A stretch of DNA of 64,000 nucleotides from Burkholderiales bacterium LSUCC0115 (GTDB lineage Bacteria > Pseudomonadota > Gammaproteobacteria > Burkholderiales > Burkholderiaceae_A). The translations under genes and the position numbers were made by a program. The number at the start of each line of letters is the position of its first letter. The first letter of the stretch is position 1. The DNA lies in NCBI GenBank assembly GCA_009646425.1, contig WJBW01000001.1:330547-394546 (forward strand). The letters are read 5' to 3'. This document shows, one piece after another, positions 1-64,000 of this stretch. The notes under the pieces are model-generated. The model was not told the DNA's origin. It saw only the letters and a list, made by a program, of their open reading frames with translations, and did not search any database.

Positions 1-362
1 CCTGCTGCCCGCTGCTGTTCGCGCATGGCATCGAGCTCCGCTGGGCTGCAATAGCAACGGTAGGCCAAGCCTTTGGCCAGCATGTCATCGATGACCGCTC
101 GGTACCGATCCATGCGCTGCATCTGATAGAACGGGCCCTCGTCTGGGTTCAAGCCCAGCCAGGCCATGCCATCCAGTATGGCCTTTACCGCCTCGGGCGT
201 GGAGCGCTCTAGGTCGGTGTCCTCGACCCGCAGAATGAACTGACCTTTGTGATGCCGGGCAAATGCCCAGCAGTAGAGTGCGGTTCGGGCGCCACCCACG
301 TGCAGATAACCGGTGGGACTGGGGGCAAAACGGGTCCGAACCGGGCGATTTATAGTGCTCAT
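1..362 (-). CDS. gltX: Glutamyl-tRNA synthetase, N-terminal part (runs off the window)
   Basis: Translation from the ATG at 362-360 begins [20 protein letters not shown] and continues [10 protein letters not shown]. [16 protein letters not shown] is the class I GluRS signature that contains the HIGH-type ATP-binding motif. About 120 residues are present, including VEDTDLERS, another conserved GluRS segment; the rest lies beyond position 1. The enzyme charges tRNA-Glu in the cytoplasm. The divergent permease gene starts only 20 bp away, so the two promoters must overlap each other or the coding ends. Confidence 0.93.
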
Positions 363-382
363 CTGACAAGTGTAGCGAGACC

Positions 383-1174
383 ATGGACCTTCTTCTTTCC
401 CAGATCAACACAGGCCAGCTGGCCTGGGCCTTTGGGGTGACCCTGGCAGCCGCCTATTTCCATGGCCTGCTGGGCCTGGGCTTTGTCTCTGTGGCCATGC
501 CACTACTGGTCCTGTTCATCGACCTGCGAACCGCCATGGTGGTCACGGTGCCCCCAGCCTTCTTCCTGTCAGCCCGCCTGGCTTTTTTTGGCGGCGGGCT
601 CAAGCAGAGCCTGGGGCGGCATTGGTTTATGCCGGTTTTCATGATGATCGGCGGGGTCAGTGGTGCCTGGCTCTTCCAGACGCTCCCTCAGCAGGCCCTG
701 CTGATGATCATCGTCTTGGTGCTGATCCTGTTTCTCTCGATCGACACCCTGAAGAAGAGCCACGTTCATCTGCCCAAGCCCTGGGTGATGCCCGCGGCGG
801 CCTTTTTCGCCTTCCTAGCTGGCAATACCGAGACGTCCATCAACATGGGGGCGCCCTTTCTGCTGGTCTTCTTCTTGATTGCGGGCTATGCCCCTAACCT
901 AATCGTCCAGGTGATCAACTTGTGCTTTTTCTCAGGCAAGGTGGTCCATGTCATCACCCTGTCGATTGGCGGCGCGGCCAATGCGGCTGTCACCCTGCCG
1001 GAATGGATTCCCGGCCTGATCATGGCGCCGGTCTGCATTTGGCTGTGTAACTTTGGCGTCCGCAAGCGGGAGCGCACCCCGGTGGAGACCTACCGGCGAT
1101 GGCTCAAGGGCTTCCTGTCGGCCCTGGTCTTGGTGTTGTTGGGCAAGCTGGCGCTCGGTCTTTGGCCAATGTGA
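383..1174 (+). CDS. TauE/SafE (TSUP) family membrane permease
   Basis: A 263-residue, very hydrophobic protein with about eight predicted membrane segments and the glycine-rich N-terminal segment [15 protein letters not shown] typical of the TauE/SafE (DUF81) family. Members are inner-membrane carriers for small sulfonates, sulfite or other organic anions; the substrate cannot be read from sequence. A second hydrophobic repeat (from about residue 130, with the [12 protein letters not shown] segment) mirrors the first, as usual in this family. The gene stands alone between gltX and tRNA-Val. The ATG at 383 has no strong Shine-Dalgarno sequence. Confidence 0.85.
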
Positions 1175-1200
1175 AATAATGGGGATCTAGTCAGTCAGCT

Positions 1201-1275
1201 GGACAGCTAGCTCAGTGGTAGAGCACTGCCTTCACACGGCAGGGGTCACAGGTTCGAACCCTGTGCTGTCCACCA
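1201..1275 (+). tRNA. tRNA-Val (anticodon CAC), CCA encoded
   Basis: Complete cloverleaf: acceptor GGACAGC pairs with GCTGTCC, D arm GCTC/GAGC, anticodon stem CTGCC/GGCAG around the loop TTCACAC (anticodon CAC, reading GTG), T arm ACAGG-TTCGAAC-CCTGT, discriminator A and encoded CCA. Its 3' half is repeated three more times downstream as direct repeats, so this gene is the integration site of the island that follows and forms its left junction with the tRNA kept intact. Confidence 0.97.
1228..1275 (+). repeat. Attachment-site repeat 1 (inside tRNA-Val)
   Basis: The 48 bp from GCC in the anticodon stem through CCA is identical to 15811-15858 and 32262-32309, and differs at one position from 21818-21865. 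Here it is part of the functional tRNA. Read as attL of the composite island. Confidence 0.85.
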
Positions 1276-1288
1276 CTCAAATCCGGAT

Positions 1289-2110
1289 TTATCCCCACTC
1301 TTTGATCAAAAAACCGATCGGCTCTGGACCAGCCCACAAGAAGTCATGGCCGCCAGAGAACAACCGAAGCTTAGCTACGGGCATCAAGGCTGCTAGGCGC
1401 TCCTGATTGGGAACTGGCGCGATGCCGTCCTCTCTTCCCCCCATGACCCAGGTCTGGTGAGTAAGCGTATTCAGACGTTCTGCACAGTCATGCTCTGCCC
1501 TAGCCTGCAGGAGCCGGCGATAGCCATCCGCCTGCGCGAGGCCGGCGAGAAAAGCCTGCTCAAACTGAACGCGGCCAGCCACCATTTGATCGAACCTCTG
1601 CGGATCATTTGCAGCGATGTCTTGGTTTCCCACATTGATGTGAAGCAGCACCTGTCTGGCTCGCTCTTCGGCAGATTTATCCAACCATTCATGAAAGGGG
1701 AATGACTGTCCTGCTGCCCCGCCCGCAGATCCACAGGCCAAAGCAACTCGGTTGAATCGATCCGGGTTTGCCAACACAGCCCACTGAGCCACCATGGCAC
1801 CGAAAGATTCACCGATTAAGTCAGCTCGATGAAGCCCTAGGGCATCCATCACACCCACCACATCATCAGAAAAATCCACCATTCGCCAGTGACCATCGGG
1901 GCCCTTGGAGCGAGCCAAGCCACGGTACTCAAAGGTGGTCACCCGAAAGGCTTTGACCAAAACACTTGAAAACACTGCTCGGCGCAGCCGAAAATCCACA
2001 TTGGAGCCCGGCAAGTAGACCAAGTCAGGTCCCTCGCCAATCTGGAAGGTCGTCAGCTCAGCGCCAGATGGCAGTTGAATCAGGCTCTCTCGCAATTCGT
2101 TCAACGACAA
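1289..2110 (-). CDS. Alpha/beta hydrolase (possible lactonase/esterase)
   Basis: 273 residues with an alpha/beta-hydrolase layout: an oxyanion-type segment VYLPGSN near residue 32, nucleophile elbow GESFG (Ser about 102), an acidic residue in GREDG about 227 and the C-terminal His in GGHDF. The start is a TTG at 2110-2108, three bases after the stop of the upstream TPP-enzyme gene, which suggests translational coupling. In this sugar-acid operon a lactonase role (opening an aldono- or aldarolactone) is a reasonable inference, but esterase or C-C hydrolase activity is equally compatible. It ends 14 bp from the tRNA repeat. Confidence 0.8.
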   Translation of the reverse strand: MSLNELRESLIQLPSGAELTTFQIGEGPDLVYLPGSNVDFRLRRAVFSSVLVKAFRVTTFEYRGLARSKGPDGHWRMVDFSDDVVGVMDALGLHRADLIGESFGAMVAQWAVLANPDRFNRVALACGSAGGAAGQSFPFHEWLDKSAEERARQVLLHINVGNQDIAANDPQRFDQMVAGRVQFEQAFLAGLAQADGYRRLLQARAEHDCAERLNTLTHQTWVMGGREDGIAPVPNQERLAALMPVAKLRLFSGGHDFLWAGPEPIGFLIKEWG

Positions 2111-2113
2111 CCC

Positions 2114-3751
2114 CTATAAAGAAGCCCGGCTGGTAATACGCCGAACATCGGTCTGTAGCTCTATGAGTGCTGGGCCCCTTGCCTGAAGACATCTCTCCAA
2201 AGCGGGCTCAAACTCCGCCATGGTCTTGACCAACTCACCATGCGCCCCAAAAGCCCTGGCAAAGGCTGCAAAGTCGGGGTTGTGAAGACCTGTCCCACTG
2301 ACCCGCCCTGGGTAGTCTCGCTCTTGGTGCATTCGAATCGTGCCGTAGCTGCCGTTATTCACTACCACGATCAAAAGCTCTAGTTGTCTAGCCACCGCGG
2401 TTGCCAACTCTTGAGCGGTCATCAAAAAGCAGCCATCTCCTGCAAAACAAACCACCGCCCGGTCGGGATGGGTCAACTTAGCAGCAATCGCAGCGGGTAG
2501 CCCATAGCCCATGGCACCACTGGTCGGCGCCAACTGGGTTCGAAAGCCACCATAAGACCAGTATCGATGGACCCAGCCGGAATAGTTACCCGCGCCGTTG
2601 GTGATGATCGTGTCTTTGGGTAGACGTCTCTGCATCAGACCAATCGCAACACCTAGATCCAATTGGTCGGTGGCCAATGGTGGTGTACTGTCGACCTCGA
2701 AGGTCTGGCGAGCCGCAGCCAGTGGCCCTGACCGTTCCGAACCAGAGGGCACCCTCAAAGTGCCCAAAGCCCCTGCTATCTCTGGCATACCCGCCTGAAT
2801 CATCAAATCAGCCTGATAGACACGGCCCAGTTCGTCTGGTGAGGGGTAAACATGAACCAAGGGCTGCTCCGGCACAGGACACCGAACCCGCTCGTAGCCA
2901 TTGGTGGTCATCTCGCCAAGGCGAGCCCCCAAGACAAACAGTGGGTCGGCGTTCTGAACATAGTCGACCAGATATTTCGGTGCACCAATACCAAGATGAC
3001 CAATGTAGGACTTTGAGCGATTGTCGATGAGGTCCTGCGCCCTAAAAGAACTCACCAGCGCGATCTGATGCTGTTCGGCAAAGTCCGTCACCTGCTGGCA
3101 GGCTTTGGCGTTCCAGCCACCACCGCCAACCAGTATCACGGGCTGCCGCCCCGATGACAGCATCGTTTGAAGCGTGTCGAGGTCTGTTGCCCGAGGCGCG
3201 GCACCGTGGACTTGATAACGACGCGTCGCAACCGAGCCAGCGACAGACCGAAGCATGTCTTCTGGCAAAGCCAAGACGACCGGTCCCGGCCGCCCAGACA
3301 CAGCAAGCTGAAAGGCGTGGGCCACCATTTCAGCGACCCGGTCTGCCCGGTCAATCTGGGCAACCCACTTGGTCATGGGCCCAAACATGCGTCGGTAATC
3401 GACCTCTTGAAAAGCCTCTCGCTCGACAAAGTCGCTGCCGACCTGGCCGATAAACAGGACCATCGGTGTGGAATCTTGATATGCGGTATGAACCCCGATA
3501 GAGGCATTGGTCGCTCCGGGGCCGCGAGTGACAAAACAGACGCCTGGTTGACCGGTCAGCTTGCCATGGGCATCCGCCATGTTGGCTGCACCGCCTTCGT
3601 GACGACAGACCACCAAATCAATCTGGTCTTGAACGTCATGTAAGGCATCCAAGACAGGCAGATAACTCTCACCCGGTACGCCGTAGATTCTCTCCACACC
3701 CTGCGTCAACAGGGCCTGGACCACCAGCTGACCCCCGCTTAACGCACTCAA
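2114..3751 (-). CDS. Thiamine-pyrophosphate-dependent enzyme (acetolactate synthase-like)
   Basis: About 545 residues with the three-domain TPP-enzyme plan. The catalytic Glu lies in CRHEGGAANMA near residue 50, the central domain carries VILVGGGGW, and the C-terminal GDG...NN cofactor motif is GDGCFLMTAQE...VVVNN (about 438-466). The frame is open further upstream, but the best start is TTG at 3751: AGGAGG (cctcct on the plus strand at 3757-3762) precedes it by 5 bp, and this avoids overlapping the aldolase gene. Family members decarboxylate or ligate 2-oxo acids. The substrate here is unknown; decarboxylation of a 2-keto sugar acid or of a product of the neighbouring aldolase is inferred from context. 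Confidence 0.85.
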   Translation of the reverse strand: MSALSGGQLVVQALLTQGVERIYGVPGESYLPVLDALHDVQDQIDLVVCRHEGGAANMADAHGKLTGQPGVCFVTRGPGATNASIGVHTAYQDSTPMVLFIGQVGSDFVEREAFQEVDYRRMFGPMTKWVAQIDRADRVAEMVAHAFQLAVSGRPGPVVLALPEDMLRSVAGSVATRRYQVHGAAPRATDLDTLQTMLSSGRQPVILVGGGGWNAKACQQVTDFAEQHQIALVSSFRAQDLIDNRSKSYIGHLGIGAPKYLVDYVQNADPLFVLGARLGEMTTNGYERVRCPVPEQPLVHVYPSPDELGRVYQADLMIQAGMPEIAGALGTLRVPSGSERSGPLAAARQTFEVDSTPPLATDQLDLGVAIGLMQRRLPKDTIITNGAGNYSGWVHRYWSYGGFRTQLAPTSGAMGYGLPAAIAAKLTHPDRAVVCFAGDGCFLMTAQELATAVARQLELLIVVVNNGSYGTIRMHQERDYPGRVSGTGLHNPDFAAFARAFGAHGELVKTMAEFEPALERCLQARGPALIELQTDVRRITSRASL

Positions 3752-3773
3752 TCCACCCTCCTGTGAGTGAACA

Positions 3774-4559
3774 TTAGTAACCAGCAGCGGTCTGGCCCGG
3801 TTTGGTCCGCATCTGGGAGACCACAGAGGACGCACCGGCGGCCATGAGTCGGGCATCGGATCCTACTGTGACGAAACGAAAGCCCTTGGCAACCCGAGCC
3901 TGGGCGACATCAACGCGTCCGTTATGAATACCCGCAACCAACCCGTGCGCCTTGGCCCTCTCAAGGATGTGATCAATGGCCTGCGCAGCTAAGGGATCGA
4001 CATCATCAAAGACTGGGCGACAACCGAGCGACAAGGAGAGGTCAGATGGCCCGATGTAGATGGCGTCGAGCCCCTCAACCGACAAAATGTCATCGAGTCG
4101 ATCCAACGCCTGCTTGGTCTCAATCATGGCGAACCGAACAATAGTCTGATTGGCTTTCTCCGGGTAGTCGGCGCCACCATAGAGCAGGGCACGCACTGGC
4201 CCAAAGCTTCGGGCTCCCATGGGGGCATAGCTGGTGTACTCCACAAACTTCTGCGCATCCTCACGGGAGTTCACCATGGGACAGATCACCCCATAAGCAC
4301 CCATGTCCAGAGCCTTCATGATGATCCCAGGCGCTAACCAGGGAACACGGACAACGGGGGTCACGTCAGTCGTGCTAATGGCTTGCAGCATCTGAACCAG
4401 AGCGGCCTCGTCGATCACTCCGTGCTGCATATCAATGGTCAAGCTGTCCCAACCCTGGTGAGCCATAACCTCTGCAGAGAAGCTGTTCGGAATGGCCAAC
4501 CAGCCGTTGACTGCGGCCTGATCCTTGGACCACAACTCTCTTAATCCGTTTTTACGCAT
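3774..4559 (-). CDS. HpcH/HpaI family aldolase
   Basis: 261 residues from the ATG at 4559, which has AGGAG upstream and overlaps the preceding dehydrogenase stop by 8 bp. Family features: WLAIPNSFSAEVMAHQGWD at the N terminus, DMQHG (catalytic-base region), MVNSREDAQKFV, and the metal/substrate segments MIETKQALD and IYIGPSDLSLSLG. These class II aldolases split 2-keto-3-deoxy acids into pyruvate plus an aldehyde (as in 5-keto-4-deoxyglucarate, 2-keto-3-deoxy-rhamnonate or HHED cleavage). Between two acid dehydratases and an aldehyde dehydrogenase it most likely cleaves the keto-deoxy acid they make. Confidence 0.9.
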   Translation of the reverse strand: MRKNGLRELWSKDQAAVNGWLAIPNSFSAEVMAHQGWDSLTIDMQHGVIDEAALVQMLQAISTTDVTPVVRVPWLAPGIIMKALDMGAYGVICPMVNSREDAQKFVEYTSYAPMGARSFGPVRALLYGGADYPEKANQTIVRFAMIETKQALDRLDDILSVEGLDAIYIGPSDLSLSLGCRPVFDDVDPLAAQAIDHILERAKAHGLVAGIHNGRVDVAQARVAKGFRFVTVGSDARLMAAGASSVVSQMRTKPGQTAAGY

Positions 4560-5949
4560 GGAGACTCTCCTGAACCCACTGTGGGGCATCTTGTAAACAC
4601 ACCGGCCTAAGAAAACGCATCATGGCGTCCGGCCCTACCGAGGTGGTCGACGGCATGGTGGACGAGGGAAATGGACCACCGTGGTGTTGACCAGCAGCCA
4701 CTGCCACACCAGTAGGAACACTGGCAAACAACACGCGACCTGCGATCTGACGTGCCACACGCAGAATCTGATCTACACCGTTCGTCGGTGAGTCAGCCCC
4801 CCAGAGCGTGACCGTTAAGCTTCCTCCGACGGCATGCAAACCCTGGCAGACCTGATCGGCCGAGTCCACCTGAACCAACAGACAGGCTGACCCAAAGACT
4901 TCTTCTTGTAAGGTCTTGCTCGCCATAAAGGTGGCTAAATTGGTCTGGGCGACATACGCCTGACAACCGTCACGTGGCTCAACGAGAGTTTGAACACCAG
5001 CAGCCCGAACCTGAGAAATACGCTTGTCGTACTGGGCCTGAATGCCCTGGTGAAGCATCGCATGCGTAGACGCCTTGGCCAGGGCAGCCTTCAATTGGAC
5101 GGCGAACTGATCACCTAAAGCCCCTGAAGGTAGGAAGACGATCCCGGGACTTGTACAGAACTGGCCACAACCCAGCGTGATGGAACCGGCCAGAGTCTCG
5201 GCCAGCGCCTGAGAGTCTTTTTCCAATGCGGCCTCGAGCGCCACAATCGGGTTAATAGAGCCCAACTCCCCAAAGAAGGGAATGGGCCGGGGACGTGCGT
5301 TGCATCGAGCCCACAGCGCCAAGCCACCGTGCACGGAACCCGTGAAGGCCACAGCCGCAATCTGGGGGTGATCGACCAGGGACTGCCCCACCTCGACTCC
5401 TTCACCGGTCACCAGGCCAAATACCCCTGGGTGCAGGCCTTGGGCTGCAACGACGGACTGGGCCATCTCAACCGTGCGCTCGGTGAGCTTTGGGTGACCG
5501 GGGTGGCCCTTGACCACCACTGGACAGCCGGCCGCCAAGGCGGAGGCGGTATCTCCACCCAGAACCGAAAAGGCAAAGGGAAAGTTACTGGCTGAAAACA
5601 TAGCAACCGGACCCAGTGACTCGTAATCACGGATGAGTGCCGGATGGCCAACTGGGGGAGGACCTGCGACGGCAGGGTTCACCAGCACGCTGTCCAACTG
5701 ACCCTGGCTCACCAAATCTGCAAACATCCGAAGCTGAAAACCGGTGCGGGCCACCTCGCCCGTCAGGCGTGGCACACCCAGATGAGTCTCGCTATCGGCG
5801 ATTGCAATCAACTCAGCGGCGGTTGCATCCAAAGCATCGGCCAGGCCATTGAGCAGAGCGACTCGATTCGCTCTAGACCCAAGCGCCCTTTTTTTATGAG
5901 CCTCAACAGCCGATGAGACAGCCTGATCAACTAGTTTCACTATCGACAT
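4552..5949 (-). CDS. Aldehyde dehydrogenase, alpha-ketoglutarate-semialdehyde type
   Basis: 465 residues of NAD(P)-dependent aldehyde dehydrogenase. It shows SASNFPFAFSVLGGDTASAL, FTGSVHGGLAL (the nucleotide-site Gly segment), general base Glu in FFGELGSINP and the nucleophile Cys in GCGQFCTSPG. The SNFPFAFSVLGGDTASALAAGCPV and FFGELGSINP wording is characteristic of the KGSADH branch that oxidises 2,5-dioxopentanoate to 2-oxoglutarate at the end of pentonate and hexarate pathways. That specificity is inferred. Its last bases overlap the aldolase start, and it follows the GntR regulator gene by 6 bp. Confidence 0.88.
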   Translation of the reverse strand: MSIVKLVDQAVSSAVEAHKKRALGSRANRVALLNGLADALDATAAELIAIADSETHLGVPRLTGEVARTGFQLRMFADLVSQGQLDSVLVNPAVAGPPPVGHPALIRDYESLGPVAMFSASNFPFAFSVLGGDTASALAAGCPVVVKGHPGHPKLTERTVEMAQSVVAAQGLHPGVFGLVTGEGVEVGQSLVDHPQIAAVAFTGSVHGGLALWARCNARPRPIPFFGELGSINPIVALEAALEKDSQALAETLAGSITLGCGQFCTSPGIVFLPSGALGDQFAVQLKAALAKASTHAMLHQGIQAQYDKRISQVRAAGVQTLVEPRDGCQAYVAQTNLATFMASKTLQEEVFGSACLLVQVDSADQVCQGLHAVGGSLTVTLWGADSPTNGVDQILRVARQIAGRVLFASVPTGVAVAAGQHHGGPFPSSTMPSTTSVGPDAMMRFLRPVCLQDAPQWVQESLHA

Positions 5950-5955
5950 CCTTTT

Positions 5956-6642
5956 CTAAAAATACTCAGGGAAGTTGGCCATGAGCGTGCTGACGGCTTG
6001 GGACTTGCTGGTAAGGTGATCTCGAACCGCATTCATGACCCGCATCTTGTCCTTACTCAGAACCGCCGCTAGGACCTCACGATGCTCCGCCAGAATGCTT
6101 TGACGCTTGCCCTGAAGAGGCAGTTGCAACATACGCATGCGGTCCAAGTGAACACTGTGCTCCTGGACAAGGTCATTCAAGCTTGTTTGCCCGACTAGCT
6201 CAAACAATTTGCTGTGAAAGTCTTTGTCGAGTTGCATAAACAGGCCCATCTTGCTGTCGTCATCAATGACCGCCTCCTGAGCGTCCAGTATGGACTTCAG
6301 CTCCGCCGCACCAGCGGCGTTCAAGACATCGACCAGCTTCATGCAGACCTCGGTCTCCAGCGCCCGGCGCATGAACTGCACCTCTCGGATCTTGACGGCA
6401 TTAATGGGAGAAACTTCGGTGCGAGACTGTGGATAGACATCGACGAGCCCCATCACCTCTAACTTCAGCAAAGCTTCTCGAACCGGTGTCTGACTGACCC
6501 CAAACTCTTCAGCGAGCCCTACCCGTGAAAGAACCTCATGAGGCTTCAAATCGAGCTTGATAATCCGGTCTCGGAGAATCTCGAAGACCTGCTCGGCCGT
6601 ATTGACCCTTCTATAGGTGGTAGCTCGAGGCAGTAAGGTCAT
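5956..6642 (-). CDS. GntR-family (FadR/VanR subgroup) transcriptional regulator
   Basis: From the ATG at 6642 the product is 228 residues; an open extension to 6714 would overlap the dehydratase gene and lacks family sequence. The N-terminal winged helix spans about residues 10-75, with RDRIIKLDLKPHEVLS and the recognition region FGVSQTPVREALLKLEVMGLV. A helical FCD ligand domain follows, with DKDFHSKLFELVG and EHREVLAAVLSKD supplying the usual metal/ligand His residues. It probably senses a sugar acid or keto acid and represses this operon; the perfect palindrome at 13327-13340 is a candidate operator. Confidence 0.9.
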   Translation of the reverse strand: MTLLPRATTYRRVNTAEQVFEILRDRIIKLDLKPHEVLSRVGLAEEFGVSQTPVREALLKLEVMGLVDVYPQSRTEVSPINAVKIREVQFMRRALETEVCMKLVDVLNAAGAAELKSILDAQEAVIDDDSKMGLFMQLDKDFHSKLFELVGQTSLNDLVQEHSVHLDRMRMLQLPLQGKRQSILAEHREVLAAVLSKDKMRVMNAVRDHLTSKSQAVSTLMANFPEYF

Positions 6643-6652
6643 GGACACGCGT

Positions 6653-8179
6653 CTAGCCCAACACTCCAATGGGCCATGGGCAGAACTCCTCCTCACCGAC
6701 GCCCAGCGCCTCACTCTTGGTCTTTTCCCCTGAGGCTGTCCGAAGAATCAACTCAAAGATCTCTTGGCCAATCTGATCGAGTGTCTTCTCGCCATCGATC
6801 ACCGGCCCACAGTTAATATCCATATCACCGATCATGCGTTGGTACATGGGCGTATTCGAAGCCAGCTTGATCGTGGGTGCCGGATAAGAACCGAAACAAG
6901 AGCCTCGACCGGTGGTAAAGCAGATCAAGTTCGCACCGCCAGCAATCTGGCCTGTGGCGGAGACAGGGTCATAGCCCGGCGTGTCCATAAACACGAAACC
7001 CTTTTGCTTGACCTGCTCGGCGTACTTGTAGACTTCCATCAGGCCGGTAGACCCTGCCTTTTTGGCGCCACCAAGACTCTTCTCCAGAATGTTAGCCAGA
7101 CCGCCCGCATTGTTGCCAGGCGACACTTGACCATTGATCTGGGTGTCACGGCCTTTGCTGTACTCCAGCCACCAGTTCATTCGATCGACCAGTTTCTGGC
7201 CGACCTCCGGCGTGCAGGCCCGACTGGTCAAGGTCTGCTCCACGCCATAGATCTCAGGTGTCTCAGACAGGATGGCGCCGCCACCATGTCGCACAAGAAT
7301 GTCCATCGCCTTGCCTAAACCAGGATTCGCAGACAGTCCAGAAAACCCATCCGATCCGCCACACTGCAGACCAATCAACAGATGCTCTGCGGAGCAAGGA
7401 GTTCGTTGATGCTGATTCACCTCGACCAGGAGCTCCTTGATGGCCTGGATGCCTAACTTGACTGCTGCTTGGGTACCACCCACCTCTTGCATGGTGATGG
7501 TCTTGAGGGTCTTGCCCTCACTCAAGCCCTCTTGCTGAAAAAATCGCATCAGGTTGTTGCGCTCGCAACCCAGCGACAGGACCAAGGCGCCGCCAATGTT
7601 TGGGTGGCGAATATAGCCACTGAGTGTCCGACGAAGCAGGTCCATCGGCTCTCCGCTCATCTCCATACCGCAGCCCTGCTCATGGACAAAGGCTACAACG
7701 CCATCCACGTTCGGATAATCCGCCAAACGCTCCTCGTCAAAATAGGCCGACACCTTCTTGGCCACCGTGGCAGAACAGTTGACCGTGATGAAAATGCCGA
7801 TCATGTTGCGGGTACCGACTCGTCCATTCTCACGGCGGTAGCCCATGAAGCTTGCCCGCTGTTCTAACGGTAAGACAGCCGTAGGCACATAGTCCCGTGA
7901 AAAAGCGTAGTCCTTTTCGACATCGTCAAATCGAATGTTGTGACTGTGCAGGTAGTCCCCAGGCACCAAATCGTGCGCTGCATAGCCGATCACCGTGCTG
8001 TATTTCAGGATGGGCTCGCCCTGCCGAATCGGCCTGGTGGCTAACTTATGGCCCTGGGGCACATCGGCCAGGGCCTTGATGTTCTCAGTTGGAATTTCGG
8101 TACCAACCTTAATCTCAGTCCGCGCTACGACAATATTGTCAGCAGCATCCAGTCGAATCACAGGAGAAACCACAGTCAT
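6653..8179 (-). CDS. UxaA/GarD family sugar-acid dehydratase (altronate/galactarate type)
   Basis: 508 residues, full length for the family (UxaA about 495, GarD about 520). The N-terminal SAF-like domain (to about residue 95) is followed by the large catalytic domain with GYRRENGRVGTRN, VHEQGCGM, SLGCERNN and GLQCGGSDGFSGLSANP; the Cys/His residues in these segments bind the metal. It dehydrates an aldonic or aldaric acid to a 2-keto-3-deoxy acid. Whether the substrate is altronate, galactarate or another acid cannot be decided. It lies between the IlvD/Edd dehydratase and the GntR gene. Confidence 0.9.
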   Translation of the reverse strand: MTVVSPVIRLDAADNIVVARTEIKVGTEIPTENIKALADVPQGHKLATRPIRQGEPILKYSTVIGYAAHDLVPGDYLHSHNIRFDDVEKDYAFSRDYVPTAVLPLEQRASFMGYRRENGRVGTRNMIGIFITVNCSATVAKKVSAYFDEERLADYPNVDGVVAFVHEQGCGMEMSGEPMDLLRRTLSGYIRHPNIGGALVLSLGCERNNLMRFFQQEGLSEGKTLKTITMQEVGGTQAAVKLGIQAIKELLVEVNQHQRTPCSAEHLLIGLQCGGSDGFSGLSANPGLGKAMDILVRHGGGAILSETPEIYGVEQTLTSRACTPEVGQKLVDRMNWWLEYSKGRDTQINGQVSPGNNAGGLANILEKSLGGAKKAGSTGLMEVYKYAEQVKQKGFVFMDTPGYDPVSATGQIAGGANLICFTTGRGSCFGSYPAPTIKLASNTPMYQRMIGDMDINCGPVIDGEKTLDQIGQEIFELILRTASGEKTKSEALGVGEEEFCPWPIGVLG

Positions 8180-8199
8180 CCTCTTCTAGTAAGTCTTGC

Positions 8200-9951
8200 T
8201 TAGTGAATGTCTGGCTCGCCTGGTGACGGCCCAAACTCGGTCTTCAGGAAATCAAAATCGCAGCCTTTGTCCGCCTGCTCGATGTGCTTTGTGAACATCC
8301 AGCCATAGCCACGACCAAACCGGGGGGGCGGAGGCGTCCACGCCTGCCTTCGAGCCGCCAGCTCCTCATCGGATACCAGCATGTTGAGTGTCCGATTGGG
8401 AATGTCCATCTCGACCAGGTCACCGGTCTTGAGCAGGGCTAGAGGACCACCGACATAAGATTCGGGTGCCACGTGCAAAACACAAGCGCCGTATGAGGTA
8501 CCACTCATTCTGGAGTCCGACAGACGAACCATGTCTCGAATGCCCTTTTTGAGCAAAGCCTTGGGCATGGGGATCATGCCCCACTCCGGCATGCCAGGCC
8601 CCCCCTGCGGTCCCGCGTTACGCAGAACCAGAACGGTGTTGGGATCCATGTCCAGGTCTTCGTTCTCGATAATCGCCGTCAGGCTGTCGTAATCATCTGC
8701 CACCAGGGCTGGTCCCGTGTGCTTATAAAACTTGGGATCACAAGCGGCTGGTTTGATGACTGCGCCATCTGGCGCCAAGTTACCCTTGAGTACGGCCAGG
8801 CTACCCTCGTGATAAACGGGATTGTCCAGCGATCGGATGACGTCTGGGTTAAAGACCTTGGCGCCATCGATGTCCTCACCCAAGGTGCGACCCGAGACGG
8901 TTAGAACCTGGGTGTGTAGCCGCTCCTTGATCCGGTTCATGAGTGCGCGCAGACCACCCGCATAGAAGAAATCCTCCATCAGGTAGGTCTTGCCGACCGG
9001 ACGGACATTGGCTACTACTGGGGTGTGGCGGCCAATCGCATCCAGCGCCTCCAGTGAGAACGGCACACCAGCCCGTCTGGCCATGGCCAGTAAGTGGATC
9101 ACCGCGTTGGTAGAGCAGCCAATCGCCATCGCGACGACACCCGCGTTCTCTACGGCCTGAGGCGTCAGGATTTCGTCAGGGGTTAGATCCTCCCAGACCA
9201 TCTCGACGATTCGACGTCCAGATTCTGCGCACATGCGCTGATGGTTCGCGTCGGCCGCCAGAATAGAGCTAGCACCGGGCAAGGTGAGCCCCAATGCTTC
9301 GGCAATGGCCGTCATGGTCGAGGCGGTGCCCATGGTCATGCAATGACCATAAGACCGGGCAATGCCACCCTCTACCCCAACCCACTCCTCTGCTGTAATC
9401 GTGCCAGCGCGCCGCTCATCCCAGTACTTCCAACTGTCACTGCCAGAGCCAAGCACCTCTCCGCGGTAATTGCCCCGCAACATAGGGCCTGCCGGCACAT
9501 AGATAAATGGCAAACCCATCGAGACGGCGCCCATCACCAAGCCAGGTGTGGTCTTGTCACACCCTCCCATCAGGACAGCGCCATCCACAGGATGGCTGCG
9601 CAGCAGCTCTTCCGTCTCCATGGCCAGCATGTTTCGGTAGAGCATGGTGGTTGGTTTGACGTAGCTCTCACTCAAAGACAGTGCAGGAAGTTCTAACGGA
9701 AACCCGCCAGCCTGGAGGATGCCGCGCTTAATGTCTTCAACCCGATGTTTAAAGTGGGCATGACAAGGCTGTGCATCTGACCAGGTGTTCACAACTGCAA
9801 TGATCGGCTTGCCCACCCAGTCGGCTGGTGCATAGCCCATCTGCATGGTTCTGGAGCGATGCCCAAAAGACCGCAGATCATCTGGCGCCATCCAACGGGC
9901 ACTTCTAAAAGCCTCCGCCTGCTTACGAGGCTTGGTTCGTTTCATAGCCAT
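8200..9951 (-). CDS. IlvD/Edd family dehydratase (sugar-acid dehydratase)
   Basis: 583 residues from the ATG at 9951 (MAMKRTKP). Fe-S cluster Cys residues are visible in WSDAQPCHAHF, MGGCDKTTPG and the GCSTNAVIH segment. The catalytic Ser/Lys region appears as SDSRMSGTSYG. Close relatives in sugar-acid operons act on arabinonate, xylonate or similar aldonates rather than on branched-chain precursors, and no ilv genes are nearby. The region between the 40-residue membrane ORF and this start is only 4 bp. Substrate assignment is inference from context. Confidence 0.9.
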   Translation of the reverse strand: MAMKRTKPRKQAEAFRSARWMAPDDLRSFGHRSRTMQMGYAPADWVGKPIIAVVNTWSDAQPCHAHFKHRVEDIKRGILQAGGFPLELPALSLSESYVKPTTMLYRNMLAMETEELLRSHPVDGAVLMGGCDKTTPGLVMGAVSMGLPFIYVPAGPMLRGNYRGEVLGSGSDSWKYWDERRAGTITAEEWVGVEGGIARSYGHCMTMGTASTMTAIAEALGLTLPGASSILAADANHQRMCAESGRRIVEMVWEDLTPDEILTPQAVENAGVVAMAIGCSTNAVIHLLAMARRAGVPFSLEALDAIGRHTPVVANVRPVGKTYLMEDFFYAGGLRALMNRIKERLHTQVLTVSGRTLGEDIDGAKVFNPDVIRSLDNPVYHEGSLAVLKGNLAPDGAVIKPAACDPKFYKHTGPALVADDYDSLTAIIENEDLDMDPNTVLVLRNAGPQGGPGMPEWGMIPMPKALLKKGIRDMVRLSDSRMSGTSYGACVLHVAPESYVGGPLALLKTGDLVEMDIPNRTLNMLVSDEELAARRQAWTPPPPRFGRGYGWMFTKHIEQADKGCDFDFLKTEFGPSPGEPDIH

Positions 9952-9955
9952 AGTC

Positions 9956-10078
9956 TTATGCGAACCCTTGCGCCAGCCCAAACATCAACAAGACAACCGA
10001 AGCCGAGAGCAGGCCGCCAGCGACCCAGGCCCAAATGCCATATTTGTCTGCCTCTTCAAGTCCTTCACGACCAACCAT
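9956..10078 (-). CDS. Small single-pass membrane protein (40 aa) in the TRAP operon
   Basis: A short ORF with ATG at 10078 preceded by AAAGGAGC at good spacing. The product starts MVGREGLEEADKYGIWAW and has one hydrophobic helix (VAGGLLSASVVLLMFGLA). It fills exactly the gap between the TRAP permease gene and the dehydratase gene, 11 bp after the permease stop and 4 bp before the next start. I do not recognise a named family. The ribosome site, membrane helix and tight packing support a real gene, perhaps an accessory of the transporter. Confidence 0.6.
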   Translation of the reverse strand: MVGREGLEEADKYGIWAWVAGGLLSASVVLLMFGLAQGFA

Positions 10079-10089
10079 AGTCAGCTCCT

Positions 10090-12150
10090 TTACTTTCCGA
10101 GAGTCTCAGGTAGCCACAGTGCAATCTGTGGGAAAGCCACGACCAAGACCAAACCAATGGCCTGCAGTGCAATGAACGGCAGCACCGACATGAAGATCTC
10201 ATGCAGCGTGACGTCTTTCGGTGCCACGGACTTCAGCCAGAAACAGGCAGGCCCAAAGGGTGGTGACAAGAAGTAAATCTGAATGTTCATCACAAACAGA
10301 ATGCCGAACCAGATCTTGGCCTGATCGGGAGTCAATCCAAGCTCAGGCGCCAAGGTCACCACCACCGGCGCAAAAACCGGCACAGTGATAAAGACGATGG
10401 CGATCCACTCCATAAAGGTGCCCAAGACCACCAAGATGGCCATCATCAAGAGAATGACCCCCAGTGCGGGAATGCCGAGTCCCGTGAAAAGAGACCGCAT
10501 GAAATCAGCGCCACCAATCAGGTTGTAGATGCCGACAAAAGAGACCGCACCTAAAATCAGCCAGATGATCGTGCCGACGGTTGCCATCGAGCCAACCAGA
10601 GAGACGCGGACGATGTCCCAACGCCAACCTGAGCGCACAAAGGCCACTACGATTGAGCCAACAGCACCCACTGCGGCCGCTTCGGTTACCGAGGCAATAC
10701 CGCCATAAATCGATCCCATCACACCGCCGATAAGAGCGATGCTCAGAAAGACAGCCTGCAGTCTCTGCTTGGAGAGCTTCTGTTCTTTCCCGGTCATGGC
10801 CACCACTTCAGCTGCCGTAGGCGCGAGCTTGGGGTTTAGGTTGACGCGAACCAGTACGTAAATGGCATAGAAGGCTGCCAGCATGAAGCCAGGCACAAAG
10901 CCCGCCATGAAGAGATCACCGATGCCCACCTCGGCCGACAGGCCATAGACGATCATGACAATCGATGGGGGAATAAGCGTGGCCAGCGCACCGGACGCAC
11001 AGATCAAGCCAATCGATAGCTTGCGGTCATAGCCCAAGCGGAAGAGCTGCGGCAGGGCGACCAAGCCCAACATCACAATTTCGCCACCCATCACACCCGA
11101 CATAGCGGCCAGAATCACAGCGACCACCACCGTCTGAACTGCAACTCCACCACGCAAATTGCCCGCAAAGATGGACATCGCGTCAAATAGATCTTCAGCA
11201 ATACCCGCCTTTTCCAACACAGAGGCCATCAAGACAAAAAACGGGATGGCAACCAGGGTGTAGTGATCAAGCAATCCACCGGCGTTTGTCGAGACTAGAT
11301 ACAGACCTTTGGGCCCAAAAAAGCCAATGGCCATGATGACGGAAACAATCAGAGTCACAATGCCCAGTGGCATGCCGGTCATCATCAGCGCGACCAAGAC
11401 CACCACCATGGCGAGGGAAATCACTCCCAGCCCGTATGAGCGAAGGTCCAACGTGTCTTTGATGTCGAAGCTTGCTGCGAATTGGGTAAAGCCTGAGGCA
11501 ATGGTCTGAAACAGACTGATGTCCGCAAAGGCGTGCTTCAAGATGGCATTGAGCACATAGAACGCCATCAAGGCACCCACCAATTTCACAGCCGTTCGGG
11601 CTGCGTTCGAGCGCACCAGATAATGGAAATTGACGGTTAGCTGGGCCAGGTAGAGTCCGCAGCCAATTACCAAAAAGCTCTTGAGCAACATGGGCATGGG
11701 CGAGTTGAAGGCACTGCCAGCCCGCTCCACCCGGTGAATGGCCTCAGCGGCCTCGACCAAGGCGTCGGTGAGCAAGAGAAACAGCGACACCATGCCCACG
11801 ATGTGACCAAACACTGCCAGTCGCCACTGGTTCTTCTCCGAAACTGAGTGCGAGATAACGGTGATGGAAATGTGCTTCTGGCGCAACGTGATGTAGCCAG
11901 ACGAGAACATCCAACAGCCCGCGATGAGCACCATGGTCATCTCGAAGGCCCACTGAGTCGGTGCATGAAGGAAATAACGGGAGACCACCTCCCACAATGT
12001 GGCGATTGCTGCCACCAAGAACATGACCGCAGAGGCCACGCCACAGAAGTGGCTGATGTGGTCCATGACCCCATAGGGTCGCTGCATCATCGGGGTATTT
12101 TCGTCATCTGGCTCTGTGTGGACGTCGAGCTCGGCAGTCTGGGAACCCAT
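10090..12150 (-). CDS. TRAP transporter permease, fused small (DctQ) and large (DctM) subunits
   Basis: 686 residues. The first ~190 carry a four-helix DctQ-like domain after a polar N terminus (FCGVASAVMFLVAAIATLWEVVSRYF). The remainder is the DctM domain, with MGVMGGEIVMLGLVALPQL, ASGALATLIPPSIVMIVYGL and EWIAIVFITVPVFAP. Fused QM permeases couple sodium entry to uptake of organic acids delivered by a DctP protein, whose gene lies just upstream. The start ATG at 12150 has AAAGGAT upstream. A stem-loop separates it from dctP. Confidence 0.93.
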   Translation of the reverse strand: MGSQTAELDVHTEPDDENTPMMQRPYGVMDHISHFCGVASAVMFLVAAIATLWEVVSRYFLHAPTQWAFEMTMVLIAGCWMFSSGYITLRQKHISITVISHSVSEKNQWRLAVFGHIVGMVSLFLLLTDALVEAAEAIHRVERAGSAFNSPMPMLLKSFLVIGCGLYLAQLTVNFHYLVRSNAARTAVKLVGALMAFYVLNAILKHAFADISLFQTIASGFTQFAASFDIKDTLDLRSYGLGVISLAMVVVLVALMMTGMPLGIVTLIVSVIMAIGFFGPKGLYLVSTNAGGLLDHYTLVAIPFFVLMASVLEKAGIAEDLFDAMSIFAGNLRGGVAVQTVVVAVILAAMSGVMGGEIVMLGLVALPQLFRLGYDRKLSIGLICASGALATLIPPSIVMIVYGLSAEVGIGDLFMAGFVPGFMLAAFYAIYVLVRVNLNPKLAPTAAEVVAMTGKEQKLSKQRLQAVFLSIALIGGVMGSIYGGIASVTEAAAVGAVGSIVVAFVRSGWRWDIVRVSLVGSMATVGTIIWLILGAVSFVGIYNLIGGADFMRSLFTGLGIPALGVILLMMAILVVLGTFMEWIAIVFITVPVFAPVVVTLAPELGLTPDQAKIWFGILFVMNIQIYFLSPPFGPACFWLKSVAPKDVTLHEIFMSVLPFIALQAIGLVLVVAFPQIALWLPETLGK

Positions 12151-12178
12151 GCCTATCCTTTCAACAACACATAAAGGA

Positions 12179-12211
12179 GCCGAGACATTTGGTCAGGACA
12201 AATGCCTCGGC
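12179..12211 (-). promoter_or_regulatory. Intercistronic stem-loop between dctP and dctQM
   Basis: GCCGAG-A-CATTTG pairs with CAAATG-C-CTCGGC around a 7-nt loop: 12 pairs with one mismatch. No T-run follows on the minus strand, so it is more like an mRNA-stabilising or partial-termination element that would let the binding protein be made in excess over the permease. Confidence 0.55.
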
Positions 12212-12232
12212 TTGGGAAAAGCTACCGAAGGT

Positions 12233-13264
12233 TTACTTCAGCAGACCTTTCTTCTTCATGTAGGCCATGTGGCTCTCGTAGGCCTCTTTGCCCAGCGGAG
12301 TAGCCTTTCCAAAGGCCTCCCAGGCGCCGGTCGCGATCTGACGGAACTTGTCGCGCTCGGCCTGCGCCCAATCGATGACCGTGACGTCCTTGCCGGCCTT
12401 GTCACGCGCAACCAGTTCCTTGTCTTTCTTATCGCCCGCAGCGGTTAGACCAGCGTAGGCGTCCTGATACCACTGCTCAAACGTCTTGCGATCCTCGGCA
12501 GACATTTTTTTCCAGACACTGGTCGAAACCGTCAACTGAAGAACAGGCATGGAGTGGATGCCAGGGTAAATCGGATACTTGGCGACCTTGTGTAGGCCGT
12601 TGGCGTCATTGTTTGAATAGGAAGAGTTGTCCGCCGCATCAATCACGCCCTTTTCCAGAGCGGTGTAAACCTCGGAGCCGGGTAGCGAGACTGGAGCAGC
12701 ACCGGCGCGCTTAAAGACCTCAGCCGCCAAACCCTCGGGCGAACGGATCTTCTTACCTTTCATGTCCGCTACTGTGCGGATGGGCACCTTCGAGACAAAG
12801 GCCTCGCGGTTATAGGTACCGCAAGCGACCACTGTCACGCCAGGCTGGTATTTATCGAAGAGCTTTTGCAGCAGTTCACGACCCCCACCGTTGCGGCAGT
12901 AATCTTGAATCTGCTGGGGGGTGTCATAGCCGGCGATCAGGTCACCGATCAGCGCGAATGCAGGATCAAGGCCAGAGAAATAGCTGGTCGAGGTCCAATC
13001 ACCATCCAGAATGCCAGTGGCAACAGCCTTAGGCGTGTCCTTGTGAGGGACAACGGCCTTAATCGGTAGAAGTTCAATCTCCCAACGGCCCTGGGTGCGC
13101 TTTTTAAGTTCCGGAACCCAGTTCTCATTAAGGTAAGCAAGCGAGAAGTGGCTCGCGTTGGAACTGGTTTGAATTTTTAGTTTTTGGGCGAAGGCTGGTA
13201 GCGATGACGTCATGAATCCAACGGCTAGGGCCGAGGCCAGTACTTTTTTAAACGGGGCTCTCAT
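12233..13264 (-). CDS. dctP: TRAP transporter substrate-binding protein DctP
   Basis: 343 residues with a signal peptide (MRAPFKKVLASALAVGFMTS..PAFA) and the DctP fold: SSNASHFSLAYLNENWVPEL near the N terminus, GGGRELLQKLFDKYQPGV in the middle and VWKKMSAEDRKTFEQWYQDA near the C terminus. The Arg in the KGKKIRSPEGL segment is the usual carboxylate clamp. It is periplasmic and delivers an organic acid to the fused permease. It is the first gene of the minus-strand catabolic operon, so the transporter is probably made before the enzymes. The divergent intergenic region at 13265-13443 should hold its promoter. Confidence 0.93.
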   Translation of the reverse strand: MRAPFKKVLASALAVGFMTSSLPAFAQKLKIQTSSNASHFSLAYLNENWVPELKKRTQGRWEIELLPIKAVVPHKDTPKAVATGILDGDWTSTSYFSGLDPAFALIGDLIAGYDTPQQIQDYCRNGGGRELLQKLFDKYQPGVTVVACGTYNREAFVSKVPIRTVADMKGKKIRSPEGLAAEVFKRAGAAPVSLPGSEVYTALEKGVIDAADNSSYSNNDANGLHKVAKYPIYPGIHSMPVLQLTVSTSVWKKMSAEDRKTFEQWYQDAYAGLTAAGDKKDKELVARDKAGKDVTVIDWAQAERDKFRQIATGAWEAFGKATPLGKEAYESHMAYMKKKGLLK

Positions 13265-13326
13265 CGATTGTTTCTCCTGATAGTTAGAAAAAGTGGGGCT
13301 TACACCCTCTGTGAGACAACTTATAC

Positions 13327-13340
13327 ACTAATATATTAGT
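13327..13340. promoter_or_regulatory. 14-bp perfect palindrome, candidate GntR operator
   Basis: ACTAATATATTAGT is a perfect palindrome in the A+T-rich gap between divergent dctP and the RraA-family gene. Its position, between both promoters, and the GntR-family gene in the operon make it the best operator candidate. It does not spell the classical FadR consensus, so the regulator match is inference. Confidence 0.45.
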
Positions 13341-13443
13341 ACATAAGACCGACAAACTTTGAGTGCATCAACCCACCATTCCTAGCTCGCAAAAACCCTA
13401 TAATCTTAAAAAGTTCATATAAAACATTATCTTAGGAGACCGT

Positions 13444-14163
13444 ATGGCCACTATTACCCCCGAGGCCCGTAAGAAACTCGAGTCCTGTAGCACCGCTACG
13501 CTGACTACCCTCTTGTTCAAGCGCGGACTCAACAAACAATTTATACAAAACGTTTATCCGCTCGGTAAGTACGGAAAAAGCATGGTCGGCGAGGCCTTCA
13601 CGCTGCGAACCATTCCCGCCAGAGAGGACCTAAACCCCATCACCGCCTTTCGGAATCCCGAGCACCCTCAACGCAAAGCCGTCGAGACTTGTCCGGCCGG
13701 TCACATCCTGGTCGTAGACAGCCGCAAGGATCCACGCGCCGCCTCGGCTGGTTCCATCCTGATCACTCGACTGATGAAACGTGGCGTTGCTGGCATCGTC
13801 ACCGACGGCGGCTTTCGAGATGCTCCCGAAATTGCCGAGCTGCCCTTCCCGGCTTATCACAGCCGCCCTTCAGCCCCCACCAACCTCACCCTTCACCAGC
13901 CCATTGAAATGAACGTGCCAATTGCCTGCGGCGATGCGCCCGTTTTCCCTGGTGACATTCTGGTCGGTGATGGCGAGGGTGTCGTTGTTCTGCCAGCGAA
14001 CATCGCAGAGGAAATGGCTCACGAGGCCTTTGAGATGACCATCTTCGAAGACTTCGTTCTGGAGCGGGTCAACGCCGGTGATAGCATCATTGGGCTCTAT
14101 CCCCCAACCGATCCTCAGACCGAAGTGAACTTCGCCCAATGGCGCAAACAAAAAGGCCGCTAG
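13444..14163 (+). CDS. RraA-family protein (aldolase/decarboxylase-like), module A
   Basis: 239 residues; CTTAGGAGACC gives a clear ribosome site before the ATG. The RraA/HMG-aldolase signature is present: PAGHILVVDSRKDPRAASAGSI followed by GVAGIVTDGGFRDAPEI, where the Gly-rich loop, the Arg and the Asp bind substrate and metal, and GDILVGDGEGVVVLP near the C terminus. Family members with these residues cleave 4-hydroxy-4-methyl-2-oxoglutarate-type acids or decarboxylate oxaloacetate; true RraA proteins inhibit RNase E. In a catabolic cluster the enzymatic role is more likely. It forms a divergent two-gene unit with the MFS gene 16 bp downstream. Confidence 0.85.
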   Translation: MATITPEARKKLESCSTATLTTLLFKRGLNKQFIQNVYPLGKYGKSMVGEAFTLRTIPAREDLNPITAFRNPEHPQRKAVETCPAGHILVVDSRKDPRAASAGSILITRLMKRGVAGIVTDGGFRDAPEIAELPFPAYHSRPSAPTNLTLHQPIEMNVPIACGDAPVFPGDILVGDGEGVVVLPANIAEEMAHEAFEMTIFEDFVLERVNAGDSIIGLYPPTDPQTEVNFAQWRKQKGR

Positions 14164-14179
14164 CCAAAGGCTCCTTGCA

Positions 14180-15553
14180 ATGAGTCGACGGCGTGGCCTG
14201 TCCTACCGCCTGTGGCATGGGGTGGCCACCCGTCAGCGCTTTCTGGCGTTGATCCTCCTGTGCATGGCTTTGACAGTTGCGGTTGGTGAGCGGTCCGCCC
14301 TCTCGATTGCTGCCCCCAGTCTCCAGTCAGACTTGGGCCTGACCACCATTGAACTGGGATGGCTCTTATCAGCCTTCGCCTGGAGCTATGTGGCCGCTCA
14401 TATTCCAGTGGGCATCATCGTCGAGAAGCATGGGACCAAGCGGTCGATTGGCATCGGCATTGCAATCGGAGCCCTGACCAGTCTAGTGGTTGCAGCCTCT
14501 GGCTTGTCGATCTTCACCAGCTCCGCGCTCGGCATCATCCTTGCCGCCCGCGTTTTGCTGGGTGTGGCCCAGGCACCCGTTGGATCCAGCTCTGGGGTTG
14601 TCATGTCGGCCTGGTTCCCGAGAACTGAGCGTGGCGTAGCGGGAGCTGTGTTCAGCTCCATTCCCTATCTGGCTGTCGCAGTCCTAAATCCACTTCTGGG
14701 TTATCTCACCGAGCACGCAGGCTGGGCGACCATGTTTGTCGGCATGGCCGCCATTAGCCTGCTCGGTGCCCACGTCTGGTTCTCCATCTTTCAGCTGCCC
14801 AGTGGTACACCCAGACTAACGGCCAAAGAACGACGAAAAATTGAAGCAGGTGGGGCCCTTACGTCAATCACGCACAGTCGATCACTCAGCCACGCCCCCA
14901 CCCAGTCCAACTCAGTCCTGGATGATCTCAAGGCAGTCTTTCTAAATCCCATGATGGGTGGCACCGTGATTGCACAGTACTGCATCAACGCCATCACATG
15001 GTTTTTCTTGGCGTGGTTTCCAAGCTACCTGGTGATGTCCTTTGATTACTCGATTGCACGTGCTGCCGCCGTCTCTGCTATTCCAGCAGTCGCTGGCTTT
15101 GTGGGTGGCTTTGCCTGCGGGTTGTTGTCTGATGCCATTCTTAAGCGAACACATAACCTGACTCGCGCCAGAAAGATTCCCATCTACATCGGCATTGGAT
15201 TGTCTTCGCTTAGTTTCTTAGCGTGCATCCTGACCGACAACGACACCATCGCAATCATCCTGATGACTGCAGCATTTTTTGGCAAAGGATTGGGGACACT
15301 GGGCTGGACGTTGGTCGCCGACCTGGCACCAGCCAACAAGGTTGGCTTTACCGGCAGCGTGGTCAATGGAGTTGGCAATCTGTCGGGCATCTTCACACCG
15401 GTGATCATCGGCTATCTGATCGCAGCGACTCACAACTTTGACCTGGCCTTGGTCATCATGGCCTGTCATGGCCTAATCGCCATTTCTTGCCACATCTGGC
15501 TAACCGGAACACTGCAGCGCATGCCACCAGTCCAGCACCGACCTACAGCGTAA
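14180..15553 (+). CDS. MFS transporter, anion:cation symporter family (sugar-acid type)
   Basis: 457 residues, about 12 membrane helices. The N-terminal segment GERSALSIAAPSLQSDLGLT and SAFAWSYVAAHIPVGIIVEKHGTKR match the ACS family (ExuT/GudP/phthalate transporters), with the MFS A-like loop between helices 2 and 3. A long polar central loop (about residues 200-240) is followed by the second six-helix half. It probably imports a hexuronate, aldarate or related acid by proton symport, giving module A two independent uptake systems. It is the last gene of module A. Confidence 0.88.
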   Translation: MSRRRGLSYRLWHGVATRQRFLALILLCMALTVAVGERSALSIAAPSLQSDLGLTTIELGWLLSAFAWSYVAAHIPVGIIVEKHGTKRSIGIGIAIGALTSLVVAASGLSIFTSSALGIILAARVLLGVAQAPVGSSSGVVMSAWFPRTERGVAGAVFSSIPYLAVAVLNPLLGYLTEHAGWATMFVGMAAISLLGAHVWFSIFQLPSGTPRLTAKERRKIEAGGALTSITHSRSLSHAPTQSNSVLDDLKAVFLNPMMGGTVIAQYCINAITWFFLAWFPSYLVMSFDYSIARAAAVSAIPAVAGFVGGFACGLLSDAILKRTHNLTRARKIPIYIGIGLSSLSFLACILTDNDTIAIILMTAAFFGKGLGTLGWTLVADLAPANKVGFTGSVVNGVGNLSGIFTPVIIGYLIAATHNFDLALVIMACHGLIAISCHIWLTGTLQRMPPVQHRPTA

Positions 15554-15561
15554 GCGCGGAC

Positions 15562-15655
15562 CTAACGCGGCACCGCCACCTGAGTCATCCGCGCCTGAAT
15601 GACCTCGGCCTTCTGCACAATCAAATAAGGCGGATTCGTCGGGCTATCACTAACA
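15562..15655 (-). pseudogene. Remnant of an mtgA-like 3' end
   Basis: Minus-strand translation ends QKAEVIQARMTQVAVPR followed by TAG. The complete MtgA encoded at 37290-38006 ends QKAEVIQARMQQVVVPR followed by TAG, and the DNA is also similar over roughly 65 bp. Nothing upstream in this frame resembles a transglycosylase. This is a C-terminal scrap of a second, non-identical mtgA, carried at the right end of module A and presumably picked up from another genome. Confidence 0.65.
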
Positions 15656-15810
15656 CGTCCCGTTTCCGGACACTCAGCTAGCAGGGCCTGCTGCTGGACC
15701 AACCCTGGCTTGTGACGTCTCCGCGTCTCGTGACTTAACTACTTTTTAACTACAGCTCTTTTGGGTATCGTTAGGTTGTTGATTTAATTAGAGAACCAAA
15801 AGCCGTTGGC
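15656..15810. other. Conserved right-end sequence of module A
   Basis: Aligns without gaps to 21663-21817 at the end of module B. The best block is the first 100 bp, with 23 bp identical around TTAACTAC-TTT-TTAACTAC. On the minus strand both copies keep an open frame whose product contains LSHETR and CPETGR, so a small degenerate gene may lie here. The spacing to the tRNA repeat is the same in both, which marks this as an element end. Confidence 0.65.
15735..15753 (+). promoter_or_regulatory. Paired TTAACTAC boxes, candidate integrase arm sites (left of junction A/B)
   Basis: TTAACTAC occurs at 15735-15742 and 15746-15753, one helical turn apart (11 bp), 76 bp before the tRNA repeat. The same pair at the same distance precedes the repeat at the end of module B. 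Tyrosine recombinases use such repeated arm sites beside the core; the assignment is inference. Confidence 0.5.
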
Positions 15811-15858
15811 GCCTTCACACGGCAGGGGTCACAGGTTCGAACCCTGTGCTGTCCACCA
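15811..15858 (+). repeat. Attachment-site repeat 2 (tRNA-Val 3' half), A/B junction
   Basis: 48 bp identical to 1228-1275, ending CCACCA. The 5' half of the tRNA is absent, so it cannot make a tRNA. It is preceded by GTTGGC, as in repeat 4 and nearly as in repeat 3 (GCTGGC), instead of the tRNA anticodon stem, which places the strand exchange at or right of the GCC. Confidence 0.88.
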
Positions 15859-15919
15859 CCCAAATTCATGCTTTTTCAGTGACCTACTCTTGGTCGCTCA
15901 GCTGCCCCATGACCCAAAA

Positions 15920-15943
15920 GTAGTTAACATTTTTGTTTACTAC
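15920..15943 (-). promoter_or_regulatory. Inverted arm-like boxes right of junction A/B
   Basis: GTAGTTAA at 15920-15927 is the reverse complement of TTAACTAC; TTTACTAC at 15936-15943 is a one-base variant in the other direction. They sit about 62-85 bp right of repeat 2, roughly mirroring the boxes on its left, so the whole of 15735-15943 resembles an attP with P and P' arms. Confidence 0.45.
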
Positions 15944-15973
15944 TTTTAAGGCCCCTATTCCCCGACTTCTCGA

Positions 15974-16912
15974 TTAAACGGGGACCGATGTACGTGATTG
16001 CCTAAGGACGTTTAGCACATTCCCTACTGAGGCAACACCCATCTTGGTATAGGCGTCTGCGGTGACACCGCCGATATGTGGGGTCAATAGAATTCTTGGC
16101 TCTTGATGAAAGTCATGGGACGGCAACATTGGCTCCACATGGAAACTATCAAGCCCAGCGGAGGAGAGCTGTCCTGACCGGACAGCCTCAAGCAACGCAC
16201 CTTCGTCAATGAGCCCGCCTCTTGCGGTATTCACGAGAATTGCACCTCGCTTTAAGGATGCGAGTGTCCCCGCATTGATGAAATTACGATTTTCATCAGT
16301 CAGGGGGCAGTGGAGCGAGACGACATCAGAATTACTGAGTAGGTCCGGCAACGTGACCAATTCGATGTAGTCTGGCAATGGACTGGCATATGGATCGAAG
16401 CCCAATACTCGCATGTTCATTGCATGTGCAATTGCCGCAAAACGCCGCCCAATTGCGCCAAGGCCAACGACTCCCACCACGCGCCCATCTAACTCTATGC
16501 TCTTGTGTGTCGCCTTATCCCAGTGTCCAGCGCGCATCCTTGCATCGAGGCCAACAATTGATTTTGCGCAGGCCAGCATCAATGCAACAGCATGTTCAGC
16601 TACGGCTGCAGCATTGGCGCCGACAGCCGCCGTCACCTGAATTCCCCGCTCGTTTGCGGCTTCTTTATCGATCGTATCGGTACCACTCCCATGCTTTGAA
16701 ATCACGCGCAGATTTGGAGAGGCATCCATTGCTTGGTAACCGACTTTTCCATAGCGGACAATGATGGCAACAGGATTGTGGTCGCCGCAAAGACGGACAA
16801 TGTCATCTTCAGATGGAGTCTTACCAGCGAACACCACATTAAATTCAGTAAGCAATGACATTGCCTCTGGTGCAAGATCAGCTGCTGTTACCAAAATCAC
16901 TGGCTTGCTCAA
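15974..16912 (-). CDS. D-2-hydroxyacid dehydrogenase (SerA/hydroxypyruvate-reductase-like)
   Basis: 312 residues starting at TTG 16912, whose last bases overlap the TGA of the upstream RraA-like gene (TTGA), so translation is probably coupled. The NAD-binding motif GLGAIGRRFA lies in the centre. Catalytic residues are seen as the Arg in NTARGGLIDEGAL, the Glu in DSFHVEPM and the His in LLTPHIGG. This family oxidises or reduces 2-hydroxy/2-oxo acids such as phosphoglycerate, glycerate or hydroxypyruvate. With an RraA-type lyase and a carboxylate importer it probably processes an imported hydroxy-acid; the exact substrate is unknown. Confidence 0.9.
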   Translation of the reverse strand: MSKPVILVTAADLAPEAMSLLTEFNVVFAGKTPSEDDIVRLCGDHNPVAIIVRYGKVGYQAMDASPNLRVISKHGSGTDTIDKEAANERGIQVTAAVGANAAAVAEHAVALMLACAKSIVGLDARMRAGHWDKATHKSIELDGRVVGVVGLGAIGRRFAAIAHAMNMRVLGFDPYASPLPDYIELVTLPDLLSNSDVVSLHCPLTDENRNFINAGTLASLKRGAILVNTARGGLIDEGALLEAVRSGQLSSAGLDSFHVEPMLPSHDFHQEPRILLTPHIGGVTADAYTKMGVASVGNVLNVLRQSRTSVPV

Positions 16913-17607
16913 AGCGCCTCTCCCTGCCCTATCACGCCAGCAGCTCTGAGGGCACCATCGAGCCACGTGGGTCTAAGAGCCTTACGACTCTTGATGTCGG
17001 ATATTCTTTTTGTTTCCGAATCAACTTTTTGGACTGCTAGTTCCAGTATGGATGGGACCTTGGCCCGCTCAATGACTGTGACTCCATCCGCATCGCCAAC
17101 GACGAGATCGCCGGGCGACACAGTTACTCCGCCAATTGAGATGGGGTGGTTTACCCGTCCGGGTACGTTTTTGGTTGGTCCGTTGGGATTCAGCCCAGCG
17201 GCAAACATAGGAAAACCTAGGTCACAAATGGCAGAAAAATCTCTGACGGCTCCATCAATCACAACAGCAGCTACTCCAAGCGCCACGCATTGTTGGGACA
17301 TAATTTCTCCCATTAAGGCGCTGGACAAGTCGCCTTTCCCGTCAACAACAATTACATCGCCCGGCTTTGCAATTGCCATTGCGGCATGAATCATTAGATT
17401 GTCCCCTGGTCTCACCTCTACCGTTAGGGCTGGTCCCGCAAACCTCATCTCAGGCGATAGAGGTGAGATACGCCCGCTCAGCCCACCTCTGCGTCCTGCA
17501 ACATCCGCAAGAATTGACGATGGAAACTGCGCCGCCCGATCTACCAGCGACTTCTCAGTTCGCTCGAAATCCTTTACAAAATCTGGCAACACATCAACTG
17601 AGATCAT
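16909..17607 (-). CDS. RraA-family aldolase/decarboxylase-like protein, module B
   Basis: 232 residues, family-complete. It has the Gly-rich and catalytic segments GDVIVVDGKGDLSSALMGE and VAAVVIDGAVRDFSAI (the RD pair binds carboxylate and metal) and the C-terminal GDLVVGDADGVTVIE. It is closer in wording to 4-carboxy-4-hydroxy-2-oxoadipate aldolase/oxaloacetate decarboxylase proteins than to the RNase E inhibitor. It lies between tctA (19 bp upstream) and the dehydrogenase gene (4-bp overlap), so the three are co-transcribed. It is the second RraA-type gene on the island and clearly diverged from the module A copy. Confidence 0.87.
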   Translation of the reverse strand: MISVDVLPDFVKDFERTEKSLVDRAAQFPSSILADVAGRRGGLSGRISPLSPEMRFAGPALTVEVRPGDNLMIHAAMAIAKPGDVIVVDGKGDLSSALMGEIMSQQCVALGVAAVVIDGAVRDFSAICDLGFPMFAAGLNPNGPTKNVPGRVNHPISIGGVTVSPGDLVVGDADGVTVIERAKVPSILELAVQKVDSETKRISDIKSRKALRPTWLDGALRAAGVIGQGEAL

Positions 17608-17626
17608 TCACCCACTCCCTTGTTAG

Positions 17627-19138
17627 TTAATCGTTGTCTGAGCTATCTATGACTGTCTTTCGTCTCATCCGAACGGCTGGCATCACCATCAGAACTAGCA
17701 ACCCGAATGTCACGCTAAGAAATGCCAGGCTTATGGGACGTGAGACAAAGACAGAGAAGTCGCCGTTGGACATCAAAAGTGCTCGCCTCAAGTTTTCTTC
17801 AAGCATCGGACCCAAGACGTATCCGAGTATCAGCGGGGCTGGTGGGCAGCCTAAGCGTGAAAATATGTACCCAAAAACGCCAATTAGCGCACACAGGTAG
17901 ACGTCCATTGCACTGTTGTTGAGGCTGTAATTTCCCACTGCAGCAAACATCAAAATTGCCGGGTAAAGCCATCTGTAGGGAACCTGCGTTAAACGGGCCC
18001 ATATGCCAACCAAAGGGAGGTTTAGAACAAGCAAGAGAACGTTTCCAATGAACATACTCGCCACCAGCCCCCAGAAGAGCTCTGGTTTTGAGGTCATGAC
18101 ATCCGGACCCGGCTGTATTCCCTGCATTGTTAGGGCCCCCAACATCAGAGCCATAACCGCAGTGGCTGGAATTCCCAACGTCAAGGTTGGTATGAAGTGA
18201 GTTTGGGCCGCTGCATTATTCGCAGCCTCTGGAGCAGCAACGCCTTCAATGGCTCCCTTGCCGAATCGCGATGGGTCTCTAGAAATTTTCTTTTCCAACA
18301 TGTAGGCCGAAAATGATGCAATCGAAGCAGTCATTCCCGGCAGCGCCCCAAAGAATGAACCTAAAGCGGTTCCTCTTAGCGTCGGGGACATAGCCTGCTT
18401 CATGTCCTGCCAAGTTGGCATGAGATTTCCGACGTTCTTTGAAAACACCTCCACCTTTTCATTCGAACTCAAGTTCTGAACAATCTCTGCAACGGCAAAC
18501 AGGCCCACGGCGAGGACCGTGAAGCCAATTCCATCGAGCAATTCCGTTATTCCCAGCGTGTAGCGCGGCAGACCTGAAGTCACATCTGTACCGACCATTC
18601 CCAACAGCAACCCAACTACTACCATCGCTAATGCCTTGACTAAATCGCCATGGGCTAACACAGCAGAGAACACAAGCCCCATGAACATGAGTGAAAAGTA
18701 CTCTGCGGCCCCAAACTCCAGAGCCCATACTCCGACAAGTGGCCCTAGAGTCGCCACAATCACAGTCGAAATGATCCCAGCGACGAAGGATGCAACAGCA
18801 GCAGTTGCCAAAGCGGCTCCGGCACGCCCCTGCCTCGCCATCTGATAGCCATCAATAGCCGTTACAGCAGATGACACCTCACCGGGCATGTTGACCAATA
18901 TTGCAGTTGTTGAGCCACCGTATTGCGCACCATAGAAGATGCCGGCCAGCATGATCAGCGAGTTAACCGGTTCCAATCCAAATGTGATTGGCAAAAGCAT
19001 CGCAATCGTGACCAACGGACCGATACCAGGAAGTACACCGATCATCGTTCCGAGAAGCACACCAACGAAGCAGTAAGCGAGTGTTTTTAGGCTAAGAGCA
19101 ACCCCAAAACCAAGTGCCAGTCCGCTAAGGATTTCCAT
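17627..19138 (-). CDS. tctA: Tripartite tricarboxylate transporter large permease TctA
   Basis: 503 residues with about 12 membrane helices and typical TctA segments: GVLPGIGPLVTIAMLLPITFGLEP, GIFYGAQYGGSTTAILVNMPGE, FFGALPGMTASIASF and GVAAPEAANNAAAQTHFIPTLTLGIP. It forms the membrane channel for a carboxylate delivered by TctC. The start ATG at 19138 is 12 bp after the tctB stop. Transcription order is tctC-tctB-tctA-RraA-dehydrogenase. Confidence 0.95.
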   Translation of the reverse strand: MEILSGLALGFGVALSLKTLAYCFVGVLLGTMIGVLPGIGPLVTIAMLLPITFGLEPVNSLIMLAGIFYGAQYGGSTTAILVNMPGEVSSAVTAIDGYQMARQGRAGAALATAAVASFVAGIISTVIVATLGPLVGVWALEFGAAEYFSLMFMGLVFSAVLAHGDLVKALAMVVVGLLLGMVGTDVTSGLPRYTLGITELLDGIGFTVLAVGLFAVAEIVQNLSSNEKVEVFSKNVGNLMPTWQDMKQAMSPTLRGTALGSFFGALPGMTASIASFSAYMLEKKISRDPSRFGKGAIEGVAAPEAANNAAAQTHFIPTLTLGIPATAVMALMLGALTMQGIQPGPDVMTSKPELFWGLVASMFIGNVLLLVLNLPLVGIWARLTQVPYRWLYPAILMFAAVGNYSLNNSAMDVYLCALIGVFGYIFSRLGCPPAPLILGYVLGPMLEENLRRALLMSNGDFSVFVSRPISLAFLSVTFGLLVLMVMPAVRMRRKTVIDSSDND

Positions 19139-19150
19139 ATCAGCCCTTAA

Positions 19151-19606
19151 CTAGAAATCGGGAAACAGTTGGTAAGGAAGTCCCAAGCCGACCACAAAGA
19201 TTAGGACCGCCAATGAGCAGAGAGCGCACGTAAGTAGCAAGACCTCGGTCCTGCTTCCACGCTCGCCAGCCATCACGCTGATCAACGTCATCAAGATCAG
19301 TGCGGGAATCAGCCCGAGATGCTCCATAACCCAGCCAAAAGTCACCAGCGCAATGGACAGCAAAGAAAGAGGAATCCAACCCCAGTCACCGACGCGATCA
19401 CCGCTAGATTTGACTGCACGGAGGATCAGCACCCCACCCAAAGCAAGGAGTATCAGACTTAGAACCCGAGGAAAGAAGCCTGGACCCATCTCCTGAAGAG
19501 ATCCAAATGGATAGGACATCCCGAGAATGAGTCCAACCGCTCCGATAGCCATGAACAGAACCCCCGATAGGAAGTTCTGTTCACGAAGAAGATTCAGCGA
19601 GAACAC
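19151..19606 (-). CDS. tctB: Tripartite tricarboxylate transporter small subunit TctB
   Basis: About 151 residues from GTG 19606, 4 bp after the tctC stop. The frame is open further upstream to 19708, but that part lies inside tctC and is not hydrophobic. Four membrane helices are visible, with the family-typical MGPGFFPRVLSLILLALG segment after the first. It is the accessory membrane subunit between TctC and TctA genes. The start codon is a judgement because the ribosome site is weak. Confidence 0.87.
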   Translation of the reverse strand: MFSLNLLREQNFLSGVLFMAIGAVGLILGMSYPFGSLQEMGPGFFPRVLSLILLALGGVLILRAVKSSGDRVGDWGWIPLSLLSIALVTFGWVMEHLGLIPALILMTLISVMAGERGSRTEVLLLTCALCSLAVLIFVVGLGLPYQLFPDF

Positions 19607-19610
19607 CTTG

Positions 19611-20579
19611 TTAGTTCTTCTTGATACCCGCTGCTTCAATAACACCGGCCCACTTCTTGCGATCTGCAGCAAGCTCACGCGAGAATGGTCCCTGACCCAG
19701 AGGAACAAGACTACCGAGCCTCTCCACTACAGCGGGAGTCTTTAGGACTTTCTCGAACTCTGAGTCCAGTCTGGCCACAACTTGGTTTGGTGTATCCGCT
19801 GGGACAGCGATCCCCCACCAAGTTCCAGCCTGAAAATCAGGAAATCCAGACTCCGAAACGGTTGGTACATCCGGCCACAGGGGATGACGCTTGGATGATG
19901 TAACGGCAAGGGGGCGAAGTTGGCCTGATTTAACGGGACCTTTGGATGATTCTAGAGATGCAATGTAGAAAGAGGCTCTGCCACTGATCACATCTGGGAG
20001 TGCCTGACTAGTGCCCTTATAGGGGACGTGCTTATAGGAAACACCAGCGACTTTTTTGAAATACTCACCCGTCAAATGCGCAACAGTTGCATTGCCGGGA
20101 GAAGCAAAAAGGAGTGACCCTGGATTTTTCTTGGCTGCCGCCACAAGGTCGGCAAGAGTCTTGAATGGTGAATTTGCTCCAACTGTGATCGCCAAGGGGG
20201 ACGCTGTCACCAGCGTAATCGGCGTGAAGTCCTTTATCGGGTCATAGGGAAGCGCACTCATGAGAGATGGTGCAATCGCCATGTTGCTGTTTTGCCCCAG
20301 AACAACGGTGTAACCATCTGCTTTGGATTTGGCAGCGGCATCAAGGCCAATCGTGCCGCCTGCGCCGGGTTTATTTTCGACGACCACCTTCCACCCTGTT
20401 TGCTTGGCCAACTGATCTGCCAATACCCGTCCAACGATGTCAGTACCCCCACCCGGTGGAAACGGGACAATCAGCTTGATGGGCTTGTCTGGGTAGGTCT
20501 GCGAAATCGCTGAGTTGGTGAACCCAAGAGCTGCAAAGAGTGCAACCCCGCACAGAGATGAAAAAGCGCGTCTTTTCAC
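19611..20579 (-). CDS. tctC: Bug-family periplasmic binding protein TctC
   Basis: 322 residues with a signal peptide (MKRRAFSSLCGVALFAALGF..ISQ) and the Bug-family opening YPDKPIKLIVPFPPGGGTDIVGR, whose loop binds the ligand carboxylate. Further conserved segments are VENKPGAGGTIG and HVPYKGTSQALPDVISG. It is periplasmic and supplies TctAB. It is the first gene of the module B operon, divergent from the LysR gene with a 107-bp gap. Bug proteins bind many di- and hydroxycarboxylates, so the ligand is open. Confidence 0.94.
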   Translation of the reverse strand: MKRRAFSSLCGVALFAALGFTNSAISQTYPDKPIKLIVPFPPGGGTDIVGRVLADQLAKQTGWKVVVENKPGAGGTIGLDAAAKSKADGYTVVLGQNSNMAIAPSLMSALPYDPIKDFTPITLVTASPLAITVGANSPFKTLADLVAAAKKNPGSLLFASPGNATVAHLTGEYFKKVAGVSYKHVPYKGTSQALPDVISGRASFYIASLESSKGPVKSGQLRPLAVTSSKRHPLWPDVPTVSESGFPDFQAGTWWGIAVPADTPNQVVARLDSEFEKVLKTPAVVERLGSLVPLGQGPFSRELAADRKKWAGVIEAAGIKKN

Positions 20580-20642
20580 GTTGTGTCTCCTATATTTAAT
20601 TGAGCCTCTTTGGTGTGGCTTTTTGCACTATCAACGCGCACA

Positions 20643-20662
20643 ATTCATAATGTCTATTGAAT
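20643..20662. promoter_or_regulatory. Inverted repeat in tctC-LysR gap, candidate LysR site
   Basis: ATTCA-N10-TGAAT (20643-20647 and 20658-20662) plus the adjacent palindrome GAATATTC at 20668-20675 lie between the two divergent starts. Dyads of this shape (T-N11-A class) bind LysR-type regulators near their own gene. Confidence 0.4.
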
Positions 20663-20686
20663 AATTTGAATATTCTGATAAAAAAT

Positions 20687-21613
20687 GTGAATAATTTAGA
20701 TACCCGAGATCTTCGATATTTCGAAGCAATTGCCGCTACCGAGCACTTAGGAACGGCGTCCAGCCTAGTTTCACGATCCCAGCCTGCGATGACCAGTTGC
20801 ATCAAACGGCTTGAATCAGCGTTGGGAGTGGCACTGGTAGAGCGGGTCGGCCGTGGGATAACCCTTACTCCGGCTGGGCGGGTTTTGGCTGACCGAGCGA
20901 AGAAGCTTCGATCATCAGTTGAGGAGATCGTAAGAGAGATCGCAGACATTGAGACGGGTAAAAGTGGCCTCATCAAGCTCGGCGTGCTGCCGACATTGGC
21001 TAAATTTTTTCTGCCAACGATATGCAGAAAAATTCTCAGTGATGCGCCCAAAGCACAGATTCAAACAACAATCGCCCAAAATGACGTGCTGAGCCGCCTT
21101 CTCAGAGATCGAGAGGTCGACATGATTCTGACAATTGCTAGTCAGGAGACAGGAGACTATGTCAGCCATACAGTTTTAGAGGACGAAGCTGTCGTGATGG
21201 CCAGTCAGAGCCACCCGTTATTTCAGGAGAAACGGGTAACGCTGCAATCGCTCCTCAATCACCCTTGGGTTCTAGCGCCCCCAACCGTTGGCACGAGAAA
21301 GTGGATCGAGGGCGTTTTTCGAAAAAACAGCCTTCCCGGCCCAAACGTTCAAATCGAAACAAATCAGATCTTGATGATGCCGAACCTGATATGTGAGACA
21401 AATCTCTTAGCCTTTACCTCTCGGCTACACGTTACCCACCCTGAAGGGATTGCATTTTTGAGGGAGGTACCACTGACTGAAACAACCATGCCTAGAAAAT
21501 TTGATTTGGTGTATCGCGCTGAATCTTACCTCCCCCCCGTCGCCCAGCATCTAATAGAGCTCCTGAAAGTCGAAGGTCCAGAGCTTCTCGCGCGCCCGGG
21601 GGGATCCCTATAG
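20687..21613 (+). CDS. LysR-family transcriptional regulator
   Basis: 308 residues if GTG 20687 is the start; a TTG at 20657 would add ten. The N-terminal winged helix-turn-helix is LDTRDLRYFEAIAATEHLGTASSLVSRSQPAMTSCIKRLES..GVALVERVGRG in pieces, followed by the linker helix and two-lobed effector domain (SGLIKLGVLPTLAKFFLP onward). It is divergent from the tctC operon, the standard arrangement for a LysR activator that senses the imported acid or a metabolite of it. It is the last gene before repeat 3. Confidence 0.9.
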   Translation: MNNLDTRDLRYFEAIAATEHLGTASSLVSRSQPAMTSCIKRLESALGVALVERVGRGITLTPAGRVLADRAKKLRSSVEEIVREIADIETGKSGLIKLGVLPTLAKFFLPTICRKILSDAPKAQIQTTIAQNDVLSRLLRDREVDMILTIASQETGDYVSHTVLEDEAVVMASQSHPLFQEKRVTLQSLLNHPWVLAPPTVGTRKWIEGVFRKNSLPGPNVQIETNQILMMPNLICETNLLAFTSRLHVTHPEGIAFLREVPLTETTMPRKFDLVYRAESYLPPVAQHLIELLKVEGPELLARPGGSL

Positions 21614-21662
21614 TCCCTCTAAAAGATCTATGTTTTGCTAGGAGTGCAGTCGTCGGACTAAT

Positions 21663-21817
21663 CGTCCTGTTTCCGGACACCTCACCACCAGGCCCTGGTC
21701 TTCGACAGACCCTGGTCTTTGAGAAACCCGCGTCTCATGACTTAACTACTTTTTAACTACAGCGTCTTAGAGGACGGCTAAGTCATTGAACAAAATAAGG
21801 AATCAAAAACCGCTGGC
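21663..21817. other. Conserved right-end sequence of module B
   Basis: Gap-free counterpart of 15656-15810. The 66 bp between TTAAGTCA and TGTCCGG (minus strand) match at about two thirds of positions as aligned by eye, and the flanking 23-bp box is identical. The minus-strand frame reads LSHETR...RCPETGRLVRRLHS and then TAG, so if a gene is conserved it is very short. Confidence 0.6.
21742..21760 (+). promoter_or_regulatory. Paired TTAACTAC boxes at right end of module B
   Basis: TTAACTAC at 21742-21749 and 21753-21760, 11 bp apart and 76 bp before the tRNA repeat, exactly as at 15735-15753. Candidate integrase or directionality-factor sites. Confidence 0.5.
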
Positions 21818-21865
21818 GTCTTCACACGGCAGGGGTCACAGGTTCGAACCCTGTGCTGTCCACCA
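21818..21865 (+). repeat. Attachment-site repeat 3 (tRNA-Val 3' half), B/C junction
   Basis: Identical to the tRNA from 21820 to 21865 (46 bp through CCA); one mismatch at 21819 (GTC for GCC). It is preceded by GCTGGC, close to the GTTGGC before repeats 2 and 4. Confidence 0.87.
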
Positions 21866-21946
21866 ATCAATTCAATTACTTACCAGCCGCAAGTCGCCGG
21901 CTTATGCGTTTTTGTCCATCGCCTGTCCATCAGGAGACGCAAAACC

Positions 21947-22954
21947 GTGGCTTCCATCCGACGCAGAGGCAGTTCTTGGCAGGCTCGAATCACTCGACAC
22001 AACCAACCATCGCTAGCGAAGTCTTTTGACTCGAAAAGCGAGGCGTTGCGTTGGGCAAGGCAGATCGAGACTCAACTCGACGGCACATGACTTAGACCAA
22101 AACAGTCCGTACCCACATCAATCACGCTGGCGGAGGTACTAGAAAAGTATCGAGCAGAGGTGACCACCTATAAGCGTGGCCACCACTCAGAGACTTATCG
22201 AATCAAGGCAATTAGCAGGCATTGGCTGGGCAAGAAGCGGCTTCGAGATGTATCGAAGGACGATGTCTATGACTACCGAGAAGAACGACTCAAGTGCATT
22301 CAGCCGTCATCCCTAAGACGAGAATTAAACCTCTTGAGTCATGTTTGGAACACAGCAAAAGATGAATGGGGAATGCCACTTCCGAACAATCCGTTCACCA
22401 AGGTACCTCTACCCAGAATGCCTGCTAGCAGACAGCGTCGACTATCTGCCGAGGAGGAAGACCTACTTTTGAAGTCGCTAGGAACCCCAAAGAACCGATC
22501 AACAGAGCAGATTGTCCGGTTTGCGATTGCCACAGGCCTTCGGCGCTCAGAAATCCTCAGGCTCGAGTGGACTGACATAGACAAAGCAAGAAGGTGTCTC
22601 CATGTAAAAGACACTAAAAACGGATCATCAAGATGGATACCGATAATGGAGGAGGTTGCTGCTGTCCTTCGCAATCAACATGATTCACAGTCGAGTCGAG
22701 TGTTCCCAGTATCGGAAAACGCCTTAAAGCTGGCGTGGACTAGATCACTAAAGAAGGCAGGAATCTGTGACCTTCATTTCCATGACCTTAGGCATGAAGC
22801 ACTTTCTCGCTGGGCAGACCGCCTGAATGGAAACGTATTCAAACTGCGTCAAATATCTGGCCACAGAACCCTCACGATGGTGATGCGCTACGTGCATCCA
22901 ATACTGGATGAAACCTACTATGGCAACGCCTTTTCTTTATCCTCCTCCGCATAA
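21947..22954 (+). pseudogene. Tyrosine recombinase (integrase) interrupted by an in-frame TGA
   Basis: A GTG at 21947 with AGGAG at 21932-21936 opens a frame reading VASIRRRGSSWQARITRH, the arm-binding N terminus of phage-type integrases. A TGA at 22088-22090 stops it after 47 codons. The same frame continues to 22954 with an intact SAM-like domain and catalytic domain: Arg in ATGLRRSEILR, Lys in KDTKNGSS, HDLRH, GHRTL and Tyr in RYVHP. The downstream part could start at GTG 22160 (264 residues), which would lack the arm-binding domain. So there is no frameshift, only one nonsense codon, in the readthrough-prone context TGA-C. Function is doubtful, but not excluded if UGA is read through or the fragments associate. 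Confidence 0.85.
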
Positions 22955-22987
22955 TTTGCAGAGGAGGAAAGTTAGCTCTAGCACAGA

Positions 22988-24403
22988 CTACTTAAGAGTT
23001 GAAATATTCACCGTAGTTACAGCGAAAAATTCTCCATCTTGGATTCCTGCCGCCGCACCCTGGCAATGCGAACCAGCAGGCATTTGGCGGAAAGAGGCTA
23101 CGCTTCTGTTCTTCTCAAAGGCTTTGCTGCCGGCACCGAAGTAAAACTGTCCGCTCACACCAAGAAAGTCGCCAACGCTGACCTTTGCTAGCTCGTTATA
23201 CATCGGTGAGTTTTCAGCGATAGTTCCCAGAAACTGGGAAGCCGTATTTCCACATGCGTAGGAGCCAACTACGACGTCGCACGGTAGTTCAAACAAAACT
23301 GCAGCAGAGCCGTCGGATGCTTGCTTTACGCTTACCGCTCGGACGATCCAATTCTCGAAGGCCCCTTTCGGCAGAAGCGCAACGAGTCGCTGCTCTCTCT
23401 CACGCAATGCGATGTTTTCCTTAATTTGATTTTTTTCCGCTCGAGCCTTTGCAAACTGCTCTTTAAAGTTTCCAATCAAACGACAGAACTGATTCTGCTG
23501 AAAAGGAACACCAGACTTGTACATTGCCCAGTCTTCGCCTGTGCCGGTAGCTTTGTTGCCATAGCCTTCGTTGATAGTGGTGGTTCTGGACTTCATTTCG
23601 GCTCTGTTCGCAGTCATTCGATCATTAGTCGAATTGATCGCATCGACATTTCGACCAATCGCAGAGCGGTTATCGGCTATCCCACGGGAGTTGTCCGCTA
23701 TCCCACGGGAGTTGTCCGCTATCCCACGGGAGTTGTCCGCTATCCCACGGGAGTTGTCGGCAATACGAGAATTTGAATCACCGATTGCCTGCCTGTTTGA
23801 CGCAATACCCTGTTCATTGCGATCAATTCGGCCGCTATTTGCATCGATTCGACCCGCATTCTGTGCGATGGCACCCCGGTTGACAGCGATATCTGAGGTG
23901 TTCCTTGCAGTTTGAGGGTCACGTTGCGCAGTTCCGCCGCCAAGTGCCGCCGACAAAGTCTTCGCCTGCGAATCAGCAACCACTATTGAACAATTGCGCT
24001 TGCCTCTGCCCCACGTGTAAACAGATTCAAAAGTTACCGGCAAGGCTGAACTTGAATTTATCTTTACTGGCGAAAACTCGTTAACGTATTTAGATGTGCC
24101 GTCGGCCTTTTTCTCTTCGGAGTAGGAGGCGCCTTTGACCTCAATCTGACCACCTCTGTCGACCAGTTGGAAAATGACTGCGTTTCCGTCCCCAAATTTT
24201 CTTGCCAGACGGACACCGTCGCCGCCGGATACGCTACTCATCTCAAATGCCCAAGGCTTCTTCCAATTCGGCTTTGCCTCACCTTTAACATCATGGGCGG
24301 GGTCGCAGTTCACCTTTGCCGTCATAGCCGCTGATGCAGCCAAAGGCATTAGCCCACCGATAAACGCTACGACCAGCAATGGCTTGTTTTTGAAGTTCTT
24401 CAT
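22988..24403 (-). CDS. Secreted protein with heptad-repeat coiled-coil stalk
   Basis: 471 residues; AAGAAAGGGAG precedes the ATG at 24403. A signal peptide (MKNFKNKPLLVVAFIGG...ASA) is followed by an N-terminal domain to about residue 165. A stretch of about 15 heptads then follows, with Ile and Asn spaced four apart (NRGAIAQ NAGRIDA, then several exact NSRGIAD units), and a C-terminal globular domain with several Cys. Ile at a and Asn at d is the pattern of trimeric coiled coils such as autotransporter stalks and fibre proteins. No membrane anchor is visible. I do not recognise a named family, and the role is unknown. It is convergent with the integrase. Confidence 0.75.
   Translation of the reverse strand: MKNFKNKPLLVVAFIGGLMPLAASAAMTAKVNCDPAHDVKGEAKPNWKKPWAFEMSSVSGGDGVRLARKFGDGNAVIFQLVDRGGQIEVKGASYSEEKKADGTSKYVNEFSPVKINSSSALPVTFESVYTWGRGKRNCSIVVADSQAKTLSAALGGGTAQRDPQTARNTSDIAVNRGAIAQNAGRIDANSGRIDRNEQGIASNRQAIGDSNSRIADNSRGIADNSRGIADNSRGIADNSRGIADNRSAIGRNVDAINSTNDRMTANRAEMKSRTTTINEGYGNKATGTGEDWAMYKSGVPFQQNQFCRLIGNFKEQFAKARAEKNQIKENIALREREQRLVALLPKGAFENWIVRAVSVKQASDGSAAVLFELPCDVVVGSYACGNTASQFLGTIAENSPMYNELAKVSVGDFLGVSGQFYFGAGSKAFEKNRSVASFRQMPAGSHCQGAAAGIQDGEFFAVTTVNISTLK
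23676..23759 (-). repeat. Four tandem 21-bp repeats inside the coiled-coil gene
   Basis: The unit gctatcccacgggagttgtcc occurs four times head to tail (last copy with one change). On the coding strand each unit encodes one NSRGIAD heptad, so copy-number change adds or removes whole heptads without a frameshift. Confidence 0.92.
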
Positions 24404-24624
24404 ATCTCCCTTTCTTAGTTTTTCTAGAGTTTACTTATCTTAAGTTCTTATTTTTATATATATATTTTTACGAATATAAAATGGTCAATTACAACGGTTG
24501 TGACGACCTAGGAATTGGCTTTAAATGCACGCTGTAGCGGCGTGCGCTTTCCGAATGACCGCCGATCTACAAAGCACCTATTTCCAATACCGGTGCTACA
24601 GCAGCCACCCAGCCCTATTCAATT

Positions 24625-24669
24625 TGAAAAAAGATGCGCCGACCGAGTAGAAACATCTCGATCAGCGCA
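24625..24669 (-). terminator. Rho-independent terminator of the metal-efflux operon
   Basis: On the minus strand TGCGC-T-GATCGAG pairs with CTCGGTC-GGCGCA around a 9-nt loop (two imperfect positions), followed by TCTTTTTTC. It lies 6 bp after the stop of the last operon gene. Confidence 0.8.
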
Positions 24670-24675
24670 CCGAGG

Positions 24676-25053
24676 TCAATACTTGAACCGCGCGGTCGAC
24701 GACTCGCCGCCAATCTTGAGCTGGACCACCGCCCTGGCCCCTTTGGCGGGAGTCTTTGCAAACTGTCCTGAGAAATAGGCGCCGGCTGGCTTAAGCTGAA
24801 CCTCGCTCTTTTGAGAGCCCTCCAAGACAGTGAGCTTGGCACTCGCACCGGCCAAGTTCACCACATTGCCATGGTCCGTCACATAGAGGCGTACTTCCCC
24901 GTCTTTGATCACCAACTCATAGTCGTGAGCAGCCTGATGAAACAGACCGCCGTGCATGGGTTTGTGATCTTTGCCATGATCATGGCCCGGGCCAGCCATG
25001 ACTGACATCTGAACACCAACAAGCAGTAGCACTGCCAAGAAAACTCTTTTCAT
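24676..25053 (-). CDS. Small His-rich periplasmic protein of the efflux operon
   Basis: 125 residues with a signal peptide ending VMA and a mature N terminus beginning GPGHDHGKDHKPMHGG, rich in His and likely to bind metal. The remainder is a small beta-rich domain (DYELVIKDGEVRLYVTDHGN). Related small proteins accompany CzcCBA/CusCBA-type systems. It is the last gene of the operon, 24 bp after the RND gene and followed by a terminator. Two other operon proteins carry the same AGPGHDHG sequence at the same place. A metal-chaperone role is inferred. Confidence 0.75.
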   Translation of the reverse strand: MKRVFLAVLLLVGVQMSVMAGPGHDHGKDHKPMHGGLFHQAAHDYELVIKDGEVRLYVTDHGNVVNLAGASAKLTVLEGSQKSEVQLKPAGAYFSGQFAKTPAKGARAVVQLKIGGESSTARFKY

Positions 25054-25077
25054 TCTGAAACACTCCTTTTTAAATAA

Positions 25078-28000
25078 TTAAAACTCACCTGACTCTGACT
25101 GACGAACGAGTTTCTCTGAATCTCTGCGCCCAAACACCCAGAACATCACCGGCGTCAGAAACGAATCCAACAACGTTGAGCTCAACAACCCACTAAAAAT
25201 CACCACGGCAACCGGGTGCAGTATCTCGGTCCCGGGTTGCTCGGCCTCAAATAGGAGCGGCGCCAAGGCCAGGGCTGTCACCAGGGCGGTCATCAGGACG
25301 GGAGCCAGCCGCTCCAAGGACCCCCGCATGATCATCTTCTGGTCGAACTGCTCGCCCTCCTGCCGCATCAGGTTTAGGTAATGACTCACCTTTAAGATGC
25401 CATTTCGAACCGATATTCCAGCCAGCGTGACAAACCCGATCAAAGCAGCAATCGAAAGAGGCTGGCCTGAAATGGCCAAGCCAATAACGGAACCAACCAA
25501 TGCCAAGGGTATGTTGGCCATGATCAGCGCAGAGAGTCGCCAAGACTGGTAGCGCGCGTGCAGGACCACGAACATCATTACCAGAGACACGATAGACAAC
25601 AGCATTACCAAACGAGAGGCTCGCTCCTGCGCTTCAAACTGACCGCCAATCGTGATGTAAAAGCCCTCTGGTAGCCTGATCTCTGAGGAGACCCTCCGAA
25701 TATCAGCAACCACCGACGAAAGGGCACGGCCCTGGGTGTTGGCCGACAGGACAATCCGCCGCTTACCATCGTCGCGACTGATCTGATTGGGACCGTCACT
25801 CTCCTCGATGTCAGCCAACAGAGACAAAGGAACGCGACCTCGGGGCGTGTCAATCATCAGGTTGCCCAAGCCCTGGGGTCCACGAGATGACTCCGGCACC
25901 CGAACCACAAGCGCGAACCGCCGTCCCTGCTCGACAATTTGAGTGACCTTTTCCCCGCCGACAAGAGACTGTAGAACCCCCGTCAACTGTGCACTTGACA
26001 GCCCGTACTGAGCGGCTCGCTGCTGATCCACCCGAATCTTGATTTGAGGTGCCAACACCTGTTTCTCAACCTCTAGGTCCGCTAGGCCAGGAAGCCCTGC
26101 GAGGCGACTGCGGAGCATCTCCGCTTGAGCCCTTAGCTGATCCAGGTCTTCTCCATAGACTTTGATAGCGATCTGCGCCCGGACACCGGAAAGCATGTGA
26201 TCGATCCGATGGGAGATGGGCTGACCAATGGCAACCGCCGCCGGTAGGTTTTTCAGTCGATCTCGAATGTCCGCCTGAACCTCTGTCATTGACCGCTTCA
26301 TCTCGCTACTGGGGATGAGTCCAATATCGATCTCACTCACATGAACGCCTTCAGCATGCTCATCAAGCTCGGCCCGCCCGCTTCGTCGTCCTACGTAAGC
26401 CACCTCCGGCACCCTGGCCACCAGACGTTCCGCCTCACTGGCCAGGGCGGATGATTCAGACAGCGTCACACCCGGATTCAGTCGCATGCCAACGAGCAGA
26501 GTGCCCTCGTTGAAAGGCGGTAGAAAGGACGTCGGGAAGAACGGAACTGCCGCAACTGCTACAAGCACGCAAACCAGGCCAAGCCGAAGCGCCCGCTTTG
26601 GGGCAGCCATGACTTTTTTCAAAGCGGCAATATAGTGTCTCTTTAGCCAAGCCAGAAACCTGGTGTCACCGTGATCCAAAGACTTCATCGACGGGATCAA
26701 GTAATACGCCAAGACTGGCGTAATGGTGACGGACACCAACAGAGATGCCAGAGTCGATGCAATAAAGGCTACGCCCAGTGGCACAAAGAGACGACCCTCA
26801 ATGCCTGGCAGAAAAAACAACGGCAAGAAGACCAGAACAATGATGACGGTTGCATAGAGAATCCCACTTCTAACCTCTAACGAAGCCCGTCGGACGACCT
26901 CCACGGGATGCAATCGATGAGCTCCCAGAAGCTGATTGTTCATCCGAAGACGCCGAATGATGTTCTCAACGTCAACAATGGCGTCATCGACCAACCCCCC
27001 GATGGCAATGGCCAGGCCCCCAAGCGTCATGGTGTTGATCGTCAATCCAAAGTACGCGAAGACCAAAGCGGTGACGCAGATGGAGACTGGAATTGCAGTA
27101 AGGGCAATGATCGTGGGGCGCACAGTGCCTAGGAAAACGAACAGAGTCAGGGCTACAAACAGTGAGGCTGCAATCAGTTTGCCGTTTAGATTGCTAATGG
27201 AGGCCTCTATGAAGGAGGCCTGCCGAAAGGTGACCCTTGGCGCTTCCATGCCAGCCGGAAGGCCTGCCTTCAACTCGACCAACGCAGCCTCAATCGACTG
27301 AGTCAGCGAAATGGTGTCGGCCGTCGGCTGCTTCTGGATGCCCAAAATGACCGCAGGCTTTCCACCAAAGCCCCCGTCACCCCGCTTGATGGCGGCAGCA
27401 AACTCAACTGACGCAATCTGTTGGAGCTTGATGACCTGACCATCACGTGCGCTAATCGCCAGACTGCGAAGATCGTCAAGTCGTGAGGTCTGACCCAGGT
27501 TTCGAATCAGATACTCGCGACCGTTGAGTTCTAAAAAGCCACCCGAGGTATTGGCCGAGAAGCCTTTCAGAGCCGACTCGAGATCGCCATACGAGACACC
27601 GAGCCGGGCCATTCGAACCGTATCAGGCTGAACCTGAAACTGTCGAACTTCTCCACCAATCGGAATGACCTGTGCAACACCTGGGATAGACATAAGCCGG
27701 GGACGCAGCACCCAGTCAGCATATTCCCGCACCTGCATCAAAGAGATTTTGCTGGGGTCGATCGGAATGGCGATCTGCATAATCTCGCCCATCACTGAGC
27801 TAATCGGCCCCATCCGAGGCACCACTCCGCCGGGCAGGGCCTCCTCCATTGAGTTGATCCGCTCTGCCACCAACTGCCGCGCTCGATAAAGGTCCATCTC
27901 CCAACCGAATGTGACGTAGAGAAAGGACAAACCCGCCGATGACACCGAACGGACCCCTTCTACCCCTGGAAGCCCATTGATCGTACTCTCCAGAGGAAAC

Positions 28001-28197
28001 GTAATGAGCTGCTCCACCTCCTCGGCCGCCATCCCCCCAGCCTCCGTCATGATCGTGACCGTGGGCTTATTGAGATCCGGAAACACATCAACACCGGTAT
28101 GGGACAGAGTGAAGGCCCCATAGACCATCACCACCACACTGGCCAACACAACGAAGAGCCGATTTTTAAGACTGGTCTCTAGGATCCATGTAAACAT
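25078..28197 (-). CDS. Heavy-metal efflux RND transporter (CzcA/CusA family)
   Basis: 1039 residues, full length for HME-RND pumps. It has GVDVFPDLNKPTVTIMTEA after the first helix, FPLESTINGLPGVEGVRSVS, the helix-4 proton-relay signature in AIAIGGLVDDAIVDVEN, and two large periplasmic loops. The DDA...DVEN version differs from the DGA...VEN version of well-studied Zn/Co/Cd pumps and from that of CusA, so the metal cannot be named. The pump takes metal from periplasm or cytoplasm and exports it through the adaptor and outer-membrane channel encoded upstream. Confidence 0.94.
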   Translation of the reverse strand: MFTWILETSLKNRLFVVLASVVVMVYGAFTLSHTGVDVFPDLNKPTVTIMTEAGGMAAEEVEQLITFPLESTINGLPGVEGVRSVSSAGLSFLYVTFGWEMDLYRARQLVAERINSMEEALPGGVVPRMGPISSVMGEIMQIAIPIDPSKISLMQVREYADWVLRPRLMSIPGVAQVIPIGGEVRQFQVQPDTVRMARLGVSYGDLESALKGFSANTSGGFLELNGREYLIRNLGQTSRLDDLRSLAISARDGQVIKLQQIASVEFAAAIKRGDGGFGGKPAVILGIQKQPTADTISLTQSIEAALVELKAGLPAGMEAPRVTFRQASFIEASISNLNGKLIAASLFVALTLFVFLGTVRPTIIALTAIPVSICVTALVFAYFGLTINTMTLGGLAIAIGGLVDDAIVDVENIIRRLRMNNQLLGAHRLHPVEVVRRASLEVRSGILYATVIIVLVFLPLFFLPGIEGRLFVPLGVAFIASTLASLLVSVTITPVLAYYLIPSMKSLDHGDTRFLAWLKRHYIAALKKVMAAPKRALRLGLVCVLVAVAAVPFFPTSFLPPFNEGTLLVGMRLNPGVTLSESSALASEAERLVARVPEVAYVGRRSGRAELDEHAEGVHVSEIDIGLIPSSEMKRSMTEVQADIRDRLKNLPAAVAIGQPISHRIDHMLSGVRAQIAIKVYGEDLDQLRAQAEMLRSRLAGLPGLADLEVEKQVLAPQIKIRVDQQRAAQYGLSSAQLTGVLQSLVGGEKVTQIVEQGRRFALVVRVPESSRGPQGLGNLMIDTPRGRVPLSLLADIEESDGPNQISRDDGKRRIVLSANTQGRALSSVVADIRRVSSEIRLPEGFYITIGGQFEAQERASRLVMLLSIVSLVMMFVVLHARYQSWRLSALIMANIPLALVGSVIGLAISGQPLSIAALIGFVTLAGISVRNGILKVSHYLNLMRQEGEQFDQKMIMRGSLERLAPVLMTALVTALALAPLLFEAEQPGTEILHPVAVVIFSGLLSSTLLDSFLTPVMFWVFGRRDSEKLVRQSESGEF

Positions 28198-28207
28198 GTC
28201 ATGACTC

Positions 28208-29245
28208 CTAACGAACCTGGTTGACCAAGGAAGCGCCGATGATGACCACCCGATCCCGGTCCTGCAGGCCGGAAGTTACCGACACCTGATCCGCACTAAT
28301 CGGGGTAAACGTCACCAGACGAGGTTCGAATCGCTCCGGATCATGCTTCACCCAGACAATCGATTGATTCGAGGGTCCTCGAACGACTGCCTGGACCGGC
28401 AGGACATGGCCCTCAACCTTCCGTGTAAGACTCGCAAAAATGGTGGTTAACAAATTCAGCTGCACCGCCACTGCGCTGTCACCATTGACTCGATACTTCA
28501 CAGGGAGCGCTTGATCGCGAAGGGCGCTAGATACTCCCACCAAGGTCAGGGGGACAACGGTCTGTCCGATCCGCATGGTGGCGTTGCCAATAGATGAGGC
28601 TAAACCTGGGTCGTAGAGTAAACCCTCAACCATAAGACGCTTGGGGTCAATGACTTCAAAGAGAATATCTCGAGCTTCAACCACCTGACCAACCGAGGCA
28701 TTGGCCGTGGCAATCACACCTGAAATGGGTGCCCGCAGCACCTCGTTGGCGACAGCAGCCTGGGCTTCCTCCAGCCTTCTGCGAGGAACTGAGTCGGCTA
28801 GATTGCTAAGCCGATCCAATCGAATTTGCGCTAAAGAGCGTCCCTCTGTATCGACCTCGGACGAGACGTAAGCCAGAACCTGTCCCTTCTGGACCCGTTG
28901 ACCAACCGTGGGTAAGCCTCTTTCATCTGCCCTAACTCGCCCAGTGATTAACGTCTGTACCTTGCCGCTGGCATTGGGATCCATCACCACACGTCCTGCC
29001 AGCTCAATGACCGGACTGCGCTGCTCCTTCTTAACAACCAGCGTTTGAATGCGCAGCTGCCGCTGGGCGGCCTTCGGCATGACGACGGAACCATCCGGCT
29101 GACGCTGAGGAAAGGCTCCTGACACCGCGGTAGTTGGTGCATCTCCATGATCGTGTCCGGGGCCAGCCAAGGCCGGTGACTGCGTGGCAAGCATGGCCCA
29201 AACAACCATCACAGGCCACTGATAAGCAACTTGAAATTTTTTCAT
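28208..29245 (-). CDS. Periplasmic adaptor (membrane fusion protein) of the RND pump
   Basis: 345 residues. Signal peptide, then AGPGHDHGDAPTTA, then the HlyD/CusB-type body: VMPKAAQRQLRIQTLVV, beta-barrel and lipoyl halves (LPTVGQRVQKGQVLAYV and LRAPISGVIATANASVGQVV) around a short helical hairpin, and a C-terminal membrane-proximal domain. Its ATG overlaps the TGA of the preceding gene (ATGA). The His-rich start is a probable metal-binding extension; the longer Met-rich site of CusB is absent. Confidence 0.92.
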   Translation of the reverse strand: MKKFQVAYQWPVMVVWAMLATQSPALAGPGHDHGDAPTTAVSGAFPQRQPDGSVVMPKAAQRQLRIQTLVVKKEQRSPVIELAGRVVMDPNASGKVQTLITGRVRADERGLPTVGQRVQKGQVLAYVSSEVDTEGRSLAQIRLDRLSNLADSVPRRRLEEAQAAVANEVLRAPISGVIATANASVGQVVEARDILFEVIDPKRLMVEGLLYDPGLASSIGNATMRIGQTVVPLTLVGVSSALRDQALPVKYRVNGDSAVAVQLNLLTTIFASLTRKVEGHVLPVQAVVRGPSNQSIVWVKHDPERFEPRLVTFTPISADQVSVTSGLQDRDRVVIIGASLVNQVR

Positions 29246-29772
29246 GATGTAACCCTTTGAGCGCGGTTTGCCTGGAATCGGCGCGTCAAGAAAGTCAGCA
29301 GAGCAATGACGCAGACGAGAGCCAATGCAGCCACGGCATACTCCTCCCAGTGAAACCCATGGGCATCGGCCGAGTCTTGGGTTATCACCAAGTCACCCGC
29401 CAGTAGGTCTATCTCGTCTTTCAAGGCGATCGTCGCGACCAGCCCAATGCGCTTCTGAGCACTCAATTCGCCAAGGGCTGCTTCAAACAATCCTGCCTCC
29501 AGACGCTTAACCGGAACAGAGACGCCATTGAGCTCCAGACTGAGGGTCGCATCTAAAGGACGGTTGTCTTCCCAGCCATCTAGGTAGAGCCGCAACTGAC
29601 GACCCTCAACGACCGCGACCAGCTCGGCCAGCTCTGACTCAAGCACGAGTTTGGGTATTACCGCGACGGGCCCAACTGGCGTTGCGGATTCCCCATGGTC
29701 GTGACCAGGACCAGCAAACACGGTCCCGCTCAATAAAAAGGAACAAACAAAACTAACGATCATTTTTTTCAT
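29242..29772 (-). CDS. His-tagged periplasmic protein with C-terminal membrane helix, efflux operon
   Basis: 176 residues: signal peptide MKKMIVSFVCSFLLSGTVFA, then GPGHDHGESATPVG, a beta-rich domain of about 110 residues, and one C-terminal membrane helix (YAVAALALVCVIALLTFLT) with a basic tail. It overlaps the outer-membrane channel gene upstream and the adaptor gene downstream, each by ATGA, so it is an integral part of the operon. Proteins of this layout are found in CzcCBA-like operons but I know of no assigned function; metal loading of the adaptor is a guess. Confidence 0.72.
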   Translation of the reverse strand: MKKMIVSFVCSFLLSGTVFAGPGHDHGESATPVGPVAVIPKLVLESELAELVAVVEGRQLRLYLDGWEDNRPLDATLSLELNGVSVPVKRLEAGLFEAALGELSAQKRIGLVATIALKDEIDLLAGDLVITQDSADAHGFHWEEYAVAALALVCVIALLTFLTRRFQANRAQRVTS

Positions 29773-31064
29773 GGTTGCCTGACTCCACTTGGCTTACGGC
29801 CGATCGATTGCAAGAATTCTGAGACGGTCTGGTGATAGTCCACATCGGCATCGAGTGCCGCCAACTGAGCCTCAAAGGTCTGTCGCTCCGCCCGCAAGCG
29901 TTCCAAATAGTCAATTTCACCGGCATCAGCAGCCTTGGTTAGGGCCTGCAGAATGACCATCGCATCTCGGCTGCGCTGCTTGGCTAAATCTCGAGCGCGC
30001 TGCTTTTGGGAGACAAGCTCTAATCCCGTAGACCATCCAAATTCAAACGTCTTTTGGTAACGCATGAGAGCCTGCTCTGCGTTGGCCAAGTCAGATGCGA
30101 GATCGGCTAATTCGGCCCGCTGCGAGGCTCCCCCACCGAACGGCACCGAAACAGACAAGGTGGTGGTCTGAGCGAATGGCTCACCGAAGACGGATCTGGC
30201 CCGAGTGGACTCGATACTGAGTTCAGGACTTCCAGACCCGCGCTGCCGGATCAGACGCAGCTGGTCCTGGGCGTGACGAACCCTGGCCAATAGCTGCTTG
30301 TGCTCAATCGAACTCTCTAGGGCGCGCTGACGATCCTCCGCCCGCGGCAACGTCTCGGCCAAACGATTGATCGCTGCACTCAGTGCCGCCACATCGGATC
30401 CGAAGCCCATGTCGGCTCCTGACAACCCTGTGGCTTCAATAAGCTGTCGCTCCGCCTTCAACCGACGATTCGTCTGTTCAACGAGCTCAGTCTGCAGGCC
30501 CTGCGCCGCCATCCTGGCATTTAGCTGATCAACCCGCGAAATGTCACCCGCCCCTAAGCGCCTCATCGCGTCCGCATCTGTCTTGAGAGCCTCTTCCAGT
30601 TGCCCTTTGAGCATCTGTTCGCGAAGCGATGCGCGCAGGTAGCCCCAGACGCCATCCCGCACCTGACCCGCTAGCGCGTGACGGTGTGCCTCGGATTCCG
30701 TCCGGACACTCTCGGACCTAGAGCTCGCAGCTGCCATGGCCGCCTGGCGCTCGCCCCATCGCCAAAGTGGGACTGTCAGCCCTACCGCGTCTTCCTGGTT
30801 CCCGGCGTCTTTGTTCCAACGATCAGACTTTTGCGACAGACTGATACTAGGTGTCCCTGCGATCAATCGACTGGCACTGGCCATGCGTTCGGCTGCAGCC
30901 TGCTCGCGCAGAGCCTTCACACGATCAATAGATTGGTAATCCGATGCCTTTTGAAAAATCGCGGCCATGCTAAGGGCGTCGGCCGCCAAGGCCGGACCCG
31001 TGAACAAAAACAGACAGGCAAAAAAATGTCCACGTAAAGCAACCATCCCACTCTCCTGAATCAA
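29769..31064 (-). CDS. TolC/CzcC-like outer-membrane efflux channel
   Basis: 431 residues with a signal peptide (ending PALAADA) and two long alpha-helical repeats of the outer-membrane efflux protein family, e.g. ALAGQVRDGVWGYLRASLREQ, LGAGDISRVDQLNARMAAQ and ALTKAADAGEIDYLERLRAER. It is the outer-membrane exit duct of the metal pump and the first gene of the operon. The ATG at 31064 has CAGGAG upstream. A hairpin plus T-run lies directly before it. Confidence 0.9.
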   Translation of the reverse strand: MIQESGMVALRGHFFACLFLFTGPALAADALSMAAIFQKASDYQSIDRVKALREQAAAERMASASRLIAGTPSISLSQKSDRWNKDAGNQEDAVGLTVPLWRWGERQAAMAAASSRSESVRTESEAHRHALAGQVRDGVWGYLRASLREQMLKGQLEEALKTDADAMRRLGAGDISRVDQLNARMAAQGLQTELVEQTNRRLKAERQLIEATGLSGADMGFGSDVAALSAAINRLAETLPRAEDRQRALESSIEHKQLLARVRHAQDQLRLIRQRGSGSPELSIESTRARSVFGEPFAQTTTLSVSVPFGGGASQRAELADLASDLANAEQALMRYQKTFEFGWSTGLELVSQKQRARDLAKQRSRDAMVILQALTKAADAGEIDYLERLRAERQTFEAQLAALDADVDYHQTVSEFLQSIGRKPSGVRQP

Positions 31065-31129
31065 AAAAAGGAAATGGGCGGGGACCCAGGCAAGCGCCTG
31101 GACTATTGTAAAGCCAGCAGATCCCCGCC
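31062..31129 (-). terminator. Hairpin/T-run leader before the efflux operon (terminator or attenuator)
   Basis: On the minus strand GGCGGGGA (31129-31122) can pair with TCCCCGCC (31084-31077); inside lies the perfect hairpin CCAGGC-GCTT-GCCTGG (31101-31086); a T7 run follows at 31068-31062. It either ends the upstream Cys/His-rich gene or attenuates entry into the pump operon. Confidence 0.6.
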
Positions 31130-31131
31130 GA

Positions 31132-31545
31132 TTAGGCGCGGGAAGCCCATTGAGGGCGCTCTGGTTGGTCTAGTGGTGGAGAGAGTGCTTGAAGCCGATT
31201 GATATCGGCGGGTTCAACCGATTCCACGGATGAGACGGTGGACTCTTGTGGCATTAAAACGGCGATGGAAGCACAACCGGAGTGACAAGTTCCACACGAA
31301 TGGGAATCTTGCACCTGCTTACCGTCGTGTTCGACACTGCCATTTTCAGTCTCTACAGGAATTTTTTGGTGAAGCTGTTGATGATCATGAGAGCCAAGGC
31401 CTCGGTTCATCTCAGCCACCTGATGAACCTGTAACTGCGTATCAACAACTTTGCCCGACAGCTCGTAACAATGACTAACGGCAGATGCCACGACTGCCTG
31501 AAATGGCAGCAATATCGTGAGAACCAGGGCACACAGCTTTTTCAT
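31132..31545 (-). CDS. Cys/His-rich secreted protein upstream of the metal pump
   Basis: 137 residues from the ATG at 31545 (an upstream extension in frame is not signal-like). A signal peptide is followed by a polar His-rich stretch (GLGSHDHQQLHQ) and the cluster SHSCGTCHSGCAS, which looks like a metal site. Small proteins of this kind often head Czc/Cus clusters in betaproteobacteria. I do not recognise a characterised family; periplasmic metal binding or sensing is inferred. It is divergent from the UPF0016 exporter with 120 bp between them. Confidence 0.65.
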   Translation of the reverse strand: MKKLCALVLTILLPFQAVVASAVSHCYELSGKVVDTQLQVHQVAEMNRGLGSHDHQQLHQKIPVETENGSVEHDGKQVQDSHSCGTCHSGCASIAVLMPQESTVSSVESVEPADINRLQALSPPLDQPERPQWASRA

Positions 31546-31665
31546 TGTTTGATAATAGCACCGCTCGGCCCAATCAATCGCCCACTGAGGCCGTGGCTTT
31601 TTAATCAAAGGGGGCAGCCTTCCGGACAAGCCATTCTGAGCTATCGTCTTCCGAAAGGAGATCCC

Positions 31666-32244
31666 GTGGAACCACTGCTCGTCTCAACTGGTGTTGTTGC
31701 CCTGGCCGAGATCGGCGATAAAACACAATTGCTAGCGTTCATCTTGGCGGCTCGTTTCAAGAAGCCAGTCCCAATCATCTTGGGCATTTTGTTGGCTACG
31801 ATTGTGAATCACGGGCTTGCAGGGGCTCTCGGCGCCTGGATCACTTCAACAATCAGCCCTGAGGTCCTAAGGTGGGTCCTGGGACTATCCTTCATTGGGA
31901 TGGCCATCTGGACCATGATCCCCGACAAAATTGAGGAAGAGGAAACCCTAATCGCCAAGCGGTTTGGCGTTTTTGGTGCCACCTTGGTGACCTTCTTCCT
32001 GGCAGAGATGGGCGACAAGACGCAAATAGCCACGGTAGCCATGGCTGCCCACTACACAGCGCCGATCATGGTGGTCGTGGGGACTACGCTAGGAATGCTT
32101 ATCGCAGATGTTCCCGCTGTATTTGCGGGAGACAAGCTAGCAAGCAAAATCCCGATGAAGCTAGTTCACTCCATCGCTGCGGCTGTCTTTGCTGCCCTCG
32201 GAATTGCAACACTGCTAGGGGCCGGAACTGCATTGGGTTATTGA
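31666..32244 (+). CDS. GDT1/TMEM165 (UPF0016) family cation exporter
   Basis: 192 residues from GTG 31666, with AAAGGAG 6 bp upstream. The two hallmark repeats are ALAEIGDKTQLLAF and FLAEMGDKTQIATVA (E-x-G-D-K-T), each in a three-helix half. Bacterial members of this family (MneA/MnX) export manganese across the inner membrane. It is the last gene of module C; its stop lies 17 bp before repeat 4. It extends the module's theme of metal handling. Confidence 0.92.
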   Translation: MEPLLVSTGVVALAEIGDKTQLLAFILAARFKKPVPIILGILLATIVNHGLAGALGAWITSTISPEVLRWVLGLSFIGMAIWTMIPDKIEEEETLIAKRFGVFGATLVTFFLAEMGDKTQIATVAMAAHYTAPIMVVVGTTLGMLIADVPAVFAGDKLASKIPMKLVHSIAAAVFAALGIATLLGAGTALGY

Positions 32245-32261
32245 TAACCCCCAGAGTTGGC

Positions 32262-32309
32262 GCCTTCACACGGCAGGGGTCACAGGTTCGAACCCTGTGC
32301 TGTCCACCA
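32262..32309 (+). repeat. Attachment-site repeat 4 (tRNA-Val 3' half), right boundary of island
   Basis: 48 bp identical to 1228-1275, preceded by GTTGGC. No tRNA 5' half. Housekeeping genes follow, so this is the attR of the whole array. Confidence 0.88.
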
Positions 32310-32338
32310 ATAATCAGATATCAATGGCCTGACCTCGG

Positions 32339-32599
32339 ATGATTAAGAAAAACTTCACCTCCGGCGACATTACCCAAGTGTCGTATGACCCTGCCTCCCG
32401 GCATTTCGAACTGGTCTGGCGGAACAAGACGGTTATAGCCCACAAGCCCGTGCCGGAGGAGGTCTTCAGAAGACTCTGTAATGCGCCCAACAGGGCCACC
32501 TATTACGAGGACAGAATTGCCGAAGAGTACCCAAAGACCCAAGCCCAAAAGGGCAGCTCTGAAGACGCAAAAAATAAGTTAGACGACCTTTTCGGGTAA
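32339..32599 (+). CDS. KTSC-domain protein
   Basis: 86 residues. The first ~60 match the KTSC domain: ITQVSYDPASRHFELVWRN, VPEEVFRRLCNAP and ATYYEDRIAEEYP, a small beta-rich fold also found fused to lysyl-tRNA synthetase-like and phage proteins. The tail is polar and probably disordered. Function unknown. It is the first chromosomal gene after the island, 30 bp from repeat 4. Confidence 0.75.
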   Translation: MIKKNFTSGDITQVSYDPASRHFELVWRNKTVIAHKPVPEEVFRRLCNAPNRATYYEDRIAEEYPKTQAQKGSSEDAKNKLDDLFG

Positions 32600-32625
32600 A
32601 GCCCAAAGACCGCTTTAAAAGTCCT

Positions 32626-32943
32626 CTAACGAACCTCTGCCCTAACCCACTGGGCATAACCATCCAAGGCCGACTCCACCGGTATAAAGAGAAGCTCTGG
32701 CGTCTCGTAGGGATGGTTTTCTTGAATATGAGACTTCAACTGGTCTACCTGGGCCGAGGTGGTCTTGATCATCAGCACCACCTCTTCCGCAGTCTCCAAC
32801 GTATCCTTCCACCAGTATTGAGATCGGACACCAGGAAGCTGGCTCACACAGGCCGCCAGACGGCTCTCCAGAATCGATGTCGACAGAGCGCTGGCAACCT
32901 CTATATTCGGTGTGCTACAGATCGCTACCAAAAGTTTTTCCAT
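32626..32943 (-). CDS. cutA: Divalent-cation tolerance protein CutA
   Basis: 105 residues, standard length. It has LLVAICSTPNIEVASALSTSILESRLAACV, the WWKDTLETAEEVVLMIKT core and YETPELLFIPV, all typical of the trimeric CutA1 fold. It is cytoplasmic, linked genetically to copper tolerance in some bacteria. Convergent with the KTSC gene, 31 bp downstream of the tartrate/malate dehydrogenase gene. Confidence 0.93.
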   Translation of the reverse strand: MEKLLVAICSTPNIEVASALSTSILESRLAACVSQLPGVRSQYWWKDTLETAEEVVLMIKTTSAQVDQLKSHIQENHPYETPELLFIPVESALDGYAQWVRAEVR

Positions 32944-32974
32944 CAGACTTCACCAGTCGGTTTGTTTAAGAGGG

Positions 32975-34042
32975 CTAACTGAGAAGGACCTGACAGGCCG
33001 CCTGAGTCACTTGAGCGGTGGTCGCGCTTCCACCCAGGTCTCGAGTGTGCAATGTTGGGTCAGCGGTCACTTTCTCGATCGCCGACATGGCCGACTTGGC
33101 GGCAGACGTCTCTCCCAAATGCTCTAGCAGCATCACGACCGACCAGAAGGTTCCTATCGGATTAGCCAAACCCTTGCCCATGATGTCAAAGGCCGACCCG
33201 TGGATAGGCTCGAACATGGATGGGTAGCGTCTCTCGGGGTCTATGTTTCCCGTGGGTGCAATGCCAAGGCTACCAGCCAAGGCTGCTGCAAGGTCACTCA
33301 GAATATCGGCATGCAGGTTGGTCGCAACAATCGTGTCCAACGAGTCAGGGCGGTTGACCATGCGAGCCGTTGCAGCATCCACCAGCTCCTTGTCCCATGA
33401 GACATCGGGAAAATCCTTGGCCACCTGCCCCGCAATCTCGTCCCACATCACCATGGCATGGCGCTGAGCATTGGACTTGGTCACCACGGTGAGTTTTTTC
33501 CGCGGTCGGGATCTGGCCAACTCAAAGGCATAGCGAATGATTCGTTCGACACCAACCCTGGTCATGATTGACACATCAGTCGCGACCTCGATGGGATGAC
33601 CTCTATGAGCGCGCCCACCCACTCCGGAGTACTCGCCTTCCGAGTTCTCTCGAACAATGACCCAATCAAATGAACCAGGCTCACATCCCCGCAGAGGGCT
33701 CTGGATACCGGGGAGGATTCGGGTGGGACGGACGTTGGCGTATTGATCAAAGCCTTGGCAGATCTTCAGACGAAGCCCCCAGAGCGTAATGTGGTCAGCG
33801 ATATCTGGATCACCAGCCGAGCCGAACAAAATCGCATCCGCGTCACGAATCTGATCAAGACCATCCTCCGGCATCATCACCCCATGCCGGCGGTAATAGT
33901 CACCACCCCAGTCAAGACTCTTAAATTCAAACGCCAACTCGGTATGTCGCTTGCTCACAGCCTCTAAAAAAGTCTGACCAGCCGGGACGACCTCCTTGCC
34001 GATGCCATCACCAGGGATACAAGCAATTCGATAGTTTTTCAT
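32975..34042 (-). CDS. Tartrate/D-malate dehydrogenase (isocitrate-IPM dehydrogenase family)
   Basis: 355 residues. IACIPGDGIGKEVVP and FGSAGDPDIADHITLWGLRL at the N terminus, YANVRPTRILPGI, VRENSEGEYSGVGGR (the segment that distinguishes the tartrate/malate branch), the Lys in VTKSNAQRHAM, DAATARMV, DILSDLAAALAGSLGIAPTGN and EPIHGSAFDIMGKG. NAD- and metal-dependent oxidative decarboxylation of D-malate or tartrate is expected, in the cytoplasm. Confidence 0.92.
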   Translation of the reverse strand: MKNYRIACIPGDGIGKEVVPAGQTFLEAVSKRHTELAFEFKSLDWGGDYYRRHGVMMPEDGLDQIRDADAILFGSAGDPDIADHITLWGLRLKICQGFDQYANVRPTRILPGIQSPLRGCEPGSFDWVIVRENSEGEYSGVGGRAHRGHPIEVATDVSIMTRVGVERIIRYAFELARSRPRKKLTVVTKSNAQRHAMVMWDEIAGQVAKDFPDVSWDKELVDAATARMVNRPDSLDTIVATNLHADILSDLAAALAGSLGIAPTGNIDPERRYPSMFEPIHGSAFDIMGKGLANPIGTFWSVVMLLEHLGETSAAKSAMSAIEKVTADPTLHTRDLGGSATTAQVTQAACQVLLS

Positions 34043-34326
34043 AAGCGTTTTGAAGAAATTTTTGGGAACCTTGATGATCTCATGTGCAATGAGGGAGTTG
34101 TTAAGGTTAGGATGAGCTACAGACTTACTAGAGCATATGTTTTGAACATCAGCTTCCTCGGCGGTGCAGGTGAGTTCACCGGTTCGAAGTACCTCGTTTC
34201 TGAGAGCGCCTCGGCCGTCTCCTCATCGGGGGGCACTGCAAAAAGGCAACCAAGAGTTTTTCCTTCTCACACACCCACTTGAACTAAGATTTTTAGGATT
34301 AACCAAGATTTACAGCGGAGGTAAAG

Positions 34327-35403
34327 ATGACTGATCAGGCTCGTCTTAAATTCTCGGTAGTCCTATGTGCAGTTCTGTCTGGCCTTTTGGCGTCGCCAGT
34401 CGTCGCCCTCACGACCAACCGGACCGGTGAATACTTTGCGAACTATGACGCCAATGGCGACGGCAAGATCGATTCTAGGGAGTGGATTGGCCGGGGCAAC
34501 TTTGAACGCCTGGATGTCAACCAAGATGGTGGCATTGACCTGGGTGAGTTCCAGAAGATTTACGAAAACTCTGCTGTTCTAGCCCCCAACAAGGCCATTG
34601 CACCGCAGGGTACGCCCACCATGGATGCATCGATTGGTGAAGTAAAAGTCAGCCCCGATGCCCTTAGTCGTGAAATGCGATGCGCCATCACACGCTCCAA
34701 TCGCTGCCCTGATGGTCAAGAGCTGGCTCAGACCAGGGGTCTGATTGAGACCGGTCTGACACCCACGTTTCCGGAGAGGTCCTTTTGTCAGGGTGTAGAC
34801 GAGACCTTCGCCATGTCTTACTCAGAGAAGCGGGGTCGCGAGGCGAGCCATGGGGGTATCGACATCCCGGCCGACTTTAACGTGCCCATCCTGGCAGCCG
34901 CTAATGGCACTGTCGTTGGCATTTTCAGTGAGCAGGATGGCCTCGCACGGGGTCGAACGGTGGTGCTACGCCATTCACCGGAGGAAACGGGACTGCCCGT
35001 ATGGGCCTACACCGAGTATGCCCACCTCAATGAGATGCCAGACCTGGTAATCGGTCAACGCGTGAAAATGGGGGAAGTTCTTGGGCCCACCGGGAACTCT
35101 GGCAATGGTGTTGGCGGGAAAATATCCCGCCGAAATCTTCGCCGGCCGGCCATTCACTACGCGGTCTACCACGCCAATAGTCCCCGCTATGCAGTGACCC
35201 GGTCTTACGTTATTCCAGAAGACGGCTACTGGATGGATCCGATTGCCCTCTATCGGACTCAAACGCCCATCGATTCTCAATCTCTCGCCAACTTGTCCCC
35301 GGGAGAGAAGTCTGTATCGATCTCTGTTGTCTTCACAGATGGCAGTCTGTCTGCAGATCAGACCAAGGTCATCTGGCCCTACCCCTGCCAGAAGCAACCC
35401 TAG
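34327..35403 (+). CDS. Exported EF-hand plus M23 (LytM-type) protein
   Basis: 358 residues; CGGAGG lies 7 bp before the ATG. Signal peptide to about residue 27, then two canonical EF-hand loops (DANGDGKIDSRE and DVNQDGGIDLGE), a linker with two Cys, and a C-terminal M23 metallopeptidase domain. The domain has HGGID (zinc His and Asp), YAHLNEM (catalytic His) and AIHYAVYH, where family enzymes read HxH; the first His of that pair is Ala here. So cell-wall cleavage is possible but one catalytic residue is missing. The 284 bp upstream (34043-34326) holds nothing else I can support. Convergent with the osmC-like gene. Confidence 0.82.
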   Translation: MTDQARLKFSVVLCAVLSGLLASPVVALTTNRTGEYFANYDANGDGKIDSREWIGRGNFERLDVNQDGGIDLGEFQKIYENSAVLAPNKAIAPQGTPTMDASIGEVKVSPDALSREMRCAITRSNRCPDGQELAQTRGLIETGLTPTFPERSFCQGVDETFAMSYSEKRGREASHGGIDIPADFNVPILAAANGTVVGIFSEQDGLARGRTVVLRHSPEETGLPVWAYTEYAHLNEMPDLVIGQRVKMGEVLGPTGNSGNGVGGKISRRNLRRPAIHYAVYHANSPRYAVTRSYVIPEDGYWMDPIALYRTQTPIDSQSLANLSPGEKSVSISVVFTDGSLSADQTKVIWPYPCQKQP

Positions 35404-35418
35404 CGATTCAATCAGCGA

Positions 35419-35799
35419 TTAAACCTGCTCTCTAAACCCGATTTCTGCCGAAAGGGTCTTGCGAACAGGGCACTTGGAGGCGAATCGGCGTACGTGAGCC
35501 AGTTCCTCCTCAGAGAGCTTTGGATCCAGGTTTAGTTGGTAGACGAATACCGTGCGCTCTGGGGTCGATCGGTCCAGACTCACCTGACAATTGGTCTGGC
35601 CCAGGTCAAAGCCATATTTCATGGCACCCATCTTCAGAGTGATCTGAATACAACTGGCCAAGGCAGCCTCTAGCAACTCGTGAGGGCCAAAGCCAGCATC
35701 CTCACCGCCCTTCTCCACCAACACATCTGCCTGAATGGTCTGCCGACCATTGTTTAATTCAGTTGCGAAATTCCGCGGCCCAGCTTTGGCTTGAATCAT
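35419..35799 (-). CDS. OsmC/Ohr-family protein
   Basis: 126 residues from the ATG at 35799 with GAGGG upstream. DVLVEKGGEDAGFGPHELLEAALASCIQITLKMGA and FASKCPVRKTLSA hold the two conserved Cys of the OsmC family, which reduce hydroperoxides using thiols. The Gly-Pro-x-E-L-L-x-A-x-A-x-C motif is intact. Cytoplasmic. Whether it detoxifies peroxides or belongs to the YhfA-like branch is uncertain. Confidence 0.87.
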   Translation of the reverse strand: MIQAKAGPRNFATELNNGRQTIQADVLVEKGGEDAGFGPHELLEAALASCIQITLKMGAMKYGFDLGQTNCQVSLDRSTPERTVFVYQLNLDPKLSEEELAHVRRFASKCPVRKTLSAEIGFREQV

Positions 35800-35841
35800 G
35801 GCTAATACCCTCACAAAAAGTTGACCAGAGCACTGAGATTC

Positions 35842-36165
35842 TCAGGGACGTGCCTTCTCCAACATAGTCCCGTATTTCTGACAAATCCATTTTTGATCCG
35901 CGAGGATCAGCTCCCCAGATGATGGGTTGAATCGAACCTGGACACCTGTGCTTGGCTCAGCGTAAGCGCGCCACGCCCCCGCCTCTTCCCAAAAGCTGTA
36001 CGAGACACCATTGAGCTGTAGTCGAGTCGGCGTCATTTTCATCTCGGTCTCCTGTGTGCCCTGACAGTTGTACTCCAGGTTTCGCTGAACGCATGCCACC
36101 TGGGTTAACAGAAGGATTAAGACAGACAGTTTGAGAATAGGCTGACCACCTGCGAGATTGATCAT
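35842..36165 (-). CDS. Small exported protein, possible lipoprotein
   Basis: 107 residues with a hydrophobic N-terminal segment (LKLSVLILLLTQVAC), whose Cys could be lipidated although the QVAC lipobox is imperfect. The mature part has MKMTPTRLQLNGVSYSFWEEAGAWRAYAEP and two more Cys (NCQG, WICQKYG). No family recognised. It starts 6 bp after the stop of the DUF6352-like gene and is probably co-transcribed with it. Confidence 0.6.
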   Translation of the reverse strand: MINLAGGQPILKLSVLILLLTQVACVQRNLEYNCQGTQETEMKMTPTRLQLNGVSYSFWEEAGAWRAYAEPSTGVQVRFNPSSGELILADQKWICQKYGTMLEKARP

Positions 36166-36171
36166 GAGTGG

Positions 36172-37212
36172 CTAAGAGCGATGCGCCAGGGGCAGGTTAA
36201 TCAAAAGGTTCTGAGGTTTGATCCGAAGGCGATTGTTCCCGTCTGCCGCAATGGCCATGTAGACGGGCTGCCCCGCCACTTTCGGAAGCATGTCGGCTGG
36301 ATCCAAGAACTTAAGCTGAAACAAGACCAGCAGGCGCCGAAGCCGTTCATCATCCATCGGCTTGCCCTGGTACAAATCATTCAAGATGGCCGTCGACTGG
36401 GCATCCAGCCCCAGGTGCCAAGACCACTGCTCGTCCTCAATGGCGCCGACTGTGTTGACCGTCACCTCTGCATGCAACAGATGACGCACCCATTTCTCAA
36501 CCAACCAACAAAGCGCCTTGGCTGCCGGCTGCCCCCAATTGAGCACCACTGCCATGTCGAAGGCCTCTGTAGAACGCCAGTATCGATCGGCATTGTCGGC
36601 AGTCAGAACCTCAAGATCACCTTGAGTAACCGTCACCCCGCCCTTCTTAAGTAGCTGCCCTAACGCGCCATAGCCTGGCACCTGCGAACGCTCAAAGAGC
36701 GTCAGACTGTCGGCTGCCATCAAACTGCCCTTCTCGTGAACGGTCAACGTCTGAGATCTAAAGAACATCTCTCCCACACGGGCCTGCATCGAATCACAGG
36801 CCTCGCCAAGCACATGTCGAACCAATACCTGTGCGATGTCATCGACGAACACGGGAGGGAAATCGATGCCCCCTCCCTGAAAAAAGCCCTTATAGACCTC
36901 TTCTAGCGTTGGCGAGGCCAGGAGGCGATCCCGAAACCGAAGCCAGACCCTGAAGTTATCCGCCATATCCTGATTGACCAGCTTCGAGAGCGTCTCTGGA
37001 CTGATGCTAGATCTCGGTGTCTGGCACAACTGCTCAAAAACAAGCCGCTCGGTCTGACAGGAGGTATCGACCGGAGACAGCTCTGGCCGCCGAATCAGGT
37101 GGGTTAAAAATGCATCGGTCACCAGCAGCTGGTTTTGATCATTAATCGATAGTTGGCCATAGCCACAATTCGGCCAAAGCCCAGAAGATTTACTCGATGC
37201 CAATTGGTTCAT
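36172..37212 (-). CDS. DUF6352-like conserved protein
   Basis: 346 residues, cytoplasmic. Segments such as WPNCGYGQLSINDQNQLLVTDAFL, FRVWLRFRDRLLASPTLEEVY, FPPVFVDDIAQVLVRHVL and SLTLFERSQVPGYGALGQLL recall the DUF6352 proteins common in Burkholderiales. Function unknown. No membrane segments. The family call is from memory and could be wrong; the gene itself is solid. Confidence 0.75.
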   Translation of the reverse strand: MNQLASSKSSGLWPNCGYGQLSINDQNQLLVTDAFLTHLIRRPELSPVDTSCQTERLVFEQLCQTPRSSISPETLSKLVNQDMADNFRVWLRFRDRLLASPTLEEVYKGFFQGGGIDFPPVFVDDIAQVLVRHVLGEACDSMQARVGEMFFRSQTLTVHEKGSLMAADSLTLFERSQVPGYGALGQLLKKGGVTVTQGDLEVLTADNADRYWRSTEAFDMAVVLNWGQPAAKALCWLVEKWVRHLLHAEVTVNTVGAIEDEQWSWHLGLDAQSTAILNDLYQGKPMDDERLRRLLVLFQLKFLDPADMLPKVAGQPVYMAIAADGNNRLRIKPQNLLINLPLAHRS

Positions 37213-37289
37213 GGTCTGTTGCTAAGCGCTTGGTGATGTCAATTCGGTGCGGTGTGTCTGTGAATTGTGCAACAGCACCCACCGCCAGG

Positions 37290-38006
37290 CTATCTGGGCA
37301 CTACCACCTGCTGCATACGCGCCTGAATGACCTCAGCCTTCTGGGCAATCCAGGGCGCGTCTCTCTTGCGATCAGCCCGCTTGGGTGCGGGCAGAATCGA
37401 TGCCAGCCAGGCAGCCTGCGACTCAGACAGGTCTGCGGCCGAGACGCCGAAGTAATGCCGAGCTGCCGCCTCTATGCCAAAAACGCCCACACCCCATTCA
37501 GCGACATTCAGGTAGATCTCTAGGATCCGCCTCTTCTCCAGGGTGAGTTCCATGATCCCAGTGAGAACCAGCTCGGCTCCTTTTCGAAAAAAGCTCTTGG
37601 ATGCCGACAGGTAGAGGTTTTTTGTGAGCTGCATGCTGATGGTGGATCCCCCACGGGCCACCTTGCCTCGATTCAGATTGTCCTTGATGGCCGACTCCAC
37701 TGCCCGCCAGTCAACCCCATCATGCTGGGTAAAGGCCGCATCTTCAGCCGCCACCACAGCCCGTTTGGCGGCGGTGCTGATGCGGTTGTACGGTACCCAA
37801 ATGTGAGTAATGCTACGAGGTGGCGTGAGCTCAGCAAGGCGATCTCGCTCGGCGTCCATGAAGGCCGTGGAGCTTGGGTTCACCCAGTTCAGACTGACAA
37901 TTCTGACCGTCATCACCGTCAACACCACCACAATCAGAATCGACATCCATTTCAGGAGTCGACGGCTGATGCCGATCTTGGATTGTTTAGTTGAACGTCT
38001 TGCCAT
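37290..38006 (-). CDS. mtgA: Monofunctional peptidoglycan glycosyltransferase MtgA
   Basis: 238 residues: basic N terminus, one membrane helix (about 17-38), then a GT51 domain with catalytic Glu in VAAEDAAFTQHDG, RGGSTISMQLTKNLYL, KRRILEIYLNVAEWGVGVFGIEAAA and the AAWLASILPAP end. It polymerises lipid II at the inner membrane. Its usual partner aroE is not adjacent; a prenyltransferase gene lies upstream. Its last residues are echoed by the remnant at 15562. Confidence 0.95.
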   Translation of the reverse strand: MARRSTKQSKIGISRRLLKWMSILIVVVLTVMTVRIVSLNWVNPSSTAFMDAERDRLAELTPPRSITHIWVPYNRISTAAKRAVVAAEDAAFTQHDGVDWRAVESAIKDNLNRGKVARGGSTISMQLTKNLYLSASKSFFRKGAELVLTGIMELTLEKRRILEIYLNVAEWGVGVFGIEAAARHYFGVSAADLSESQAAWLASILPAPKRADRKRDAPWIAQKAEVIQARMQQVVVPR

Positions 38007-38015
38007 TGCGGGATT

Positions 38016-38930
38016 CTAAATCCCGTAGCCACCCCAGGTCAGACCAGCTGCCAGGGCAAGGCCATGGATCAGGCTGGCTGCGATCGTCAGCACAATGGGA
38101 GCTCTGAGTGCAGTTGGCCGATCATGGCTTCGAATCAGCAAGACCGCCGCCAGCAAGGACAGTGGGGCAGAGACGAACCCCCAGGCCGCTCCAATAGACT
38201 GGATCTGCAGGACCATACCAATCCCAAGCCAGAGATAGGCCTCCAAGGCCACAACCAGATAAACCCAGGACGCCAAGCGGGTGCCCATGAGCACCACCAG
38301 GGTCCGCTTACCCACCGCACCATCGCTCTGTCGATCGGGGAAGCTGGCCGCCAACAGGATCAAGGAGCCAAGAATGGCAAAGCTTACTGCCGTCACGCTG
38401 GGCACCAAGAGAAAAGTCTGGCGTTGCACGTAGTCAGCTCCGATGACCAACAGCCATAACATGGCCATCACCGCCAGCTCTCCCAGCCCCCTCGACATCA
38501 GACTGACCGGGCGCAATGAATAGGCCCAGCCCAAGATCAGACCCGCCGCACCGATGAAGAGCAGGCCGGGGCCGGTCAGGGCTATCAACAGGACGCCCCC
38601 ACCCGACACCAGCATCAACAGTCCATAGCCCAAGGTTCGAGCGGTATTAGTCGACACCTGACCAGTAGTCAAAAGCCCAGAGCCCCCCGTGAAGGGGGCT
38701 AGCGCCGAGGCATTGGCCTGGTCTGCGCCACTGAGGGCATCTGCATAGTCGTTGAGAACATTGACGGCAGCATGCAGCAGAACCGCCAGCACCCCATAAG
38801 CAGCTGCCAGCCAGAGATTAACGCCACAGCCACAAGACGCTGCCATGGCACTGCCCAATACGACGCCAACCACGGTGATCAAAATAAAACCTGGGCGCAT
38901 CAGCGCCCAGAAAAGAGATGGCTGCAGCAC
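38016..38930 (-). CDS. UbiA-family membrane prenyltransferase (MenA-like)
   Basis: 304 residues, about nine membrane helices. The two Asp-rich motifs are NVLNDYADALSGAD (about 63-76) and DRQSDGAVGKRTL (about 200-212). The sequence is nearer in style to 1,4-dihydroxy-2-naphthoate prenyltransferase than to UbiA proper, but no other menaquinone genes are in the window, so the acceptor is unknown. It ends 10 bp before the mtgA start and starts 16 bp after the tolC-like stop. Confidence 0.82.
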   Translation of the reverse strand: MLQPSLFWALMRPGFILITVVGVVLGSAMAASCGCGVNLWLAAAYGVLAVLLHAAVNVLNDYADALSGADQANASALAPFTGGSGLLTTGQVSTNTARTLGYGLLMLVSGGGVLLIALTGPGLLFIGAAGLILGWAYSLRPVSLMSRGLGELAVMAMLWLLVIGADYVQRQTFLLVPSVTAVSFAILGSLILLAASFPDRQSDGAVGKRTLVVLMGTRLASWVYLVVALEAYLWLGIGMVLQIQSIGAAWGFVSAPLSLLAAVLLIRSHDRPTALRAPIVLTIAASLIHGLALAAGLTWGGYGI

Positions 38931-38945
38931 TAGCCTATTCCGACT

Positions 38946-40340
38946 TTATCTGAGGTACTGGTCAAGCTGCCCCAGCTGGGCTTCCAGTAACTGGCCAGCC
39001 TGGGCCTGACGCCTGGCCAGTTGTCGCGCAATGGCCAGCCGCTCCAAGTAGAGCTGACCTTCGGAATCAAAGACTGCGGACTGTGCGGCCAGCCACTCCA
39101 GCGTGGAACGAGCACCCTGCTCATAAGCCTTTTGAGTATTGACCAGTCGCTGTTTGGCTGTTGCCAAACGCTGGGCCAAGACATCTAGACGAACCTGACT
39201 GGCCTGTGCCGCCAGGTGCGCTGCCCGAGCGCCCTGCTCCAGCTCAAGGGCTCGCTGGGCTCTCTCGTCCATCAGGCGATCGGCCTCGATGGCCATTTCC
39301 TGTGCTTTGGCGGACCGATAGCCACCGGTGCTCAAGGGTACCGTCACCTGGACACCGACAAACTGATTGGCCGAAGTCTGACTGGCATGGCCATAGTCGC
39401 CATAGCCCTCGGCTCGGTCAAAGCCCACCGAGCCCACTGCACTCACGCGAACACCGTCCTGGCCAGAGGAATACTTCTTGGCCTCTAGCAGACTGATCTG
39501 GCGACGCAGATCCACTGCCCTCAGCAAGGGGTGACTGGTCTTGAAATCAGTGACGAGCTGGTCTAGCGATGTAGAGGACAGACGGCTGATCGCCGCCGCT
39601 TGAAAGGCCGGTCCAGCCAAGGTGTACTGCTTGCCAGCCAAATCGGCCAGGGCCCGATTGGCGACCACCAGCTGGGACTCACGTGCCAAACGCTCAGCCC
39701 GAAGCTGAGCGATGCGCTCCAGAGATTCATCGACATCGACTCGACTGACGTCACCCAGCTTCAGACGCCTCTCCAGCTGTGCATGGGTCTTCTCCAACGC
39801 ACCGAGCTGCTGACTGGTGAGCCGAACCATCTCTTGGGCAGCCAGTACATCTAGGTAACGCTCGACCACCGAAATCGCCAGAAACTGGCGACTGACATCG
39901 GCCATCAGATCCGTGACCTGAGACGACAACTGCAACTGGCGCGCATTGGACTCGATGGTCTTATCAAACAAGGGCGCCACGGCCACCAAGGCGGCCCTGG
40001 CGGTCGCCCCAAGATAAATGGAGGTGTTGAACTCGGCCTTTTCATAGGGGCCCGAGCCCATCTGCGACGAATAAAACTGGGCCCCCTGGGTGCTGCTATA
40101 CAGGCTGGTGACCCCAGCGGCACCGGTGAGAGAGACCTGTGGCCGCGAGAGCGCCTTGGCCTGTTCAAGCCGAGTCAAACCCGCCCTTTGATCAGTCTTT
40201 GCGGCTCGGTAGCCAGGGTCATTGGTCTGCGCAGCCCTCCAAATGGTCATGAGATCCGCCGAATACACGGCTGACGAGGTCGCCACCAGGGTGACCGACA
40301 ACAAACCCATGAGACCCATCTTCAGAGCACTCTTGCGCAT
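38946..40340 (-). CDS. TolC-family outer-membrane efflux channel
   Basis: 464 residues with signal peptide (ending AVYSADL), TIWRAAQTNDPGYRAAKTDQRAG as in true TolC proteins, and two helical repeats (ELVTDFKTSHPLLRAVDLRRQ-like and AYEQGARSTLEWLAAQSAVFD). It is the third gene of the RND-DUF2892-TolC unit and probably serves as exit duct for that RND protein. The first repeat includes LGDVSRVDVDESLERIAQL. Confidence 0.9.
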   Translation of the reverse strand: MRKSALKMGLMGLLSVTLVATSSAVYSADLMTIWRAAQTNDPGYRAAKTDQRAGLTRLEQAKALSRPQVSLTGAAGVTSLYSSTQGAQFYSSQMGSGPYEKAEFNTSIYLGATARAALVAVAPLFDKTIESNARQLQLSSQVTDLMADVSRQFLAISVVERYLDVLAAQEMVRLTSQQLGALEKTHAQLERRLKLGDVSRVDVDESLERIAQLRAERLARESQLVVANRALADLAGKQYTLAGPAFQAAAISRLSSTSLDQLVTDFKTSHPLLRAVDLRRQISLLEAKKYSSGQDGVRVSAVGSVGFDRAEGYGDYGHASQTSANQFVGVQVTVPLSTGGYRSAKAQEMAIEADRLMDERAQRALELEQGARAAHLAAQASQVRLDVLAQRLATAKQRLVNTQKAYEQGARSTLEWLAAQSAVFDSEGQLYLERLAIARQLARRQAQAGQLLEAQLGQLDQYLR

Positions 40341-40388
40341 ACCAAACTCCTAGTGTGAGGACTTCAACATCCGGTTCAACTTGATGAC

Positions 40389-40598
40389 TTAGCAGCCGCC
40401 CTGCACGCCCAGCTTGCGCAGAATGGACTCCATCAGGCACCACTTGGTAATACCACTTTGCAGCAGGTTGGCGCCAACAAAGGCTGTGAACCACAGAAAG
40501 TTGGCGTTGACAAAAATGGGGCTGGCTTCGATGCCAAGACCCAGAGACAAGAGGACAAAAGCACCAGCTACAACGTGAACGATTTGCCATGAACGCAT
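40389..40598 (-). CDS. DUF2892 (YgaP-like) small membrane protein
   Basis: 69 residues with two membrane helices (IVHVVAGAFVLLSLGLGI and FLWFTAFVGANLLQSGI), a CLMESILRKLG tail and a C-terminal Cys. This is the DUF2892 domain, seen alone or fused to rhodanese (YgaP) in sulfur-linked operons. It begins 2 bp after the RND stop, so it is co-transcribed. A link to sulfide or persulfide export is known only by association. Confidence 0.8.
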   Translation of the reverse strand: MRSWQIVHVVAGAFVLLSLGLGIEASPIFVNANFLWFTAFVGANLLQSGITKWCLMESILRKLGVQGGC

Positions 40599-40600
40599 GA

Positions 40601-43600
40601 TTAAGCTCCTTTGGGTTTGAACAGCACGAAATACAACAGAGGGATGACCACCAGGGTCAGAAGCGTCGACACCAAGATGCCGAACAGCAGAGAGATGGCC
40701 AACCCATTGAAGATGGGGTCGTCCAGAATGAAGAGCGCCCCAAGCATGGCGGCCAGGGCCGTCAACACAATGGGCTGGGCCCGCGTGGCAGCTGACAACA
40801 CGACAGCCTGCTTAAAGGGCATACCAGCATCGGTCTGAAGGCGAATAAAGTCCACCAGCAGAATCGAGTTGCGCACGATGATCCCGGCCAAGGCAATCAT
40901 GCCAATCATGGACGTCGCCGTGAACTGTGCCCCCAGCAGTGCATGACCAGGCATGACACCGATGATGGTCAACGGAATCGGCGCCATGATGACCAAGGGC
41001 ATCAGGTAGGACCCAAAGTGGGCCACCACCAGCAGATAGATCAACACCAATCCCACTGCATAGGCCGCGCCCATGTCGCGGAAGGTTTCGTAGGTCACCT
41101 GCCACTCCCCGTCCCACTTGATGGCGTAACCCTTGTAAGGGTCTGTAGGCTGGGAAATAAAGTATTCATCAATCGGCTTGCCATCGGCACCCTTGAGGTC
41201 AGCCACCTGAGCACGGCTGCCAAACAATCCGTACAGAGGGCTGTCACTGCCGCCAGAGACATCGGCCGTCACAAAGCTCATGGGCAAGAGGTCCTTGCGG
41301 TAGCGGGTCTGCTCCCTTTGGGCATCGACCACCGAGACAAACTGGCCAATGGCCACGGCCTCGCGGGTAGAGGTACGAACCGTCAGCGACAGCAGGTCCT
41401 TTAGAGACTGCTGGTTAAGTTCGGGCAGACGAATCTGAACTGGAACGGGATACTTGGAGCCATCACGCAAGTGCGAAGCCTCGAAGCCTGACAGGCCAGC
41501 CCGTAGGGTCTGGACGATTGTGGCCTGCGAGACGCCCATGAGGTTGACCTTGCGACGGTCAATCACCAGAAAATGCTTGGGACCTGCAGCCACCAGGCTG
41601 TCATCGATGTCCACCACATGTGCCGTCTGCTGGAGAGCCTCGCGCACTTGGCTGGCCAAGGCCAGCCTACCCTGCTCGGTTGGACCATAGATCTCGGCCA
41701 CGATGGGCGCTAGAACGGGTGGACCAGGTGGCACTTCCACGACTTTGACGTTGGCACCAAATGGCTTGCCAATCGCCACCAAGTCCTCGCGCAGACCGGC
41801 TGCGATCTGATGACTCTGCAGCTTGCGGTCCGACTTTTCCAGCAGGTTGACCTGAATGTCACCCAGGTGTGGCTGCTGACGGAAGTAGTACTGACGAACC
41901 AGGCCATTGAAGTTGATCGGTGCCGCAGTGCCAGCATAGAGCTGCACATCAGTGACATTGGGGTCTTTCATCAACCGATCAGACAACGCCCGTAAGACAG
42001 CTTGCGTCTTCTCGATGCGAGTGCCCTCTGGCATATCGACCATCACCTGGAACTCGCTCTTGTTGTCAAAGGGCAGCATCTTGAGCACCACCAGCCCCGT
42101 GACCGGCAGCAGCACCGACAAGGCGATGGCCGCGGCCACGCCGAAGCTCAGCATCCAACGGGCAAACCGACCCTTTTGTTCATCTAAAAAAGGTTTGAAG
42201 ATGGTCTGCAGCAGGGGCAGCAGCTTGGCCGAGAGACCTTTGACCTGATGATCATCAGGCCCCGACGCCCCATGAGCCTGGCTGTCAAAGCGCATCCACT
42301 TGGCTGACATCCAGGGCGTCACTACAAAGGCAATGGCCAGCGACAAGAGCATGCCCATGCTGGCATTGATCGGAATGGGGCTCATGTACGGGCCCATGAG
42401 TCCCGAGACAAAGGCCATGGGCAAGAGAGCCGCTATCACCGTGAAGGTCGCCAAAATGGTGGGCCCGCCCACTTCGTCCACCGCACCAGGAATGAGCTCC
42501 AGCAGGGTCTTGTTGGGATGCAGATGTCGGTGACGGTGGATGTTCTCCACCACCACAATCGCATCGTCGACCAAGATGCCAATCGAAAAAATCAAGGCAA
42601 ACAGCGAAACACGGTTGATGGTGAAGCCATAGGCCCAAGAGGCGAACATGGTGGCCGCCAGCGTGAGCACCACCGCTGCCCCGACGATCAAGGCCTCACG
42701 ACGGCCCAGGGCCAGGTAGACCAAGGCCACGACCGATGCCGTGGCAAAGAGCAGCTTCTGAATGAGTTGTTTGGCCTTTTGGTCAGCGGTGTGGCCGTAG
42801 TTGCGACTCACACTGACCGAGATGTCTTTGGGCAGTCGATTGGCCTTGAGCGAGTCCATTTGCGCCAACAACTTCTGGGCCACCACCACGGCGTTCTCAC
42901 CAGGCTTTTTGGTCACGGCAATCGTGACGGCAGGCTGTAAGACACCAGCCTGATAGCCAGTCTTTTGGGCAGACCAGACCGACTGGGCCAGTTGCTCGGG
43001 TCCATCGGTCACCTGTGCAAGGTCGCGCAGATAGACCGGCTCGGCCTGACGGATGCCAACCACCAGATTTTCAACATCGGCCCTGTTCTGAATAAAGGGG
43101 CCAGTCTGGACGGCGACCGACTGTTCGCCACTCAAGAGTTCCCCAACGGGACTGCCAGCGTTGGCCGTGCTCAGCACGCCATACACCTCAGACAGCGTAA
43201 AACCACGTGCTGCCATGCGACGTGGGTCCACCTGAACGCGGATGGTGCGGCCCGCAGCCCCAATGGTTCTCACCTCACGGGTGCCAGCCACGCGCTTGAG
43301 GTCCGACTCAATCTGATGAGCCCAGTGCTCCAGGTGTAAGGCCTGGTTTTCGGTTCGGGAGCTGGTCAGGGTAAAGGCCACAATCGGCACGTCATCGATG
43401 CCCTTGGGCTTGACCACCGGTGGCAGAGTCCCCAGGCCCATGGGCAGCCAGTCTTGGTTTGCATTGACCACGTCATACAGACGAACCAAGGCCTCGGTGC
43501 GCGGCACACCCACTTCGAACTGGACCGTGATGACGGAGAGACCCGCCTGTGACACTGACATGACGTGCTCGACGCCATGAATCTGGGAGAGCACCTGCTC

Positions 43601-43855
43601 GGCCGGCACCGAGACCATCTGCTCGACGTCGTTCACGGTGGCCCCGGGAAATGGGATCAGCACATTGGCCATGGTCACATTGATCTGGGGCTCTTCTTCC
43701 TTTGGCGTCACCAGGACGGCAAACAGCCCCAGCAGCAGCAAGGCCAATGCGATCAACGGCGTGATGCGGTCGGTGAGAAATCGCTTGGCAATTCGACCGG
43801 ACAGCCCCAGGAGGGCAGCGGAATCAGACTGGGCGGAAGATTGGCTCGTTTTCAT
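40601..43855 (-). CDS. RND-superfamily efflux permease
   Basis: About 1084 residues from the ATG at 43855 (a TTG nine bases upstream is also in frame). It has the RND plan with PKEEEPQINVTMANVLIPFPGAT, FSIGILVDDAIVVVENIHRH in helix 4 and duplicated 12-helix architecture. It resembles the AcrB-like branch that has an EEEPQ motif after helix 1. The operon has DUF2892 and TolC genes but no membrane-fusion protein, although RND pumps normally need one. An A+T-rich operator/promoter lies directly before the start. Confidence 0.92.
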   Translation of the reverse strand: MKTSQSSAQSDSAALLGLSGRIAKRFLTDRITPLIALALLLLGLFAVLVTPKEEEPQINVTMANVLIPFPGATVNDVEQMVSVPAEQVLSQIHGVEHVMSVSQAGLSVITVQFEVGVPRTEALVRLYDVVNANQDWLPMGLGTLPPVVKPKGIDDVPIVAFTLTSSRTENQALHLEHWAHQIESDLKRVAGTREVRTIGAAGRTIRVQVDPRRMAARGFTLSEVYGVLSTANAGSPVGELLSGEQSVAVQTGPFIQNRADVENLVVGIRQAEPVYLRDLAQVTDGPEQLAQSVWSAQKTGYQAGVLQPAVTIAVTKKPGENAVVVAQKLLAQMDSLKANRLPKDISVSVSRNYGHTADQKAKQLIQKLLFATASVVALVYLALGRREALIVGAAVVLTLAATMFASWAYGFTINRVSLFALIFSIGILVDDAIVVVENIHRHRHLHPNKTLLELIPGAVDEVGGPTILATFTVIAALLPMAFVSGLMGPYMSPIPINASMGMLLSLAIAFVVTPWMSAKWMRFDSQAHGASGPDDHQVKGLSAKLLPLLQTIFKPFLDEQKGRFARWMLSFGVAAAIALSVLLPVTGLVVLKMLPFDNKSEFQVMVDMPEGTRIEKTQAVLRALSDRLMKDPNVTDVQLYAGTAAPINFNGLVRQYYFRQQPHLGDIQVNLLEKSDRKLQSHQIAAGLREDLVAIGKPFGANVKVVEVPPGPPVLAPIVAEIYGPTEQGRLALASQVREALQQTAHVVDIDDSLVAAGPKHFLVIDRRKVNLMGVSQATIVQTLRAGLSGFEASHLRDGSKYPVPVQIRLPELNQQSLKDLLSLTVRTSTREAVAIGQFVSVVDAQREQTRYRKDLLPMSFVTADVSGGSDSPLYGLFGSRAQVADLKGADGKPIDEYFISQPTDPYKGYAIKWDGEWQVTYETFRDMGAAYAVGLVLIYLLVVAHFGSYLMPLVIMAPIPLTIIGVMPGHALLGAQFTATSMIGMIALAGIIVRNSILLVDFIRLQTDAGMPFKQAVVLSAATRAQPIVLTALAAMLGALFILDDPIFNGLAISLLFGILVSTLLTLVVIPLLYFVLFKPKGA

Positions 43856-43863
43856 ATGAGCCA

Positions 43864-43886
43864 ATTATATTATATAAACTTATATA
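43864..43886 (-). promoter_or_regulatory. A+T-rich promoter/operator of the RND-DUF2892-TolC operon
   Basis: On the minus strand TATAAT (43869-43864) is a consensus -10 placed so that transcription would start about at the ATG. A near-perfect palindrome TATATAAG/TTTATATA (43886-43871) covers the spacer. ArsR-type sulfur regulators (BigR/SqrR) use similar A+T-rich dyads; that link is inference. Confidence 0.5.
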
Positions 43887-43890
43887 AAGT

Positions 43891-45366
43891 CTAGTCTTTC
43901 CAGTACTCGATCGAGAAAATCGCCAGGAAAGACATCATCTCCAAGCGCCCCAGAATCATGGCAATCGAGCAGACATTGGCCTGGAAGTCGCTGAAGCCGG
44001 CGTAATTACCAGCGGGCCCAATTTCGTTGAGACCGGGGCCCATGTTGTTCACACACGCCACGACCGCGCTAAAAGCCGTGTCGAGCGGCAGGTCCGTCAG
44101 CAACAGCACGAACGTAAAAAACAAGACCGTGCCACCGTAGACCAGCATGAATGCCAGGACACTAAAGATCGTCCCGTTTGAGACCACATCACCATTGACG
44201 GTGAGCGGATTAATCGCCCTGGGGTGAAGCATCCGGTGAATCTCTCGCCGCGTCTGCTTCATCAGAATCACCAGACGGGCCATCTTGATGCCGGCGCCAG
44301 TCGAACCGGCGCTGGTGGCCACACCGGACAGCAACAACATCAGAACGGGCGCGAAGACAGGCCACTGGTTGTAGTCAGTTGTGGAGTAGCCAGTGGTGGA
44401 GCTGATCGATACGGTATTGAAAGTGGCGTAGCGAAGTGCCTCGAGCGGATCCGTGTAGACCCCCCGAAACAGCAACAAGGCCGCAATCCCTGCGCTACAC
44501 AACAACATCAACACAATCGTGCCTCGCCACTCTGGATCGGTAAAAATCAGCAATGGCTCACGCTTGATGAGCGCGACGAAATACAACGCAAAACTGCCGC
44601 TGGCGATCAGCATGAAGACCACCGAGATCCATTCCAGCAAGGGTGAGTTAAAAAAACCAAAACTCGCATCGTGGTTGGACAGGCCACCAAGGCTCATGGT
44701 GGAAAACATATGCAGCCAGGCATCCTGGATGGGCATACCACCGGCCCAGTAGGCCAGCAGACAGACCAACGAGATCAGGCAGTAGACACCCCAGAGGCCC
44801 TTGGCTGTCTCGGCGATACGAGGCGTGAGTTTGGATTCTTTTAGTGGGCCCGTTGACTCAGCCCTGAAGATAGACCCTGCGCCGGCACTGACCAAGGGCA
44901 GGATGGCAACAGCCAGAATCAAGATGCCCATGCCGCCCAGCCACTGCATAAAGCAGCGCCAGAAGTTAATGGAGTAGGGCAATTGGTCCAGCCCCACGAA
45001 AACAGTAGCGCCTGTCGTGGTCAGCCCAGAGACAGCCTCAAAGTAAGCGAACGACCAGCTAATCGGGTGGCCGGTATCGCTAAAGTGGATGTAGAGCGGC
45101 ACTCCGGCCAAGGCCGGGATGATGGTCCAACAGAGCACCACCAATAAAATGCCATCACGTGGCTTGAGCTCGGGCATCGCTTGTTTGCCAATGGCCGGCA
45201 GCAGGCAGAGAAGTCCCGAGAGAAGTGTGAGTCCAAATGGCAGCCAGAAGTCGTGCTGCCCGCCATCCTTTCCGATCAGGGCGATGGCCTCCGGCACCAA
45301 GAGGGCGCCCGAGAAGACGAATAGAACCAGACCAAAAGTGGGCAGGATTCGAAGAAAGATATGCAT
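43891..45366 (-). CDS. trkH: Trk-type potassium uptake membrane protein TrkH
   Basis: 491 residues from the ATG at 45366. The four pore repeats are visible in part: FEAVSGLTTTGATVF, FSTMSLGGLSNHDAS, FNTVSISSTTGYSTTDYNQWP and ACVNNMGPGLNEIGPAGNYAG. Each central Gly forms the K+ filter. ILMKQTRREIHRMLHPRAI is the conserved cytoplasmic loop. It needs a TrkA partner that is not in this window. Confidence 0.93.
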   Translation of the reverse strand: MHIFLRILPTFGLVLFVFSGALLVPEAIALIGKDGGQHDFWLPFGLTLLSGLLCLLPAIGKQAMPELKPRDGILLVVLCWTIIPALAGVPLYIHFSDTGHPISWSFAYFEAVSGLTTTGATVFVGLDQLPYSINFWRCFMQWLGGMGILILAVAILPLVSAGAGSIFRAESTGPLKESKLTPRIAETAKGLWGVYCLISLVCLLAYWAGGMPIQDAWLHMFSTMSLGGLSNHDASFGFFNSPLLEWISVVFMLIASGSFALYFVALIKREPLLIFTDPEWRGTIVLMLLCSAGIAALLLFRGVYTDPLEALRYATFNTVSISSTTGYSTTDYNQWPVFAPVLMLLLSGVATSAGSTGAGIKMARLVILMKQTRREIHRMLHPRAINPLTVNGDVVSNGTIFSVLAFMLVYGGTVLFFTFVLLLTDLPLDTAFSAVVACVNNMGPGLNEIGPAGNYAGFSDFQANVCSIAMILGRLEMMSFLAIFSIEYWKD

Positions 45367-45510
45367 GTTGTTGCGTTGCAATATTGCTTCGGAAAACTAT
45401 ACGCCTAGTTCTTTTGGGCGTCACCTAACCCACCACCCTCGTTCTTAAGCCGCCCTTCAGATTCAAGTCCTAGAGTGATTGCCATGACAACCACTCCTCA
45501 AAGGACACCC

Positions 45511-45915
45511 ATGAAAAAGCTCGGAGCGCTCGTTCCGATAGCGCTGGTGCTCATCGTGCCGGCAGCCATCTGGGGCAGCTATGCCATGGCTGCAGACGCC
45601 TACCAGATGCAGCAGGCCTACGAGAAGCAGGCCGGTCAGACCGCCAACAGTCAGCGTGGACAGGTCTTCTTCACCAAGACGCATGGCGGGGACTGGTCCT
45701 GTGCCACATGCCACACCGCCAAGCCCACGGTAACTGGCAAACACACCATTACCGGACGCCCGATTGATCCCTTGGCGCCCAGCTTTAACAAAGAGCGATT
45801 CAGCAGCGAGCGTCAGACCGAGAAATGGTTTCGACGCAACTGCAAAGACGTCCTACAGCGGGAATGCACAGCCATCGAAAAGGCTGACGTCATTGCCTTT
45901 CTCAGAACCTTTTAA
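45511..45915 (+). CDS. Sphaeroides-heme-protein-like c-type cytochrome (DUF1924)
   Basis: 134 residues from the ATG at 45511, which has AAAGGA 5 bp upstream. A signal peptide (MKKLGALVPIALVLIVPAAI..AMA) precedes a one-haem domain with CATCH and the DUF1924/SHP segments GDWSCATCHT, TGRPIDPLAPSFNKERFS and WFRRNCKDVLQRECTAIEKADVI, where the paired Cys probably form a disulfide. SHP proteins are high-spin haem proteins that can bind oxygen or nitric oxide. It is the first gene of a five-gene redox/signalling operon. Confidence 0.88.
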   Translation: MKKLGALVPIALVLIVPAAIWGSYAMAADAYQMQQAYEKQAGQTANSQRGQVFFTKTHGGDWSCATCHTAKPTVTGKHTITGRPIDPLAPSFNKERFSSERQTEKWFRRNCKDVLQRECTAIEKADVIAFLRTF

Positions 45916-45929
45916 TGAGGACACACAAG

Positions 45930-46424
45930 ATGAAACCCCTCCTCAAAGCCCACCTCACCTCTCAATTCCTGGCCGCCACCCTGGTGTCTCTCGGGCTCTC
46001 CTCCTCCCTCGCATGGGCAGACGGTGATCTGAAGCGCATGCCAGCAGGTGCTCCCAAGGCCTTTCAGTCTGAGTGCGCCAGCTGCCACACCGCCTACTCT
46101 CCCAAGCTGCTGCCCGCCGCCTCTTGGGGTCGCATCATGGACAAACTCGACAAACACTATGGGCTGAACGCCACTCTATCGGCCGAGGAAACCGCCGACA
46201 TCAAGCGCTGGCTCATGGACAACGCCGCCACCAAGTCCAAGCGACTCGAGGAGCCTCCGCAAGACCGCATTACCGAGGCAGCCTGGTTCAAGAAGGAACA
46301 CCGACGCATCTCACAGACCACCTGGGCCAATCCCGCCGTCAAGAGCCCCTCTAACTGTGCAGCCTGTCACACCCAAGCCGACAAAGGACGATTCGATGAT
46401 GACAACCTTCGCATCCCGCGCTAA
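45930..46424 (+). CDS. Diheme cytochrome c (DHC-like)
   Basis: 164 residues, signal peptide ending AWA, haem sites CASCH near residue 50 and CAACH near 145. Segments AWFKKEHRRIS and LSAEETADIKRWLMDNAA match the diheme cytochrome that pairs with SHP in phototrophic and other proteobacteria. It is periplasmic and likely passes electrons between the b-type cytochrome and the SHP-like protein. It follows the SHP gene by 14 bp and overlaps the b561 gene by 29 bp. Confidence 0.88.
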   Translation: MKPLLKAHLTSQFLAATLVSLGLSSSLAWADGDLKRMPAGAPKAFQSECASCHTAYSPKLLPAASWGRIMDKLDKHYGLNATLSAEETADIKRWLMDNAATKSKRLEEPPQDRITEAAWFKKEHRRISQTTWANPAVKSPSNCAACHTQADKGRFDDDNLRIPR

Positions 46425-47037
46425 AAAAACCTTAATCTGGGACCTGCCCACTCGCGTGGGCCACTGGCTGCTGGTCACCTGCGTGGCTGGCGCCTGGCTC
46501 ACCAGCGAGAGTGAGCGACTGGCTGTCTTGCATGCGGCCTTTGGCCACACGATTGCAATGGTCATCGGCTTTCGGCTGATCTGGGGCTTTGTGGGCACCC
46601 GCTATGCAAGGTGGCAAGACTTCTTTCCCACCACCTCCCGAGTCAAGCACTACCTTTTGTCGATCCTGCGGGCCAAGCCCGAGCACCACACGGGCCACAA
46701 CCCGTTGGGGGCGGTCGGCATTCTGCTCATGATTGGATTGCTCAGTACCACTGTGCTCACCGGTGTCATGAGCCAGCTTGAAGTCGGACCACACTGGCTC
46801 TCGGATATTCACGAGGCCAGCGCAGAAGGCCTTCTGGTGGTCATTGGCATCCATGTGGCGGGCGTTCTGGTCAGTTCTATACTCCACAGAGAAAACCTGA
46901 TCAAAAGCATGATGACCGGCACTAAAAACGAACCTCAGTCACTCGCCATCGAGCGGCCCTATCAATGGCTGGGCTATGTTCTGGTCATGGCGGCAGCTGG
47001 TTGCTTCGTCTATCTCCTGCGCCACCCGATTGCATGA
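46396..47037 (+). CDS. Cytochrome b561-type membrane protein
   Basis: 213 residues from ATG 46396 (AAAGGA 7 bp upstream). Four or more membrane helices with haem His residues in LPTRVGHWLLVTC, HAAFGHTIAM, SDIHEASAEGLLVVIGIHVAG. The family feeds quinol electrons to periplasmic cytochromes. Its TGA overlaps the response-regulator ATG (ATGA), tying electron transfer and signalling in one transcript. Confidence 0.9.
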   Translation: MMTTFASRAKKTLIWDLPTRVGHWLLVTCVAGAWLTSESERLAVLHAAFGHTIAMVIGFRLIWGFVGTRYARWQDFFPTTSRVKHYLLSILRAKPEHHTGHNPLGAVGILLMIGLLSTTVLTGVMSQLEVGPHWLSDIHEASAEGLLVVIGIHVAGVLVSSILHRENLIKSMMTGTKNEPQSLAIERPYQWLGYVLVMAAAGCFVYLLRHPIA

Positions 47038-47699
47038 GAGTTCTGCTCGTCGAAGACGACCAACCGCTGGGTCGCGGCCTGAAGAAAGGGTTGGAACAAA
47101 ATGGCTTTGCGGTGGATTGGGTCCAAGACGGGCAGGCTGGTTTACGCGAGGGCGCCCAGACGCAGTACGGCGCCATCGTGCTGGATCTTGGGCTCCCCCA
47201 GGCCACTGGAATGACTGTTCTATCGGGTCTTCGGGCCCAGGGTGTCGATACACCCGTGCTCATCCTGACGGCCCACGACCACCTGGACTCGCGCGTCCAG
47301 GGGTTGGACCTGGGTGCAGACGACTACATGGTCAAGCCCATCGACATTCGCGAACTGTCGGCCAGGCTTCGAGCAGCCATCAGAAGGGGCCAAGGGCTGG
47401 CCCACTCGGCTTTTAGCATTGGCCAATTGACGATTGATCCCGCCAAACGAGAGGCGACCTGGGATGGTCAGGGGCTGGACTTAACACCCAGAGAGTTTGA
47501 TGTGCTGCACGTGCTGGCCCTGGGTAAGGGCAGAGTCCTAACCAGAGGACAGATCGAACAGCAGATGACATCCTGGGGCCAGACCATCGAGAGCAATGCG
47601 GTCGAGGTTCACATTCATCACCTGCGCAAGAAAATGCCAGACCTCCCACTAAAGACGATTCGTGGCGTTGGCTATCAACTACTGGACAATCATGCGTAG
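47034..47699 (+). CDS. OmpR/PhoB-family response regulator (TctD/QseB-like)
   Basis: 221 residues from the ATG at 47034. Receiver: acidic pair in LLVEDDQPLGRGL, phospho-acceptor Asp51 in VLDLGLPQATG, Thr in LILTAHD and Lys in DDYMVKPIDIREL. C-terminal winged helix with LTPREFDVLHVLAL and VEVHIHHLRKKM..IRGVGYQL. A DNA-binding regulator whose targets are not shown; it overlaps the kinase gene by 8 bp. Confidence 0.94.
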   Translation: MRVLLVEDDQPLGRGLKKGLEQNGFAVDWVQDGQAGLREGAQTQYGAIVLDLGLPQATGMTVLSGLRAQGVDTPVLILTAHDHLDSRVQGLDLGADDYMVKPIDIRELSARLRAAIRRGQGLAHSAFSIGQLTIDPAKREATWDGQGLDLTPREFDVLHVLALGKGRVLTRGQIEQQMTSWGQTIESNAVEVHIHHLRKKMPDLPLKTIRGVGYQLLDNHA

Positions 47700-48762
47700 A
47701 TTCAGCATCGAGCGCCGAATTCTGGCGGTCTCCCTGGTCACACTGCTCCTGATATGGGTCGGTGGAATGGGATTCTTGTACTTCGAGCTGACGCATGAAA
47801 TCGACGAGCTCGCACCGCACCTATTCCCTGGCCAAGATGCCTTGGAGCACACCGAAGAGCTGCGGGAGGCCTTGGCCACCACCCTCTTCTACCCACTAAT
47901 CGCCGGCCTGCCTTTGCTGGGCGGTGCGCTCTTGCTGGTGATTTACACCGGCTTTCGGCCGATCCGGCAGCTCAAACAGACCATCGAGAGCCAAGACCCC
48001 TCTGCTCTCAAGCCCCTGCCCACCGATCAACTACCCACCGAGTTGATGCCCATGGTGAGCGCGCTCAACCAGCTCTTTGCTCGAACCTCAGACCTGGTGG
48101 CAAGGGAGAAAAGGCTGACCGCTGATGCAGCACATGAGCTTCGCACACCCTTGGCGACCATCCAGGCAAATGCCCAGAGCTTGCAGACCATTATCACACC
48201 GGGTTCCGAACACGCAGACCTGTTGGCCGACATGCTGGCGGGCTGTGAGCGGGCCAAGCGGGCGATTGATCAGATGCTGGAACTCGCCCGACTCGAACAC
48301 GACCTGCAGGCAGACGACATCCAAAGCATCAATCTGGCTGAGTTGGTCCGACAGGAAGTCGCGCTCCTCTTGCCAATGGCTCAGCAGAAGCAGCTTGAGG
48401 TGGAACTGGAGGCACCAGACGTGCTGACGATTACAAATCGAGAGGCCATTCTCAAGACCGCCCTCACGAATCTACTCTCCAATGCCATCAAGTTCTCCCC
48501 TGTGTCAGGTCGGGTCCAGGTCTCGATCAACCAAACGGCATCCATCGCCATTGTTCGGATCGAAGACAGTGGTGCAGGCCTCACACCCGATCAAATCCAA
48601 CGGCTGGGCGAAAGGTTTTTCCGAGTAGACTCCAACAAACCGGGCACAGGTTTGGGCTGGTCGATAGTTCGTCAGTGCGTTGAACTCATGCACGGTCGGA
48701 TCAAGGCCAAGCCAAGCGCCGCTCTCGGAGGGCTACTGGTAGAGTTGGAGCTCCCGACCTAA
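47692..48762 (+). CDS. Sensor histidine kinase (TctE/QseC-like)
   Basis: 356 residues. Two membrane helices (about 10-32 and 66-85) flank a short periplasmic region of about 35 residues. Then come a HAMP-like stretch, H box DAAHELRTPLATIQA (His148), N box NLLSNAIKFSP, and G boxes EDSGAGLTPDQ and GTGLGWSIV. The short sensor loop suggests it senses through a partner, maybe the cytochromes encoded upstream. It pairs with the overlapping response regulator. Confidence 0.93.
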   Translation: MRRFSIERRILAVSLVTLLLIWVGGMGFLYFELTHEIDELAPHLFPGQDALEHTEELREALATTLFYPLIAGLPLLGGALLLVIYTGFRPIRQLKQTIESQDPSALKPLPTDQLPTELMPMVSALNQLFARTSDLVAREKRLTADAAHELRTPLATIQANAQSLQTIITPGSEHADLLADMLAGCERAKRAIDQMLELARLEHDLQADDIQSINLAELVRQEVALLLPMAQQKQLEVELEAPDVLTITNREAILKTALTNLLSNAIKFSPVSGRVQVSINQTASIAIVRIEDSGAGLTPDQIQRLGERFFRVDSNKPGTGLGWSIVRQCVELMHGRIKAKPSAALGGLLVELELPT

Positions 48763-48779
48763 CGGAGTTGCCTGGTCTC

Positions 48780-49688
48780 ATGCACGGCCTTCATCACCAC
48801 GGACCACTCGACAGCGAAATCGGCCACCAGCGGCAGCACCACATTGGTGTCCGAAGCCTGGGCGTCGCGATTGCACTGACCGGCGGATTCGCTGTGGTGG
48901 AACTGCTGACCGGTCTATGGTCGGGATCTCTGGCCCTGGTCTCTGATGCGGGACACATGGCCACCGACGCAACTGCGTTGCTTATTGCCTTGTTTGCTCA
49001 AATTCTGGCGCGTCGACCAGCCACGGAGGCTTTCTCGTATGGATATGGTCGCATCGAGGCCCTGGCCGCACTCATCAACGGCTTGGTGCTGCTAGCACTG
49101 ACCGTTTGGATCGTTGTCGAGGCGATTGATCGGTTCACCGCACCTCATGCCATTCAGAGCACAGCACTCATGGCTGTGGCTGCCTTTGGTCTAGTCGTAA
49201 ACCTCGCAGTCGCCTGGGCCCTATCCAGAGACCGACACGACTTGAACACCAAAGCAGCTCTGGCCCACGTCATGGGGGATTTGCTCGGATCTCTAGCAGC
49301 ACTGGGCTCTGGAGTCGCCCTGTACCTCGGTGCGCCCAACTGGGTCGACCCAGCGCTTTCGCTTCTGATCTGCCTGCTGATCTTCCGATCAGCCTGGGCG
49401 GTGAGTCGAACCTCTTTCAACATTCTGATGGAGCGCGTGCCTGAGGGCTTAGATGCCACCCATGTTTTCGCGATCATGAGCGCAGTACCTGATGTCCATC
49501 ACGTTCACAACCTGCACATATGGGAACTCGCGCCCGGACAGGTAGCCCTGACAGCGCACCTTCAAGTGAGTCGGCTTGAGAAGTGGCCCGAGACCATGGA
49601 GAGGCTCTTGGCCTGTCTTCACCAACAAGGCATTGACCACGTCACCTTGCAGCCAGAGCCTCTAGAGGGCTCTGCCCATCTGAAATAA
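48780..49688 (+). CDS. Cation diffusion facilitator (CDF) transporter
   Basis: 302 residues from ATG 48780; TTG 48768 is an alternative with GGAG just before it. His-rich N terminus (MHGLHHHG), six helices with metal-site residues in SDAGHMATDATALL and HVMGDLLGSLAAL (the HD..D pairs), and a C-terminal ferredoxin-like domain ending with HVTLQPEP. Of the Zn/Co/Cd ZitB-CzcD type. It exports divalent metal from the cytoplasm by proton exchange. It follows the kinase gene by 17 bp, so it may be under the same promoter. Confidence 0.92.
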   Translation: MHGLHHHGPLDSEIGHQRQHHIGVRSLGVAIALTGGFAVVELLTGLWSGSLALVSDAGHMATDATALLIALFAQILARRPATEAFSYGYGRIEALAALINGLVLLALTVWIVVEAIDRFTAPHAIQSTALMAVAAFGLVVNLAVAWALSRDRHDLNTKAALAHVMGDLLGSLAALGSGVALYLGAPNWVDPALSLLICLLIFRSAWAVSRTSFNILMERVPEGLDATHVFAIMSAVPDVHHVHNLHIWELAPGQVALTAHLQVSRLEKWPETMERLLACLHQQGIDHVTLQPEPLEGSAHLK

Positions 49689-49712
49689 AAAAGGCCCCTC
49701 CGAAGAGGGGCC
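49687..49712 (-). terminator. Rho-independent terminator of the cytochrome c peroxidase gene
   Basis: Minus strand: GGCCCCTC-TTCG-GAGGGGCC, a perfect 8-bp stem with a stable UUCG tetraloop, followed by TTTTTT. The tract overlaps the stop of the convergent CDF gene, and the stem may also stop transcription from that side. Confidence 0.9.
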
Positions 49713-49739
49713 AAAGCATCCAACACCCTATCCCTAGCG

Positions 49740-50750
49740 TTACTTGCTAAAGGGTGTCGGACGAGGTGTCTTGTCGCTCGAAGGCGGCAGGATCGGCAGA
49801 CGGAAGAGCGGCTGATCACCTGTCAGAGTCTTCAAGAAGGCCACAATCTTTGTGTTCTCGTCCTTGGTGAAGTTCTTGCCCAACTGTAGGCGACCCATGA
49901 CATCCACAGCCTCGGACAAGGTATTCGCAGCCCCGTCGTGGAAATACGGATAGGTCAACTCCACGTTACGCAGCGTTGGCACCTTGAAGTTAAAGCGGTC
50001 GACTTCTTGACCGGTCACTGCAGAACGTCCTTCTGCACCGCCCTTGGTCTTGTATGGCGCAACCACACCCATCTTCTGGAAGGAGTTGCCACCCAATGCA
50101 GGGCCGTTGTGACAGGCCACACAGCCACTATCTTGAAAGAGTTTTAGGCCAGCCAGCTCTTTGGGGGTCATGGCCTCCTTGTTGCCCAACAGCCACTGGT
50201 CAAAGCGGGAATTGGGCGTGACCAAGGTCTTTTCAAACTCGGCAATGGCCTCCGTCACCTGATCAATGGTGATCTTGTCCTTGCCGAAGACCGTCTTGAA
50301 CTCCCGGGCGTAAGCCGGAATCGACTCAATTACACCAATGGCCAAGGTGTGGGTGAAGGCCATCTCACCGGGATTGGCAATCGGGCCGCCGGCCTGCTCT
50401 TTGAGGTCAGCTGCGCGTCCGTCCCAGAACTGGGCCAGGTTCATGCTGGAGTTCAAGACCGTTGGCGAGTTGATGGGGCCCTGCTGCCACTTGTCACCGA
50501 TGGAGGTGGGTAGGTTATCGGACCCTCCCATGGACAGGTTGTGACAGGAGTTACAGGATATGAAGCCAGACTTGGACAGACGCGGATCAAAATAAAGTTT
50601 CTTGCCCAGCTCAGACTTGCCCAGGTTTACATTGGCCGCGGGCTTGACGATCTGGAACAGACCGCCTTCGGTGTTCTGTGCAGAGGCCGATCCTGCTGCA
50701 AGGGCAGCCGACATCACGCCGACTGAAACGAGTTGATGAAGTGTCTTCAC
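49740..50750 (-). CDS. Diheme cytochrome c peroxidase (CcpA/MauG family)
   Basis: 336 residues, signal peptide ending SASA, N-terminal haem CNSCH at 66-70 (low-potential haem), C-terminal haem CVACH near 209. Conserved NSPTVLNSSMNLAQFWDGRAADLKEQ and VPTLRNVELTYPYFHDGA pieces. It reduces hydrogen peroxide in the periplasm with electrons from small cytochromes. Upstream sits an FNR-type box, in keeping with induction when oxygen is low. Confidence 0.94.
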   Translation of the reverse strand: MKTLHQLVSVGVMSAALAAGSASAQNTEGGLFQIVKPAANVNLGKSELGKKLYFDPRLSKSGFISCNSCHNLSMGGSDNLPTSIGDKWQQGPINSPTVLNSSMNLAQFWDGRAADLKEQAGGPIANPGEMAFTHTLAIGVIESIPAYAREFKTVFGKDKITIDQVTEAIAEFEKTLVTPNSRFDQWLLGNKEAMTPKELAGLKLFQDSGCVACHNGPALGGNSFQKMGVVAPYKTKGGAEGRSAVTGQEVDRFNFKVPTLRNVELTYPYFHDGAANTLSEAVDVMGRLQLGKNFTKDENTKIVAFLKTLTGDQPLFRLPILPPSSDKTPRPTPFSK

Positions 50751-50812
50751 TTCCTTCTCCCTGTGGTGGTTACATTCACACCAATAGTCTGAGTGCCCCC
50801 AACCGATGGGTA

Positions 50813-50826
50813 TTGACCAAAGTCAA
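50813..50826. promoter_or_regulatory. FNR/CRP-type binding site upstream of the peroxidase gene
   Basis: TTGAC-CAAA-GTCAA is a perfect dyad with the FNR layout (consensus TTGAT-N4-ATCAA). It is centred about 69 bp before the peroxidase start, leaving room for a class II promoter (-41.5) with a 28-nt leader. A Crp/Fnr gene with an E..SR recognition helix is divergently encoded next to it. Confidence 0.7.
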
Positions 50827-50982
50827 GCCAAACCCTCCCCTCACAAGATTCTTTGACCTGCCTCAAAGCCACATGCGCGCCTCGGTCCAGACGAGAGAGT
50901 CGTGCCCCATCTGCGTTACCCCTAGGGTCAAAATGGTGATTTAACCGGTGACCCGCTGGTGCAGCATGCATAATCAAACGGC

Positions 50983-51699
50983 ATGAAAACCATCCAGATC
51001 AAAGCCGCCTGGAACGGCCACAGCGACTGCCTAAGCTGCGGGATTCGCCAGTCGGCCCTCTTCTCTGACATCCCAGAGGATCAGTTTGCAGACTTCCATC
51101 GTCAGGTCGACGACTTAGAGTTCCCCAAAGATGCGGCGATCTTTCATCAAGGTGACTCCGCTGAATACGTCTTCACCCTGCGGACCGGCCTGATCAAGAT
51201 CGTCCTGCTCGCGCCAAACGGAGAGGAGCGCACCCTGAGGGTCATCCAGCCTGGTGCCCTCGCTGGTCTGGATGCCATCACAACTGGCCGCTATGGTCAC
51301 ACCGCAGTGGCCCTGGGCGCCGTCAAGGTCTGCCGACTGCCCATCTCTCTCATCAAGGACCTAGATGCCAAGCTACCGGCCTTGCACAAGAGGCTCATGG
51401 AGAAGTGGACTGAGGCTCTGCATGAGTCCGAGAGCTGGTTTGCGGAGCTCAATACCGGAACCGCAGAGCAGCGCCTGGCGCGCTTTCTGATCAAACTCTC
51501 CCAGCAAGACGGTGGGGTTACCACGGCTCACCTCTTCCGGCGGGATGAAATGGGCTCCATGCTGGGTGTCACCCTGGAGACCATCAGCAGGCGCCTATCC
51601 ACGCTGAAAAAAGACGGGGTTATTCAGATGGCCACCAGCCAGAGCCCGACTGTGACCATCACCAACATGGCGGCCCTGAAAAAAATGGCTGGAGATTAA
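50983..51699 (+). CDS. Crp/Fnr-family regulator with N-terminal CxxC
   Basis: 238 residues. The N terminus has DCLSCGIRQSALFSDI, a CxxC at residues 16 and 19, but no third Cys at the FNR position, so a classical [4Fe-4S] FNR site is incomplete; another Cys occurs in KVCRLP. A cyclic-nucleotide-type beta-roll is followed by a helix-turn-helix with VTLETISRRLSTLKKDG. Its Glu, Ser and Arg match FNR and predict TTGA half-site recognition. It is divergent from the peroxidase gene, with a TTGAC..GTCAA site between. Confidence 0.9.
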   Translation: MKTIQIKAAWNGHSDCLSCGIRQSALFSDIPEDQFADFHRQVDDLEFPKDAAIFHQGDSAEYVFTLRTGLIKIVLLAPNGEERTLRVIQPGALAGLDAITTGRYGHTAVALGAVKVCRLPISLIKDLDAKLPALHKRLMEKWTEALHESESWFAELNTGTAEQRLARFLIKLSQQDGGVTTAHLFRRDEMGSMLGVTLETISRRLSTLKKDGVIQMATSQSPTVTITNMAALKKMAGD

Positions 51700-51758
51700 G
51701 CTAAACGGCAAGCAATAATCAGCCGTATGCCATACAGACTTTTTGTAAACTACTCTTC

Positions 51759-51896
51759 ATGCGCAAACTGACCGAATACCGCATCAGCGGCACCAAATAC
51801 TATGCTGTCTACCAGGACGGCATTTGTATTTTTTACGGTCCCTCCAAGATTCACGCAGAGCTGCTGGTGATGGGCCTAGAGCCCGAGATGCATTAA
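51759..51896 (+). CDS. Small 45-residue ORF of unknown function
   Basis: MRKLTEYRISGTKYYAVYQD opens a compact 45-residue ORF ending EPEMH. The composition is protein-like (aromatic-rich, two beta strands likely, then a short helix). No strong ribosome site is visible and I recognise no family. It lies between the regulator gene and the convergent flaG-like gene. Confidence 0.4.
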   Translation: MRKLTEYRISGTKYYAVYQDGICIFYGPSKIHAELLVMGLEPEMH

Positions 51897-51917
51897 GCCG
51901 CCAACGGCGACTTGGCC

Positions 51918-52304
51918 TCAGGCCGACTGATTGATCAGCAGGCCTTCGATCGACATCAGATTCCGACTAATCCGCAGCATCTCTTCGCTGGGAATCGACC
52001 TGACCAGCTCACCGGTATTGGGATTGAGCACGCGGGTCACGATGTCACCTGCCACCTCGTCCACGGACAAAGCCAGGCTGCGACCGGAGTCCTCTAGCTG
52101 TTGCGAGATCTGTTTGACCAGAGCCTGGGCAGACTCTCTGGACAGGCTGACACGAGACAGATCTGGGGTGGGTAGGTCCATGGCGTCCACCCGAGCGTCT
52201 GCCCTGGCGAGCTCAGCCAGCGCCTGGGGTGCTCGAACCTGGGCCGTATAGCCCCGGACTGCCAGCGCCTGGTCGCTTAATAGGGACACCTCTAGGTTTG
52301 CCAT
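51918..52304 (-). CDS. FlaG-family flagellar protein
   Basis: 128 residues. The C-terminal 60 residues carry the FlaG signature: LALSVDEVAGDIVTRVLNP, NTGELVRSIPSEEMLRISR. The N-terminal half is variable, as usual. FlaG affects filament length in polar flagella; here there are no other flagellar genes in the window, so it is an isolated copy. It is divergent from the Sel1-like cluster. Confidence 0.82.
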   Translation of the reverse strand: MANLEVSLLSDQALAVRGYTAQVRAPQALAELARADARVDAMDLPTPDLSRVSLSRESAQALVKQISQQLEDSGRSLALSVDEVAGDIVTRVLNPNTGELVRSIPSEEMLRISRNLMSIEGLLINQSA

Positions 52305-52333
52305 AGCGCCTTTATCCTAACAAAATACGGGCT

Positions 52334-52687
52334 ATGGATGAAGACTTCAAAGTTGCGCAGCAAGCCCTGGCCATCGGCGCCAACTATCAGGCCTTTGAGA
52401 TCTTTTTCATGATGGAGCAGGCCAACACCGACAGTAACTTTATTAATTGCTGCCGAATGGCCATGCGGGGCCAGCTTTGCTCAGAGCATCAGACCCAGCT
52501 TTTTGACCGGCTGGAGCACGAGGTCAAGATGAACAATGGCCGAGCGACCTATAACTACGCTCTGGTATTAGAGCGCCTGGGCGGTCAGAACCAAAAAGTC
52601 ATTGAATTGCTTCACAAAGCCCAACTTCTGGGCGTCCCCGAGGCCGAGGGCTCTCTTAACAAATTGATTTATACGGGAAATCTCTAA
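52334..52687 (+). CDS. Sel1/TPR-like protein 1 of 3
   Basis: 117 residues of helical hairpins. VAQQALAIGANYQAFEIFFMMEQA resembles the openings of the next two proteins, and NNGRATYNYALVLERLGGQNQKVIELLHKAQLLGVPEAEG is a Sel1-like repeat. Cytoplasmic, no catalytic residues expected. It is the shortest of three tandem paralogues and seems to lack the C-terminal repeats of the others. Confidence 0.72.
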   Translation: MDEDFKVAQQALAIGANYQAFEIFFMMEQANTDSNFINCCRMAMRGQLCSEHQTQLFDRLEHEVKMNNGRATYNYALVLERLGGQNQKVIELLHKAQLLGVPEAEGSLNKLIYTGNL

Positions 52688-52806
52688 AACTGGGCTTTTT
52701 TGGGTGGGTCGCAGCCCTTTGGGAGAGGCTTTTTGCCCAAAAGATCTCATAGGGACCGAGGTGCTCAGTTAAACTTACGACACAGTTTTTTCCCGAGGTT
52801 TTCCCC

Positions 52807-53460
52807 ATGCCCATGCTTATCGACGACGCAAAGGCTTGCCTGATCGCAGGCAAGTACCGAGTTGCATTCGAGATTCTGATGGAGATGGCCATGGACGACA
52901 GCCAGCCCGCCATCATGTTGCTGTCGGACATGTGCATCAAGGGTCAACTGGCCGAAGATCACCTGGCTCAACTCCAAGACCATCTGAACCGAAAGGCTAG
53001 CCGGGGTTGGGGTGCTGTGCAATTCAACCTGGGCGTCATCTACGAGCGTGGCATTAATGCCGAGAAGGATCTTGAGCGATCCAAGAGATACTACCGACAA
53101 GCAGCGGATCAACTGGTGCCGCAGGCCCACGTCAACCTGGCCTACATCTACCTGAACCAAGACCCCAAGGACGTTGAGAAGGCGCTTGAACACCTAGAAG
53201 AGGCCATCGAGTTAGGCTCGACCGCTGCCTGTAACACTATGGGACTCCTTTACATGAAGGGTGAGCACGTAGAAAAAAACACCACCAAGGCATTTGGCTA
53301 TCTGTACGCTGGGGCTCGGGAAAAAGGCGAAGAGGCCAAAAAGAATTTGTTCCTGCTGCAGACCCTCTACCCCATGAATGACTTTGCGGAGGGCAAGGAC
53401 TTGGCCAGCGAGATTGTGATTCGCATGGCCAATGCCCGAGACCGCTACTCCATCGACTAA
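52807..53460 (+). CDS. Sel1-repeat protein 2 of 3
   Basis: 217 residues. Opening DDAKACLIAGKYRVAFEILMEMA, then Sel1 repeats such as VQFNLGVIYERGINAEKDLERSKRYYRQAA and AHVNLAYIYLNQDPKDVEKALEHLEEA and ACNTMGLLYMKGEHVEKNTTKAFGYLYAGA in consecutive pieces. Sel1 repeats bind proteins. Cytoplasmic; partner unknown. 119 bp of non-coding DNA separates it from protein 1. Confidence 0.82.
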   Translation: MPMLIDDAKACLIAGKYRVAFEILMEMAMDDSQPAIMLLSDMCIKGQLAEDHLAQLQDHLNRKASRGWGAVQFNLGVIYERGINAEKDLERSKRYYRQAADQLVPQAHVNLAYIYLNQDPKDVEKALEHLEEAIELGSTAACNTMGLLYMKGEHVEKNTTKAFGYLYAGAREKGEEAKKNLFLLQTLYPMNDFAEGKDLASEIVIRMANARDRYSID

Positions 53461-53486
53461 CAACTATAAAAACCTAGAAGAACCCC

Positions 53487-54146
53487 ATGGCTTACGACTT
53501 AGAAGACGGTGAACGCGCGATCAAGCTGGGCGCATATCGTCAGGCGTTCGAGATTTTCATGATGCTCTGCGTCAACCAAGAAGATCCCGCGTTCTACAAA
53601 CTCTCCGAGATGGCGATCAACAAACAGCTTGAAGAGGACGAGCTGCAGCGTCTGATCGACATGATGAAGGAGGAGGTACGTAAGAAAAACGGTGAGGCCA
53701 CTTTCAACCTGGCAGTGGTTTATTGGCGAGCCCCCTATGCCACCAAAGATATTGTGAAAGCGGTCGAGTACCTAAACGCCGCCTGCCGCATGGAGGTGGC
53801 CCAGGCCTTTGTCGCGCTGGCCAAACTCTACATGGGGGAGGGAGCGCACCTGCCCCTGGCCACCGGCTCCAACATCATGAATCTTTTGCACCAGGGCTTT
53901 GAGCATGGCTCTGTCGAAGCAGCTCACCTCATTGCCAAGGAGCATTTGAGCGGTCATCACGCCAAGAAAGACAACTACGAGGCCTTTAAATACCTGTTCA
54001 TCGCAGGTCGGCTGGGGATTACCGAGGCTAAGAAACACACCATGGTCATGCAAGGTTTAAACGCATCGCCAGAATTCAAAATGGCCCAGCAAGAGGCCAT
54101 GCAGCTCATCGAGCATCTGGAGAACCAGATGGTCAAGTGGGTCTAA
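53487..54146 (+). CDS. Sel1-repeat protein 3 of 3
   Basis: 219 residues, same plan as the preceding gene: GERAIKLGAYRQAFEIFMMLC at the start, KKNGEATFNLAVVYWRAPYATKDIVKAVEYLNAA, AFVALAKLYMGEGAHLPLATGS and a final repeat with KKDNYEAFKYLFIAGRLG. Its last four bases overlap the end of the convergent flavoprotein gene. Confidence 0.82.
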   Translation: MAYDLEDGERAIKLGAYRQAFEIFMMLCVNQEDPAFYKLSEMAINKQLEEDELQRLIDMMKEEVRKKNGEATFNLAVVYWRAPYATKDIVKAVEYLNAACRMEVAQAFVALAKLYMGEGAHLPLATGSNIMNLLHQGFEHGSVEAAHLIAKEHLSGHHAKKDNYEAFKYLFIAGRLGITEAKKHTMVMQGLNASPEFKMAQQEAMQLIEHLENQMVKWV

Positions 54147-55399
54147 TCGGTCACCATTCGTTTTAAAGCGTGGGCGCAGGCATACCCACTGGCCCAGGCC
54201 CACTGAAAGTTGTGACCGCCCAGATGGCCGGTCACATCCAAGCACTCCCCAATAAAGTACAGCGAACGATGCCGGCGACTGGCCATGGTTTTGGGGTCTA
54301 GCTCAGCGGTGTCGACGCCCCCCAGCATCACCTCTGCCTTGTTCCAGCCCTGATGGCCAGCGGGCGTTACCTTGAAGTCCGATAGCCGCGCCAGCACGGC
54401 CTGTCTATCCTTGCCCTTCAATTCCGCCCACTTTCGACCAGTGGGCTCCACTTGCTCCGCCAGTGCCTTGGCCAGGCGCTCCGGCAGATGCTGACCCAGA
54501 ATCTGGGCCAGGTTCAGCCGCCCCACAACCCTCTCATCGAATAACTCGGCAAGGACATCCCCATCGCCGAGAGCGTCATCAAGAGCTGCCCACAGCCAAT
54601 TGAGGCGGACCGACTCCCCCAGCTGCCAGTAACTACTGGCTTGCAGAATGGCTGGACCCGAGAGCCCCTTGTGGGTAAACAGCAGGTCTTCTTCAAAGCT
54701 CGCCTGGCCATAGGACGGCTCGACGCCCTTTGGGCTGCCCGCATGGATTTCAACCGGCGCACTTAGACCGGCGAGTCCCTGGAAAAATGCGGTCTGCTCA
54801 CCAGTAAAGGCCAACGGAACCAGGCCCGGCCGAACCGGCGTCACGGCAAGCCCCAGGCTGCGTGCAAAGTCCAAGCCCCAAGCACTGGCCCCAATGGCAG
54901 GCACCGGCAGGCCACCTGTTGCCACCACCAACTGACCCGCCAGAGTGTCACCCTGGCCCTGGGTCTGAACCCGCCAATGAGCCCCCTCGGCACGAATGGC
55001 CGCGACCGACACCGGATGTCGAACCTCGACACCACCCGCCTGACACTCATCGATGAGCAACTTGATGATCTGCGTTGCGCTGTCGTTACAAAACAGCTGG
55101 CCTTTGTGCTTTTCGTGAAAGGCAATGCCATGGTCTCGCACCAGGCTGATGAACTGTTTGGATCGATAGCCGGCCAGCGCCGGTTTTACAAACCCTGGGT
55201 TGAGACTGAGAAAGTGTTCAGGGCTTGTGTTGCGGTTGGTGAAATTGCAACGACCCCCACCGCTGATCCGGATCTTTTCGCCAATCGTCTGGGCATGGTC
55301 CAGCACCAGAACCGACAGGCCACGCTGACCTGCAACGCCGGCGCAGAAGAGTCCTGCCGCGCCAGCGCCAATGACAACAACGTCGTAATTAGCCTTCAA
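54143..55399 (-). CDS. BaiN/HI0933 (YhiN)-family FAD-dependent oxidoreductase
   Basis: 418 residues. N-terminal FAD dinucleotide-binding motif VVVIGAGAAGLFCAGVAGQRG, then the family markers KIRISGGGRCNFTNRN, LVVATGGLPVPAIGASAWG and the C-terminal LYFIGECLDVTGHLGGHNFQWAWASG. Substrate unknown for most members; some reduce steroid or amino-ketone compounds. It overlaps the dps stop by 11 bp. Confidence 0.9.
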   Translation of the reverse strand: MKANYDVVVIGAGAAGLFCAGVAGQRGLSVLVLDHAQTIGEKIRISGGGRCNFTNRNTSPEHFLSLNPGFVKPALAGYRSKQFISLVRDHGIAFHEKHKGQLFCNDSATQIIKLLIDECQAGGVEVRHPVSVAAIRAEGAHWRVQTQGQGDTLAGQLVVATGGLPVPAIGASAWGLDFARSLGLAVTPVRPGLVPLAFTGEQTAFFQGLAGLSAPVEIHAGSPKGVEPSYGQASFEEDLLFTHKGLSGPAILQASSYWQLGESVRLNWLWAALDDALGDGDVLAELFDERVVGRLNLAQILGQHLPERLAKALAEQVEPTGRKWAELKGKDRQAVLARLSDFKVTPAGHQGWNKAEVMLGGVDTAELDPKTMASRRHRSLYFIGECLDVTGHLGGHNFQWAWASGYACAHALKRMVTD

Positions 55400-55892
55400 G
55401 GAGGCTGCGCAGCATCCAGGCTGTCTTCTCGTGAACGTCTAATCGCTGCGTGAGCAAGTCGGCCGTGGGCTGGTCATTTGCCTTTTCCACAATGGGGAAG
55501 AGCCGGCGGGCCGAGCGGGCTGCCGCCTCTTGGGCCAACACCAAATGCCTGACCATATCCATGGCCTCGGGCACCCCAGCCACCTCTTTGATCGAGGCCA
55601 GCTTGACGTACTCAGCGTAGGTACCAGGTGCGGGAAAGCCAAGCGCCCTGATTCGCTCTGCGATCAGATCGAGTGCGCCCCACTGCTCGGTGTACTGGGT
55701 CATGAACATGTTGTGTAGCGCATTGAACATGGGCCCTTTGACGTTCCAATGAAAGTTGTGCGTCATCAGGTAAAGCGTATAGCTGTCCGCCAGAAAAGCC
55801 GACAGGCCTTTTGCAATCTTGGAGCGGTCCGCATCCGACAGGCCAATGTCGATCTTCATGGATTTGTCGTTGGCAGTTGATTTCTTGGCCAT
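55389..55892 (-). CDS. dps: Dps-family ferritin-like protein
   Basis: 167 residues; AAGGAGG precedes the ATG. Four-helix ferritin fold with the Dps ferroxidase residues in YLMTHNFHWNVKGPMF (His), LHNMFMTQYTEQWGALDLIAERIRALG (His, Asp, Glu) and a Lys-rich N terminus that could bind DNA. It oxidises and stores iron using hydrogen peroxide, protecting DNA. Neighbouring ZIP and TonB genes also deal with metals. Confidence 0.94.
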   Translation of the reverse strand: MAKKSTANDKSMKIDIGLSDADRSKIAKGLSAFLADSYTLYLMTHNFHWNVKGPMFNALHNMFMTQYTEQWGALDLIAERIRALGFPAPGTYAEYVKLASIKEVAGVPEAMDMVRHLVLAQEAAARSARRLFPIVEKANDQPTADLLTQRLDVHEKTAWMLRSLLEG

Positions 55893-55919
55893 TTGAACCT
55901 CCTTGTCGTGAACCGACGC

Positions 55920-56867
55920 TTAACCGAGCGCCGTATCTAGAAACATCATGACGGCAAAGCCAATCATGAGCCCCATAGTAGCCGCTGTCTGGTGACCGCG
56001 CCGATGGGTCTCTGGAATGACCTCATGGGAAACAACAAAAATCATGGCGCCAGCAGCCAGACCCATGCCCAACGGATAGGCCATCTGAAAGCCCCCCGTC
56101 AAGGCCCAACCAATCACGGCCCCAATCGGCTCCAGCAGACCTGTAGCCGCGGCCACCAAGACCGAACGCATCATTGGCAGACCTACTGCCCGCAAGGTCA
56201 GTGCAACCGCCAGCCCCTCGGGGATGTCTTGAATAGCAATGGCACTGGCCAACGGAAAGCCCGCCGACCAATCGCCGTTGGCAAAGCCCACACCGATGGC
56301 CATGCCCTCTGGCAGGTTATGAATGGCAATGGCCAACACAAAGAGCCAGACCTTAGAGAGTCGGCTGCAGCCCACACCGCACTCCCCCACCTGATCGTGA
56401 TAGTGCGGCACGAAGCGATCCAAGCCCAGCATCAGAAACACGCCCAGAAAGAGCCCAGCCACCACGACAATCGCTGGCAGCATGGGTTGGCTGGTGAGGG
56501 TGGCCGCATGCTCAAGGCCCGGCATAATCAAAGAGAAGGCTGCGGCCGCCAGCATCATGCCGGCTGCAAAGCCGAGTATGGCGTCCTCTGTCTTGGCGGA
56601 GACCGATCGAATCGACAGCGCCAGCGCAGCCCCTGCAGCCGTTCCAGCCAGGCCCATCATGCCGCCCAGAAGGCCATACCGCAGATTCTGCTGACCAGCC
56701 AGTTGGACGGAGCCTGACAGCACTATGGGAATCAGACTGGCCAGTGCAAGGGCCACCAGCGTGGCCAGGCCGAGCCAGAGGGCGAGCGCCATGATGGGCT
56801 GCCGGCGGTTGGCCTGCAGCCACTCTTGCCGAAAGCTGTTCACAGTTGCCTGAATTCGTTCAACCAC
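55920..56867 (-). CDS. ZIP-family divalent metal transporter
   Basis: 315 residues from GTG 56867, with AGGAGG 6 bp upstream; the frame runs on upstream but has no family sequence. Eight helices, a short His/Cys loop (VPHYHDQVGECGVGCS), and the metal site in helices 4-5: AIHNLPEGMAIGVGF and AIAIQDIPEGLAVALTLR. Imports zinc or a related ion. Divergent from tonB, 174 bp apart. Confidence 0.9.
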   Translation of the reverse strand: MVERIQATVNSFRQEWLQANRRQPIMALALWLGLATLVALALASLIPIVLSGSVQLAGQQNLRYGLLGGMMGLAGTAAGAALALSIRSVSAKTEDAILGFAAGMMLAAAAFSLIMPGLEHAATLTSQPMLPAIVVVAGLFLGVFLMLGLDRFVPHYHDQVGECGVGCSRLSKVWLFVLAIAIHNLPEGMAIGVGFANGDWSAGFPLASAIAIQDIPEGLAVALTLRAVGLPMMRSVLVAAATGLLEPIGAVIGWALTGGFQMAYPLGMGLAAGAMIFVVSHEVIPETHRRGHQTAATMGLMIGFAVMMFLDTALG

Positions 56868-57041
56868 GATGACCTCCTGATCAAAGGGGTGTTGGGATGA
56901 AGACAGTCTGAGCACCGCCGATAGATTTATCCAATGAATAATTTCTAAAGATTGAATAGGTTTTGGCAATCGTCTACCAGGGCCAGCACCCTCTCATCGG
57001 ATCAAACTGCCCAAGCTGCGAACGCGATAAGCTTTGAGGCT

Positions 57042-57713
57042 ATGTCGACTGGCCCAAACAGCCTTGGCCATGGGGGTGACCCCATCAAACGACTCCAGAA
57101 CCTGGCAGTCGTCGTTGGCCTGCACGCCCTTGGCCTTATGGGGCTGGTCTACACGGCCAACCAGATCGACCTGCAGGTCTCAGAGGCCAAGCCGATTCTG
57201 GCCAGCATCATTGCGCCTTCCAGACCCTCTCCAGTGGTCGTGCCCGCACCAACCCCGCCCAAGCCGGTGGTGAAAGAGACCCCGAAAAAGATTCTGACCT
57301 CCCCCAAGCCTGCACCGACGCCCACGCCAGTGGCGCCAACACCAGAGCCGGTTAAAAAGGTCGAGCCCAGCCCAGTCGTTGAACAGAAGACCGATGCAAA
57401 GGCTAACCAGGAGGCCGCCGCATCCGAAGTCATCCAGCCCAAGTTCGATGCCGACTACCTAAACAACCCAAAGCCTGGCTACCCGTCCATCTCCCGCCGA
57501 CTGGGTGAAGAGGGGGTGGTCATGCTGCGCGTGTATGTCAGCGCGCAAGGCACGCCAGACCAAATTCAACTGCTCAAATCCAGTGGCTTTGCCCGCCTGG
57601 ACCAGGCCGCCCAAGAGGCGGTTGGCCGCTGGCGGTTTGTACCGGCCAGACAGGGCAAAATAGCCACAGCTGCCTGGGTTCAAGTACCCGTTTCGTTCCA
57701 ACTCCGGAGATAG
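57042..57713 (+). CDS. tonB: TonB energy-transducing protein
   Basis: 223 residues from ATG 57042 (GAGG upstream). One membrane helix near residues 18-38, a long Pro/Lys-rich spacer (about 60-125, with KPVVKETPKK and PTPTPVAPTPEPVKKVEP), and the C-terminal TonB domain: NPKPGYPSISRRLGEEGVVMLRVYV and AQEAVGRWRFVPARQG. It spans the periplasm and drives outer-membrane receptors. Two bases before exbB. Confidence 0.93.
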   Translation: MSTGPNSLGHGGDPIKRLQNLAVVVGLHALGLMGLVYTANQIDLQVSEAKPILASIIAPSRPSPVVVPAPTPPKPVVKETPKKILTSPKPAPTPTPVAPTPEPVKKVEPSPVVEQKTDAKANQEAAASEVIQPKFDADYLNNPKPGYPSISRRLGEEGVVMLRVYVSAQGTPDQIQLLKSSGFARLDQAAQEAVGRWRFVPARQGKIATAAWVQVPVSFQLRR

Positions 57714-57715
57714 CC

Positions 57716-58399
57716 ATGCCAACCGCTCAGCCCATGGGCTTTAGCCACTTTCTTAGCCAGACCGATGCCCTGGGCCTGGTCTTGTTTGTCATCTTGATCG
57801 CCATGTCAGTGGCCAGCTGGACGGTGATTGTCACCAAGATCCGCCAGGCCATGGGGCGCAAAAAAGAAACGGCGGCGTTTGTCCAGGAGTTTCAGGCGAT
57901 CAGCAGCCTAGACGGCTTAAAGACCCTGGCCAGCCAGCATGCCGATGCCCATGGGCGCATTGCCCAGGCAGCGATCTCTGCGGCCACCTATGCGAGCGTG
58001 AAGACCGGCACTGGCCTCATCGATGCAGAGAGTCCCAGCGAGCTGGTGAGTCGTGCCTTGCAGCAGGCCATCGACGAAGAAGCCGCCCGCCAGGAATACG
58101 GCCAGACACTGCTCGCATCGGTGGCATCCAGCGCCCCGTTTGTGGGCCTGTTCGGAACGGTCTGGGGCATCTACCACGCGCTGGTCAGCATTGGCATGAG
58201 TGGTCAGAGCTCTCTGGACCAGGTGGCGGGCCCCGTGGGTGAGGCCCTGATCATGACGGCTCTGGGACTGGCCGTTGCCATTCCGGCGGCCCTGGCCTAC
58301 AACGCATTTCAGCGCCAGGCCCGTCTGTACAGTGCACAACTGGAACGCTTTGCCCACGACCTGTTTGTCTTGATTGCCACTGGCAGCAAGCCCCGATAA
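57716..58399 (+). CDS. exbB: Biopolymer transporter ExbB
   Basis: 227 residues, three membrane helices, with the MotA/TolQ/ExbB core: LLASVASSAPFVGLFGTVWGIYHAL and PVGEALIMTALGLAVAIPAALAYN. Part of the proton channel that powers TonB in the inner membrane. In one operon with tonB and exbD. Confidence 0.95.
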   Translation: MPTAQPMGFSHFLSQTDALGLVLFVILIAMSVASWTVIVTKIRQAMGRKKETAAFVQEFQAISSLDGLKTLASQHADAHGRIAQAAISAATYASVKTGTGLIDAESPSELVSRALQQAIDEEAARQEYGQTLLASVASSAPFVGLFGTVWGIYHALVSIGMSGQSSLDQVAGPVGEALIMTALGLAVAIPAALAYNAFQRQARLYSAQLERFAHDLFVLIATGSKPR

Positions 58400-58410
58400 G
58401 GCAGACCACC

Positions 58411-58824
58411 ATGGCCTTTCACGTCTCCTCTAAGACCGGGCGACACCAGCCCAATCCCGAGATCAACATGGTGCCGCTGATCGACGTCATGCTGGTGCTG
58501 GTCATTATTTTTATGGTCACGGCTCCGTTGATGACCCACGCCGTTAAGGTGGACCTACCCAAGGCCAGCAGCCAGCGGAATGAAGTCAAGCCGCAGACCA
58601 TCTCGCTGTCGATCGATGCGAGCGGCACGCTCTACTGGAACAAGGAAAAGGCCGACTGGGCTGCCCTGCCAGAGCGCCTGAAGGCCGAGTCAGCCAAAAA
58701 CCCTCAGCCCGAGCTGCATATTCGGGCCGATGAGAACACCGCCTATAAGAAAGTGGCGGAACTCATGAGCGAGGCCTCTAAGGTGGGCCTAACCAAGATT
58801 GGGTTTGTGACAGATCCCAAGTGA
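58411..58824 (+). CDS. exbD: Biopolymer transporter ExbD
   Basis: 137 residues. One N-terminal membrane helix containing the functional Asp in EINMVPLIDVMLVLVIIFMV and a periplasmic ExbD/TolR domain with SIDASGTLYWNK and LHIRADENTAYKKVAELM. Works with ExbB and TonB. A stem-loop follows. Confidence 0.95.
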   Translation: MAFHVSSKTGRHQPNPEINMVPLIDVMLVLVIIFMVTAPLMTHAVKVDLPKASSQRNEVKPQTISLSIDASGTLYWNKEKADWAALPERLKAESAKNPQPELHIRADENTAYKKVAELMSEASKVGLTKIGFVTDPK

Positions 58825-58831
58825 CCGGAAA

Positions 58832-58849
58832 GGCCTGCTCTCGCAGGCC
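58832..58849. terminator. Stem-loop between exbD and ahpF (possible bidirectional terminator)
   Basis: GGCCTGC-TCTC-GCAGGCC, a perfect 7-bp stem, centred between the two convergent stops. There is no T-run on either side, so its strength as a terminator is uncertain. Confidence 0.55.
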
Positions 58850-58868
58850 CAACCCGTCGTTACGCGAT

Positions 58869-60467
58869 CTACGCCGCCACGGCTACCGTTGTCACGGTGT
58901 CCTGAGCCGGTACGCTGCTGCGAATCAGGTAATCAAAAGCCCCCAAGGCGGCCTTGGCCCCCTCGCCTGCCGCAATGACGATCTGCTTGTAGGGCGTGGT
59001 GGTGCAATCCCCTGCTGCAAACACACCAGGCACATTGGTGGCGCCATGGCTATCGACCACAATCTCGCCGTACTTGCTGAGCTCCACTGTTCCCTTGAGC
59101 CATTCGGTATTGGGGACCAGACCAATCTGGACAAAAACGCCTTGCAGGGCCAGCTGATGCACCTGTCCAGAAACGCGATCCTTATAGGTCAGGCCGGTCA
59201 CCTGATTACCGTCGCCATTGATCTCGGTGGTCTGCGCATTGGTGATGATGGTGACGTTGGGCAGGCTGCGAGCCTTGGCCACCAGCACCGCGTCGGCCTT
59301 GAGCTGGTCTGCAAACTCGACAACGGTCACATGCGAGACCACACCAGCCAGGTCGATCGCAGCCTCAATGCCTGAGTTGCCGCCACCAATCACAGCCACG
59401 GCCTTGCCCTTAAACAGGGGACCATCGCAATGCGGGCAGTAGGCCACACCGCGGTTCTTGTATTCCTGCTCACCGGGCACATTCACATTACGCCACCGGG
59501 CACCGGTCGACAGAATGACCGAGCGGCTCTTTAGAACGCCACCGTTGGCCATGTGAACCTCAACCAGGCCACCGACTTGTGAGGGCGCCACAATCTTCTC
59601 GGCGCGCTGAAGGTTCATGATGTCCACGTCGTAGTGCTTGACGTGGCGCTCTAGATCGGCCGCGAACTTGGGGCCATCGGTCTCGAGCACCGAGATGTAG
59701 TTCTCAATACCCAGGGTGTCATTGGTCTGGCCACCGAAACGCTCTGCGGCCAGCCCCGTGCGAATACCCTTACGGGCTGCATAAACAGCAGCCGCAGCAC
59801 CAGCCGGGCCACCGCCTACGACCAAGACATCGAATGCCTCCTTGGCGTCGATCTTGGCCTTGTCTTTCTCGTCAGATTTGGTGTCGAGCTTGGCGACGAT
59901 TTCCTCAACCGTCATACGGCCAGAGCCAAAGAGCTCGCCATTCAGAAAGACCATGGGCACTGCCATGATCTTGCGTGCAGCCACTTCGTCTTGATACAGG
60001 CCACCGTCGATCACCACCGTCTTGACCTTGCTGTTCAGAATCGACATCAGGCTCAGCGCCTGCACGACATCGGGGCAGTTGTGACAAGACAACGACATGT
60101 AGACCTCAAAGCTGTAATCGCCGTCTAGCGCCTGAATGCTCTCGATGACATCTGCCTCGACCTTGGGTGGATGACCACCGGCCCAGAGCAGCGCCAAGAC
60201 CAGTGAGGTGAACTCATGCCCCAAAGGAACCGCAGCAAATCGCAGCGACATGTCTGTGCCATCGCGAGCCACCGTGAAAGACGGACTGCGGGCATCCTGG
60301 CCATCAAACCGAACAGAGACCTTTTCGGACAGACCACCAATGGTCTCGAGCAAGGACCGGACTTCGGCCGAGCTGGGCTCGTTGGAAATTGTGCCCGTTA
60401 AGGTGATGGGATAGACGAGTTTCTGCAGATAGGCCTGCAACTGCGCTTTGAGCTGATCATTGAGCAT
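58869..60467 (-). CDS. ahpF: Alkyl hydroperoxide reductase subunit F
   Basis: 532 residues. N-terminal tandem thioredoxin-like domain with the CHNCPDV dithiol, then a thioredoxin-reductase-like part: FAD motif [30 protein letters not shown] redox dithiol, NAD motif [19 protein letters not shown] and [21 protein letters not shown]. It recycles AhpC with NADH. Downstream of ahpC, separated from it by a terminator-like hairpin. Confidence 0.96.
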
Positions 60468-60498
60468 GATGGTCTCCGACTGGGTGACAGACAGCGAT

Positions 60499-60533
60499 CA
60501 AAAAAGAAGGGGCAGGCCTTGTGGGCCCACCCC
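60499..60533 (-). terminator. Terminator-like hairpin between ahpC and ahpF
   Basis: Minus strand: GGGGTGGGCC-CACAA-GGCCTGCCCC (10 pairs, two of them G-T) followed by TTCTTTTTTG. It should cut readthrough so that AhpC is made in excess of AhpF. Confidence 0.8.
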
Positions 60534-60547
60534 GGTGTCAAGATCGA

Positions 60548-61111
60548 TTAGATCTTGCCAACTAGATCAAGCGAAGGGGTCAGCGTGTCAGCACCGGGCG
60601 TCCACTTGGCAGGGCAGACCTGACCAGGGTTCGCAGCGATGTACTGGGCAGCCTGCACCTTGCGCAGCAGCTCATTGGCGTCACGGCCGATGCCGTTGTC
60701 ATGGATTTCGCACAGCTTGATGACGCCTTCGGGGTTGATCACGAACGTACCGCGCAGGGCCAGGCCCTCTTCTTCGATCATGACGTCGAAGTTGCGGGTG
60801 ATGGTGCCGGTGGGGTCACCAACCAGGGGGTACTTGACCTTGTTGATGGTCTCGGAGGTCTCGTGCCAGGCTTTGTGGGTGAAGTGGGTGTCGGTCGACA
60901 CGCCGTAGATCTCTACGCCCAGGGCCTTGAAGGTGTCGTAATGGTCGGCCAGGTCACCGAGTTCGGTGGGGCAGACAAAGGTGAAGTCGGCGGGGTAGAA
61001 GAACACCACGGACCACTTACCCTTCAGGGTGGCTTCGGTGATCTCGACAAATTTGCCGTTTTGGAACGCGGTGGCCTTGAAAGGCTTGATTTCGGTGTTG
61101 ATCAGGGACAT
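60548..61111 (-). CDS. ahpC: Peroxiredoxin, alkyl hydroperoxide reductase subunit C
   Basis: 187 residues, standard length. Peroxidatic Cys in [21 protein letters not shown] and resolving Cys in [13 protein letters not shown], with the YF-type end replaced by SLDLVGKI. It reduces hydrogen peroxide and organic peroxides with AhpF. An OxyR-type site lies upstream. Confidence 0.97.
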
Positions 61112-61216
61112 GTTGGTCTTCTTTCGTTGGGAGGATTATTCGTTGTGAATGGCTAATGTGGCAGCGCAACTAGTGCGCCGCAACGACATCTTCCCCGTAA
61201 GTGAAAACCCGATCAA

Positions 61217-61253
61217 ATTGTAATTTTCAATCGGGTCGATAGTCCTCCGCTAA
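61217..61253. promoter_or_regulatory. OxyR-type binding site upstream of ahpC
   Basis: Four tetranucleotides spaced by exactly 7 bp: ATTG-N7-CAAT-N7-ATAG-N7-CTAA, matching the OxyR layout ATAG-N7-CTAT-N7-ATAG-N7-CTAT. It is 106-142 bp before the ahpC start, between ahpC and amt. The 155-bp gap holds no gene. Confidence 0.65.
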
Positions 61254-61266
61254 CGACAGCCCCACA

Positions 61267-62457
61267 CTACCAACTGGTCTCGCGCTCAGGGGTGGCGGAC
61301 ACCTGGTGAATGCTCAGGTCGGCGCCGTTGTACTCGTCTTCTTGGTCCAGGCGCAGGCCCATAAACGCTTTGATCAGTCCATAGACCACAAAGCCGCCCA
61401 CCAAGGCGATGGCAATGGCCAATCCCGTCCCTATCAGCTGACTGACTAAACTGACCCCACCCAGACCACCGAGTGCTGCGCTGCCAAAAATGCCGCAGGC
61501 CACCGCACCAAAGGCCCCACACAGACCATGTAAGGGCCACACACCCAGCACGTCGTCGATTCGTAGCTTGGTCTGGGTGTAGGCGAACATCTTGACGAAC
61601 AGCAGACCCGCCATGAAGCCCACGGCCAAGGAACCCACGGGGTGCATGACGTCGCTGCCAGCGCAGACGGCTACCAAACCCGCCAAGGGGCCGTTGTAGA
61701 TAAAGCCCGGGTCGTTTCGACCAATCGCCAGTGCTGCTAGGGTGCCGCCCACCATGGCCATCAGGCTGTTGAGGGCCACCAGGCCGGAGATATCACCCAC
61801 CTTTTGGGCGCTCATGACGTTAAAGCCAAACCAGCCCACAATCAGGATCCAGCTACCCAGAGCCAGAAACGGAATGCTGCTAGGCGGGTGGGCTGCGACG
61901 GCACCTTCCTTGCGATACCGGCCTGAACGCGCACCCAGCAGCAGCACGGCGGTCAGCGCGATCCAGCCACCGACTGCGTGAACCACGGCAGAGCCTGCGA
62001 AGTCATGGAACGGTGAGCCGAACTGGGCCTTCAGGGCGTCCTGAAAACCAAAATTGTTGTTCCAGACCAGCCCTTCGAAAAAGGGGTAGATCAGCCCAAC
62101 CAGAAAGACCGTAGCCAACAGCTGAGGGCCAAATTTGGCGCGCTCTGCGATGCCACCGGAGATGATGGCGGGGATAGCTGCGGCAAAGGTAAAGAGAAAA
62201 AAGAACTTGGTGAGCTCAAAGCCACTGTTGACCACCAGTTTGTCGGCCCCCACCAGAAAGCTCACACCGTAGGCCACACCATAGCCAACGAAGAAATAGG
62301 CCACGGCGCTGACGGACAGGTCCGCGATGATCTTGACCAAGGCATTGACCTGATTCTTTTGACGAACCGTACCAACCTCTAGAAAGGCAAAGCCTGCGTG
62401 CATGGCCAGCACCATGATGGCGCCCAGCAAAATAAACAGCGTGTCGACGGACTGCAT
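61267..62457 (-). CDS. amt: Ammonium transporter (Amt/MEP/Rh family)
   Basis: 396 residues, 11 helices. The conduction-path His pair is in FAGSAVVHAVGGWIAL and WPLHGLCGAFGAVACGIF, with the family segment CAGSDVMHPVGSLAVGF. It imports ammonium/ammonia. It starts directly after the ClC stop (TAA-ATG). No glnK is adjacent, unlike many Amt loci. The long polar C-terminal tail ends RETSW. Confidence 0.94.
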   Translation of the reverse strand: MQSVDTLFILLGAIMVLAMHAGFAFLEVGTVRQKNQVNALVKIIADLSVSAVAYFFVGYGVAYGVSFLVGADKLVVNSGFELTKFFFLFTFAAAIPAIISGGIAERAKFGPQLLATVFLVGLIYPFFEGLVWNNNFGFQDALKAQFGSPFHDFAGSAVVHAVGGWIALTAVLLLGARSGRYRKEGAVAAHPPSSIPFLALGSWILIVGWFGFNVMSAQKVGDISGLVALNSLMAMVGGTLAALAIGRNDPGFIYNGPLAGLVAVCAGSDVMHPVGSLAVGFMAGLLFVKMFAYTQTKLRIDDVLGVWPLHGLCGAFGAVACGIFGSAALGGLGGVSLVSQLIGTGLAIAIALVGGFVVYGLIKAFMGLRLDQEDEYNGADLSIHQVSATPERETSW

Positions 62458-63879
62458 TTAGTGCTTCTCCTCCCAGAGGTTTTTTTGCCGTTGATCGGCG
62501 TTGGTTTGATTGGATGGACTTGCTGACGAATCAGCCTCGTTTTTGCTCTCAGGCTCGTGCTCTCGACGCATCCGGGCTGCCTGAGTAGGATGAATGGTCT
62601 CTAACAGGCGTCGCGCCAGAATCTCGTAGATGCTCTGGCGGCAGATGATTTTCGAGGTCAGGTTGGCAATCACAGCGGCCAGCATCAAGTAGATGAAGGC
62701 ATCCTGGCTACCGGTCATCTCCATCACGATCACGGTAGCCGTCACCGGCGCCTGAACGACACCAGCCAAAAACGCGACCATGCCAATCAGCACCAGATGC
62801 TGATGCAGACTCTGAAGTCCAAACATCATGGCGAAATCGTGACCAAGTCCCGCCCCAATCGACAGCGATGGAGTGAAGATGCCGCCTGGGATGCCCGCCA
62901 CATAGCTCAGGACCGTGGCAGTGAACTTAACCAGGCTAAAGCCAAGCTCCCGCTGATCCACGGCAGGGTCCGCATTCAAGAGACCGGCAGCCGTCTGGTA
63001 GCCCGTCCCCAGAGAACTGCCATCGGTGATGAGCAGCAGAACCGCCAAGACCAGGCCAATGGCAGCAGCCAATGCGGCTGCCCGCCAAGCAGTCGAGGCC
63101 TCTGGCAGATAGCGCGGTAGACCGGTGACCAACAGCCAGGACATCAGACCGGCAATCAGTCCAGCCACCGCCGAAAAGACCGCCAGAATCAGCAGACTGG
63201 GAGTGGTGTCGCTTCGATCAAAAATGGGGAAAAAGTCGTAGTTGCCCTGCGCCGCCAGAGAGATAAAGCCAGCGCCCAGAATGGTCATCAAGACGAACCA
63301 AGTGGCCCGAATGGCTCTCCCCTTGGCCAACTCTTCCATGGCAAAGACGATCCCGGCCAATGGCGTGTTAAAGGCCGCAGCCAGGCCACCCGCACCACCG
63401 GCAATCACCAGCGACTCTGCAGACACGCGAAGACGGCCAGCCAGCCGATAGGCCCAAAAGGCCATGGCTGCAGCGCCCACCTGAATCGACGGACCCTCAC
63501 GCCCAATCGAGGCCCCGCAGGCCAGACCCAGGGTCACCAGAAAGACTTTCAAGAGGGTCTGCAGGGGATTGAGCAAACCCTTGGTCTGAACCGCGACGTC
63601 TTTGATGCGAACGGCGGCCATCGTCTGGGGAATGCCGCTGCCCGCGGCATAGGGCGCCCAACGAACGGTGACGTATCGGATGAACCCAAAGCCCAAGGGC
63701 ATGATGAGCAAAAAGGCCCAGGGATAGACGGCAAACAGATCTTCGCTAAGATGCAGCGCCGCGTCGGCCATCTTCGCCAGCGCGATGACCACGACCGCCA
63801 CCACAATGGCGCCGCTCATGTGCAGGAGGTAGTCCTTGGTTCGGCTGGTATTGCGAATCAGGCGGGAAAAATCCTGCAC
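62458..63879 (-). CDS. ClC-family chloride channel/transporter
   Basis: 473 residues. Anion-filter signatures GSGIPQTMAAV, GREGPSIQVGA (with the external gating Glu) and GIPGGIFTPSLSIGAGLG are intact, which fits a proton-coupled antiporter or a fluoride/chloride carrier of the ClC fold. The C-terminal tail is long and polar (SASPSNQTNADQRQ). No CBS domains. Adjacent to amt and co-directional. Confidence 0.93.
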   Translation of the reverse strand: MQDFSRLIRNTSRTKDYLLHMSGAIVVAVVVIALAKMADAALHLSEDLFAVYPWAFLLIMPLGFGFIRYVTVRWAPYAAGSGIPQTMAAVRIKDVAVQTKGLLNPLQTLLKVFLVTLGLACGASIGREGPSIQVGAAAMAFWAYRLAGRLRVSAESLVIAGGAGGLAAAFNTPLAGIVFAMEELAKGRAIRATWFVLMTILGAGFISLAAQGNYDFFPIFDRSDTTPSLLILAVFSAVAGLIAGLMSWLLVTGLPRYLPEASTAWRAAALAAAIGLVLAVLLLITDGSSLGTGYQTAAGLLNADPAVDQRELGFSLVKFTATVLSYVAGIPGGIFTPSLSIGAGLGHDFAMMFGLQSLHQHLVLIGMVAFLAGVVQAPVTATVIVMEMTGSQDAFIYLMLAAVIANLTSKIICRQSIYEILARRLLETIHPTQAARMRREHEPESKNEADSSASPSNQTNADQRQKNLWEEKH

Positions 63880-63933
63880 CTAGGCGACTTTCTGGTTAGA
63901 TTTGTACGAAGCTTTGTATGGTAGCGTTGACCC

Positions 63934-64000
63934 ATGCGTGGGATCAAATCTAAGTCACTGCTGAGCTGGCTGAAACGGCTGGGACTGGTCGCCCTTTTTG
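63934..64000 (+). CDS. Unknown gene, N-terminal fragment (runs off the window)
   Basis: MRGIKSKSLLSWLKRLGLVALF is a basic start followed by the beginning of a hydrophobic helix, typical of a membrane-anchored or exported protein. Only 22 codons are visible, too few to name it. Divergent from the ClC gene. Confidence 0.4.
   Translation, partial: MRGIKSKSLLSWLKRLGLVALF

Follow-up and report, generated by a model that had tools for sequence, protein, structure and literature searches.

The stretch of DNA analysed here, referred to as the window, covers 64 kb of the 1.84-Mb genome of Burkholderiales bacterium LSUCC0115, and its sole tRNA gene is a tRNA-Val(CAC) on the forward strand at 1201-1275 (ARAGORN). 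The last 46 bp of this gene (1230-1275; repeat family D2) recur on the same strand at 15813-15858, 21820-21865 and 32264-32309, which makes four core copies when the tRNA copy is counted, and over 40 bp the copies have no mismatch to the tRNA. The array reads tRNA, element A (14.6 kb), element B (6.0 kb), element C (10.4 kb) and flank. Element A (1276-15858; 14,583 bp) closes with core copy 2 at the A/B junction, element B (15859-21865; 6,007 bp) reaches to core copy 3 at the B/C junction, and one or more elements C (21866-32309) extend up to core copy 4, the end of the array. A and B carry no integrase gene, and C holds an unrelated, interrupted tyrosine integrase gene, RND efflux genes and a GDT1-like gene. 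The cargo of A includes an alpha/beta hydrolase, a TPP enzyme, an HpaI-type aldolase and TRAP and MFS transporters, and that of B a D-2-hydroxyacid dehydrogenase, an RraA-like protein, TctA and TctC; these calls rest on ten scanned proteins, and the four from B are all metabolic or transport proteins. A has a G+C content of 56.2%, B of 51.4% and C of 54.1%, as compared with 57.4% beyond the array. The GDT1-like gene (31471-32244) lies left of core copy 4, and among the matches listed its relative in the congener G010 (93% identical) lies right of the last core copy, before genes colinear with 32.6-51.7 kb of the window; an extra unit or a lost core could possibly explain this shift. A predicted protein at 22988-24403 has tandem RGIADNS-type repeats and no Pfam match.

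The initial annotation had read a complete attP with paired arm sites into the A/B junction, and the boxes and spacings it named were all found. Two copies of TTAACTAC lie at 15735-15742 and 15746-15753 on the forward strand near the right end of A, with starts 11 bp apart and a 3-bp spacer, so placed that the pair (15735-15753) begins at -78 from the core. On the other side, near the left end of B, an inverted TTAACTAC at 15920-15927 and a one-mismatch TTTACTAC at 15936-15943 form an inverted pair (GTAGTTAA ... TTTACTAC; 15920-15943) at +107. The annotation's further observation, that the left pair recurs before the third repeat, was borne out as well: a direct pair on the forward strand at the right end of B (21742-21760; starts 21742 and 21753) precedes the 55-nt repeat copy at 21818 by 76 bp, the same distance as before the copy at 15811. 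In the whole 1.84-Mb genome, TTAACTAC-N3-TTAACTAC occurs at these two places, and at both of them a repeated tRNA-Val(CAC) 3' end follows at a distance of 78 bp. Boxes were absent from both sides of core 4 (32264), from the tRNA copy (1230) and from the right of the third core (21820).

A chance origin of this arrangement in the window was rejected. Exact TTAACTAC occurs five times, never farther than about 110 bp from a core copy, whereas 100 shuffles gave 0.14 occurrences on average and in no case five. In an anchor scan over 63,550 points, designed after the pattern had been seen, an exact 8-mer direct pair of period 11 combined with an inverted and a further copy of that 8-mer to its right turned up only around the A/B junction. 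Among the 11 genomes of the genus only the host genome has the exact direct pair, at two places; the ten congeners have none, and neither has the reversed control. Across 399 genomes of the order it was found at four sites in three genomes (two being those of the host genome, two in 3-kb stretches without a tRNA), as compared with five sites in four genomes for the reversed control; the motif alone is thus no rarer than its control, and the weight rests on its position beside the cores. The inverted arrangement, GTAGTTAA-N7..9-TTAACTAC, was found at seven places in three of the 399 genomes, all of this genus and four of them in the congener G003, and its reversed control at three places in three other genomes, so little fewer that this motif by itself hardly stands out either. 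Promoter elements were also rejected, there being no sigma-70-like site in 15600-16100.

IHF-like sites were looked for with a consensus that we take to be that of IHF. At the right ends of A and B they lie on the reverse strand at 15772-15784 (one mismatch) and 21779-21791 (two mismatches), each at offset -41. The test set comprised eight of 14 aligned right ends and 11 of 13 left ends, near-duplicates and core-less ends being left out. In all eight right ends the best match between the P pair and the core falls at -41 or -43 on the same strand with one or two mismatches, and each single match is weak, since shuffles reach its score in 4-33%; nine of the 11 left ends have a match at +59 to +61 with 0-2 mismatches, and at this common offset the window's own left end and that of G001 have none. 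The case for IHF rests on the common offset, which the related sequences owe in part to descent, the single matches being weak.

The core is present at up to three mismatches in seven of the 11 genomes of the genus. In G001, G002, G003 and G006 an inverted pair stands directly beside the tRNA-Val gene at +106 or +107; it is absent beside the tRNA of G000 and G007, and the G010 contig stops 15 bp past the tRNA. Contig C72 of G003 carries an independent full junction, with direct pair, core and inverted pair at 437, 515 and 621 (15735, 15813 and 15920 in the window), that is, with spacing within 1 bp of that in the window, and its direct pair contains the variant TTTACTAC found in the window's inverted pair. 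The initial annotation had named two outcomes that would speak against it, namely boxes at many unrelated promoters and their absence from other copies of the element family, and neither was observed. On the first point, the right-end pair, at up to two mismatches, has five places in the 11 congeneric genomes (reversed control 0), three directly before a core copy and two (G003 C44 and G001 C35) at right ends with a decayed core or none; on the second, the junction recurs in G003 and in the Limnohabitans clade.

In that clade the right ends carry TATACTAC or CATACTAC as the first box and TATACTAC as the second, at period 11 and offset -83, and the left ends carry GTAGTATGG...TTTACTAC at +107 or +108. 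The anchored right-end pattern was found at ten places in nine of 18 clade genomes and the left-end pattern in 18 of 90 Limnohabitans-genus genomes, with no hit for either control; in viral contigs, where the pattern for the G003 core variant was used, no left-end match was found. The P pair thus stands at -78 in the window's genus and at -83 in the Limnohabitans clade, and the P' pair at +105 to +108 throughout both. Between the genera the flanking sequence is largely unalignable and the box letters differ, yet the boxes, period and offsets are kept and the letters change on both sides of the core together.

The survey comprised 33 distinct core sites, sites being merged when they agree over 60 bp to each side of the core, or over the 30 bp that precede and the 40 bp that follow it; the two contigs of G001 count as one of them, and L175 and L183 stand outside this listing. 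A full arm-core-arm arrangement was found at six of the 33, in two genera, which supports the earlier reading of P and P' arms around a core: the window's 15813, L037 of G003, and L097, L177, L178 and L181, with the full junction in four Limnohabitans-clade genomes built on TATACTAC/CATACTAC. Three of these six both-arm sites had been retrieved via the direct-pair pattern. Likewise, eight of 18 core copies (L176-L182 and L184) were retrieved with the P pattern and have P by construction, three of the eight also having P'; P is present in 12 of the 17 copies with enough upstream sequence, eight of them P-retrieved, and in four of the nine others. None of 14 intact tRNA genes has P, and P' is present at 19 of the 31 sites with at least 110 bp downstream. 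As a separate observation, a core copy in Limnohabitans Bal53 is preceded by another pair, TGTCCTAA twice at period 11, and the 39.7 kb upstream of it hold neither a C-type integrase nor a tRNA.

The cognate enzyme is likely a member of a divergent clade of tyrosine integrases found at tRNA-Val(CAC). The junction-bearing contig C72 of G003 encodes a 452-aa protein that has no Pfam or NCBIfam match at 1e-3; it matches PHROG 1 (integrase) at 3e-18 and gives weak SAM-like matches. At E values up to 0.1, 21 of 25 relatives are hit by PF13102, with 3.5e-9 as the best value, and nine by PF00589, where the best value is 0.0011. G003 also has a 98%-identical part of this integrase beside its tRNA-Val gene, reading toward the tRNA, and short integrase remnants near a C48 core copy with a P' pair. 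Relatives are present in six of the 11 congeners at 1e-4. A species-genome scan with an eight-sequence alignment gave 79 loci, the best 80 of 166 candidates being kept; within this best 80, 16 loci besides the two of G003 are 53-55% identical to the G003 integrase, and 11 of these lie with tRNA-Val(CAC), two more with a core copy and none with another tRNA. In the same set L112 (50% identical) also lies with tRNA-Val, and the more distant loci lie with tRNAs for Arg, Pro, Thr, Ala, Met or Gln. By their titles the 16 loci are mostly from Limnohabitans, Comamonadaceae or Burkholderiales, with one from Akkermansia and one from Sphingomonadaceae. Three loci (L117, L132 and L171) are titled Bordetella parapertussis though they come from environmental MAGs, and these names are probably misassigned.

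Among the 90 Limnohabitans-genus genomes, 15 encode a clade integrase (at least 78% identity, one partial copy counted). Integrase and left-end pattern are found together in 12 genomes, the integrase alone in three, the pattern alone in six and neither in 69; the one-sided Fisher p of 2.5e-8 is optimistic because clade loci were the source of the pattern and the genomes share ancestry. In a set with one genome per species, ten integrases, counting that of the query genome itself, show 99-100% identity between genomes, a sign of recent spread. On the other hand, the window itself gave no credible match to any of 25 clade queries (best E 0.078), the host genome holds no clade member above 41% identity, the closest being at 41%, and the phage records and the eight viral-contig stretches gave no match and no confirmed relative, respectively. 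Plasmid records contained eight distant relatives (26-37% identical).

In an alignment of 25 clade integrases, from which L097 and L148 were left out, R281, K311, Y388, R391, R415 and Y425 are invariant in all 25, and R281, K311, R391 and Y425 fall in catalytic-type columns; the motif that we take to be the usual HxxR reads YxxR in this clade. In the AlphaFold2 model (mean pLDDT 84.7, pTM 0.57) the helical and catalytic parts are preceded by three strands plus one helix in residues 40-89, and the predicted fold is lambda-integrase-like. Lambda integrase gives the best Foldseek matches (E = 2e-8, TM 0.40) and ranks first in VIA-align (Z 18.1, 327 aligned, rmsd 15.7, model residues 26-439), a rank tied within 1 with other tyrosine recombinases. 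The single-domain rows have Z 14-17 and rmsd 1.7-3.2, so that the large whole-model rmsd probably comes from domain placement. The assignment of the N-terminal domain rests on the lambda chains and on secondary structure, residues before 95 being barely tested in the alignment, and phmmer against the PDB gave only one chain (E = 0.5).

Taken together, these results make it very probable, at the level of sequence comparison, that the A/B site is a composite attP-like junction, formed when CIME-like islands that lack an integrase and have lambda-type attachment ends accreted in tandem at tRNA-Val(CAC). Its direct pair would be the P arm at the right end of A and the inverted pair the P' arm at the left end of B. 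A lambda-type tyrosine integrase would contact the boxes through its N-terminal domain and use its two remaining domains for the tRNA-derived core, IHF presumably bending the DNA between arms and core, and the clade integrase is the candidate protein for binding the boxes. An integrated element would then have P' at its left end and P at its right end, and thus each newly stacked element would create the order P(new)-core-P'(old), which is the order at 15735-15943 and on contig C72 of G003. The annotation's idea that the right end of one element meets the left end of a sister element is accordingly kept, with the difference that B's own attP would form only upon excision; of its complete attP, both arm pairs and the core stand, in a composite site whose left end in the window has no good IHF-like match and whose matching integrase is absent from the window. 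B would have a canonical attL/attR pair (P' at core 2, P at core 3), from which a 6,007-bp circle is predicted if integrase is supplied, and it has two traits of a CIME as far as its sequence tells, being free of an integration gene with attL and attR both kept. Element A, with no P' pair beside core 1, does not keep both attL and attR, and having P without P' it should not excise alone. Since the clade integrase is missing from the window and its closest match in the genome is at 41%, B looks stranded without help. The boxless left ends of A and C and the boxless core 4 limit this best reading.

Several other readings were weighed against the composite junction. The inverted pair could be an intrinsic terminator that ends transcription of the tRNA or at the edge of the island, with only the left direct pair, or neither pair, serving an integrase. 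It is indeed a perfect or near-perfect inverted repeat adjoining A/T runs, none of 200 shuffles folds as well as any of the four examples (z -4.7 to -5.0), and Limnohabitans relatives preserve the stem with different letters. Yet in both genera the inverted pair and the direct pair across the core use one and the same 8-mer as their box, and the variant TTTACTAC is used alike in the window's inverted pair and in the direct pair of G003; the tRNAs of G000 and G007 do without the inverted pair, and the Limnohabitans left ends carry another stem-loop with a T run, read by eye, between core and pair. A terminator scan found none, with a requirement for three G-C pairs and five T that A/T-rich stems can escape. 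We therefore regard this reading as improbable, and the inverted pair may double as arm site and terminator. That the repeated boxes reflect shared ancestry only, as functionless end fragments copied along with the core, would agree with the right ends of A and B being 77% alike over 208 nt; it is hard to reconcile with boxes, period and offsets that persist between genera in largely unalignable flanks and with box letters that change in concert across the core, and we consider it very improbable.

Least probable of all is that the boxes are arm sites of the integrase of C, the only tyrosine integrase of the window, and this owner was rejected. It is a PF00589 integrase adjoining core 3 on the right, in a frame (21902-22954) where an in-frame stop parts an N-terminal piece from the open part (22160-22954, forward strand). 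However, the ends of C have no boxes, the four congeners with the inverted pair (G001, G002, G003 and G006) have no relative of it at E <= 1e-30, and a different period-11 pair lies beside it. This last is a TGTCCATC direct pair (TGTCCATC-GCC-TGTCCATC; 21913-21931, forward strand) between core 3 and the integrase. The window has just three exact 8-mer direct pairs of period 11, this one included, where about one would be expected by chance in 64 kb by simple arithmetic; it is possibly the arm pair of C's own integrase. At another place in the host genome, next to tRNA-His, there is a 43%-identical relative of this integrase whose 386-aa frame is open, with no exact period-11 8-mer pair beside it.

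The composite junction and its relatives belong to a known kind of system, to which they add a clean comparison of arm sites and a candidate clade of integrases. As in the lambda attP, where Int bridges core and arm sites across the IHF sites between them (PMC4880445), arm sites flank the core on both sides, here with putative IHF sites in between; unlike lambda, there are two plus two boxes, one pair direct and the other inverted, and the integrase clade is only distantly similar. The attP of cluster K mycobacteriophages is described with two pairs of predicted 11-bp arm repeats on either side of the core, P3/P4 being inverted relative to P1/P2, a stem-loop terminator between the core and P3, and an arm consensus that varies among related integrases (PMC3203893). 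The paired arms opposite each other across the core, a stem-loop between the core and one pair, here read by eye in Limnohabitans left ends, and the differing consensus are shared with our sites, whereas those phages use tmRNA or tRNA-Lys and the window's P' boxes face each other. The attP of ICEMlSym has five arm sites, all required for efficient integration (PMC11963761). CIMEs arise by decay and tandem accretion, as reviewed in PMC5704250, and B resembles them in lacking an integrase, keeping attL and attR and being stacked at a tRNA 3' end, but the window has no neighbouring ICE or IME with a matching integrase. Tandem metabolic islands bounded by RNA-gene 3'-end repeats are also found at ssrA of Dehalococcoides, 15 of them without an integration module (PMC3146451), there with a serine recombinase and ssrA as target. 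The additive flexible islands of 'Ca. Methylopumilus' (Methylophilaceae), again freshwater betaproteobacteria, have tRNA-end repeats before variable cargo; they differ in a 20-bp tRNA-Lys repeat, and the passages considered describe neither arm sites nor a cognate integrase (PMC10872708). A tycheposon is a tRNA-bounded cargo element with its own tyrosine recombinase of the tycheposon group, and A and B carry no such gene. Among the matches listed for literature on Limnohabitans islands, arm-type sites and tRNA-Val islands, a set with subscription papers mostly outside it, no description of this island or integrase family was found.

A motif read by eye thus becomes an integrase and a site that can be tested together. 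Two genera that share one geometry and differ in their boxes offer a natural experiment on how arm-site specificity shifts with the integrase, and the array suggests how small-genome bacteria may gain catabolic modules at one tRNA, with the prediction that B can still move and A is stuck. A bolder proposal, which seems to us rather unlikely, holds that integrase-less arm-core-arm islands such as B are, rather than products of decay, a working non-autonomous class, small metabolic cassettes mobilised in trans by rare helpers carrying the tRNA-Val integrase; in an analogy equally doubtful to us, their stacking at one tRNA would be like that of gene cassettes in an integron.

Two further islands at this tRNA were observed. 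The G413 island (L205-L207), about 55 kb at 54.2-109.3 kb of its contig, lies at tRNA-Val with a clade integrase at its left end, and encodes BrxL and an Eco57I-type methylase (BREX-type defence), two PhyH proteins and a second, PF00589 integrase; no relaxase or conjugation family was found in 20 scanned of its 34 ORFs of at least 200 aa. In G010, two core copies 710 bp apart (L022, 14675-15431) have nothing between them except two genes, one for a HigB-like toxin (PF05015) and an HTH gene, which is a minimal cassette at the same tRNA repeat.
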